NCBI GenBank assembly: GCA_947168585.1
Contig: CAMVMK010000019.1
Span: forward strand, 1 to 37,125
DNA length: 37,125 nt
Origin: an uncultured Fretibacterium sp.
GTDB taxonomy: Bacteria; Synergistota; Synergistia; Synergistales; Aminobacteriaceae
Direction: 5' to 3'
Below, one piece after another: positions 1 through 37,125 of the stretch. The notes below the pieces were generated by a model, which worked only from the letters and a program-made list of their open reading frames with translations, was not told the origin of the DNA and searched no databases. Position 1 is the first letter of the stretch; each line of letters opens with the position of its first letter. The translations under genes and the position numbers were made by a program.

Positions 1-42
1 CGGCGCTACATCCCCATAGCTAAAGCTAGGGGCTTTGCGCCG
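1..42. repeat. Hairpin of IS200/IS605 end type at the window edge
   Basis: Outer arms CGGCGC (1-6) and GCGCCG (37-42) are perfectly complementary. Inside them lies a second imperfect stem, CCCCATAGCT facing AGCTAGGGG. On the minus strand it reads as an AGCCCC / CTTTAG / GGGGATGT arrangement, which resembles the imperfect palindromes at IS200/IS605 element ends. It starts exactly where the left SGNH-type gene copy loses homology to the right copy (position 51). No tnpA or tnpB is in the window, so it could be a solitary palindromic element or the edge of one lying to the left. Confidence 0.45.
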
Positions 43-675
43 AATTTTCGGTAATAATCGTTGGGATTTAGCGATAAAAGTTCGTTACAGTCTATTATTT
101 TTACGCCGTTTATATCTTCGCCAATGTGTTTTTCGTCAATTATGAACGCGATTTTTTCTTTAATTTCCTTGATATAAAACCCGCTGAATTTATTCACGCC
201 CATCAAGATAATTTTCTTATCTAAGCCGTTTTTCTTTATGGATTTTATATCGCGCTTTACATCACGCCAGCGTCTAAAATCGTCATGTTTATTGAGCCTG
301 TGTTCTAAATCATAGTTGACTACAAATTTAAGAAATTCCCATGCCCAAATATGAATTTTGAAAAATTGCTTTAACTTTTGGATTTTTTTGAAGAAATTTG
401 TTTTTATTTGAGCGTCATAAAAGATTAAAATTAAGTTTTCATCAACGCCCTGCTTCTTTAGAACATTGTAATTTCCGCAGCCGTGAACGATTACATAGAT
501 TTTTTGTGTATTAATCTGTTTAATTAAGTCATCATCTATCTTTTCGGGCTGTGCTTCAGAAATGTTACCCCCCCCCGCAGAAACCTAAAAATTCTACTGA
601 CGGCCTGAGGGCAGCGCGCATTATATCGCGGTCAATTCCTACAGCGTCAATATAAACCTGCGCGTTTTTTTGCAT
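6..675 (-). pseudogene. Truncated, frame-disrupted paralogue of the SGNH-type gene (N-terminal domain only)
   Basis: The start is probably the ATG at 675-673, with an AAAGGAG ribosome binding site. It opens a 36-residue leader that ends in TAA (567-565) directly after nine G. One frame over, the reading frame is open from the G run down to TAG at 8-6 and matches the first about 190 residues of the neighbouring 689-2161 gene closely (for example GVNKFS, IIDE, LNPNDYY). With one G fewer, or two more, a 222-residue protein would be made. It contains the Rossmann-like domain but lacks the SGNH hydrolase domain. The last 14 or so codons are encoded by the hairpin at 1-42. It could be a phase-off gene, a decayed duplicate, or both. 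The G-run length needs read-level confirmation. Confidence 0.6.
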
Positions 676-693
676 ATTTTCAGCTCCTTTATG
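51..693 (-). repeat. Direct repeat, left copy (pairs with 1634-2284)
   Basis: About 640 bases covering the ribosome binding site, leader, G run and Rossmann-like domain match 1634-2284 at high nucleotide identity. The right copy has nine extra bases in the leader. Homology stops sharply at position 51. This is a tandem duplication of the 5' part of the gene, or the remains of a recombining gene family. Confidence 0.8.
568..576 (-). other. Nine-G homopolymer inside a coding region (left copy), candidate phase-variation switch
   Basis: On the minus strand the leader codons read TTC TGC GGG GGG GGG TAA, so nine G puts the ribosome on a stop at once. Eight or eleven G would read through into the long homologous frame. 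A run this long is conspicuous in AT-rich DNA and sits at the same place in the second copy. Confidence 0.65.
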
Positions 694-2161
694 AAAAATT
701 TTTATTATTATAACTTTTCTTGTTATAGCTTTCAAGCACAAACGGCATCATATTTTGAGCGATTATCCGGTTGCCTTTTTCAATTACGTGGCATTTATCG
801 AAAAAAACTTCTTCGTTTTCGTCAAAAATTCCGGTAAAATCATGAAACCAATTTGAATTATTTGCTTTTATGTAAGTTTTGCATTTTTCGTATAAATTAA
901 TGTAGTGCTCGTACTTATCTTGATCTAATTCCTCTAAATCCTCATAGAGAAGGGGCTGAAGACAGCCGTGAAAATCTATACTAAATTCTTCGCAGACCGA
1001 GTGCATAATTCGCTCGCATTTAATCCAAAATTCGGCTTTGTCGGACGGGTCATATAAGCCTAAATCAAGCCTTCTTATAGGGGCGTTGCCTCTTATAATA
1101 TTTCTGGGTTTGTTTTTCCGCAAAACTTTTTTCAAAAAATCAGAGTAATAACTTCTGACAAAAAAATGATTATTAATATCGGTGTTCGGCATTGCCATAT
1201 CGCTCGCGCCGCTGTAATTTAGTACAATATCGGGAGAAATTACTAACACATCTTTTATTAATTTCAAACACTGCTGGGCAACTGTGTAGCTGCTTAATCC
1301 GCCGGCGTAAACTTTTACTTTAATACCCATTTCTGAAAGGTTTTCAAATAAAAATTCCGACCAGCTTTTTATGTTTTCAAGTTTGGGATCTGAAGTGCTG
1401 TCTCCGAGCGTTGCAATCTTAAAAACATTCTCATCATCGGAATTTGAGAAAATAGTAAAGCCCGATTCATCGCGCGTATATCCGAGTATAGGATCAAAAG
1501 CGTCCTGCGCTCCTGTACCGACAACAAAACCGCTCCGTGTCCTTCCTCCTAAGAATATTTGACTGTCCGAAACACCAAGCTCTATTAAATCGCCCTGTTG
1601 TCTTCTGAGTTTCAGTTTATCAAAAATATAATAGTAATAATCGTTGGGATTTAATGATAAAATTTCGTCATAGCCCGTAACTTTTACGCCGTTTACATTT
1701 TCGCCGATGTGATTTTCGTCAATTATAAACGCGATTTTGTCTTTGATTTCTTTGATATAATACTCGCTGAATTTATTAACGCCCATCAAGACAATTTTTT
1801 TATCTAAGCCGTTTTTCTTTATGAATTTTATATCGCGTTTGATTTTTATCCAGCGTCTGAAATCATCGTATTTAACTAATTTATATCTAAGTTTGTAATT
1901 CAGTGAAAATTTAAGAAATTCCCATGCAAAAATATGAATTTTGAAAACTTGCTTTAATTTTTGGATTTTTTTGAAGAAATTTGTTTTTATTCGAGCGTCA
2001 TAAAATATTAAAATTAAATTCTCATCAACGCCTTGTTTCTTTAGGACATTATAATTTCCGTAGCCGTGAACGATTACATAAATTTTTTGTGTATTAATTT
2101 GTTTTATTAAGTCGTCATCTATCTTTTCGCTTTGTGATTCAGAAATGTTACCCCCCCCCAC
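689..2161 (-). CDS. SGNH-hydrolase-type protein with Rossmann-like N-terminal domain
   Basis: The longest frame begins at a GTG inside the G run (490 residues). The more natural start is the ATG at 2267-2265, 6-8 bases after AAGGAG, which would give 525 residues if the run had eight G. Residues about 20-180 resemble the Rossmann-like sugar-nucleotide-associated domains found in surface-glycan genes, with a KKIVLMG strand and a later FIIDE strand. From about 245 on an SGNH hydrolase fold is visible: block I GDSTSD, a glycine block AGG, a GASD block, and a C-terminal DKCH carrying the catalytic Asp-His pair. Such enzymes commonly add or remove acyl groups on surface sugars. No signal peptide is seen. 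The substrate is unknown. Confidence 0.6.
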   Translation of the reverse strand: MGGGNISESQSEKIDDDLIKQINTQKIYVIVHGYGNYNVLKKQGVDENLILIFYDARIKTNFFKKIQKLKQVFKIHIFAWEFLKFSLNYKLRYKLVKYDDFRRWIKIKRDIKFIKKNGLDKKIVLMGVNKFSEYYIKEIKDKIAFIIDENHIGENVNGVKVTGYDEILSLNPNDYYYYIFDKLKLRRQQGDLIELGVSDSQIFLGGRTRSGFVVGTGAQDAFDPILGYTRDESGFTIFSNSDDENVFKIATLGDSTSDPKLENIKSWSEFLFENLSEMGIKVKVYAGGLSSYTVAQQCLKLIKDVLVISPDIVLNYSGASDMAMPNTDINNHFFVRSYYSDFLKKVLRKNKPRNIIRGNAPIRRLDLGLYDPSDKAEFWIKCERIMHSVCEEFSIDFHGCLQPLLYEDLEELDQDKYEHYINLYEKCKTYIKANNSNWFHDFTGIFDENEEVFFDKCHVIEKGNRIIAQNMMPFVLESYNKKSYNNKNFS

Positions 2162-2284
2162 AGAAACCTAAAAATTCTACTGACGGCCTAAGGGCAGCGC
2201 GCATTATATCGCGGTCAATTCCTACAGCGTCAATATAAACCTGCATTTTTTGCGCGTTTTTAGACATATTTTCAACTCCTTTAT
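1634..2284 (-). repeat. Direct repeat, right copy (pairs with 51-693)
   Basis: Second copy of the duplicated leader, G run and N-terminal domain. The leader is nearly identical at nucleotide level to the left copy, more so than the downstream domain. This suggests selection on the leader, or recent gene conversion across the switch region. Confidence 0.8.
2151..2159 (-). other. Nine-G homopolymer inside a coding region (right copy), candidate phase-variation switch
   Basis: From the ATG at 2267 the frame runs 36 codons to TTC TGT, then GGG GGG GGG TAA (stop 2150-2148), giving a 39-residue leader peptide. Eight G would join it in frame to the 490-residue SGNH protein. Both copies are therefore off in the assembled sequence, unless the internal GTG is used. 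Confidence 0.65.
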
Positions 2285-2316
2285 TTATAGCAAGAGCAAG
2301 GAGCAAGGGCTTTTTA

Positions 2317-2347
2317 ATTCCTCACCCCTCACTCCTAACTCCTCACT
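2317..2347 (-). repeat. AGGAG/TGAGGGG heptad repeats after the EF-G-like gene
   Basis: On the minus strand this is a run of degenerate seven-base units such as TGAGGAG, TTAGGAG and TGAGGGG. It begins a few bases after the stop codon of the EF-G-like gene. The same unit recurs at 11471, 11758, 13045, 15458, 15790, 17717, 24952 and 25413. Confidence 0.7.
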
Positions 2348-2352
2348 ATTTT

Positions 2353-4386
2353 TTATTCTTCGTCTTCGTCTGCTGTCTTGTGAGCAGCTATGACTTTCTT
2401 TGCGATTTCCGCCGGAACTTCCTCGTAATGAGAATATTCCATTGAGAAAGAACCTTCACCCGATGTCATCGAACGTAAAATTATAGCGTATCTGAACATT
2501 TCGGCGAGCGGGCACTGAGCCTTGACTACCTGCAGTTTTCCGTGTCCTTCCATGCCCATTATACGGCCTCGTCTTGAGTTAAAGTCGCCCATAACATCGC
2601 CCATAAATCTTTCAGGAACTGTAACTTCAACGTCCATGACGGGCTCTAATAAAACGGGGTTAGCGTCCATAATGCCTTTCTTAAATGAAAGACGAGTAGC
2701 AAGTTTGAATGACATTTCGGAGCTGTCTACATCGTGATAAGAGCCGTAATATAATTCCGCACTGAAATCTACGACAGGGAAGCCTGCTAACGGCCCTGCG
2801 ACCATGTACTCGCGCAAACCTTTTTCGACCGCCGGAATAAAATTGCGGGGAACTGCTCCGCCTACAACGCTGTCGATAAATTTGAAGCCCTCGCCGCGTT
2901 CAAGAGGTCTGTAACGGATATAAACATCGCCGTACTGGCCGTGTCCGCCGGACTGTTTTTTGTGTTTGCCCTGAGCTTCCGACATTTTCCGGATAGTCTC
3001 GCGGTAAGCAACCTGCGGTGTTTTAGTGTCAAGTTCAACGCCGTAACGCTCTTTAATTTTCGACAAAACTATATCAATGTGCATATCGCCCATTCCGCTT
3101 AAAACGTTGTCGCGGGTCTCAGCGTTTTTCTCGAATGTCAAGCAGCGGTCTTCTTCCAAAATTTTTGAAATAGCGTTTCCGAGTTTATCTTCATCGGCGC
3201 GGCTCTTAGCGATAACTGCAACACTGTAAACAGGTTTCGGGAACTCAATGTGCGGGAAACGATACGAAAATCCGCCTTTTGTTGCGAGTGTGTTTCCGAC
3301 TTTAGTGCTTTGTAATTTCGGAATTGCTACGATGTCGCCTGCTATGATTTCTTTAACGTCTTTTCCGTCCTTGCCCGTCATGAGTTTGAACGAGCTTATT
3401 CTCTCTTCTTCGCCTTTGGTAAGGTTATAAATGTTCGTGCCCTCGCTTGAAAGTTTTCCGGAATAAACGCGGATAAATGAAAGTTTGCCGACAAAAGCGT
3501 CCGCTAAAACTTTGAAGCAAAGAGCCGAGAAAGGAGCGTCAAGTTTAGGTTCGGCCATGACTTTATTACCGCTTCCGCCGTTGCTCGGGTCTTCAAAAGC
3601 CGCAACGCCTCCAATATCTACAGGCGACGGGAAATAATCCGCAACAAAATCCATAAATTCTTTAACGCCGATATTCATAGTAGAAGACACAGCGAAAACC
3701 GGCATAATTCTTTTAGCGGCTATAGCCTGCTTCAAAGTTCTTTCGATGTCGGCTTCGGGAATTGTCTCACCCTCTAAATATTTTTCCATTAAGGCATCGT
3801 CCATTTCAACGGCGGCTTCGATTAAGGCTTCTTTAGCATCGCTGTCTTCACCTTTGAGAACGTCAGTAACGCCGGAAAATTTATCAGCGGATCCAATAGG
3901 CAGAAACACCGGCAGAGCGTTTTGCGAAAACTGCGATTTAATGTCCGCAAGAACTTTATCGAAATCGGCATTTTCACGATCCATTTTTGAAATCACGAAA
4001 GCAACGGGAGCGTTATGGTGGCTTGCATATTCCCATGCCTTGCTCGTCTGGACTTCGATACCGCCGACAGCACTGACTAAAATTACAGCTGTATCTGCAA
4101 CGCGGATAGCCGCGCTCATTTCGCCCGTGAAATCAGCATAGCCGGGAGCGTCAAGAACGTAAAAAGTTTTGCCCTTGCGTTCAAACGTTAAAAGCGAAGT
4201 GCTGATTGAGATATTTCGTTTTTGTTCTTCGGATTGAAAGTCGCTGACAGTGTTGCCGTTTTCGACAGAACCCATGCGGGATATATTTCCGTTGTCAAAG
4301 AGCATGGCCTCAGCGAAAGAAGTTTTGCCAGCCCCGCCGTGCGCACATAATGCGAAGCTACGAGTGTCTTCGGGTTTACGTGCCAT
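2353..4386 (-). CDS. fusA: Elongation factor G-like GTPase
   Basis: This 677-residue translational GTPase has the EF-G domain order. The G domain shows P-loop AHGGAGKTS (15-23), switch II DAPGYADF (79-86), SKMD (133-136) and an SST G5 motif. Domains II-V follow, with the SGGHGQYGD region of domain IV and an MEGHGKL stretch of domain V. The P-loop variant with GGAGK, the length below canonical EF-G (about 690-700) and the strongly diverged effector region fit the second EF-G-like class rather than the main ribosomal translocase. It probably acts on the ribosome, but its exact role is not established. It stands alone, preceded by a ribosome binding site AAGGTG, with heptad repeats after its stop. 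Confidence 0.85.
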   Translation of the reverse strand: MARKPEDTRSFALCAHGGAGKTSFAEAMLFDNGNISRMGSVENGNTVSDFQSEEQKRNISISTSLLTFERKGKTFYVLDAPGYADFTGEMSAAIRVADTAVILVSAVGGIEVQTSKAWEYASHHNAPVAFVISKMDRENADFDKVLADIKSQFSQNALPVFLPIGSADKFSGVTDVLKGEDSDAKEALIEAAVEMDDALMEKYLEGETIPEADIERTLKQAIAAKRIMPVFAVSSTMNIGVKEFMDFVADYFPSPVDIGGVAAFEDPSNGGSGNKVMAEPKLDAPFSALCFKVLADAFVGKLSFIRVYSGKLSSEGTNIYNLTKGEEERISSFKLMTGKDGKDVKEIIAGDIVAIPKLQSTKVGNTLATKGGFSYRFPHIEFPKPVYSVAVIAKSRADEDKLGNAISKILEEDRCLTFEKNAETRDNVLSGMGDMHIDIVLSKIKERYGVELDTKTPQVAYRETIRKMSEAQGKHKKQSGGHGQYGDVYIRYRPLERGEGFKFIDSVVGGAVPRNFIPAVEKGLREYMVAGPLAGFPVVDFSAELYYGSYHDVDSSEMSFKLATRLSFKKGIMDANPVLLEPVMDVEVTVPERFMGDVMGDFNSRRGRIMGMEGHGKLQVVKAQCPLAEMFRYAIILRSMTSGEGSFSMEYSHYEEVPAEIAKKVIAAHKTADEDEE

Positions 4387-4489
4387 TTGAAAAACACCTT
4401 CCCTTGAAAAATTATTTATGTTGAAAATTTTTGATTGTGATTATTATATCATTTTGGGAAAATTGAGGAGTTAAGAATTTTTTTATTTC

Positions 4490-5182
4490 TTATTTGTCAA
4501 AGAAATTTTGAATAATCTCTTTAATTTCGGCGAGCGGCAAAGTTTTAAGCATATGCCCCTGAGGTTTGAGGGCTTCAATTTTTTCGATGCTTGCACTGTC
4601 AGTTTTTGCAGTCAAGAACATCACGGGTATTGAAGCTGTTGCGGGATTAGAGCGTATAGCTTCGAGGACTTGAGGGCCGTTCATTACGGGCATTTCGTAG
4701 TCGAGCAAAATTAAATCCGGCTTAGCTTTTTCGAGGATTTTCAGGGCATTAGCTCCGCCGTTTGCAGGTAAAACTTTGTAAGAAGTATTGAGACCTTCGC
4801 GCAAAGTTCTTATCATTACAGCGTCATCATCTACAAGTAAAATAGTCTGCATAGTTCCTCCGTTATTATTATTTTGTATAAATTCTAAAAGTTTTGAGCG
4901 GATTTCGTTGTTATTAAACGGTTTCACGAAAAAATCTGCTCCGGTAAATTTATTATTATTAATTTCAATTTGATTTCCGAGTAAAAAAATTTTTGTATTT
5001 TTAATTTTACTAATTTTAGCACCGTTTTCAAGACCTGCAAGATTTACCAAAATAATTTTAGGTATTGTAACATTATCGTTTGAGCGTGCACGTGTTATTT
5101 CAAAAGTATCTGCAAGACTTTTCATTAACATATCCGCACCCATTGAGGGCCTGTCGCTGATATACAAGATTTTTTCTTTCAT
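4490..5182 (-). CDS. Two-receiver response regulator (degenerate plus canonical REC)
   Basis: The gene encodes 230 residues. The first half (1-103) has a receiver-like fold but lacks the acidic pocket and phospho-acceptor, so it is a pseudo-receiver. After an Asn-rich linker (104-107), residues 111-230 form a canonical receiver: acidic pocket DDD (118-120), phospho-acceptor D161 in LLDYEMP, T191 and K213. No DNA-binding or enzymatic output domain is present, so it should work by protein contact, like CheY or Spo0F. It lies 15 bases downstream of the hybrid histidine kinase on the same strand and is its likely phosphorelay partner. A second ribosome binding site and ATG inside the gene could yield the canonical receiver alone. 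Confidence 0.8.
   Translation of the reverse strand: MKEKILYISDRPSMGADMLMKSLADTFEITRARSNDNVTIPKIILVNLAGLENGAKISKIKNTKIFLLGNQIEINNNKFTGADFFVKPFNNNEIRSKLLEFIQNNNNGGTMQTILLVDDDAVMIRTLREGLNTSYKVLPANGGANALKILEKAKPDLILLDYEMPVMNGPQVLEAIRSNPATASIPVMFLTAKTDSASIEKIEALKPQGHMLKTLPLAEIKEIIQNFFDK
4850..4861 (-). promoter_or_regulatory. Internal ribosome binding site and start codon in the response regulator
   Basis: GGAGG (4861-4857) lies four bases ahead of an in-frame ATG (4852-4850, Met111). Met111 falls exactly at the boundary between the pseudo-receiver and the canonical receiver. The Gly-Gly-Thr codons of the linker are what create the site. Initiation here would make a 120-residue single-receiver protein. 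Confidence 0.55.
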
Positions 5183-5197
5183 GTTGTTAATTCCTCA

Positions 5198-8100
5198 TTA
5201 TTTTAACGCTTCTTCAAGTCCTGCCCAGTCTGCACCGTCTGCACAAGTTGCAATTTGATTAAATTTCTCGGCTTCACTTTCAGGAATTTTGTATCCTCTA
5301 AGCATTGCAATTATTCCGTCAATAGAATCGCTGTCGAACATTGAAGCAAATTCTTTGATAGCCTCGTAAGCGTCATGAAGTTCATCAATAGGAATTTCAG
5401 GAGCGTCATCTTTTTTGTACAGCGGATCTAATTTTTCGATATAAGATTTGTAATCCATTAACAAAGTCGGCGTTAAATCTATAATGGACGTTACATCTTT
5501 TGCATTTCCGCAGTCTTCAAGATACATAGCCTGCGCTGAAAGTTCGCTTGCACCTACCAAACGCGCCGAACTTTTAAGAGCATGGACTTTAATAGTATAG
5601 CCTTTAACATCGTCTTCCGAAGCGTCTTCACCGTTGTTGATTGAGTTTAAGATACCGTTATAGAAATTTTGTATTTCGTTGAAATTATTATTAATTGAGT
5701 TATAGAACTGCTGTAAAGTTTTCTCTAAAATTTCTTCAGTTGCGCAGTTCTTAATAGCTTCGTAATAATCCAAGCCCGTTGTATGCGAGTAAAATTCTTC
5801 GAGCGGGGATTTAGTTTTCGCTGCTGTTTCCTGCTCTTCAGTTTCCTGTTCGATTACAACTTTGTCTTCAGGTAAATATTTCTTTAGAGTAGCTTCAAGA
5901 GTTTTGCTCTCAACGGGTTTTGAAAGATAATCCGTGAAGCCCTGATCCAAATATTTATTTCTTGCACCGCTCACAGCATCGGCGGTCAGACATATAACCG
6001 GCGTATTGTTGTTCATGCCGCCTTCTTGGACTTTGATTTTGTTCATAGTTTCAGTTCCGTCCATTTGAGGCATACGCTGATCCATTAAAATTAAGTCGTA
6101 TTTTGTATCCTGCGTGTGAATTAGTGCTTCTGCTCCGCTCGATGCCGTATCAAGCTGAATTTCTGTTTTTCTTAATAATCCTTGAATAACAGTTAAATTC
6201 ATGTCGGTATCATCAACGACTAAAATATGAGCCTCAGGGGCTTTGAAGAGTTCATGATAGGCTTTCATTTCGTGAACATACTCATCAAATTTTTGATGGA
6301 AATTGCCTATCGGGTCTTCACTGACAATCCTTTGAGGCAGGAAAATTATAAACGTTGAGCCTTGTCCGTAAACACTTTGGACTTCGATACTTCCTTTCAT
6401 TAATTCCAAAAGATTTTGAGTTATTGAAAGTCCTAAACCCGTACCCTCAACTGTATTATTTTTTACTAAATCGACACGTTCAAATTTCTTAAATAATTTC
6501 GGCAAATCTTCTTCTTTAATGCCTATGCCGGTATCGCTTACTCTGAAAACTAAATTAATATGTCCGCGTCCGACTTTATCGTAAATTTTTTCGCCTGAAA
6601 CTGTCAAAGAAACGCTGCCTTCATGAGTATATTTAACGGCGTTATTTAGTATATTTGTAACGACCTGACGCACCCGGACTTCATCGCCGTATAGACCGTC
6701 AGGCAAGGTCTCATCAACTTTAACATTAAATTGTAAATCTTTCTGACGCGCCTTAAATACAATCATGTTAGTAACGTCATTCAAGACTGAACTCAATTTG
6801 TAATCACTCTCGGCAATTTCCATTTTACCGGCTTCAATTTTTGAAAAGTCTAAAATGTCGTTGATTATCGATAAAAGATTTTTTCCTGCGCTCTCAACGT
6901 TACGGGCATAAGTTGTAATGCTGTCGTTATCGCTTTCGCGGATAATCATCTCATTCATTCCTAAAACTGCATTTATAGGCGTTCGAATTTCGTGGGACAT
7001 ATTCGCTAAAAATTCACTCTTTGCACTGTTAGCCTGCCTCGCCTGTTGCATTGCTGTCTGAGCTAAATCGAGAGCTTCTTCAAGCTGTTCGCGGCGTTCT
7101 TCCTGTTCTCTATGAAGTCTTGTAATATCCGAGACCATTGCAATATAAAATCCCGGATTTATAGCATAAAAATTAAATTGTTTGTAGTAAATTTTATTTT
7201 CAATTTCGCAGACAAGATTAACTTCATAAAGTTCGTTCTTTTGCGTCCCGAACGCTATAGCGTCAAGAGTTAAAGCCTTAGACATTTCTTTAACCTGGTC
7301 TTCTGTACCGTGCAGAACGGGCAAAATTTCTTCATTTATATAAGATGTGAAATTTTTGTGCATTTTTTGAGGCAAGATACTGCCTTCAGGTAAATCATAA
7401 TTAGCTGTAATATGATAATGTCCGATAGCTAAATATGCAATCATCTCAAATTGACGCACTAAAATTTTATCTACAATAGTTTGATAAACTTTTGAATTAT
7501 TGCACTCTCTTTCAGTTATAAAAGCTATAACATGGCCGTTTATAGGGCTTTGAGTCATGCTCGCTGAAATTTCAACGTAACAAATTGCTCCGTTCTCTCG
7601 TCTCGATAATAAAACCTGATGGACATTAACTCTTCCGTTTATATAACAATCTAAAAGATTATCGATATTATATAATTGTATAAATTTTTGACGCTCGAGA
7701 TAATTTATATAATGCTTAGAGCGTGCTCCTATCATCTGTGAATAACTTTTTTGCCCCTCATCGGTCTTGAATAAATCGCGCCCCTGAATTTCCTCGACTT
7801 CATCAATCGTTAAATCTATTCTGAACATTCCGAGCGTGAATTTATCCTGATGATAAAAATTTTTGCCGATGTTGTCGTAAGTTGTACGGATTTTTTTCTC
7901 GTATTTTTTAATTTTGGAAATGTCAGCGAATGTTAAATATAAATAATTTTCGTCAGCAATCGTAACAAAAGCATAATGAACGTTGCACCATATAATATGA
8001 TTATTTGCGGTAATCTGCCTAATTTGAATGTCGCGGGATTTGTTGGGGGCTTCGTGATGTTCGATGACGTATTGAACTAAAGGCCGGTCATCGGGGTAAA

Positions 8101-8338
8101 TAATTTCGCTGAAGTCGCCGGTTTCGTTGTAACGTTTGCTGCCCTCGCGTGTATCTCCCATCATTGCGGCGTACTCGGGCGAGATAAAAACAGCTTCGTG
8201 TTTGCCGTCATCGTTAATATGAATTAAAATAGCTTTGTTTCCTAATTGTTTTATAGCGTTTATAAAATTTTGCCGTTCATTTTGCTGAGACATTGCCGAC
8301 TGAGTTTCCTCCTCGAAATTTTTATTCTTATCGTCCAC
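5198..8338 (-). CDS. Cytosolic hybrid sensor histidine kinase with REC and HPt domains
   Basis: This 1046-residue protein has no membrane segments. The order is PAS-like sensing region (about 30-145), further PAS-like segments (160-280 and 300-405), coiled coil (about 405-440), HisKA with phospho-acceptor H449 in NMSHEIRTP, HATPase with N box near N566, DTGIGI (602-607) and GTGLGLS (632-638), receiver with DD 709-710 and D753 in LMDQRMP, and C-terminal HPt with H919 in VHALKSSAR. It is a complete His-Asp-His relay in one chain, able to pass phosphate to the two-receiver protein downstream. The GTG start at 8338 lies five bases after the aminotransferase stop with no clear ribosome binding site. 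Coupling is likely, or use of the ATG at Met16, which follows GAGGAGG. Confidence 0.88.
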   Translation of the reverse strand: MDDKNKNFEEETQSAMSQQNERQNFINAIKQLGNKAILIHINDDGKHEAVFISPEYAAMMGDTREGSKRYNETGDFSEIIYPDDRPLVQYVIEHHEAPNKSRDIQIRQITANNHIIWCNVHYAFVTIADENYLYLTFADISKIKKYEKKIRTTYDNIGKNFYHQDKFTLGMFRIDLTIDEVEEIQGRDLFKTDEGQKSYSQMIGARSKHYINYLERQKFIQLYNIDNLLDCYINGRVNVHQVLLSRRENGAICYVEISASMTQSPINGHVIAFITERECNNSKVYQTIVDKILVRQFEMIAYLAIGHYHITANYDLPEGSILPQKMHKNFTSYINEEILPVLHGTEDQVKEMSKALTLDAIAFGTQKNELYEVNLVCEIENKIYYKQFNFYAINPGFYIAMVSDITRLHREQEERREQLEEALDLAQTAMQQARQANSAKSEFLANMSHEIRTPINAVLGMNEMIIRESDNDSITTYARNVESAGKNLLSIINDILDFSKIEAGKMEIAESDYKLSSVLNDVTNMIVFKARQKDLQFNVKVDETLPDGLYGDEVRVRQVVTNILNNAVKYTHEGSVSLTVSGEKIYDKVGRGHINLVFRVSDTGIGIKEEDLPKLFKKFERVDLVKNNTVEGTGLGLSITQNLLELMKGSIEVQSVYGQGSTFIIFLPQRIVSEDPIGNFHQKFDEYVHEMKAYHELFKAPEAHILVVDDTDMNLTVIQGLLRKTEIQLDTASSGAEALIHTQDTKYDLILMDQRMPQMDGTETMNKIKVQEGGMNNNTPVICLTADAVSGARNKYLDQGFTDYLSKPVESKTLEATLKKYLPEDKVVIEQETEEQETAAKTKSPLEEFYSHTTGLDYYEAIKNCATEEILEKTLQQFYNSINNNFNEIQNFYNGILNSINNGEDASEDDVKGYTIKVHALKSSARLVGASELSAQAMYLEDCGNAKDVTSIIDLTPTLLMDYKSYIEKLDPLYKKDDAPEIPIDELHDAYEAIKEFASMFDSDSIDGIIAMLRGYKIPESEAEKFNQIATCADGADWAGLEEALK

Positions 8339-8343
8339 GCTAA

Positions 8344-9426
8344 TTATATCAAGATAGATTTAATTATGCTCATTCCTTTTTCAACACGTTCAAAATCTGC
8401 CTGGCTTCCCATGTGCCCGATCCTGAAAACTTTTCCGGCTAATTTCCCGTAATTTCCGCCGACCGCAAGACCTTTTTCACGAAGACTCGAATTAAATTCT
8501 TTCCATGAAAATTTTTCCGGAACATAAAAAGCCGTTACTGTCGGTGAAGAAAATTTTTCGTCCTTAGGAAATAATTTCAAACCTGTTTCGCGGCCTAAAT
8601 CGCGGCAGAGTTGAGCGGCTTTTTCATGTCTTAAAATTGCGTTTTCAATACCTTCGCCAATAATTTTTTTCAGCGAAATATTTAATGCTTTCATTGAATG
8701 CCAGTCGTGTGTGTAAGGCATAAATTTTTTATCTTCAACGCCGCGCCAATCTTTGAAAGCCTCATAGCCTGAGTAATTAATTTTTTCGATAACGTCCCAA
8801 GCGAGTTTTGAAATTGTTGAAATAGAAAGAGACGGAGTTAATGACAAAACTTTTTGGCTTCCCCAAAGTCCTATATCAATTTCAGCGTCGTCAACGTCAA
8901 GAGAGGCTCCTCCGGCACTCGAAACAAAATCAACGACAAAAAGCGCGCCTATTTCGTGAGCAATTTTCCCGATTTCTTTAAGATTTAATGTTAAAGTTCC
9001 TGACGGAGTTTCGCAATGAACGGCAGTAATGATTTTAGGACGGAATTTTTTAGCGTGTTCATAAATTTTTTGAGTTTCAGGGATTAAATCATAATCGAAT
9101 GAGCAGATTTCAGCTTCAGCCCCGATCGTCCGCGCCATTTCCGCAAAACCCTCACCGAAAAGCCCTGATGATACAGCTAAAATTTTTTCGCCCGGTTTGA
9201 GCGTGCATTTAAGGCTCGCCCATAAAATCGACATAGCCTCGCCGCTCGTTATTAAAATGTCGTTTTTAGTGTGAAGAATTTTTTGAATTAAAATTTGATT
9301 TTCGTGATATAAATTAAAAAATTCGTCCTCTAAATCAGAACTTGCAAAATCAAAATTCCAAGCCGCCCTAATATCTTCGGGGACGCTTACGGGGCCGGGA
9401 ACGAGACCTATTTTGTATTTTTCCAT
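8344..9426 (-). CDS. Class V PLP-dependent aminotransferase (alanine-glyoxylate/serine-pyruvate type)
   Basis: The gene encodes 360 residues of fold-type I aminotransferase. The N-terminus has the VPGPVSVP substrate loop, and TSGEAMS forms the phosphate-side turn. D166 in VVDFVSS contacts the pyridine nitrogen, K192 in GSQKVL is the Schiff-base lysine, and a C-terminal FRIGHMG carries the carboxylate-binding arginine. Family members transfer amino groups from alanine or serine to glyoxylate or pyruvate. The exact substrate cannot be read here. It overlaps the upstream exported-protein gene by 19 bases and runs into the histidine kinase, so the genes are probably co-transcribed. Confidence 0.85.
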   Translation of the reverse strand: MEKYKIGLVPGPVSVPEDIRAAWNFDFASSDLEDEFFNLYHENQILIQKILHTKNDILITSGEAMSILWASLKCTLKPGEKILAVSSGLFGEGFAEMARTIGAEAEICSFDYDLIPETQKIYEHAKKFRPKIITAVHCETPSGTLTLNLKEIGKIAHEIGALFVVDFVSSAGGASLDVDDAEIDIGLWGSQKVLSLTPSLSISTISKLAWDVIEKINYSGYEAFKDWRGVEDKKFMPYTHDWHSMKALNISLKKIIGEGIENAILRHEKAAQLCRDLGRETGLKLFPKDEKFSSPTVTAFYVPEKFSWKEFNSSLREKGLAVGGNYGKLAGKVFRIGHMGSQADFERVEKGMSIIKSILI

Positions 9427-9872
9427 GAAGATAAAATCTCCCTTGCGATTGAAATTAATTCTTCTTGTTTTAATGCAGGACTTTCAATATTAAGAACTCG
9501 GCTCTCATCAACATAAACAGAGAGTGCAGGCGGTAAATGAGGCTGTCTTTCAAAAATTGCTTTATGTCCGTCAATTTCGAGAATTTTATATTCTGAAGCG
9601 GGCATTAATTTTTTAGAATTGTCAACGTATTCAGGGACATAAAGCCAGCCTGAGCCCTTGCCTTCGGTCAAAATTATTTCGAGAGTTCCGTGCGGAGAAA
9701 TTCTCTGATAATTTTGATAAACGACACGCCCTAAATCTTCGGAAGTTGCGTCTAAAATCAGCGGCGTTACAAATTCAGACATTAAGGTCCAGTCTCTTAA
9801 ATCAATATTAAAAGCCTCGCAGGAAAATGCGGAATTTAATATAAAAATTAAAGCTAAAATTATTTTTTTCAT
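9408..9872 (-). CDS. Small exported protein of unknown function
   Basis: The gene encodes 154 residues. The N-terminus has a lysine pair and a hydrophobic core ending near CEAF, a typical signal peptide of about 20 residues, so the mature protein should be periplasmic. No known family was recognised. The start ATG overlaps the stop of the DUF4416 gene as ATGA, which implies translational coupling, and its 3' end overlaps the aminotransferase start. Confidence 0.65.
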   Translation of the reverse strand: MKKIILALIFILNSAFSCEAFNIDLRDWTLMSEFVTPLILDATSEDLGRVVYQNYQRISPHGTLEIILTEGKGSGWLYVPEYVDNSKKLMPASEYKILEIDGHKAIFERQPHLPPALSVYVDESRVLNIESPALKQEELISIAREILSSWKNTK

Positions 9873-10384
9873 TTTTCAACCTCTTGAAGCCATAAACGCC
9901 GTACTTGCGATAAAAATTCGTCATAAACTCCGCTCGCAAAATCCGGGAAAGTGTAATCGAAACTCTGCCATTTTTTGAAACGCCACCTCATAGTAACTTC
10001 GCCGAAAATTCCATCGCGTAAATAAATTCTGTGAGCGTGGTCTTTCGTTGAAGCTAAAATTAATCTTGCTCCGTCTACATATCCCGGGTCAATATTAACG
10101 GCTCTAATTCCCTCGCGGCTTTGAGCTTCGATATTAATAGCAGCGTGTTTCCAATCTGCTAACTCTCCGGCGTTCCAAAGTCCCGGGAAACATACGAAAA
10201 TCCTCGTTAAGTTCGGCGCAATTTCGTGATAATAGTCAGTCCTGTCGAAAGGAACGGATTTAGAAAAAATTTCCGGTCTTCCCCAAAGTTTAGAGAGCTG
10301 ATCGACGCTCCAATTTAATAAATTTTCGTTATCGATAGGATATAAAATTCCTGCGATTAATTTCACTTGCGGTGATTTTTTCAT
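9869..10384 (-). CDS. DUF4416 family protein
   Basis: The best start is the ATG at 10384-10382 (171 residues). A longer frame reaches to 10477, but it would overlap the divergent pfkA start. Family hallmarks are visible: a KLIAGILYP opening, D(R)TDYYHE, a RIFVCFPGL stretch, AVNIDPGYV, LASTKDHAHRIYL and a late YTFPDF. The function of DUF4416 is unknown; it is widespread in Synergistota, Deltaproteobacteria and relatives. It heads the minus-strand run that continues into the exported protein, aminotransferase and kinase. Confidence 0.75.
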   Translation of the reverse strand: MKKSPQVKLIAGILYPIDNENLLNWSVDQLSKLWGRPEIFSKSVPFDRTDYYHEIAPNLTRIFVCFPGLWNAGELADWKHAAINIEAQSREGIRAVNIDPGYVDGARLILASTKDHAHRIYLRDGIFGEVTMRWRFKKWQSFDYTFPDFASGVYDEFLSQVRRLWLQEVEK

Positions 10385-10403
10385 GTTAAATTTTTTAATT
10401 CTC

Positions 10404-10431
10404 CTGAAAATTTTTATTTTTTTATTATAAT
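10404..10431 (+). promoter_or_regulatory. Probable pfkA promoter
   Basis: A perfect TATAAT (10426-10431) with a weak CTGAAA -35-like element 16 bases upstream, in the 84-base divergent gap. It is followed by AAGGAG 11 bases before the pfkA ATG. Confidence 0.45.
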
Positions 10432-10468
10432 TTAATTCAAAAATTTTTCCTAAGGAGTTTTTTATCAC

Positions 10469-11470
10469 ATGGAACAAGAACAGAAAAAAATTAGACGCAT
10501 AGGTGTCTTAACAAGCGGCGGAGACAGTCCCGGAATGAATGCCGTTGTCCGCGCTGTAGCCCGTACAGCGATGTATTACGGGATTGAATGCGTAGGAATT
10601 AGGCGCGGTTATCAGGGCTTAATCAACAGTGATTTCGTAATGCTAACAGCCGACATGGTCAGACACATTTTAGGGCGCGGCGGCACGATTTTATACACTG
10701 CACGCTGTGATGAGTTTTTGACGGAAAAAGGCCGTGAAAAAGCTGTCGGAACTTGTAGAATGTTAGGGCTTGACGGTATTGTAGCAATCGGAGGCGACGG
10801 GACTTTCAGAGGCGCACTCGAACTTTCAAGATTAGGCGTTCCTGTTATGGGTATCCCTGCTACAATCGATAACGACATAGGCTGCTCAAATTACACGATA
10901 GGCTTTGACAGTGCCTGCAATACAGCTATCGAATGTATAGACAAACTCCGCGACACAATGCAGTCTCATGAACGCTGCTCAGTTGTTGAAGTTATGGGAC
11001 GACATGCGGGATTTTTGGCTCTTTATGTCGGAATTGCAGTCGGAGCGACATCAGTTTTAATTCCTGAACACGAATTAAATTTTGAACACGATGTTGTTGA
11101 AAGAATACAGAACGCGAGACTTGCCGGAGCCACTCACTTTATGATAGTTGTTGCTGAGGGTGTCGGAAGTGCTTTTGAAATCGCAACGAAAATCAAAGAA
11201 ACAATCGGAATAGATCCGCGTGTTACAGTTTTAGGGCATATTCAAAGAGGCGGAGCACCGACCGGACGCGACAGAGAAACAGCCACAAGAATGGGTTATT
11301 ACGCTGTCCGTGCGTTTGCTGAAGGACGAGCCGGAAGCGTTATAGCAACTAAAGAGGGCGGAATAGTTGAAATCCCGATTGAAGAAGCCTTAGCAATGAA
11401 AAAGCATCTTCAAATGGATAGATACGAAATTCTTGAAGCTATCGCGGCATCAGGAACTTTGAGAAAATAG
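10469..11470 (+). CDS. pfkA: ATP-dependent 6-phosphofructokinase
   Basis: The gene encodes 333 residues. It phosphorylates fructose 6-phosphate with ATP in glycolysis. GGDSPGMNAVVR (17-28) and GGDGTF (108-113) form the ATP site; the glycine after GGD marks ATP rather than pyrophosphate use. PATIDND (130-136) carries the catalytic base D134, and VVEVMGRHAG and GHIQRGG complete the sugar-phosphate site. AAGGAG precedes the ATG. It is a single-gene unit, divergent from the DUF4416 gene. The stop codon runs directly into heptad repeats. Confidence 0.95.
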   Translation: MEQEQKKIRRIGVLTSGGDSPGMNAVVRAVARTAMYYGIECVGIRRGYQGLINSDFVMLTADMVRHILGRGGTILYTARCDEFLTEKGREKAVGTCRMLGLDGIVAIGGDGTFRGALELSRLGVPVMGIPATIDNDIGCSNYTIGFDSACNTAIECIDKLRDTMQSHERCSVVEVMGRHAGFLALYVGIAVGATSVLIPEHELNFEHDVVERIQNARLAGATHFMIVVAEGVGSAFEIATKIKETIGIDPRVTVLGHIQRGGAPTGRDRETATRMGYYAVRAFAEGRAGSVIATKEGGIVEIPIEEALAMKKHLQMDRYEILEAIAASGTLRK

Positions 11471-11777
11471 TTAGGAGTTAGGAGTTAGGAATTATAGCAA
11501 GCACAGTTTATTTACGGTAAGACCCCTCCGTCTCACTTCGTGAGCCAAATTTAATGCAGATTACTGCATTAAATCCCCTTAACAGGAGAGGCAAATGCGA
11601 GAGAATAATACGCCCCCTAATAAGGGGGAGAGGGCCATTTATGGCGAGGGGGTTACGTTTTTTAACTGAAATTACTATAAAAACACTCCTCGCTAATTTT
11701 TTGAAAAACTTTGAAGCATGAACATTAATAAAAAGTTTGGAAATTAAAAATTATTTTCTCACCCCTAACCCCTCACT
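11471..11777 (+). repeat. Non-coding mosaic of heptads and small hairpins
   Basis: No gene was found here. TTAGGAG heptads (11471-11491) open the block and inverted-orientation heptads (11758-11777) close it. Between them lie several small perfect stems: CTCAC/GTGAG (11532-11544), the palindrome at 11549-11574, CCCCCT/AGGGGG (about 11613-11628) and GCCAT/ATGGC (about 11634-11646). The stem-rich core looks like a folded repeat or non-autonomous mobile element bracketed by inverted heptads. Confidence 0.5.
11549..11574. repeat. 26-base palindrome, copy 1
   Basis: Perfect 11-base arms ATTTAATGCAG / CTGCATTAAAT flank a four-base loop ATTA. The identical 26 bases occur in reverse complement at 15467-15492, again next to CCCCT/AGGGG sequence. 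Confidence 0.85.
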
Positions 11778-11909
11778 GTTTTTTCTAATTGTTTGAGAAA
11801 AATAATTTTATCGAACAAAATATCTTTAAGAATTACCTAAACGAAAATAAATTTTTTTGATGTATAGTTCGGAAATGATTTGTCTGTAACTTAAAATTTT
11901 TTAGCTTTT

Positions 11910-11933
11910 TGTAGTAATAAATGTAGTAATAAA
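11910..11933 (+). repeat. Tandem pair of TGTAGTAATAAA
   Basis: Two perfect adjacent copies of a 12-base unit, flanked by T-run and A-run. Related pairs occur at 15653-15676 (TGTAATAATAAA) and 34531-34554 (TGTTGTGGCAAA). Confidence 0.8.
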
Positions 11934-11966
11934 AAATAAATTCTCCCCGTATCGAAGAATTTATTT
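11934..11966 (-). terminator. Hairpin AAATAAATTC/GAATTTATTT
   Basis: Ten-base perfect arms (11934-11943 and 11957-11966) with a 13-base loop, T-rich on the minus strand after the stem. It lies just downstream of the dead gene at 11979-12175 and may be the old terminator of the SH3-protein transcription unit. Confidence 0.45.
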
Positions 11967-11978
11967 GCGTGTATTATA

Positions 11979-12175
11979 TCACAAACTTAAAATTATTGCT
12001 TTTTTAATATCGCCGCGTGAAGTTACGATTTCATAGCCGTTTTTCAGCATTTTATCTTTAAGAGAAATGAGATACTAGCACTTTCTTGATTTTATTGTCG
12101 TAAAGTTTACAAGTATCAGCCGAAGCAGACTAAACAAACGCAAAAATTAAAACGATATAAAATAAAAATTTTCAT
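11979..12175 (-). pseudogene. Remnant of a small secreted protein gene
   Basis: An ATG (12175-12173) opens a hydrophobic, signal-peptide-like start MKIFILY. The frame breaks at once, but continues in other frames as SADTCKLYDNKIKKVLVS and then KMLKNGYEIVTSRGDIKKA, ending at TGA 11981-11979. At least two frame changes and internal stops are needed to join these pieces, so it is decayed. No family was recognised. It follows the exported SH3-like protein on the same strand. Confidence 0.5.
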
Positions 12176-12192
12176 AATAAAAAATCTATCTA

Positions 12193-13020
12193 TTATTTTT
12201 TATACCGCGAAATTAAAGATTTTATTTCTGAAGGCTTTAATTTTCTGACATTAACAAACTGTTTTGAAATCGCATAATAAGGTACGGTTTTCAATGAATT
12301 ATTTACAATTCTTCCTGCAACTTCATACCAGCCTTTATTATTTCTTTCTTCGATATTAACGAGTAAACGGTCGCCTTTAGACCTGCTGACTTGGAATTTA
12401 ACTTGACCGTCGGGAGCAAATTCACGGACGTTAACTTTTTCGCCCATAACTTCGCCGATATATAAATCGGCATAAAGACCAAAAAGCATTCTCATTTTCG
12501 ATGTTTGATTTTCTAATAACGAATAACTTATTGATTTTATTATGCCGTTTTCTACTGAAAATGTAAGCAGTCCGCCTCCGTCAGATTCTTCAAATTGTGC
12601 AACATGATGCATTATAGAAGAATTGCCGTAAATATGTTCTTTACCGAAAAAGTTTTCTACTTTGCTGAACGGCGCGCCGACTTTAATTCCATTCGTGAAA
12701 GTTAATTCTCCGCTGCTTGTAGAAAAATCTGCGATAAAACTATTTGACCAATTTTTGCTGCGGTATTTGCGGATTAAAACGTAATAATCATCATACCACG
12801 CTCTTGCGTAGACTGTTTCATCGCCGAGCATTTCATTTTTTACAAATTCAATATCCTGCAGATTATATTCTCCGCTCCAGCTTATTTGATTTGCAATTTT
12901 CTCAAGACTTTCATAAAAAATATTAAAATTTCTTTCATGTTCTTCATATGAAGAGAGGGATAACGCCGGAGAAACTGTGAAAAATATTAAAACTACAGAA
13001 AGTAAAAATTTTTTACTCAT
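12193..13020 (-). CDS. Exported protein with C-terminal SH3-like domain
   Basis: The gene encodes 275 residues. Signal peptide residues 1-21 (MSKKFLLSVVLIFF core, cleavage near ALS) imply a periplasmic or envelope location. The middle region (25-185) is unrecognised. Residues about 190-250 look like a bacterial SH3 domain: VNVREFAPDGQVKF, a basic turn, then KGWYEVAG. SH3b domains often bind peptidoglycan or peptide stems. The remnant gene at 11979-12175 follows, and the citrate-carrier fusion gene lies on the other side of a heptad hairpin. Its role is not known. Confidence 0.65.
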   Translation of the reverse strand: MSKKFLLSVVLIFFTVSPALSLSSYEEHERNFNIFYESLEKIANQISWSGEYNLQDIEFVKNEMLGDETVYARAWYDDYYVLIRKYRSKNWSNSFIADFSTSSGELTFTNGIKVGAPFSKVENFFGKEHIYGNSSIMHHVAQFEESDGGGLLTFSVENGIIKSISYSLLENQTSKMRMLFGLYADLYIGEVMGEKVNVREFAPDGQVKFQVSRSKGDRLLVNIEERNNKGWYEVAGRIVNNSLKTVPYYAISKQFVNVRKLKPSEIKSLISRYKK

Positions 13021-13044
13021 AAAAATCTCTCCTTAATAAAAAAT

Positions 13045-13088
13045 AATTAGGAGTTAGAAAAATAATTTCTACTTCCTAACTCCTAATT
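13045..13088 (-). terminator. Heptad inverted repeat forming a terminator-like hairpin
   Basis: Perfect 13-base arms AATTAGGAGTTAG / CTAACTCCTAATT (13045-13057 and 13076-13088) with an 18-base loop. On the minus strand a T-rich stretch follows. It lies between the stop of the carrier fusion (13099) and the start of the SH3 protein (13020), and is built from two heptad repeats in opposite orientation. Confidence 0.55.
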
Positions 13089-13098
13089 TCTAATTAAT

Positions 13099-15387
13099 TT
13101 ACAGCGGAGTAACTCCGAGCAGTATGCAGGCGGCTATAGAGAGAATACTTACACACCAAATCCAAGGAAGCGAGTATTTAATGTGTTCGCCTACATCAAT
13201 TTCAAGAAGTCCTAAACCTAAATACATTGCAGGCGATAACGGCGAAATCATTACTCCAACATTTTCTGCAACGAGTAAGACGCAGGCAACGTCCATAGGA
13301 TTTACGCCGAACTGCGAGGCTATTCCTACAACAACAGGCAATAAACCAAAATAGAAGCTGTCTGTGCCTAAGCACATAATCAAAGGCACCGCGAAACATG
13401 CAACTATAAAATGAGTATAGCGGCCTAAATCCGGCGGAATTACCGTAACTGCTGCCGAAGCCATAGCGTTTAACATTCCTGTACCGCTCAAAACTCCCGT
13501 AAAAATTCCTGCCGCAAATAACGTAACTACCATCGACATAGCAGCAACGCCGTAATTTTTGAGTTTTGCGTTTTGTTCTTTAAGCGATTTAATATTAAAC
13601 GGAAGTGAGAGAGCAAGCGCAATCATGAAAACATAAGCGTTATTAAATTTGCCTAACATTAATGTCGCAATTACTGCAATTACAAGAATTAAATTGTATG
13701 TCTGCAGCATTCCCGAAACTTTCGGGGCTTCGGCTGACGCTTTAGATACGGCTTCTTCAGCGGTGTCATCAGCAACAAGTCCGAGTTTTTTAATGCGCCG
13801 TTTTTGAATACCGCTGAGAACAAAAGCAACTATAAATGTAACAACAAGCATTGTCCCCTGTACCGGCAGCAATCTTTGCCAAAGGTTATTAGGGTCTGTC
13901 TCAAGAACTGTTGCCGCTCTGATAGTCGGGCCTCCCCAAGGACATACGTTCATAACTCCGATAGCTACGCAGATTAAAAGCATCAACGACCTGTTATCCA
14001 TTTTTAATTTCTTGAATAACGGGAGCATTGCTGTAATCGTGATAATAAATGTTGTTGCTCCTGCTCCGTCAAGATGTCCAATTATACCAACAGCGGCTGT
14101 CGCAAGCATTACCAAAGTTACATTAGTTCCGGCCTTTTTAATCAGGAAATTTACAACAGGGTCAAAAACTCCCTGATCGCTCATCAGCGAAAAGAACGAA
14201 ATCGAGAACACAAAAAGCGAAACTGTTGATACCATTTTTGAAATTCCCGAAGCAGCAAATCTATTCACTACGAACGGGTCAAAACCTGCAACAAGAGCGG
14301 CAATAGTCGGAAGTATAATAAAAGCAACCGGAGGAATTACAACTTTTTTAATTAAGCAGAAAATTAAAACTGCTACCATCACGAAGCCTATTATTGCGAA
14401 TTTCGTCTGCGGTGCAGAAGCGGCCTTTTTAGTTTCTGTTTTTGCAGGCTTTAACATAGCCGTGAAAGTTTTGTATTCTTCTGCAAGTTCTTTGGAATAT
14501 TCTGAAGCATTTACGAAACTTTTGCGCTCGTCATAGCCGCCTTTTTCTAAAAATGCTGTCCATTCGTTTGTTTCTGAAACTTTCAAAATAGCTGCTTCAA
14601 GAGCGTCAATATCTGCCTGCGGAGTGCCTTTTTTTGCGAAAATTCCGCGCTCGGGGCCGATAACTGAATCAATCCCTAATTCTTTTGCACACTCAACGTT
14701 CGGATAAGATTTCATTCTGTTTTCTGAAAGTGCCAATAACGGGACAATATTTCCTGAAGCTATTAAATCTGAAATTTCGTCAGTTCCAGTTATCATTAAA
14801 TCTATATTTCCTTCGTTGAGAGCGAGAGTTAAGCCCGCTCCGGTCGGGTAACTGACTTCAAGAACGTTGAGACCTTCGAGAGCCTGCTTAAGTGAAAGAC
14901 CGTCAACTCCCGTACTTGTGAGCATACCTACACTGACGCTTGACGGGTGGGCTTTGATGTAATCTCTAAGCTGTGAGAAAGAATTATAGCCGCGTTCTTC
15001 CATAGTTTTTTTAGAAGCCGCGATTATATTCGTAGCGTTGACGAGCCTTGCAACGGGTACAAATTCGTCAAGAAATTTGAATTTCATTGCTCCGGAAATT
15101 TCCTGAATTAAAAGGCTTTGAGTTCCTAATAAAAATATTGAACCGTCAGCAGGTCTGTCTTTGACGTAAGCCGCGCCGTTAGCACCGTTGCCGCCTGTAA
15201 CGTTGAGAATTTCGACAGTTTTTCCCAACTTTTTTTCAAGCAGAGGAGCAAGAGTGCGTAAAGTTGAATCAGCACCGCCGCCCTCGCCCCACGGGCATAC
15301 GATAGTGATTTTCCCGTCGGCAAACGCCGGAAGACACAGCGATAACGCAAGAAGAGCCGCTAAAAAAATGTATGCAAATTTTTTCAC
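13099..15387 (-). CDS. Fusion of TctC/Bug-type solute-binding protein with CitMHS-type citrate carrier
   Basis: The gene encodes 762 residues. A signal peptide (1-23, ending AFA) leads into a periplasmic binding domain of the tripartite tricarboxylate receptor type (about 24-312): IVCPWGEGGGADSTLR, a NVTGGNGANGA loop and a ligand-side GVDGLSLKQAL. A charged Ala/Lys linker (313-329) joins it to about ten or more membrane segments (330-762) of CitMHS type: GHLDGAGATTF, NVCPWGGPTIRAATV, LGTDSFYFGLLP and ISPLSPAMYLGLGL. CitMHS proteins move metal-citrate with protons. TctC domains normally serve separate TctA/TctB permeases, so this chain appears to carry its own ligand-capture domain. There is no frameshift or internal start at the junction. 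Confidence 0.85.
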   Translation of the reverse strand: MKKFAYIFLAALLALSLCLPAFADGKITIVCPWGEGGGADSTLRTLAPLLEKKLGKTVEILNVTGGNGANGAAYVKDRPADGSIFLLGTQSLLIQEISGAMKFKFLDEFVPVARLVNATNIIAASKKTMEERGYNSFSQLRDYIKAHPSSVSVGMLTSTGVDGLSLKQALEGLNVLEVSYPTGAGLTLALNEGNIDLMITGTDEISDLIASGNIVPLLALSENRMKSYPNVECAKELGIDSVIGPERGIFAKKGTPQADIDALEAAILKVSETNEWTAFLEKGGYDERKSFVNASEYSKELAEEYKTFTAMLKPAKTETKKAASAPQTKFAIIGFVMVAVLIFCLIKKVVIPPVAFIILPTIAALVAGFDPFVVNRFAASGISKMVSTVSLFVFSISFFSLMSDQGVFDPVVNFLIKKAGTNVTLVMLATAAVGIIGHLDGAGATTFIITITAMLPLFKKLKMDNRSLMLLICVAIGVMNVCPWGGPTIRAATVLETDPNNLWQRLLPVQGTMLVVTFIVAFVLSGIQKRRIKKLGLVADDTAEEAVSKASAEAPKVSGMLQTYNLILVIAVIATLMLGKFNNAYVFMIALALSLPFNIKSLKEQNAKLKNYGVAAMSMVVTLFAAGIFTGVLSGTGMLNAMASAAVTVIPPDLGRYTHFIVACFAVPLIMCLGTDSFYFGLLPVVVGIASQFGVNPMDVACVLLVAENVGVMISPLSPAMYLGLGLLEIDVGEHIKYSLPWIWCVSILSIAACILLGVTPL

Positions 15388-15466
15388 GTGAAAATACCTC
15401 CTGTAATTAAAATTTTTATTTCTTATTTTGGAAATTAATTAAGCTAATTATAACAAAGGTTAGGGG

Positions 15467-15492
15467 ATTTAATGCAGTAATCTGCATTAAAT
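15467..15492. repeat. 26-base palindrome, copy 2
   Basis: Exact reverse complement of 11549-11574 (11-base arms, loop TAAT). It sits inside a run of heptads, as if inserted between GTTAGGGG and TAGAGGTGAGGGG. Confidence 0.85.
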
Positions 15493-15652
15493 TAGAGGTG
15501 AGGGGTGAGAATTTTTTTGCCCATACGCATGGAGAGAAAAAATAAATTTTTGTTTCGTGATTTTTTAGGAGAAAGACACGAAAAACAAGTTAAAAATTTT
15601 TCTAAAAATTTTTTCGTGAGACTTTGCTATGAGAAATTAAAACTAAGATTTT

Positions 15653-15676
15653 TGTAATAATAAATGTAATAATAAA
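15653..15676 (+). repeat. Tandem pair of TGTAATAATAAA
   Basis: Two perfect 12-base copies, four bases ahead of the hairpin at 15681. This is the same layout as at 11910-11966. Confidence 0.8.
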
Positions 15677-15680
15677 AATA

Positions 15681-15705
15681 AATTCCCGACTTTCGCTCGG
15701 GAATT
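15681..15705 (-). terminator. Probable ftsH terminator
   Basis: Nine-base arms AATTCCCGA / TCGGGAATT with a seven-base loop, T-rich on both sides. It lies 85 bases after the ftsH stop and would work on the minus strand; the symmetry allows both directions. Confidence 0.65.
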
Positions 15706-15789
15706 TTTCTTGCAAATATTATAACATAAAACCTGCTCGTCCGACAGGCGGGAATAAATTTTTGTTCAGAGTTAAAAAATTTTTTCTTT

Positions 15790-17676
15790 TCACTCCTCAC
15801 TCCTCTTTTCTTTATTGACGATTGCTTGAATTTCATCGCTGTTAATTACTTCTTTTTTCTGGAGAGTTTCAGCGACTTCATGCAAAACTTTTTCGTGTTC
15901 TTTGAGAATATTAGACGCCTGCTCTTGAGCTTCCGTTACGAGCCTTTTAATTTCAGCGTCAATTTTTTCAGCCGTAGCCTCGCCCGCATCTTCGCGGATT
16001 TGAACAGCACCGCCCAAATACATCATAGTAGGAGCAGCGTAACGTACAGGGCCTAATTTTTTCGACATTCCAAACTCTATTACCATACGACGGGCAGTTT
16101 CTGTAGCGCGTTCTAAATCGTTTGACGCTCCTGTTGTAGGCTCGTCAAAAACTAAAAGTTCAGCCGCCCGGCCTCCTAACATTACGGCCATACGTGTTTT
16201 TAATTCGTTCTCCGTAACTAAATACTGGTCTTCCGTAGGCATTTGCATAGTGTAACCTAACGCGCCTTTAGTAGTCGGAATAATGCTGACTTTGTGAACA
16301 GGGTCAGAGCCCGGCAGATAACAGGCAACGAGAGCATGTCCTGTTTCATGGTAAGCGACTTTTTTGCGGATTTCGGGAGTTAAAGGCGTTTTTCTTTGAA
16401 GACCTGCGACAACTCTCTCAATAGCTAAATCAAAATCGTTAGTTGAAACGCTGTCGGCTTTTCGTCTTGCGGCTAACAAAGCTGCTTCATTAGCGATATT
16501 AGCGAGGTCTGCTCCTGAAAATCCCGGAGTAACTTTTGCAATTTCTCTCAAATTAACTTCTTGGGCAAGAGGAACTTTTTTAGTATGGATTTTCAAAATT
16601 TCCTCGCGTCCTTCTTCGGTCGGCAAAACGACTTGAATTTGACGGTCAAAGCGTCCCGGCCTCATTAAAGCCTGGTCTAAAATTTCCGGCCTGTTAGTCG
16701 CGCCCATTATGACAATGCCGTCATTTTCTTCAAAGCCGTCCATCTCGGCTAATAATTGATTTAGAGTATTTTCCTGTTCGGAATTTCCGTTATAAACGTT
16801 CATTCTTGACTGTCCTATAGCGTCAATTTCGTCCATGAAAATAATACACGGAGCTTTTTTCTTGGCCTGGTCAAATAAATCGCGTACTCTTGCCGCTCCG
16901 ACACCTACGAACATTTCAACAAAACTTGAACCCGTTATAAAGAAAAACGGAACACCGGCCTCGCCTGCCGTAGCCTTAGCAAGCAAAGTTTTTCCCGTGC
17001 CTGGAGGGCCTACAAGCAAAACTCCGCGAGGTAATTTAGCTCCGAATTTGTCAAAACGTTTAGGGTCTTTAAGAAAATCAATAATTTCACGCAGTTCGAC
17101 TTCAGCTTCACCTGCGCCGCCGATGTCGCTGAAATGAACGCCCGTTAATTCTCCCTGAAGTTCTTTAGCCCGTGAGCGTCCAAAAGAGAAAATGCCTCCG
17201 ATACCGCCTCCGCCGCCTGCACCGCTGATATTTCTGAACATGAAATACCATAAAATTAATAAAGGCAGCAGCGGCAGTAAAATTCCCATTAATAAATCTA
17301 AAATCGTATCGCGCTGAGCAATTCCGCCGAATTTTATATCAGAGTTTGAAAGTTTCATGATTAAATCGGGGTCATCGAGCCTTACGACACTTTTAATATT
17401 TCCTTGAGGTTTAGTTTTTTTGTTTGAGAAAATAACGCCGCCGATTATGGGTCTTTTATCGGGGCTTGCTGCTCCTTCTTTGAGGGCATAAGTTATGCGT
17501 GTTTCGGAGATGTCGACATTTTCGATAATATTTTTATCTAAGTCTTCTAAAAATTCGCTGTAAGAGACTTCTCCCTGACGTTCCGCGTAAGGTTTATAAA
17601 TATATTCAGAGAAAAGCCACGTAGCTACTAATGCTCCTAAGAAAAACCAAACTGAAAATTTTTGTCCTTTATTCAT
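15790..17676 (-). CDS. ftsH: ATP-dependent zinc metalloprotease FtsH
   Basis: This 628-residue membrane-anchored AAA+ protease degrades misfolded membrane proteins and short-lived regulators. Two membrane segments (about 8-24 and 128-147) flank a small periplasmic domain. A Gly-rich linker follows, then the AAA module: Walker A GPPGTGKT (223-230, K229), Walker B IIFMDEID (D282, E283), arginine fingers in MRPGRFDR (R339, R342). The zinc site is HETGH (443-447) with third ligand D520 in GASNDLE. The last codons (KRSEE, stop) are written by a heptad repeat, so the C-terminal tail may be repeat-derived. It ends the block running from cmk. Confidence 0.96.
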
Positions 17677-17721
17677 TCGTTTTTACTTCCTAAATTTTAA
17701 TTTTACAATATTTTTTACTTC

Positions 17722-18192
17722 CTACTTCCTAATTCCTAACTGATTAAAAAATGCTCTGCCGCTTTCACTGCGCTGTTTGCGTTCTTTGAGCCTGAAAAAT
17801 TCTTCGTCAATTTTATCTCTTTCAGATTTATTGACGGGCATGAGACTTAGAAAATTATCTAACTTATTTTCTAAATCTTCAATTTCTTTTCTTCCCGGAG
17901 GAGCAGTCCGACCGATATTTTTTAGGTTCATTACAACTAAATCCGCGATTAAAACGGCCATATCGTGAAGTTCTCTGTCGGCCTGAGAGTTATTATTTTC
18001 GTCTCTGTCTTCATCATCATCATCGAAATTATAATTTTTAACTTGGGTAGCGAAACATAAAAATCCTACGGCCATAGCCAGCCACGCAGCACCGGCGGCT
18101 ATATTATCAATATAAAACATATAGCCTGCGAATATTGCCGTAATAAGTCCTGCGCAGAATAAAGCCCAGCGGAAAAATTTTTCAATAGTCAT
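17722..18192 (-). CDS. Small two-segment membrane protein, unknown function
   Basis: The gene encodes 156 residues. Two hydrophobic segments (about 8-26 and 30-47) are followed by an acidic Asp/Asn-rich loop (54-69) and a helical cytosolic tail. It sits directly after gmk with no gap, in the place where rpoZ often lies, but it does not resemble the omega subunit. Its final residues QLGIRK and stop are encoded by heptad repeat sequence at 17722-17741. Confidence 0.6.
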   Translation of the reverse strand: MTIEKFFRWALFCAGLITAIFAGYMFYIDNIAAGAAWLAMAVGFLCFATQVKNYNFDDDDEDRDENNNSQADRELHDMAVLIADLVVMNLKNIGRTAPPGRKEIEDLENKLDNFLSLMPVNKSERDKIDEEFFRLKERKQRSESGRAFFNQLGIRK

Positions 18193-18759
18193 TTATTTAT
18201 CAAATTTTAATATTAAATCTCTAAGTTCTTTTGAGGCCGTTTCTAAATCATCGTTAATAATAACGTAATCATATTTATCTTTTAATTCGAGTTCTTTTTT
18301 AGCGTTGCTCAGTCTTAAATTCAAATTTTCTTCGGTTTCTGTGTGGCGGTCTCTAAGTCTTTTTTCTAATTCTTCGAGCGAAGGAGGCGCGATAAAAATC
18401 AAAATAGCGTCTGAAATTTTTTCACGTACCTGCAAAGCTCCCTGAACGTCAATTTCAAGCAGAACGTTTTTACCGGCGTTTAATTCTTTTATAACGTCAG
18501 CTTTAAGAGTTCCGTAAAAATCCGCATGAACGTGGGCATATTCGAGGAATAAATTTTTTTCTATATCCTCTTTGAATTTTTCATGAGAAATAAATCTATA
18601 TTGAACGCCGTCAATTTCGCCGTCTCTGGGTTTACGGGTCGTGCATGAAATTGAATAAACTAAATTTTCAATATTATCGAGGGCGTGTTCTCTTAGAGTT
18701 CCTTTGCCTGCGCCGCTCGGACCTGAAATTACGAACAATTTTCCTGATTTATTCGACAT
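18193..18759 (-). CDS. gmk: Guanylate kinase
   Basis: The gene encodes 188 residues. It converts GMP and ATP to GDP and ADP. The P-loop is GPSGAGKG (13-20), then SCTTRKPRDGEIDG with the GMP-binding residues, YGT, LLEIDVQGA, and the lid arginines in RLRDRHTET. It overlaps the upstream yicC gene by 11 bases and abuts the small membrane protein, so the block is one operon. The yicC-gmk order is common in bacteria. Confidence 0.95.
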   Translation of the reverse strand: MSNKSGKLFVISGPSGAGKGTLREHALDNIENLVYSISCTTRKPRDGEIDGVQYRFISHEKFKEDIEKNLFLEYAHVHADFYGTLKADVIKELNAGKNVLLEIDVQGALQVREKISDAILIFIAPPSLEELEKRLRDRHTETEENLNLRLSNAKKELELKDKYDYVIINDDLETASKELRDLILKFDK

Positions 18760-19636
18760 TTTGGATTTGTTCTCTCATTCTTTCGATACAGGTTTTAGCT
18801 TCGACTACGAGCCATCTAAATTCGCCGTCATTAACTTTTGAGCCCATAGTATTAACTTCGCGCAACATTTCCTGGACTAAAAAATCTAATTTTTTCCCTG
18901 AAACTTCTTCGCTGTCCATAACTAAATTAAATTTTTCAGTGTGAGACTCCATTCGCGCAATTTCTTCTGAAATATCCCATTTATCGGCGGCTAAAGCAAC
19001 TTCAGCAGCAACGCGGGCTTCGTCAAGTTCTAAATCATAACGTTCAAGGACTTCTTGAATTCTTAATTTTATAGAATTTAGAGCATCATCGCGCGCAATT
19101 TCCCAACGTTCATTCATTTTGTCTAATAAATCTTTAAGAAAATATAAATCAGCGGTGATTTTAGTTTCTAATAGTCCGCCCTCTAATTCTTTCATTTCCA
19201 TTAAAGAGTTTATAGCTTCTTTTACGAGATTGTCCCAAATTTCGGGATTTTCGAGAGCGGCTTGAACTGCGGCGTTGCTGTCTTCACCGATTAAGCCGGG
19301 AATTTTCAAAACGTCCATAATATCCGCAGAAAAAGCAAGATTATTTTTTTGAGCGATTTCTTTAATTTGATTATATAAATTCATTAAGCCCTCGCCGCTG
19401 ATAACGGGAATTTGCTCATCGGGGTTCCAAGTTATAGAGACGGAGAGCCTGACTTTTCCGCGAGAAATTGACGAGCGCATTAAATTCAAAAATCGGTTTT
19501 CGAGCGAAATTAATTCTTGAGGAAGTCTTACGGAAAACTCTTGAAATTTATGGTTAATTGATGATATTTCGACAGCGGCCGAGCCCCATGAAAATTGTCC
19601 GCACGCTCTGCCGAAGCCTGTCATGCTTAAAAACAT
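18749..19636 (-). CDS. YicC-family endoribonuclease
   Basis: The gene encodes 295 residues. The opening MTGFGRA, an N-terminal EISSINHKFQE segment and the C-terminal LDFLVQEMLREVNTMGSK are hallmarks of the YicC/YloC family, now known as RNA endonucleases. The gene lies directly upstream of gmk, its usual neighbour, and 15 bases downstream of plsC. Confidence 0.9.
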   Translation of the reverse strand: MFLSMTGFGRACGQFSWGSAAVEISSINHKFQEFSVRLPQELISLENRFLNLMRSSISRGKVRLSVSITWNPDEQIPVISGEGLMNLYNQIKEIAQKNNLAFSADIMDVLKIPGLIGEDSNAAVQAALENPEIWDNLVKEAINSLMEMKELEGGLLETKITADLYFLKDLLDKMNERWEIARDDALNSIKLRIQEVLERYDLELDEARVAAEVALAADKWDISEEIARMESHTEKFNLVMDSEEVSGKKLDFLVQEMLREVNTMGSKVNDGEFRWLVVEAKTCIERMREQIQNVE

Positions 19637-19651
19637 TATTATTTAATCTCC

Positions 19652-20278
19652 TTAAATTTGGGCGTTTAATTCTTTGAAAGATTTTTCAAGTTCTGTCATT
19701 ATGACATTGCGTCCGTCTTTGCTTTTATAAATTTCTTCTGAAAAATATAGAGGCTTTCCGAAGACAATTTTAATTTTTTTAGGCTTAACGAATTTTGCTC
19801 CGGTCGGCATAGCTTCAAAAGAACCTTTAATGAACGCGGGCAAAATTGGAGCTTGACAGCGAGCCGCAATCACAGCTACACCGCCTTCGAGGGGCTGTAA
19901 TTTTCCGTCAAGACTTCTACCGCCTTCAGGAAAAATTAAAACGTCCGAACCCTCTTGATAAAGTTTCATGAAACCCCTCAGAGCACCAGCCGCAGAGGCG
20001 TTATTTTCCCGGCCTACAGGTACAGCACCTAAAGCCCTAATGCAGGCGGCGAATAATTTATTATGGAAGAGTTCTTCTTTAGCTAAATATCTTAACATTC
20101 GCGGAAAAAAACACCCGACGACTAACGGGTCTAAATTGCTGACGTGGTTACAGGCAACGATAAATTTTTCGTCAGGATTAACTTTTTCGAGCCATTTAAC
20201 GGAACAGCGGTTATAAATTTTCAGTAAAAAAATAAAAAAATATTTGACGAAAGCATAAAAAATTTTACTTTGTTTCAT
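19652..20278 (-). CDS. plsC: 1-acyl-sn-glycerol-3-phosphate acyltransferase
   Basis: The start is set at the ATG 20278-20276 (208 residues), preceded by AGAGG nine bases upstream. A longer frame to 20326 lies mostly within cmk. It acylates lysophosphatidate in membrane phospholipid synthesis. Motifs are NHVSNLD (His-x4-Asp catalytic pair), GAVPVGRE, FPEGGRS and the late PAFIKGS. One membrane-associated helix lies near the N-terminus. It overlaps the end of cmk by 14 bases; cmk-plsC adjacency is common. Confidence 0.9.
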   Translation of the reverse strand: MKQSKIFYAFVKYFFIFLLKIYNRCSVKWLEKVNPDEKFIVACNHVSNLDPLVVGCFFPRMLRYLAKEELFHNKLFAACIRALGAVPVGRENNASAAGALRGFMKLYQEGSDVLIFPEGGRSLDGKLQPLEGGVAVIAARCQAPILPAFIKGSFEAMPTGAKFVKPKKIKIVFGKPLYFSEEIYKSKDGRNVIMTELEKSFKELNAQI

Positions 20279-20933
20279 TGGATAATGCCTCTTTAACGTG
20301 ATTGACAATAAAATTGACGGCTTCATCTTCAGTTAAATCCGAAGTATCTAAATAAATTGCTCCGTCCGGGACGCTTAAAGGCGAAAGTTTACGGGTCGAG
20401 TCGTTTAAGTCGCGGTTTTTAATTGCGCTTAAAATTTCGTCGTAATCAGCTTCTTGGCCTTTAGAAATTCTTTCAAGATAACGTCTTTTAGCGCGTGCCT
20501 CAGGGCTTGCGGTCAAGAAAAATTTTACTTTAGCGTCAGGAAAAACAACGCTGCCCTCATCACGACCTTCAGCGATTAAAGAGCCGTAATTTTTCTGGTC
20601 TTTCTGAAGACTTAAAAGAGCTTTTCGGACTAAAGGCACAGCCGAATAAACCGAAGCAAGTTCATCAACTTCGGGAGTTCTAATTTCGCCGCTGACATCG
20701 AAGCCGTTGACGAGCACGGAATTTTGTTTTAATTCGATTTTAATTTCGCTGAGAGCCTCGCTTAAAAAATCTTCGTTATCGGGATTAATTTCGGACTTAG
20801 CTAAGATTAGAGCGATAGCCCTATAAATTGCTCCCGTGTCGAGGTATTTAATGCCGAGTTCAACAGCGGCGCGCCGGGCAACAGAACTTTTCCCCGCACC
20901 TGCAGGGCCGTCAATAGTTACGACATAATTCAT
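20265..20933 (-). CDS. cmk: Cytidylate kinase
   Basis: The gene encodes 222 residues. It phosphorylates CMP and dCMP. The P-loop is GPAGAGKSS (9-17), LDTGAIYRA binds the nucleotide, EGRDEGSVVFPDA is the family signature, and the lid region KRRYLE is followed by RDLNDSTRKLSPL. Its start is 12 bases after the HDOD gene stop. Confidence 0.95.
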   Translation of the reverse strand: MNYVVTIDGPAGAGKSSVARRAAVELGIKYLDTGAIYRAIALILAKSEINPDNEDFLSEALSEIKIELKQNSVLVNGFDVSGEIRTPEVDELASVYSAVPLVRKALLSLQKDQKNYGSLIAEGRDEGSVVFPDAKVKFFLTASPEARAKRRYLERISKGQEADYDEILSAIKNRDLNDSTRKLSPLSVPDGAIYLDTSDLTEDEAVNFIVNHVKEALSNETK

Positions 20934-20945
20934 AATTTTTTAATA

Positions 20946-21836
20946 TTAAAGTCCGCTCATTTCGCCCATATCAGTCGAAACAGTCGAAACGAAATCAATC
21001 ATTTCGGATAAAAGAGCCTCGAAATTTTTTATCCCAAGTCTTTCAAGAGGTTCCGGGAACATATAAGACTGCAGACCGTCAGCACCTATTCCAATGCCGA
21101 GCATTAAGCAAATAGAATTAGCGACCGTAACTATATCGAGCAGGGGCTGATGCTGTAATTTATCTTCAGGAATGTCGTTAGGTCTGTGATGATAAGCGAC
21201 AGCAATTCTATAAGCCTCAGGCATTTCCCATTTTTTAACCATGATTTCGCCGATAGCAGCGTGATCGAAGCCCAAAACATTTACTTCTGCCTGAGTAAAC
21301 GGAATATGTTTTTCCTCGACCATTTTGACAATAATTCCGTAACCGAAACGGACATAATCATTCAAAATTACTTTGCCTATATCGTGGAGCAGACCTCCGA
21401 CATAAGCATCTTCCTGTCCGACCTTGCCTGTAATTCTTGCGAGTTCGCGTGAAGTGTAAGCGACCATTAAGGAATGTCTCCAAAGTTCGCCCCTGTCAAG
21501 CGCGTAACCTGTAAGACCTTTATCCATAGCAGAGTAAACAGTTGCGGCTAAAATTAAATTTCTGACGCTCTTATAACCTAAAAGAGCAATGGCTTCGGAA
21601 ATGTTAGAGATAGTTCTCGACATTCCGTAAGCACCTGAATTAGCTAATTTCAAAATCCGCAAGACAAGCCCTTCATCTCTTGAAAGACTTTTCGCAACGT
21701 CAGCGGCGTTACTTTCGGGGTCATTTAATTTTTTCATTGTTTCTATAACGAACTGCGGAAACGATTTAATATCTGACATTTTGCTGATAATTTTATTTTT
21801 TATAATTTCTCTTGATTTCTCGTCGATTTCACTCAT
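20946..21836 (-). CDS. HDOD-domain signalling protein
   Basis: The best start is ATG 21836-21834, eight bases after GGAGG (296 residues); an ATG two codons earlier is too close to that site. The HDOD domain spans about 20-215: FPQFVIETM opening, RILKLANSGAYG, and a helix-rich core. Unlike many HDOD proteins it keeps an intact metal-binding pair in GGLLHDIGK and further histidines in FDHAAIG and YHHRPND, so phosphohydrolase activity is possible. It has no EAL, GGDEF or receiver domain attached. It sits between rluB and cmk. Confidence 0.85.
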   Translation of the reverse strand: MSEIDEKSREIIKNKIISKMSDIKSFPQFVIETMKKLNDPESNAADVAKSLSRDEGLVLRILKLANSGAYGMSRTISNISEAIALLGYKSVRNLILAATVYSAMDKGLTGYALDRGELWRHSLMVAYTSRELARITGKVGQEDAYVGGLLHDIGKVILNDYVRFGYGIIVKMVEEKHIPFTQAEVNVLGFDHAAIGEIMVKKWEMPEAYRIAVAYHHRPNDIPEDKLQHQPLLDIVTVANSICLMLGIGIGADGLQSYMFPEPLERLGIKNFEALLSEMIDFVSTVSTDMGEMSGL

Positions 21837-21860
21837 GAACATTGCCTCCTTTTTGAAAAA

Positions 21861-22577
21861 TTAAACTACTCCGCCATTGAATATTTTAGTGTACAGTTCT
21901 GAAAAAGACAAACGTATAAATTCACCTGTCTTTAATTTTTCGAGCGTCATATCCCCGAATTTTCGTCTAATTAAACGTTTGACATTGAAACCTGCATTTT
22001 TTGCCATAAGTCTAATTTCGCGTTTAAGACCTTCAGCTATTGTTATGCTTATCCATTGATTAAAAGGTTCTTTATCCATGACATTAATATTTATCGGTTT
22101 AACTATACGGCCTTCTGTAATTTCAAAACCGCGCCGCCATCTTTCAAGCTGTTTATTATTGATAGGAAGATTTAATAAAGCCTCGTATTCTTTATGAATT
22201 TCTTTTGACGGGTGCAGGACGCTTTGAGTAAAATTCCCGTCATTCGTCAGAATTAAAAGCCCCTCGCTTTCTTTATCCAGCCTGCCTACGGGATAAAGCC
22301 GTTCTTTACAATCCGGAATTAAATCTATTATAACAGGGTCATATTTATCGCTGACGGCGCAGACATAGCCTGCAGGTTTATTAATGACGTAATAAATATG
22401 CTCAGAGAATTTCAAAATTTTTTTGTCGAGAGTTACAGTATCGTTATCAGTGTCAACTTGAAAGAACGGAGCAAGAACTATTTTACCGTTGACTTGAACT
22501 CGTCCCTCAAGGATTATTATTTCAGATTTACGCCGTGAAGCAACTCCGCAAGATGATAAAAAAGCATTAAGACGCAA
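21861..22577 (-). CDS. rluB: RluB/RsuA-family rRNA pseudouridine synthase
   Basis: The gene encodes 238 residues starting at TTG. An N-terminal S4 RNA-binding domain (RLNAFLSSCGVASRRKSE) is followed by the catalytic domain with VGRLDKESEGLLILTNDG, where D101 is the nucleophile, and a late REIRLMAKNAG. It makes pseudouridine in ribosomal RNA; RluB versus another family member cannot be settled by eye. Its ribosome binding site GGAGG lies within the last codons of vapC, so translation is probably linked to that of the toxin. Confidence 0.85.
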   Translation of the reverse strand: MRLNAFLSSCGVASRRKSEIIILEGRVQVNGKIVLAPFFQVDTDNDTVTLDKKILKFSEHIYYVINKPAGYVCAVSDKYDPVIIDLIPDCKERLYPVGRLDKESEGLLILTNDGNFTQSVLHPSKEIHKEYEALLNLPINNKQLERWRRGFEITEGRIVKPININVMDKEPFNQWISITIAEGLKREIRLMAKNAGFNVKRLIRRKFGDMTLEKLKTGEFIRLSFSELYTKIFNGGVV

Positions 22578-22583
22578 GATTAA

Positions 22584-22988
22584 TTATTCCTCCGTTATCC
22601 AGTCTTGAAGAATTAAGCCGGGAACTCTTGAAAATTCTTTTACGTTGTGAGTAACTAAGATAAGTCCGCGAGATAAAGCATGAGCAGCAATCTGTGTATC
22701 GTAAGGGCCTATAGGTTTTCCTATTTTTTCGAGTTCTGCTCTAAGATAACCGGCTATAATCGCATCTGATTTTGTGAAAGACAGAACGATGTAAGCTGAT
22801 AAAAATAAATTCATAATATTTCTTGAACGTTCTCCCCATTTACTTTTGGAACTTCCATATTCTAATTCTTCGACAGTGATTGACGAAACGAAAATTTCTG
22901 ACGGCATTATCTGAAATAATTTTGCAGAGAGAGCAGGATATTTATTTTTTACAGCATAAATGCAAATGTTAGTGTCGATGAGATACAT
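22584..22988 (-). CDS. vapC: VapC-type PIN-domain toxin ribonuclease
   Basis: The gene encodes 134 residues. PIN-domain acidic residues are D5 (in LIDTNI), E40/E41 (TVEELEYG) and D97 (IGPYDTQIAAHAL), with the family ending VTHNVKEFSRVPGL. VapC toxins cut tRNA or rRNA. The ATG follows the antitoxin stop with no gap (TAGATG), the typical coupled layout. Confidence 0.92.
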   Translation of the reverse strand: MYLIDTNICIYAVKNKYPALSAKLFQIMPSEIFVSSITVEELEYGSSKSKWGERSRNIMNLFLSAYIVLSFTKSDAIIAGYLRAELEKIGKPIGPYDTQIAAHALSRGLILVTHNVKEFSRVPGLILQDWITEE

Positions 22989-23303
22989 CTAAAAATCCTC
23001 TCTCTCTGAAACTTCGTCCCAAGACGGTTGATTGCGGTCTTCCATAAAATCTTCCGGCATTTTGCCGATGCTCAAGCGCAACGGAAGCCAAGGGTCATAA
23101 ATTTTATTATTACGGTCTTCCATAAAATCATCGGGAAAAGTTCCTGCAGTTTGTTTGAAAGGCAGCCAGCGGTCATTAGTCGGCCACAAAAAGACAACTC
23201 CTCCCGACTCGTTTACAAATAACTCTTCTTGGTTTAACTGAAATTCTTTCGGCAATAAAATAGATTGTCCATTGTCATTTTGAATAACTTTTGCTTTCAA
23301 CAT
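22989..23303 (-). CDS. vapB: VapB-type antitoxin with duplicated C-terminal toxin-binding segment
   Basis: The start is the ATG 23303-23301, eight bases after AGGAG (104 residues); the GTG at 23312 overlaps the ribosome binding site. An N-terminal AbrB-like DNA-binding swapped hairpin (LKAKVIQNDNGQSILLPKE) is followed by a tail in which a 21-residue unit occurs twice: RWLPFKQTAGTFPDDFMEDRN and PWLPLRLSIGKMPEDFMEDRN. Usual VapB proteins of this type are about 75-80 residues and have one such unit, which plugs the toxin active site. It should repress its own promoter with VapC. Confidence 0.88.
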   Translation of the reverse strand: MLKAKVIQNDNGQSILLPKEFQLNQEELFVNESGGVVFLWPTNDRWLPFKQTAGTFPDDFMEDRNNKIYDPWLPLRLSIGKMPEDFMEDRNQPSWDEVSEREDF

Positions 23304-23359
23304 TAAAATCACTCCTTAAAAAATTAAAATTAAATTAATTCGCCGTTAGCTATTAATTA

Positions 23360-23535
23360 TAATATCGTTGTTTCAGCCGATGAGATATATCTAAAATTTC
23401 TCTCTCGCTGCTATTCCCCGCCAGCCTTTTAATTTTAGAAAACGATTTTTAACCTAGCAGCGGTTTTCATATGTTTTTCTCATATCTCCGTTGGATTTTT
23501 CGATTTTTCTTCGGCGGGATTACCGCTTCCATTTT
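23360..23535 (-). pseudogene. Relic of an IS5-type transposase 3' end
   Basis: On the minus strand broken frames read RRRKIEKSNGDMRKTYENRC, stop, VKNRFLKLKGWRGIAAR, then YISSAETTI after a frame change. This matches the C-terminal part of IS5-family transposases, where an ENRC-x-VEN-x-F segment precedes LKxWRGIATRY. Stops and frame breaks show it is dead. It fills most of the 300-base gap between vapB and the AIR-synthase-like gene; no other gene was seen there. Confidence 0.6.
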
Positions 23536-23605
23536 CCGATGAAGCATATATCATAAGCCATTCAAATAACTTACTTTTCCCCTTATTTTTTCTATATTTT
23601 ATTAT

Positions 23606-24559
23606 TCATGCCGACAGCCTCAAAATTTTCCATAATTCTTCGTGGGTGCTTAAAGGAATTTTGTTATTTCCTGTAAATTTTCCGATAATTTTTGAATTAA
23701 TATTTGCCTCTTTTAACTTTTCTTGAGCATGAGAAATTTTTTCCGGCTGTATCACTGCTATTAACATTCCTGACGAAATTAAATTCATGTAATCAAAATT
23801 TAATTCACGCGATGCCCTCAAAGTTAAATTTGAAACTGGAATATTATCATAATAAATTTCTATGCCTTTGTCCGCACCCTGCTGAACTTCATATAAAGCT
23901 CCGTTAAGACCGCCTTCAGTCGGGTCGTGCATATAACGGGCAAAATCTCTTAAAATTTTCGCGGGCTTAACAACAGAAAAATTATTGCCCCAAGATTTTA
24001 TAATTTTTATCTCGTCATCATTAAAAATTTTCGCAAATAAATCTTCTCTGTCATTAGCAATTATGCTCATGCCCTCAAGTCCGGCGTGGCCTGTAGCTAA
24101 AATTAAATCGCCCTCTTGAATTTTTTTTGCGCTGAGTTCATGCTTCGTCATTCCGAGCATAGTCCCGGAGATTACAGGCTCAGAATATTTGCTTGTAAGT
24201 TCCGTATGACCTCCGGCGATAGCTATATTTAATTTTTTGCATGTCTCGTTAATTTCGTTCATAATATCTTTTATAAATTCAACGCCTAAACTGTCCGGAA
24301 CGATTAAAGTTACTATGAGCCACGAAGGATCTGCGCCCTTGCAGGCTAAATCGTTAGCGTTAATATGAACGAGCAGAGAACCGGCATTTTTCGTTGCCCC
24401 TGTTACGGGGTCGGAAGAGGCGGCTAAAATTCCTTCAGGAACTTTTATTAAGGCAGCGTCCTCGCCTATTCCGCCGCCGACTAATAAATCTTCACGTTCT
24501 GCTCCTGCAAAATCTAAAACATTTTTCTTTAATATATCGGGCTGTAATTTTCCCGGCAT
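23606..24559 (-). CDS. AIR synthase-related protein (HypE/ThiL-like)
   Basis: The gene encodes 317 residues with the two-domain PurM/AIR-synthase fold. GIGEDAALI (31-39) gives the ATP/metal aspartate, SSDPVTGATKNAGSLLVHINANDLA is the family core, GGHTEL follows, and ATGHAGLEGMS and DPTEGGL lie in the second domain. Unlike HypE, it has no C-terminal Pro-Arg-x-Cys tail, so it should not be the hydrogenase cyanide-ligand enzyme. The ThiL-specific context is also absent. It lies three bases after a BtuF-like gene. The substrate is unknown. Confidence 0.75.
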   Translation of the reverse strand: MPGKLQPDILKKNVLDFAGAEREDLLVGGGIGEDAALIKVPEGILAASSDPVTGATKNAGSLLVHINANDLACKGADPSWLIVTLIVPDSLGVEFIKDIMNEINETCKKLNIAIAGGHTELTSKYSEPVISGTMLGMTKHELSAKKIQEGDLILATGHAGLEGMSIIANDREDLFAKIFNDDEIKIIKSWGNNFSVVKPAKILRDFARYMHDPTEGGLNGALYEVQQGADKGIEIYYDNIPVSNLTLRASRELNFDYMNLISSGMLIAVIQPEKISHAQEKLKEANINSKIIGKFTGNNKIPLSTHEELWKILRLSA

Positions 24560-24562
24560 TTT

Positions 24563-25405
24563 TTAATCATCACTTTCTATTGAAATAAAAATTTTTCTTA
24601 AAATTTCTAAACCTTTTTCCAAACCTAAGAGCGAAGGACGGCTCAAATATTTTTCAGGGACTTCATAAACTTTCACGCCTTTTAATGCTGCTGTCCATTC
24701 GCGTTTATAAAAATCTTTGAGAGTTGTGCTGTTCATTGCTCCGGTTTGAATTATGTAAACGTCAAGATTTTTATTTTCGCAAGATTTTAGCACACGTTCA
24801 ACTCCCCATGACGCTATAGAACTTCCCGGACGTAAAGGCTCGGCATTATCTGCGATATTAACTCCTCCGGCCAAAGAAATTAAATTTGCTGCCCAAGAGT
24901 CAGGAGCACATGTATGAATTTCTTTTGACGTAGCCTCGATAAAGCAAAAACAGTTAGAGGTGAGGGGTGAGGGGTGAGGGGTTATTTTTGCGTGTAATTT
25001 TTCGAGAGCGTTTTTATAGTCAAGATTAAGCTGTCGGCCTAAAGTCTGTAAATAATTTTCAAAATCGTTCCATGACGGAGGATCTAAATTTATAATTTTT
25101 ACTCCGGCGCGTTCAAGAATTTCATATAAATTCGGATTAAGTCTCATTGCAAAACTTCGTGTAACAACTACATCGGGCTTCAACACTAAAAATTTTTCAG
25201 CATTGTCCCTCAAAGATAAGCGGGGTAATGACGGCAATAAATCAGCGTCATCATTTTCAGATAAAGCCGTTAAAATTTTCTCTCCGCCCATTGCAAAAAT
25301 ATTATCCGAGTGTCCGGGATAAAGTGAAATAACTCTTAAATTTTCAGCATTAGCAGGCAAAATAAAACTCAAAAATAAAATTATAGCTATAAAAATTTTT
25401 TTCAT
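24563..25405 (-). CDS. BtuF/FepB-type ABC transporter substrate-binding protein
   Basis: The gene encodes 280 residues. Signal peptide 1-20 (ending ANA) is followed by a class III binding protein fold of the cobalamin/siderophore type: RVISLYPGHSDNIFAMG, the PDVVVTRSF strand, a long connecting helix, then the second lobe with LISLAGGVNIAD. At about residues 144-154 (TPHPSPLTSN) the sequence is an in-frame heptad repeat (24952-24984) lying between the lobes. The ATPase gene is upstream; no permease gene is nearby. The ligand is likely a corrinoid or metal chelate, but this is not certain. Confidence 0.8.
   Translation of the reverse strand: MKKIFIAIILFLSFILPANAENLRVISLYPGHSDNIFAMGGEKILTALSENDDADLLPSLPRLSLRDNAEKFLVLKPDVVVTRSFAMRLNPNLYEILERAGVKIINLDPPSWNDFENYLQTLGRQLNLDYKNALEKLHAKITPHPSPLTSNCFCFIEATSKEIHTCAPDSWAANLISLAGGVNIADNAEPLRPGSSIASWGVERVLKSCENKNLDVYIIQTGAMNSTTLKDFYKREWTAALKGVKVYEVPEKYLSRPSLLGLEKGLEILRKIFISIESDD
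24952..24984 (+). repeat. Heptad repeats inside the binding-protein gene
   Basis: About 33 bases of GAGGTGAGGGGTGAGG-type units on the plus strand, antisense to the binding-protein gene. Its length is a multiple of three and adds eleven codons rich in Pro, Ser and Thr without stops. It is the only heptad array in the window found well inside a gene. Confidence 0.75.
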
Positions 25406-25426
25406 TTCTTAATCTCTAACTCCTCA

Positions 25427-26176
25427 CTAAATTAAGGCTTTCCACATTAAGTCTTTTATAAAATCAACGCCGTATAAATCTTTCAAAATTTTTTGATTTA
25501 ATTCTTTGCCGTTAAAAATTAGTCCGCCGTTTTTAATTGCTATATAAAAATCTGAGTAAGAACTTGCAATATTTATATCATGAACGGCGGCGATAATATT
25601 TCGTCCTTCGCTTGAAAGTTTTTTTAAGAGAGCGAAAACTTGTGCAGTTTTGTCCGGGTCTAATGAGGCTGTAGGTTCGTCAAGCAAAATTATTTCCGTG
25701 TCTTGAGCAACAGCGGCGGCAATGAAAACTAACTGCCTTTCGCCGTCAGATAAAGTCATGATGTCGCGGCTCAATAAATTTGAAATTTTTAATAATTCTG
25801 CGGCCGTTTCGATTAATTCTTGGTCATGATTTTTCAACCGTCCGAAAAGCCCCGTAAAAGGCAGACGGCCAAGAGCAATAATTTCCCGGACGCTGTAAGA
25901 ATATGACGGACGAAAATTTTTATTGCTCATAACGAAACTTAAAACACGCGAAAAATTTTTCCGTGAGATTTTTTTAATGTCGCGGTCATTTAAGAAAACT
26001 TTACCCGAATAATTTTTTTCAAGCCCCGATAAAACTCTTAATAAAGAAGTTTTCCCTGCACCGTTAGGCCCGATTAACGAGACTAAGCCGCATGGAATTT
26101 CGAGCGAAATATTTTTCAGAATTAATTTTTTTTCATAACTTAAAGCAAGATTTTCAAGCCTGTATAAAATTTTCAT
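25427..26176 (-). CDS. FecE/BtuD-type ABC transporter ATPase
   Basis: The gene encodes 249 residues. Walker A GPNGAGKTS (36-44), signature LSDGERQ (one residue off the usual LSGGQ), Walker B IILLDEPTAS, and a switch histidine in AVHDINIA. It should power uptake with the binding protein 21 bases downstream. Its ATG overlaps the stop of the restriction-modification gene as ATGA, a spot where the permease gene would usually be. The TAG stop is followed at once by a heptad repeat that supplies the AGGAG of the next gene. Confidence 0.9.
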   Translation of the reverse strand: MKILYRLENLALSYEKKLILKNISLEIPCGLVSLIGPNGAGKTSLLRVLSGLEKNYSGKVFLNDRDIKKISRKNFSRVLSFVMSNKNFRPSYSYSVREIIALGRLPFTGLFGRLKNHDQELIETAAELLKISNLLSRDIMTLSDGERQLVFIAAAVAQDTEIILLDEPTASLDPDKTAQVFALLKKLSSEGRNIIAAVHDINIASSYSDFYIAIKNGGLIFNGKELNQKILKDLYGVDFIKDLMWKALI

Positions 26177-29142
26177 GAAGACAATTTTATATCAATATAT
26201 TGCTTAAGAATATCATGCTCAAGATTTTTTATATAATCCTCCATGAATTTATAATCTGGCTGTCCGGAGTCGTCAACAGGGAGAAAAATCTTACTTCGTC
26301 TAAGTCGAGTAAGTGTTGCTCCATTACCGCCCCAGCTGAAAATTGACAAAGTTTTTTTCAAGACTGGTAAGAAAAATTTCGCATTGTAAGCATTTAACTT
26401 TTTATTTCGCAGTATCTGAATATTTTGTCCAGTGTAAAATTTTTCAGGTTGATAGAATGCCGTTTGTGTATCAAGACCCACTACGATACAATTTCCATCG
26501 TTAAGTTTATAGTTTTTTTGTTTACAAACGAAATCACTTAATCCGTTATTGATATCGCTCCTTGTGATATAAGGATAAACACCGCTACTAACATTTAACT
26601 TATTTTTATCAATACCATTGACTGTGGCGTGTATCTCAAAAATTTCATTAAGGTTAAATTTTTCCCAATGCCACCCATCAAGATTCATTTTTTTTTTAGT
26701 AGTGAAATTTTTTAATCTCGGCGAAATAAAATCAAAATAATCTTGAAGCATTTTTTGTTCGCACTGTCTGACGTAATTTTCCATGAATTTATAATCAGGC
26801 TGTCCGGAGGCATCAACAGGAAGCTGAATTATTTGACGTTTCATTCTTGTTTCATTAAATTTATAGCCGTAAGTATATTTATTCTTTTGAGTCAAGATAG
26901 CCTGTTTCAAGAAGAGATAGACATATTTATTGCCTTCGTAAGTCTTCAGCTTGAAGCGTTTAACATCGTCAGAAAATAAACATTCGTAAGGATGATAAAA
27001 ATTTTCGACAATGCTTCCATTGTAATTAACACCTAAAACATTGCTGTCTTCTGAAACATTTGTATTTGATACAAATTCTGTTATGCCGTTGTTTGAATCC
27101 GAAGCTCCTATAAAAGGCTTATCACCTGCGGTCATATCTTCTTTCCTTAAACGTTTTCCGGAGGAAATCGAAAATAAATCTCCTATGGCAAATTTTCCCC
27201 AATGCCGCCCATCAAGCGTAAGATTTTTTTTTTCGTTTTGCTGCTCATTTTCATAATTAAATAAATATCCGCGCCCGTGAGCAATCATGTTAAATTCAAA
27301 CGTCAAATAATCAGCAATACTCCTTTTGAAATCGTCTTCGCCAGGCAATTCGTCATTATAGTAATAAAACGAATGCAGCCATTCATCAGACGCCTCAGCG
27401 TGAGTTTCGACCATAAAATTTGAAGGACAGTCTTTAATTTTTCCCTGCCAGCAGTCAAGAAGATATTGTTTTCTGTCTTTCGCCCTTTCAGTCTCTACGA
27501 GGCCGATGTGCATTTTGACTTCCCAGCCGTCGTCTTCAAAATTAATAAATTTTGAAATTTTTTCAGGCTGATGAGGTTCGCCGGCCGTAAAAACTGCAAT
27601 ACATGGAACAGTGCCGACAGGATAAAACGTACTTTTATTCAGACTTATGACACCTTCGAGAGTATGATGTTTAAGAATTTCAGCCTTTTTGAATTTATCT
27701 TCTTTATTCTTGCCAGTCATCGTTGACACGGGAACAATTACGGCAACACGGCCGCCCTTAAGAACGCTGTCAAGCAGATTTTCAATAAACGCAAGTTCAG
27801 ATAAATTTGATGTTTCTTTATTCTTGGCCTGCGAGTAAGGAGGATTCATAAAGCCGACAGTAATTCCGTTGAGCTGTAAGTCTGACGGATTAAAGCTGAA
27901 AAAATCATCGCAGATTAAATTGCTCCGCCCGTCGCCGTGTAAAATCATGCTTGTTGTTGCCATTGAGAACATATCAGGACGGAGTTCAATACCGAAAATC
28001 TGATTTTTCTTTATCCTCGATTTTTCAGATTCATTTTTTGCAGTGCGTAACATTCGGTGCATACCCGCGATTAAAAATCCGCCTGTTCCGCAGCACGGAT
28101 CAAAAATTACATCATCGGGTTTCAGGTCAACTAAGTCGCAGAATAATTCCGTAATATGTTTCGGAGTTATAACAATTCCCAAAGACTGGCCGTCGCCGCC
28201 GGTGTAGCGTATAAATTCCATGTAAAACCGACCTATGTAGTCTTCTCCCGATGACTCGATATTTAATTTAGAATAGACGTGCCTGTTAATGAACTCTGTA
28301 AAATATTTCAGGGGTGTTTTTGCTAAAGACGGATTAATTCTGTTCAAGATAGGAGTGTTTTTAATAAAATTAAACTGCGTCATAATCTGCTCTTTTTTTA
28401 CTTGATCCGCCACTTTTGCACGCGATAAACTTGTCTGCAGAGCCTTATAAAGTTTTTCGCCGTCAGTTTCAACTTCATCGCCGTTTAATTGTTCGAGTTT
28501 GAAACCGTGTTTTTGTTCACTCAAGGCCAAGAGTATTGCGGCAACAACTAAGGGATTTTCATGTGCGCCTAAATTTCCGTAATTTCTTAAATCTTCGTGA
28601 AGATTTTCCGCGATTTTCCCGATATTTTCGTTTTCAATTTCTTCGGGCAATTCTTCTTTCAAGATTACTTTTTTATAATAACTTTCAATATTTTCGGGCG
28701 AAAAATTTTCAAAAGTTTCAATTTCTGAAAGTTCGATAATTTTATTTTCACTGACGAAAAGCGGCTTTAATATGTGATGTTTAGGTTCGCCTGCACAGCC
28801 GAAAGCAAAAATTTTTTTGAAAGAACTGCCCCCTAAAATTTTCTTTGAGTAAAATAATGCGCCGTTGAGAGCGTAATCTTTCGTGGCGTTAATCTTGAGT
28901 GAAATTTTCCCGTCATCATCACGCAGACATAATTTATTTTTGTCAGCTTTATCCTCAATGACGATAACAAAATCTTTTACGACTGCTATAAAATCCGGCG
29001 CACCTTTTTCACCTGTCTGGCTTTTTGAGGCAGAACTTAAAGCGTCAGAAATTTCTTTAATGCTTGAGCCTTGATAACCGGCTTGAATATCCGCTTCTTT
29101 TAATAAATCATTTATATATAAATCAAACGTAGATTCTTTCAT
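26173..29142 (-). CDS. Single-chain restriction-modification enzyme with N6-adenine methylase and two recognition domains
   Basis: The start ATG 29142-29140 follows AGGAG eight to nine bases away (989 residues). Order: N-terminal PD-ExK-like nuclease (D50 in GAPDF, E63-D-K65), helical region, gamma-class adenine methylase with motif I DPCCGTGGF (348-356) and NPPY (433-436), then two HsdS-like target recognition domains (about 648-800 and 825-975). Each ends in a near-identical unit, LPVDxSGQPDYKFMExY. This fits Type IIG/IIB-like (BcgI-like) enzymes that cut and methylate from one polypeptide with a split target. It lies 16 bases after the HD-GYP gene and overlaps the ABC ATPase start. Confidence 0.85.
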   Translation of the reverse strand: MKESTFDLYINDLLKEADIQAGYQGSSIKEISDALSSASKSQTGEKGAPDFIAVVKDFVIVIEDKADKNKLCLRDDDGKISLKINATKDYALNGALFYSKKILGGSSFKKIFAFGCAGEPKHHILKPLFVSENKIIELSEIETFENFSPENIESYYKKVILKEELPEEIENENIGKIAENLHEDLRNYGNLGAHENPLVVAAILLALSEQKHGFKLEQLNGDEVETDGEKLYKALQTSLSRAKVADQVKKEQIMTQFNFIKNTPILNRINPSLAKTPLKYFTEFINRHVYSKLNIESSGEDYIGRFYMEFIRYTGGDGQSLGIVITPKHITELFCDLVDLKPDDVIFDPCCGTGGFLIAGMHRMLRTAKNESEKSRIKKNQIFGIELRPDMFSMATTSMILHGDGRSNLICDDFFSFNPSDLQLNGITVGFMNPPYSQAKNKETSNLSELAFIENLLDSVLKGGRVAVIVPVSTMTGKNKEDKFKKAEILKHHTLEGVISLNKSTFYPVGTVPCIAVFTAGEPHQPEKISKFINFEDDGWEVKMHIGLVETERAKDRKQYLLDCWQGKIKDCPSNFMVETHAEASDEWLHSFYYYNDELPGEDDFKRSIADYLTFEFNMIAHGRGYLFNYENEQQNEKKNLTLDGRHWGKFAIGDLFSISSGKRLRKEDMTAGDKPFIGASDSNNGITEFVSNTNVSEDSNVLGVNYNGSIVENFYHPYECLFSDDVKRFKLKTYEGNKYVYLFLKQAILTQKNKYTYGYKFNETRMKRQIIQLPVDASGQPDYKFMENYVRQCEQKMLQDYFDFISPRLKNFTTKKKMNLDGWHWEKFNLNEIFEIHATVNGIDKNKLNVSSGVYPYITRSDINNGLSDFVCKQKNYKLNDGNCIVVGLDTQTAFYQPEKFYTGQNIQILRNKKLNAYNAKFFLPVLKKTLSIFSWGGNGATLTRLRRSKIFLPVDDSGQPDYKFMEDYIKNLEHDILKQYIDIKLSS

Positions 29143-29158
29143 TAAAATTTCTCCTGTT

Positions 29159-32100
29159 TTAATTTTTAACGTTCTCAATATTTTCAGTGCTTCCGCCGCC
29201 TTTATCGTCAGGAGCTCTGAAATTGCCTCTTGCTACGAGCCTCAAGAAAGCGTTTACAACGTCCGTAGTTAATTGAGTCCCGGAACTTTCTTTCATGATT
29301 GAAACAACTTTTTCAAAATTCATTCGCGGTCTATAAGGCCGTGTTGAATACATAGCGTCGAAAGTATCAGCTACAGCGATAATCTGCGCAACTCTCGGAA
29401 TATCTTTACCCGTAAGACCTTTGGGGTAACCTTTTCCGTCCGGGCGTTCATGATGACAGCCTGCTCCCGTTGCGAGTTCCGGCATTATGCTGATTTCTTT
29501 TAGAGCCTCGTAGCCTAAAGTCGTGTGAGATTTCATAATTTCAAATTCTTCATCAGTTAATTTTCCAGGCTTATTAAGAACGCTCGAGGGTATTCCGATT
29601 TTTCCGATGTCGTGAAGCAAAGCAATTCTGTAACATTTTTCGACAGCATCTCTATCGTAGCCGAGTTCTTTAGCAAGCATGGCCGAATAATTAGCTACGC
29701 GCATTGAGTGGCCGTTAGTGTATTCGTCTTTCATATCTATGACTTTTGCGAACGCTTCTGTAATTTCTTTAATAAAAGTCATGTTCTCACGGTTTCGCTG
29801 CTCAAGGATACGGGTTTTCCTGTTGACATAATAGCGCAGACTTTCTTCTAATACAAATGACGATAACAAAGCCGTGATTATGAAAAACCAAGTTTCTTCA
29901 TAAAATGCTTTTTCTTTAGTGATTTTTATAGAAAATTTCTTAGTGCTGTTTTCCATTAAGTCCATGAGATTTATAACAAAATTATAAGTTCCTCCGTGTA
30001 AATTCGTGTAGTCTATAGGAACGAGCTCGCTGCGTTTTACGGGAGGATTTTCTTTTTTCTCGAAGCCCTCAAGCTGCCATGAAACCATAGGATTATTTAA
30101 CGAATAATTAAAAACGAAGCTGTGCACTGTGAGTTTATGAGTGCTTGCAGGAATTTCAAAATTTCCGTCAGGGTCAGCAAAAATTCTTTCTCCGTCAATA
30201 TCAATGAAAGGCACGGAGACTTTTAAGTTAGAAATATTCCTGGAATTTTTGTCGATATTATCCTTTACTACGCCCGTCAAACCTGCAATATAAAGTTCGC
30301 CGTTGTCTGTGAGTTCGCTGTAAGCGTTAGCAGTAGGGACGCAGGAAAGTCCGTTATAAATTCCGTAATGAACAGGCTCAATATGTTCATTTTTAATTAA
30401 ATCATCGACAGCAATAACATAAAGCCCGTCGCTTGATAAAATCCATGCTTGGCCTGAAGAATTTTCATAAATATCATAATTATTTAAGTAAGGAAAATTT
30501 TTTATTGTCGTTAATTTATAATTTTCGTCCATGAAAGCTATAGAATTGCTCGTAACGATCCAATAAATTTTTTTATTTCTCGAACGTTTAACTCTCATGA
30601 CTATATCCGAAGTTAAGCCCTCTCCGGAACTTATTTTTTTCGTGCCGTTTTTTCCTAAAATATAAATTCCTCCGCCGTCAGAACCAAGAATATAATCATG
30701 ATTGAAGCCCTCGCAGACCGTTAAAATTTCGGTGTTGTCGATGTCAAATTCAGCTCCGTAGCTTTTTATAATTTTGTCGCCCTCAATGATATGAACTCCG
30801 CCGGTAACCGCAGCAATCATTGAGCCGTTTTCAAGTTCATTAACAACTCTGACTCTTTCAGAAAAAAGCCCGTCTTTTGTAGTAAAACTTAATAATTCGG
30901 CTTTATCGTGATCATAGCGCAAAAGACCGTATTTTCTCCATGTTGAAATCCATAGACGTCCTTTACTGTCGCGGATTATTGAGCGTATTCTAACGCCTTT
31001 CAAATAGTCGATTAAATCTCTTGTCTCTAAATCAACTCCCGAAGCAGTTTCGGCTTTAATTAACGGCAGAGATTCAATTTTTTTTTCGTTTTCAAGAACA
31101 GTAAGCCCGGAATCTGTAGCTATAAATAATCTTTTATCTAACATACAAGTCGAATTAACGACAGCTGAGGGTAAATTATAATGTTCGTACAAATTTACAA
31201 ATTGATTAGGTACGATCTTCATTATTCCCTGACGGCTCGAAGTGAACCACAAATTTCCCTCGTAGTCAGTCATAACGTGGCCGATAGAATTTTCCATAGG
31301 AATATCTTCGATTTTATGGAAGCCCTTAGAGTCTATATAGCCTATGCCATTGCCTGCACAGATCCAAATTTTTCCGTCGATATATTCAAATTTTTCTATG
31401 TAAGATAAAGGCGAAATGTCGCGGATACTTAAATTATCGAAATTATTTTTAATGCTTCCGTAATAAACGTCAGATTTTTCTGTCCCTAAATAAACTTCAC
31501 CCGGGTGTTTAGGGTCGGGCATGATACTGATTATTCTTTTAACTTTGCAGTCTTTCTGGCTCAAAAAATCAAAAACTTTTCCGTTCTTTAACGTAAATAA
31601 ATCGCCGGTCTGGGTAAGCCCGTAAATTAATCCGTCTTGGCCTAAACGAATATCGCGGATATAAACCTCGCTTAGTCTTTCGTCTTTAATGTCCGTCAAA
31701 TTCATTTCCCGGTCTATCATTACTATTCCGGAAGTTGTAGCGGCGTAAATTATTCTATTATTATCTTCAGCGATTGCTATAACGCTCGAAGATTTCAAGC
31801 CTTCAGATTTATTCCAGTGTTTAACTTCATCGCGCTTAAATAGAAACAGTCCAGAGTCGCCTGTTCCGATCCATAAACCGTCGAGGCTGTCTAAATATAA
31901 ACTTTTTACGCTGCCTATTCCCGTGTTTGAAGATACACGCTCAAAAGTATTTCCGTCATAGCGTGTTAAACCTCCGTAGCTTCCGATCCATATAAAACCC
32001 TCGCTTGTTTCGGCTATAGCGTTTGCTTCAGAAGTCGGAAGACCTTTAGTGTTATCATAAAGAACGGCGGAAAAGCCCTCGCTTTGACGTGTAGGGTCGA

Positions 32101-32227
32101 CAGATATTTTTCTATTAGGAACGCCGGAAGAATTCAAAATTAAATTTTCGTCCGCGCCGCCCGCAATATCTGTAATAAAAAAAGTTAAGGCAAATAAAAT
32201 CAGCGTAAATTTATTTATATTTCTCAT
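29159..32227 (-). CDS. Beta-propeller sensor with HD-GYP cyclic-di-GMP phosphodiesterase output
   Basis: This 1022-residue protein has a signal sequence (1-24), then two seven-bladed-type propellers made of Reg_prop repeats (about 50-660; first blade LPTSEANAIAETSEGFIWIG), a Y_Y_Y-like domain (about 690-765), one membrane helix (about 778-796), a short coiled coil, and an HD-GYP domain (about 820-1000) with HD pair H872-D873 in LLHDIGKIG and HHERPDGKGYP (925-935). The periplasmic half is like hybrid two-component sugar sensors, but the output is a cyclic-di-GMP hydrolase instead of a kinase. It heads a run that includes the restriction enzyme and ABC genes. Confidence 0.88.
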   Translation of the reverse strand: MRNINKFTLILFALTFFITDIAGGADENLILNSSGVPNRKISVDPTRQSEGFSAVLYDNTKGLPTSEANAIAETSEGFIWIGSYGGLTRYDGNTFERVSSNTGIGSVKSLYLDSLDGLWIGTGDSGLFLFKRDEVKHWNKSEGLKSSSVIAIAEDNNRIIYAATTSGIVMIDREMNLTDIKDERLSEVYIRDIRLGQDGLIYGLTQTGDLFTLKNGKVFDFLSQKDCKVKRIISIMPDPKHPGEVYLGTEKSDVYYGSIKNNFDNLSIRDISPLSYIEKFEYIDGKIWICAGNGIGYIDSKGFHKIEDIPMENSIGHVMTDYEGNLWFTSSRQGIMKIVPNQFVNLYEHYNLPSAVVNSTCMLDKRLFIATDSGLTVLENEKKIESLPLIKAETASGVDLETRDLIDYLKGVRIRSIIRDSKGRLWISTWRKYGLLRYDHDKAELLSFTTKDGLFSERVRVVNELENGSMIAAVTGGVHIIEGDKIIKSYGAEFDIDNTEILTVCEGFNHDYILGSDGGGIYILGKNGTKKISSGEGLTSDIVMRVKRSRNKKIYWIVTSNSIAFMDENYKLTTIKNFPYLNNYDIYENSSGQAWILSSDGLYVIAVDDLIKNEHIEPVHYGIYNGLSCVPTANAYSELTDNGELYIAGLTGVVKDNIDKNSRNISNLKVSVPFIDIDGERIFADPDGNFEIPASTHKLTVHSFVFNYSLNNPMVSWQLEGFEKKENPPVKRSELVPIDYTNLHGGTYNFVINLMDLMENSTKKFSIKITKEKAFYEETWFFIITALLSSFVLEESLRYYVNRKTRILEQRNRENMTFIKEITEAFAKVIDMKDEYTNGHSMRVANYSAMLAKELGYDRDAVEKCYRIALLHDIGKIGIPSSVLNKPGKLTDEEFEIMKSHTTLGYEALKEISIMPELATGAGCHHERPDGKGYPKGLTGKDIPRVAQIIAVADTFDAMYSTRPYRPRMNFEKVVSIMKESSGTQLTTDVVNAFLRLVARGNFRAPDDKGGGSTENIENVKN

Positions 32228-32267
32228 AGAATAAAAAAATTTTCCCTCTCTAACTTAAAACATATTT

Positions 32268-32273
32268 TATAAT
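32268..32273. promoter_or_regulatory. -10-like TATAAT in the divergent gap
   Basis: TATAAT with overlapping ATTATA on the other strand, in the 130-base gap between the divergent HD-GYP and TRAP genes. No clear -35 partner was picked out. Confidence 0.3.
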
Positions 32274-32357
32274 TATAGAAGAAATTTTTTCAAAAAAATA
32301 TTAAAATATTAACTAAGTTTTTCCCAAAATAAAAATTTCTTAAAGAGGTGGTTAATA

Positions 32358-32882
32358 TTGAAAAGGCCTAACCCTTTAGTCAAGACTTTATGTAATCTTG
32401 ATTTAATCATTGCGGCAATAGCTTTGATAATCTTGACCCTCGTAACGAGTGCGGGAGTTTTCAAGCGTTACGTAATGAAAGACCCGATTTTATGGCAGGA
32501 AGAAATCTGCGCTTTCTGTCAAGTCTGGCTGATTTACATGGGAGCGAGCGTAGCTTTCAGGACTGGAAGCCACGTAGCTATCGAAATGTTAATCGATGCT
32601 TTGCCGGAAAAACTTCAAAGATTTATGGGCTATGTTATTGATTTAATAGTTCTGTTCGTTTTAGTTTTTCTGCTTGTAAAATCGCAGGCTTATGTTGCTC
32701 AGGTTTTCGGACGTTCAGGAAGACCCACGCCGATTTTGAGAATACCTTACACTTATATTTACGGCGTTGCTCCTTACGGCTGCGGATTGATGATAATCAG
32801 TTATTTTGTTTCAAGATACGCGCCGCTTTTCGTGAAGTCAATCGAAATGCCCGAAAGAAAAGATGAGGAGGCGGAAGACTAA
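32358..32882 (+). CDS. TRAP transporter small permease subunit (DctQ family)
   Basis: The gene encodes 174 residues from a TTG start, after AGAGGTGG six bases upstream. Four membrane helices are visible (about 14-32, 52-68, 90-110, 133-150), with the family motif WQEEICAFCQVWLIYMGASVAFR. DctQ joins with DctM to import carboxylates driven by sodium. It overlaps the large-subunit gene by one base (TAATG). No DctP binding-protein gene is adjacent. Confidence 0.92.
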   Translation: MKRPNPLVKTLCNLDLIIAAIALIILTLVTSAGVFKRYVMKDPILWQEEICAFCQVWLIYMGASVAFRTGSHVAIEMLIDALPEKLQRFMGYVIDLIVLFVLVFLLVKSQAYVAQVFGRSGRPTPILRIPYTYIYGVAPYGCGLMIISYFVSRYAPLFVKSIEMPERKDEEAED

Positions 32883-34345
32883 TGACTACAGCATTAATTT
32901 TAAGCATAATCGGAGCTGTTGCTCTTGCGGTTTTATTGAGGGTCTTAAAACTTCCGTATATTTTTATAGTTCTTGCGGCTTTAACTTTATTAATCGGCGT
33001 AAATATTCAATGGGTAAAGCCTTATCTTGAAACTTTAGGCAAGCAGTGGGGAACGAATACAGTTTTAGGAATTTCAGCAGCGGCTATGATGGTGCTTTTA
33101 TTCTTAAAAGTTCCTGTATTTGTTTCAGTTTTCGGCGGCTCATTAATTTATTTCCTGTTTAATCCCGGGATAAATCAAATTATTTTCGGACAGCGGTCAG
33201 TAATCGGCACGGAAAATCCGTCTCTTTTAGCAATTCCGTTTTTTGTCTGCGCAGGAACTTTCATGAATTATTCCGGCGTTACGAATAGGATTATGAATTT
33301 CTGTTCGGCAATTACGGGACGTATGCCCGGCGGATTGGCTCAAGTCAATGTTTTATTATCGACATTAATGGGGGGACTTTCAGGCTCGAACTTAGCGGAC
33401 GCGGCAATGGAAGCTAAAATGTTAGTGCCGGAAATGGAGAAGCAGGGCTTTTCAAAAGAATTCAGCTCGGTTGTTACAGCAGCTTCAGCAATGATAACGC
33501 CGTTAATACCGCCCGGAATAGCTATGATTTTATACGGCTGTATAGCTGACGTTTCAATCGGAAAATTATTTATGTCGGGAATTACAGTCGGAGGTTCGCT
33601 GTGTATAGCTATGATGATTTTAGTTCATTTTATTTCTAAAAAGCGCGGCTATCTTCCGATCCGAAAAACTAAATTATCCGGCAAAGAATTTTGGGGACAT
33701 TTAAGACCTGCGTTATTGCCTTTGTGCCTGCCGATAATAATAATCGGAGGAATAAGGCTCGGAGTTTTCACGGCGACAGAAGCCGGAGCGATAGCAATTT
33801 TATACGCTATAGTTTTAGGTTTGATTTATAGAGAACTAAGCTTCAAAGGAATTTTGCAGGCCTGCAAAGAAACAGTATGCACGACCGGCGGAATTATGTT
33901 AATAGTTTCAGCGGCTTCAGTGTTTTCTTGGGTTTTGACGAAAGAAAGAATACCTCAGCAGCTTACGGAGTTTATAGTTTCAATATGCCCGAATAAATAT
34001 GCGTTTTTAATCGCGGTGAATATTTTTGTTTTAATAGTCGGAATGTTTATCGAGGGCAACGCTACGATGATAGTTTTAGTTCCTCTGCTTGCACCGATAG
34101 CAAAACAGTACGGCATTGACGAAATTCAATTCGCAATGATTTATATTTTCAATAACGCTATCGGAGCTTTATCGCCTCCTATGGGAACGCTAATGTTTGT
34201 AACGTGCTCAGTAACAGGATGTAAGACAAAAACTTTCATGAAAGAAGCAATCCCGTTCTATTTGCTGCTCGTTGCGTTGTTATTATTATTGACGTTTTGT
34301 CCGCCTGTAACTACGGCAATCGTAAAATTAACTTACGGCGGTTAA
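32882..34345 (+). CDS. TRAP transporter large permease subunit (DctM family)
   Basis: The gene encodes 487 residues. About 14 membrane segments. Family motifs include ENPSLLAIPFFVCAGTFM, GGLSGSNLADAAM, TPLIPPGIAMILYG, TEAGAIAILYA and NNAIGALSPPMGTLMFV. It is about 60 residues longer than the common form because of two extra N-terminal helices. The transported acid cannot be read from sequence. A large inverted repeat begins 25 bases after the stop. Confidence 0.93.
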   Translation: MTTALILSIIGAVALAVLLRVLKLPYIFIVLAALTLLIGVNIQWVKPYLETLGKQWGTNTVLGISAAAMMVLLFLKVPVFVSVFGGSLIYFLFNPGINQIIFGQRSVIGTENPSLLAIPFFVCAGTFMNYSGVTNRIMNFCSAITGRMPGGLAQVNVLLSTLMGGLSGSNLADAAMEAKMLVPEMEKQGFSKEFSSVVTAASAMITPLIPPGIAMILYGCIADVSIGKLFMSGITVGGSLCIAMMILVHFISKKRGYLPIRKTKLSGKEFWGHLRPALLPLCLPIIIIGGIRLGVFTATEAGAIAILYAIVLGLIYRELSFKGILQACKETVCTTGGIMLIVSAASVFSWVLTKERIPQQLTEFIVSICPNKYAFLIAVNIFVLIVGMFIEGNATMIVLVPLLAPIAKQYGIDEIQFAMIYIFNNAIGALSPPMGTLMFVTCSVTGCKTKTFMKEAIPFYLLLVALLLLLTFCPPVTTAIVKLTYGG

Positions 34346-34370
34346 TAAAATATTTTAGTAAAAAATTCTC

Positions 34371-34419
34371 GTAGTGCGTTATGGAAGAATATTTATAGTT
34401 TTTTCGTTTAACGCACTAC
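34371..34419. repeat. Perfect 11-base inverted repeat with 27-base spacer
   Basis: GTAGTGCGTTA (34371-34381) and TAACGCACTAC (34409-34419) are perfectly complementary, followed by ATAATATTTTT. It could be a long-loop terminator for the TRAP genes, or an operator. Confidence 0.7.
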
Positions 34420-34530
34420 ATAATATTTTTCCCTGCTTTGCGCCGCTAAATGTAAAAATTTTTTCCGTGATTTTTATTTTGAAATTTCTATCTGAAAAAA
34501 ATTATGATTACTGAAAAATTTTAGGATTTT

Positions 34531-34554
34531 TGTTGTGGCAAATGTTGTGGCAAA
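34531..34554 (+). repeat. Tandem pair of TGTTGTGGCAAA
   Basis: Two perfect adjacent 12-base copies. They match the consensus TGTnRTRRYAAA shared with 11910-11933 and 15653-15676. No terminator hairpin follows this copy. Confidence 0.8.
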
Positions 34555-34702
34555 AATATTTTTTCTATATTAAGAACTTTATTAGGATTTATTTAATTTT
34601 TTAATTATATCCCATCTTGAAATATTAAAAATTTTTAGAGCTGATTTTTTTTGCATGATAAAATTATAGAAAATTTTTATTAGTTTAAGGAGATGAATTT
34701 TT

Positions 34703-35941
34703 ATGGCAGAGAAAAAGCGCATTTCTTTATTGCTGAAAATTTCGATAGGTTTCCTAATTGGAATAATTTTCGGTTTTGCTGTCGGTCCTGTTGTTCCTAC
34801 ATCGCCCGTTCTTGGAAATTATGTTATGCCGTTCATTGATTTAATCGGAAAAATTTTCCTGCGTCTGTTAATGATGTTAATAGTTCCGTTAGTTTTTGCT
34901 TCGCTTGTTGCCGGAGCTGCTTCAGTCGGCGATATTCATAAACTCGGCAGGATCGGCGTAAAAACTTTGGCTCTTTATCTCATAACGACAGCTGTAGCTA
35001 TTGTCTTAGGACTTGCGTGCGGAAATTTATTCCAGCCCGGTATCGGCATGAACATTCCCGGCGGATTAAGCGCGACAGCCCGTGAGTCTAAGCCCATTGC
35101 TGATGTAATTCTTGATATTTTCCCGAGCAATCCTTTAGCTTCAATGGTAAACGCTAATATGCTTCAGATTATAGTTTTTGCTTTATTCTTCGGAGTTGCC
35201 TGCATTATGGCCGGAGAGAAAGGCAAGAAAATTTCTGATTTCTTCGAGGGTGTTGCTGATGTCATGTATCAAGTCGTTCACGTTGTCATGAATTTTGCTC
35301 CTTACGGTGTCTTTGCTTTAATCACGGGAACGGCGGCCAAATTCGGAATTGCTATTCTTGCTCCGTTCGCTAAAGTTATAGCCGCAGTTTATATCGGCTG
35401 TATTATTCACGCCGTTTTAGTTTATTCAGGAATGATAGCGATGTTCTGCAAGCGTTCGCCTTTCTGGTATTTCAGAGGAGTACGCGAGGCCGGAATTACA
35501 GCTTTTGTTACACGTTCAAGTTCAGGAACTTTACCGATAACAATGGAAAACGTCCGCGAAAATTTAGGAGTTTCCGAAGGCGTGAGCTCGTTCGTTCTGC
35601 CTTTAGGCGCAACGATTAACATGGACGGCACGGCGTTATATCAGGGTGTCTGCGCTTTGTTTGTTGCTCAGGCTTTCAACGTGCCTTTAACTCTTAATAT
35701 GCAGATCGGAATTGTAGCAACGGCGACATTAGCTTCAATCGGGACTGCAGGAGTACCCGGCGCGGGCTTGATAATGCTCACGATGGTATTAACGAGTGTC
35801 GGACTTCCTATTGAAGGCATTGCATTAGTTGCAGGAATTGATGTAATTCTTGACGCTGCCCGAACCTGCTTAAACGTTGTAGGCGATACGGCAGTCTGTG
35901 CTGTAGTTGCTTCAAGCGAGGGCGATGAACTTACAAATTAA
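34703..35941 (+). CDS. Sodium/proton:dicarboxylate-amino acid symporter (DAACS/GltP family)
   Basis: The gene encodes 412 residues with eight membrane helices and two re-entrant hairpins. Motifs are RSSSGTLP (271-278, hairpin 1), NMDGT (306-310, sodium site), AGVPGAG (hairpin 2) and the helix-8 substrate triad D384, R387, N391. By analogy with archaeal GltPh, the arginine favours acidic substrates such as aspartate, glutamate or C4-dicarboxylates. AAGGAG lies 10 bases before the ATG. A terminator follows the stop. Confidence 0.93.
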   Translation: MAEKKRISLLLKISIGFLIGIIFGFAVGPVVPTSPVLGNYVMPFIDLIGKIFLRLLMMLIVPLVFASLVAGAASVGDIHKLGRIGVKTLALYLITTAVAIVLGLACGNLFQPGIGMNIPGGLSATARESKPIADVILDIFPSNPLASMVNANMLQIIVFALFFGVACIMAGEKGKKISDFFEGVADVMYQVVHVVMNFAPYGVFALITGTAAKFGIAILAPFAKVIAAVYIGCIIHAVLVYSGMIAMFCKRSPFWYFRGVREAGITAFVTRSSSGTLPITMENVRENLGVSEGVSSFVLPLGATINMDGTALYQGVCALFVAQAFNVPLTLNMQIGIVATATLASIGTAGVPGAGLIMLTMVLTSVGLPIEGIALVAGIDVILDAARTCLNVVGDTAVCAVVASSEGDELTN

Positions 35942-35974
35942 ACAGGAAGTAAAAAAATAATTTTTAATAAAATA

Positions 35975-36010
35975 GGCGGCTCTTAAAAATTTTGAGGGCT
36001 GTCTTTTTTT
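35975..36010 (+). terminator. Rho-independent terminator after the first symporter
   Basis: An 11-base stem with several G-U pairs (35975-35985 against 35993-36003) is followed by seven T (36004-36010). It separates the two symporter genes, so each should have its own promoter. Confidence 0.75.
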
Positions 36011-36072
36011 GTGTAGAATAATAAATAATTAGAGAAAAAATTTTTATTTTTTCAGGAGATGAATTTTTTAAT

Positions 36073-37101
36073 ATGCCTATTAATTACGTGAAAACACCGA
36101 AACGGAAAAAAAATTCGGGCTTGCTCGTTAAAATTCTAATCGGTTTTGTTCTTGGAATTTTATTCGGATTTATCATCGGGCCTTTCATGGATAGTTCTCC
36201 GGTTGTAAGCGATTATGTTATGCCTTTCATAGAACTTTCAGGAAAAATTTTCCTGCGTCTGTTGATGATGTTGATAATTCCGTTAGTTTTTTCTTCGCTT
36301 GTTGCCGGTCTCGGTTCTGTTGACGACCCTCGAACTCTTAAAAGAGTAGGTTTGAAAACTTTATCGCTTTATCTCAGCACGACTTTAATAGCCTTAGCGA
36401 TAGGAATGGCCGCCGCAAATTTCTTCAGGCCGGGAGTTTTGATGTCAATTCCTAAAAATCTTGACGCAGCAAATATTGAGGGAGCCGTGCCTGTTGCGGA
36501 TATAATTTTAGATATTTTCCCGAATAATCCTATATCTTCAATGGCTGACGCTAATATGCTTCAAATTATAGTTTTCTCGTTCTTTATCGGGATTGCCTGT
36601 TTAGTTACGGGAGAAGCAGGTAAAAAATTTTCAGAAGGCTGTGCTAAATTTGCCGAGATAATGTATTCAGTAACGAGATTTGTAATGGCTTTTGCACCTT
36701 TCGGAGTTTTTGCTTTAATTGCCGACACCACCGTAAAATTCGGAATAGCGATTTTAGCTCCGTTTGCAAAATTAATTGTTGTTGTTTACGCGAGCGCGAT
36801 CCTTCATGCTTTAATAATTTATTCGCTGATGATTTTAATTTTCTGTCATCGTTCGCCGATGTGGTTCTTCAAAGGTATTCAAGAAACAATGATAACGGCC
36901 TTTGTAACACGTTCAAGTTCCGGGACTTTACCTATAACTCTTGACAATGTCCGCGAAAATTTCGGAGTTTCTGACGGTATAAGTTCATTCGTTCTTCCTT
37001 TGGGAGCGACTGTAAACATGGACGGAACAGTTTTATATTTAGGTGCTTGCGCTATATTCATTGCTCAGGCTTTTATAGCTACCACATTTGAAAAGCGGTA
37101 A
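36073..37101 (+). CDS. Truncated second DAACS/GltP symporter
   Basis: The gene encodes 342 residues, closely similar to the preceding symporter through RSSSGTLP and NMDGT. Homology then stops at AQAF (about position 37072) and the frame ends in IATTFEKR. Hairpin 2 and helix 8, which hold the D/R/N substrate triad, are missing, about 75 residues. The last 50 bases are unrelated to the paralogue and contain the palindrome CTTAAATTTAAG. The gene is probably broken by an insertion, or this is a false junction at a contig end. As written it should not transport. AGGAG precedes the ATG. Confidence 0.8.
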   Translation: MPINYVKTPKRKKNSGLLVKILIGFVLGILFGFIIGPFMDSSPVVSDYVMPFIELSGKIFLRLLMMLIIPLVFSSLVAGLGSVDDPRTLKRVGLKTLSLYLSTTLIALAIGMAAANFFRPGVLMSIPKNLDAANIEGAVPVADIILDIFPNNPISSMADANMLQIIVFSFFIGIACLVTGEAGKKFSEGCAKFAEIMYSVTRFVMAFAPFGVFALIADTTVKFGIAILAPFAKLIVVVYASAILHALIIYSLMILIFCHRSPMWFFKGIQETMITAFVTRSSSGTLPITLDNVRENFGVSDGISSFVLPLGATVNMDGTVLYLGACAIFIAQAFIATTFEKR

Positions 37102-37125
37102 AAATTGCTATACTTAAATTTAAGC

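Follow-up and report, generated by a model that had tools for sequence, protein, structure and literature searches.

A single uninterrupted reading frame in an uncultured Fretibacterium sp. joins a secreted TctC/Bug-type receptor to a complete CitMHS carrier; the resultant protein probably works as a binding-protein-dependent secondary importer, with citrate or a closely related tricarboxylate as its substrate, and one chain would carry both the transporter and a receptor tethered outside the membrane. The gene lies on the minus strand at 13099-15387 of the whole stretch of DNA that was analysed (the window; 37,125 nt, assembly GCA_947168585.1, contig CAMVMK010000019.1). The ORF list and its translation give 762 codons from a GTG start, with the stop codon at 13099-13101 and none inside the frame, and a Shine-Dalgarno-like AGGAGGT is visible by eye 8 bases ahead of the GTG (15396-15402, minus strand).

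All the parts of the protein that follow are encoded on the minus strand. Residues 1-23 (MKKFAYIFLAALLALSLCLPAFA; 15319-15387) read by eye as a Sec type signal peptide for signal peptidase I, ending in AFA and without a lipobox; the other fused proteins in a 28-row alignment likewise open with signal-peptide-like stretches. The receptor occupies residues 24-312 (14452-15318), as assigned by PF03401 (TctC, residues 44-311, 61.9 bits against a Pfam cut-off of 27), by phmmer matches to solved TctC/Bug proteins and by a model with its fold match. Near its start, at residues 32-40 (15268-15294), the 28-protein alignment shows PWGEGGGAD, which corresponds to the ligand-pincer motif P-F-x-A-G-G-x-x-D described in PMC5812351; the proline, both glycines and the aspartate are kept, F is replaced by W and A by E, and the motif reads PWGAGGGSD in two of the 28 proteins. 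A 17 residue linker (313-329, KPAKTETKKAASAPQTK; 14401-14451), delimited by translation, alignment and pN/pS, leads to the carrier (330-762; 13102-14400), which was identified from Pfam, NCBIfam and comparison with stand-alone CitMHS proteins. The CitMHS Pfam model matches residues 345-707 (76.1 bits, cut-off 31.9) and the NCBIfam model TIGR00784 (citMHS) matches residues 330-759 (274.3 bits, cut-off 259.7), covering profile positions 2-427 of 431, so that this half is a full-length family member above the curated cut-off; it begins exactly where stand-alone CitMHS proteins do, with their usual first membrane helix. DctM matches the carrier weakly (35 bits, Pfam), as does DcuC, and TIGR00786 (dctM) scores 17.8 bits on the fused protein against an NCBIfam cut-off of 268. 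DctP and DctQ have no match in the fused protein in Pfam or NCBIfam, and no TctA or TctB was found within it or seen beside its gene. An earlier note on this DNA had read the frame as signal peptide, TctC/Bug receptor, linker and complete CitMHS in one 762 amino acid chain, and the searches of the two halves, both above their curated cut-offs, bear this out.

The same join is found elsewhere. Both halves stand in one frame with no stop inside in 32 of 43 genomes of the genus; 30 of these fusions are complete, those of G021 and G036 are cut by contig ends, and G017 carries two copies. The genus genomes lacking it are G002, G003, G008, G013, G016, G019, G023, G029, G034, G062 and G064. In a survey of the phylum (185 genomes, the best candidates, at most five, being scored in each), none of the 142 other genomes had the fusion at E <= 1e-60 among the matches listed; none of the frames behind the listed matches outside the genus is longer than 482 amino acids, which is too short for both halves. 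Beyond the phylum the search covered plasmids, of which 474 records matched part of the fused protein and none covered 80% of it. Within the 185 genomes searched the fusion is thus confined to one genus. The 27 related loci (L034-L060), which come largely from the same genomes as the G-labelled ones, belong to Synergistaceae/Synergistales/Fretibacterium MAGs, and 25 are named with goat, red deer, reindeer or sheep; most of the named relatives are ruminant-gut Synergistaceae.

The linker can be aligned across all 28 fused proteins. From 26 of the 28 coding sequences (L034 and L044 being left out) pN/pS was lowest in the carrier (0.14) and higher in the linker (0.23) and the receptor (0.27), values to be read with synonymous sites near saturation, and the fused gene is under purifying selection, the linker included. 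The window and its relatives are largely metagenome-assembled genomes, which would leave room for a sequencing or assembly artefact; with the join repeated in 32 of 43 genomes, the linker aligned and selection acting across the join, such an origin is so improbable as to be negligible. Sequencing error or a frameshift was rejected on the strength of the genome count, the 28-protein linker alignment and pN/pS across the join. The earlier note had named a stop or frameshift at about residues 313-330, or a fusion present in no other genome with two separate genes in close relatives, as what would overturn its reading; neither is what the survey and the aligned linker show.

In structural terms the receptor part of the model is fairly good, and its best fold matches are 2dvz, 6hke, 5oei and 2f5x (TM on target 0.82-0.86); the predicted fold of the receptor half is that of the Bug proteins. 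The alignment behind the models is shallow (27 rows at 73-83% identity), viral contigs yielded no further relatives with which to deepen it, and no solved structure matches the CitMHS profile by sequence. The AlphaFold carrier was unusable, with pLDDT mostly below 50 in the whole-protein model and a mean of 39.5 for the carrier alone, and docking and topology therefore have to be judged from sequence patterns. In ten stand-alone carriers the short tail at the N-terminus is free of K/R, and the first loop has one or two K/R in each of 11 carrier sequences, a pattern that fits a carrier N-terminus outside the membrane; with this orientation the receptor would need no extra helix to reach the outside.

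Two types can be told apart among the fused receptors, by positions 117, 120, 124, 158, 203 and 245; 14 are of type A (the window included) and 13 of type B. Applied to the carrier, the same criterion finds no position that separates them. In the model position 158 lies just before the helix at 161-169 and position 203 in the turn after the strand at 197-201. Ligand contact in TctC/Bug receptors is assigned to alpha5 and the beta7-alpha7 turn (PMC5812351), and by this mapping positions 158 and 203 would fall at ligand-contact places. On the receptor tree type B forms one clade (99/96); on the carrier tree it needs eight changes, with an AU p of 4.8e-75 (27 rows). After L055, the marker sites and their neighbours were removed, type B was still one clade (100/100) and the AU p on the carrier tree was 2e-4; the receptor pieces needed two and one changes and the carrier halves seven each. 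Across 12 loci, receptor distances follow neither those of the flanking asd/hom genes (rho -0.004, p 0.47) nor those of the carrier (0.03, p 0.34), and carrier distances weakly track the asd/hom flanks (0.35, p 0.058). The two halves are mismatched in some pairs of the same type too. All of these data come from draft or metagenome assemblies; the conflicting pairs have only about 81-87% carrier DNA identity, however, which makes simple assembly chimeras unlikely. Synonymous sites are also near saturation, and at fourfold sites this blurs any recombination breakpoints. Taken together, receptor and carrier conflict as if the receptor half had repeatedly been exchanged between fused genes. It is possible, if well short of probable, that this represents a further importer class, in which TctC cassettes of at least two ligand types are swapped by recombination onto a near-constant CitMHS and the receptor alone sets the substrate.

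The fused gene probably forms a transcription unit of its own, as judged from a hairpin-like repeat that follows ftsH, the upstream gene on the same strand (15790-17676, NCBIfam), and from the AGGAGGT that precedes the GTG. Downstream is a secreted-looking protein (12193-13020) with no Pfam match. Among the 27 loci no constant operon partner was found, and the fused gene was never seen next to citrate genes or in a citrate operon. A palindrome, ATTTAATGCAGATTACTGCATTAAAT, with 12-base arms lies about 80-105 bases before the start codon (window 15467-15492) and was not found upstream of other fusions; Rfam gave no match in 12000-18000 of the window. Elsewhere in the window are TRAP genes dctQ and dctM (32358-34345), with no DctP match among the window proteins scanned, followed by two SDF (DctA-type) carriers (34703-35941 and 36073-37101); a single 1001-aa frame with N-6 DNA methylase and type I specificity (Methylase_S) domains (26173-29178); and a 1046-aa hybrid histidine kinase with receiver and Hpt together with an adjoining response regulator (4490-8338).

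Free relatives of the receptor indicate where the fused half may have come from. The closest in the genus are 54-61% identical to it, and up to 62.5% over 288 residues, and on a receptor tree of 12 fused and 13 free proteins a single branch (100/100) parts the fused from the free; when three distant receptors were added the fused group needed two changes and was a single group in 41% of bootstraps, very long branches blurring its grouping there. TctB and/or TctA stand next to the free same-clade receptor at 17 of the 24 loci viewed (L061, L064, L067-L071, L073, L074, L076-L078, L080, L101, L104, L109 and L110). Some of the fetched stretches of free-receptor loci stop at contig ends; citD lies in the stretch of seven of these 17 loci and the whole of citDEF in five, and no cit genes occur in those of L061 (the tctCBA of the window's own genome), L071 or L080, all of which had room for them. 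At L068 citF and citD exceed their NCBIfam cut-offs and citE is below its own; TctB-TctA-CitE is visible at L103 and CitE at L102, the receptor frame having been filtered out in both; no TctBA is shown at L106, L107 or L108; and at L066 (G025) the receptor directly precedes citDEF without TctBA. Long TctC frames were seen at L064:3615-4805 (G036) and L066:3405-4577 (G025), of 397 and 391 aa, which seem to start with two tandem signal peptides and to carry a short remnant resembling a TctC N-terminus after the first.

The same pairing also exists as two genes. In G003, which has no fusion, a CitMHS gene is followed 18 bases later by a same-clade tctC, the pair occupying L062:5506-7806 at the place where relatives have tctCBA; the best TctA match of this genome, at 39%, is not an orthologue of the cognate one. 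The closest stand-alone carrier, from another family (G163), is 57% identical and has no receptor gene beside it. The fusion probably arose once, by a copy of a tctCBA-type receptor being set before a CitMHS gene.

For the substrate, the distribution of citrate lyase is informative. CitF was found in 38 of the 43 genus genomes, in 31 of 32 with the fusion and 7 of 11 without (Fisher p 0.011, not corrected for kinship). TIGR00784 is above cut-off in 31 of 43 genus genomes, and as a stand-alone match only in G003 and G033; the window's genome has the fused one only. Other CitMHS genes of the phylum adjoin citrate lyase genes, as citE-citF-CitMHS at L094 and CitMHS-citD at L100. In seven genomes with the fusion and CitF (G007, G012, G014, G015, G017, G020 and G035), neither a free same-clade receptor (next-best 26-32%) nor an orthologous cognate TctA (best 38-40%) was found; other TctA proteins are present in all of them. 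A 2HCT carrier occurs in G007 and G020 and a DASS carrier in G015; the remaining four have neither, and by eye no transporter gene lies beside their citDEF. G008 and G034 have CitF without the fusion or a free same-clade TctC. Besides the fusion, candidates for citrate carriage in the window's genome are its free tctCBA, a DASS gene and a 2HCT gene (G000:C85:41-1004) that is broken, being split over frames with a stop.

It may be that the importer works as proposed and carries another acid, such as aconitate, tricarballylate, citramalate, malate or similar. TctC/Bug proteins have a range of acid ligands (PMC5812351), the receptor model matches the malate-binding MatC (6hke) as well as it does others, and the stand-alone CitMHS relatives at L063 and L096 adjoin, by eye, CoA-transferase-like genes that suggest other substrates. 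Type B differs at six receptor positions, and with two receptor types some fusions could have a ligand other than citrate. However, the citrate lyase genes that accompany free receptors and the CitMHS genes at L094 and L100, together with the four genomes that combine fusion and CitF without another citrate-type TctC/TctA, 2HCT or DASS, make a different acid the less likely substrate, though one to be reckoned with. The case for citrate is stronger than it was in the earlier note, through the tctCBA operons, the citDEF neighbours and the CitMHS-tctC gene pair.

The seven genomes also bear on whether the fused receptor mainly serves a separate TctBA, with CitMHS as an anchor or an independent low-affinity carrier. 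Supplying TctA/TctB is a known role of TctC receptors (PMC5812351), and the window's genome and many relatives have a free tctCBA with a same-clade receptor; yet those seven keep the fusion without an orthologous TctA, and the carrier is the more conserved half (pN/pS 0.14 vs 0.27), unlike a mere anchor. We consider this arrangement improbable. CitMHS carriers are known to function on their own, and the receptor could instead be a regulatory or gating domain, a sensor or selectivity lid on a CitMHS, perhaps an exchanger or exporter, to which it delivers no substrate; this would agree with the stand-alone G163 carrier and with a receptor half that switches type while the carrier stays the same. 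The conserved pincer motif and the G003 gene pair speak against it, as does the precedent for delivery in TAXI-GltS (PMC12344293), itself partly based on modelling, and a gating role appears unlikely.

The importer remains the best reading of the fusion, as the earlier note had proposed, with transport itself argued from family and context. The receptor would fold outside the membrane and close around its ligand, citrate or a closely related tricarboxylate, possibly together with a bound metal ion; by swinging on the linker it would then pass the ligand to the carrier in its outward-facing state. Import with H+ or another cation, a coupling suggested by the families, would follow, probably through the elevator movement of the carrier's superfamily, and the imported citrate would be split inside by citrate lyase (CitDEF). 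In the rumen, a tethered receptor that captures its ligand with high affinity would help the cell to take up an acid that is scarce, and the fusion points to a way in which Synergistaceae there may scavenge citrate.

ABC importers with fused binding domains, of the GlnPQ and OpuA type, also tether a receptor to the membrane part; they differ from the fusion in being ATP-driven with an unrelated membrane part, and GlnPQ domains are only distant fold matches of the receptor model. TRAP systems (DctPQM) resemble it in receptor-fed secondary import and in the weak kinship of DctM to the carrier, and differ in having DctP, DctQ and another receptor family. With TctCBA the fusion shares the receptor family, the pincer motif and the likely ligand class (PMC5812351); it has CitMHS in place of the TctB/TctA membrane subunits. 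Known CitMHS symporters (TIGR00784, PF03600) are stand-alone, whereas in the fusion the first helix comes after a secreted receptor, in the same order in all 28 aligned proteins. No described transporter of this pairing was known to the earlier note, and no TctC-CitMHS transporter was found in the open PMC literature.

The nearest parallel is TAXI-GltS (PMC12344293, 2025), a precedent absent from the earlier note and represented by BP0403-GltS of Bordetella pertussis and a fused TAXI-GltS of Lachnospiraceae; before it, according to its authors, TRAP and TTT were the sole secondary carriers known with a binding protein, and their Discussion holds that further classes would test whether the elevator mechanism permits binding-protein dependence. 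If our reading is right, a receptor-fed CitMHS would be such a class, as a single polypeptide of fixed stoichiometry without a small TctB/DctQ-like subunit, and the split relative in G003 and the receptor-free relative in G163 would form a natural comparison set. Both systems join a solute-binding protein, by operon or fusion, to a usually lone secondary carrier for which an elevator is proposed; TAXI-GltS (PMC12344293) has a TAXI receptor, an ESS/GltS carrier and glutamate as substrate in other phyla, and the fusion a TctC/Bug receptor, a CitMHS carrier and, as proposed here, citrate. The working principle is thus known from TAXI-GltS, and it is the pairing of receptor and carrier that looks new.
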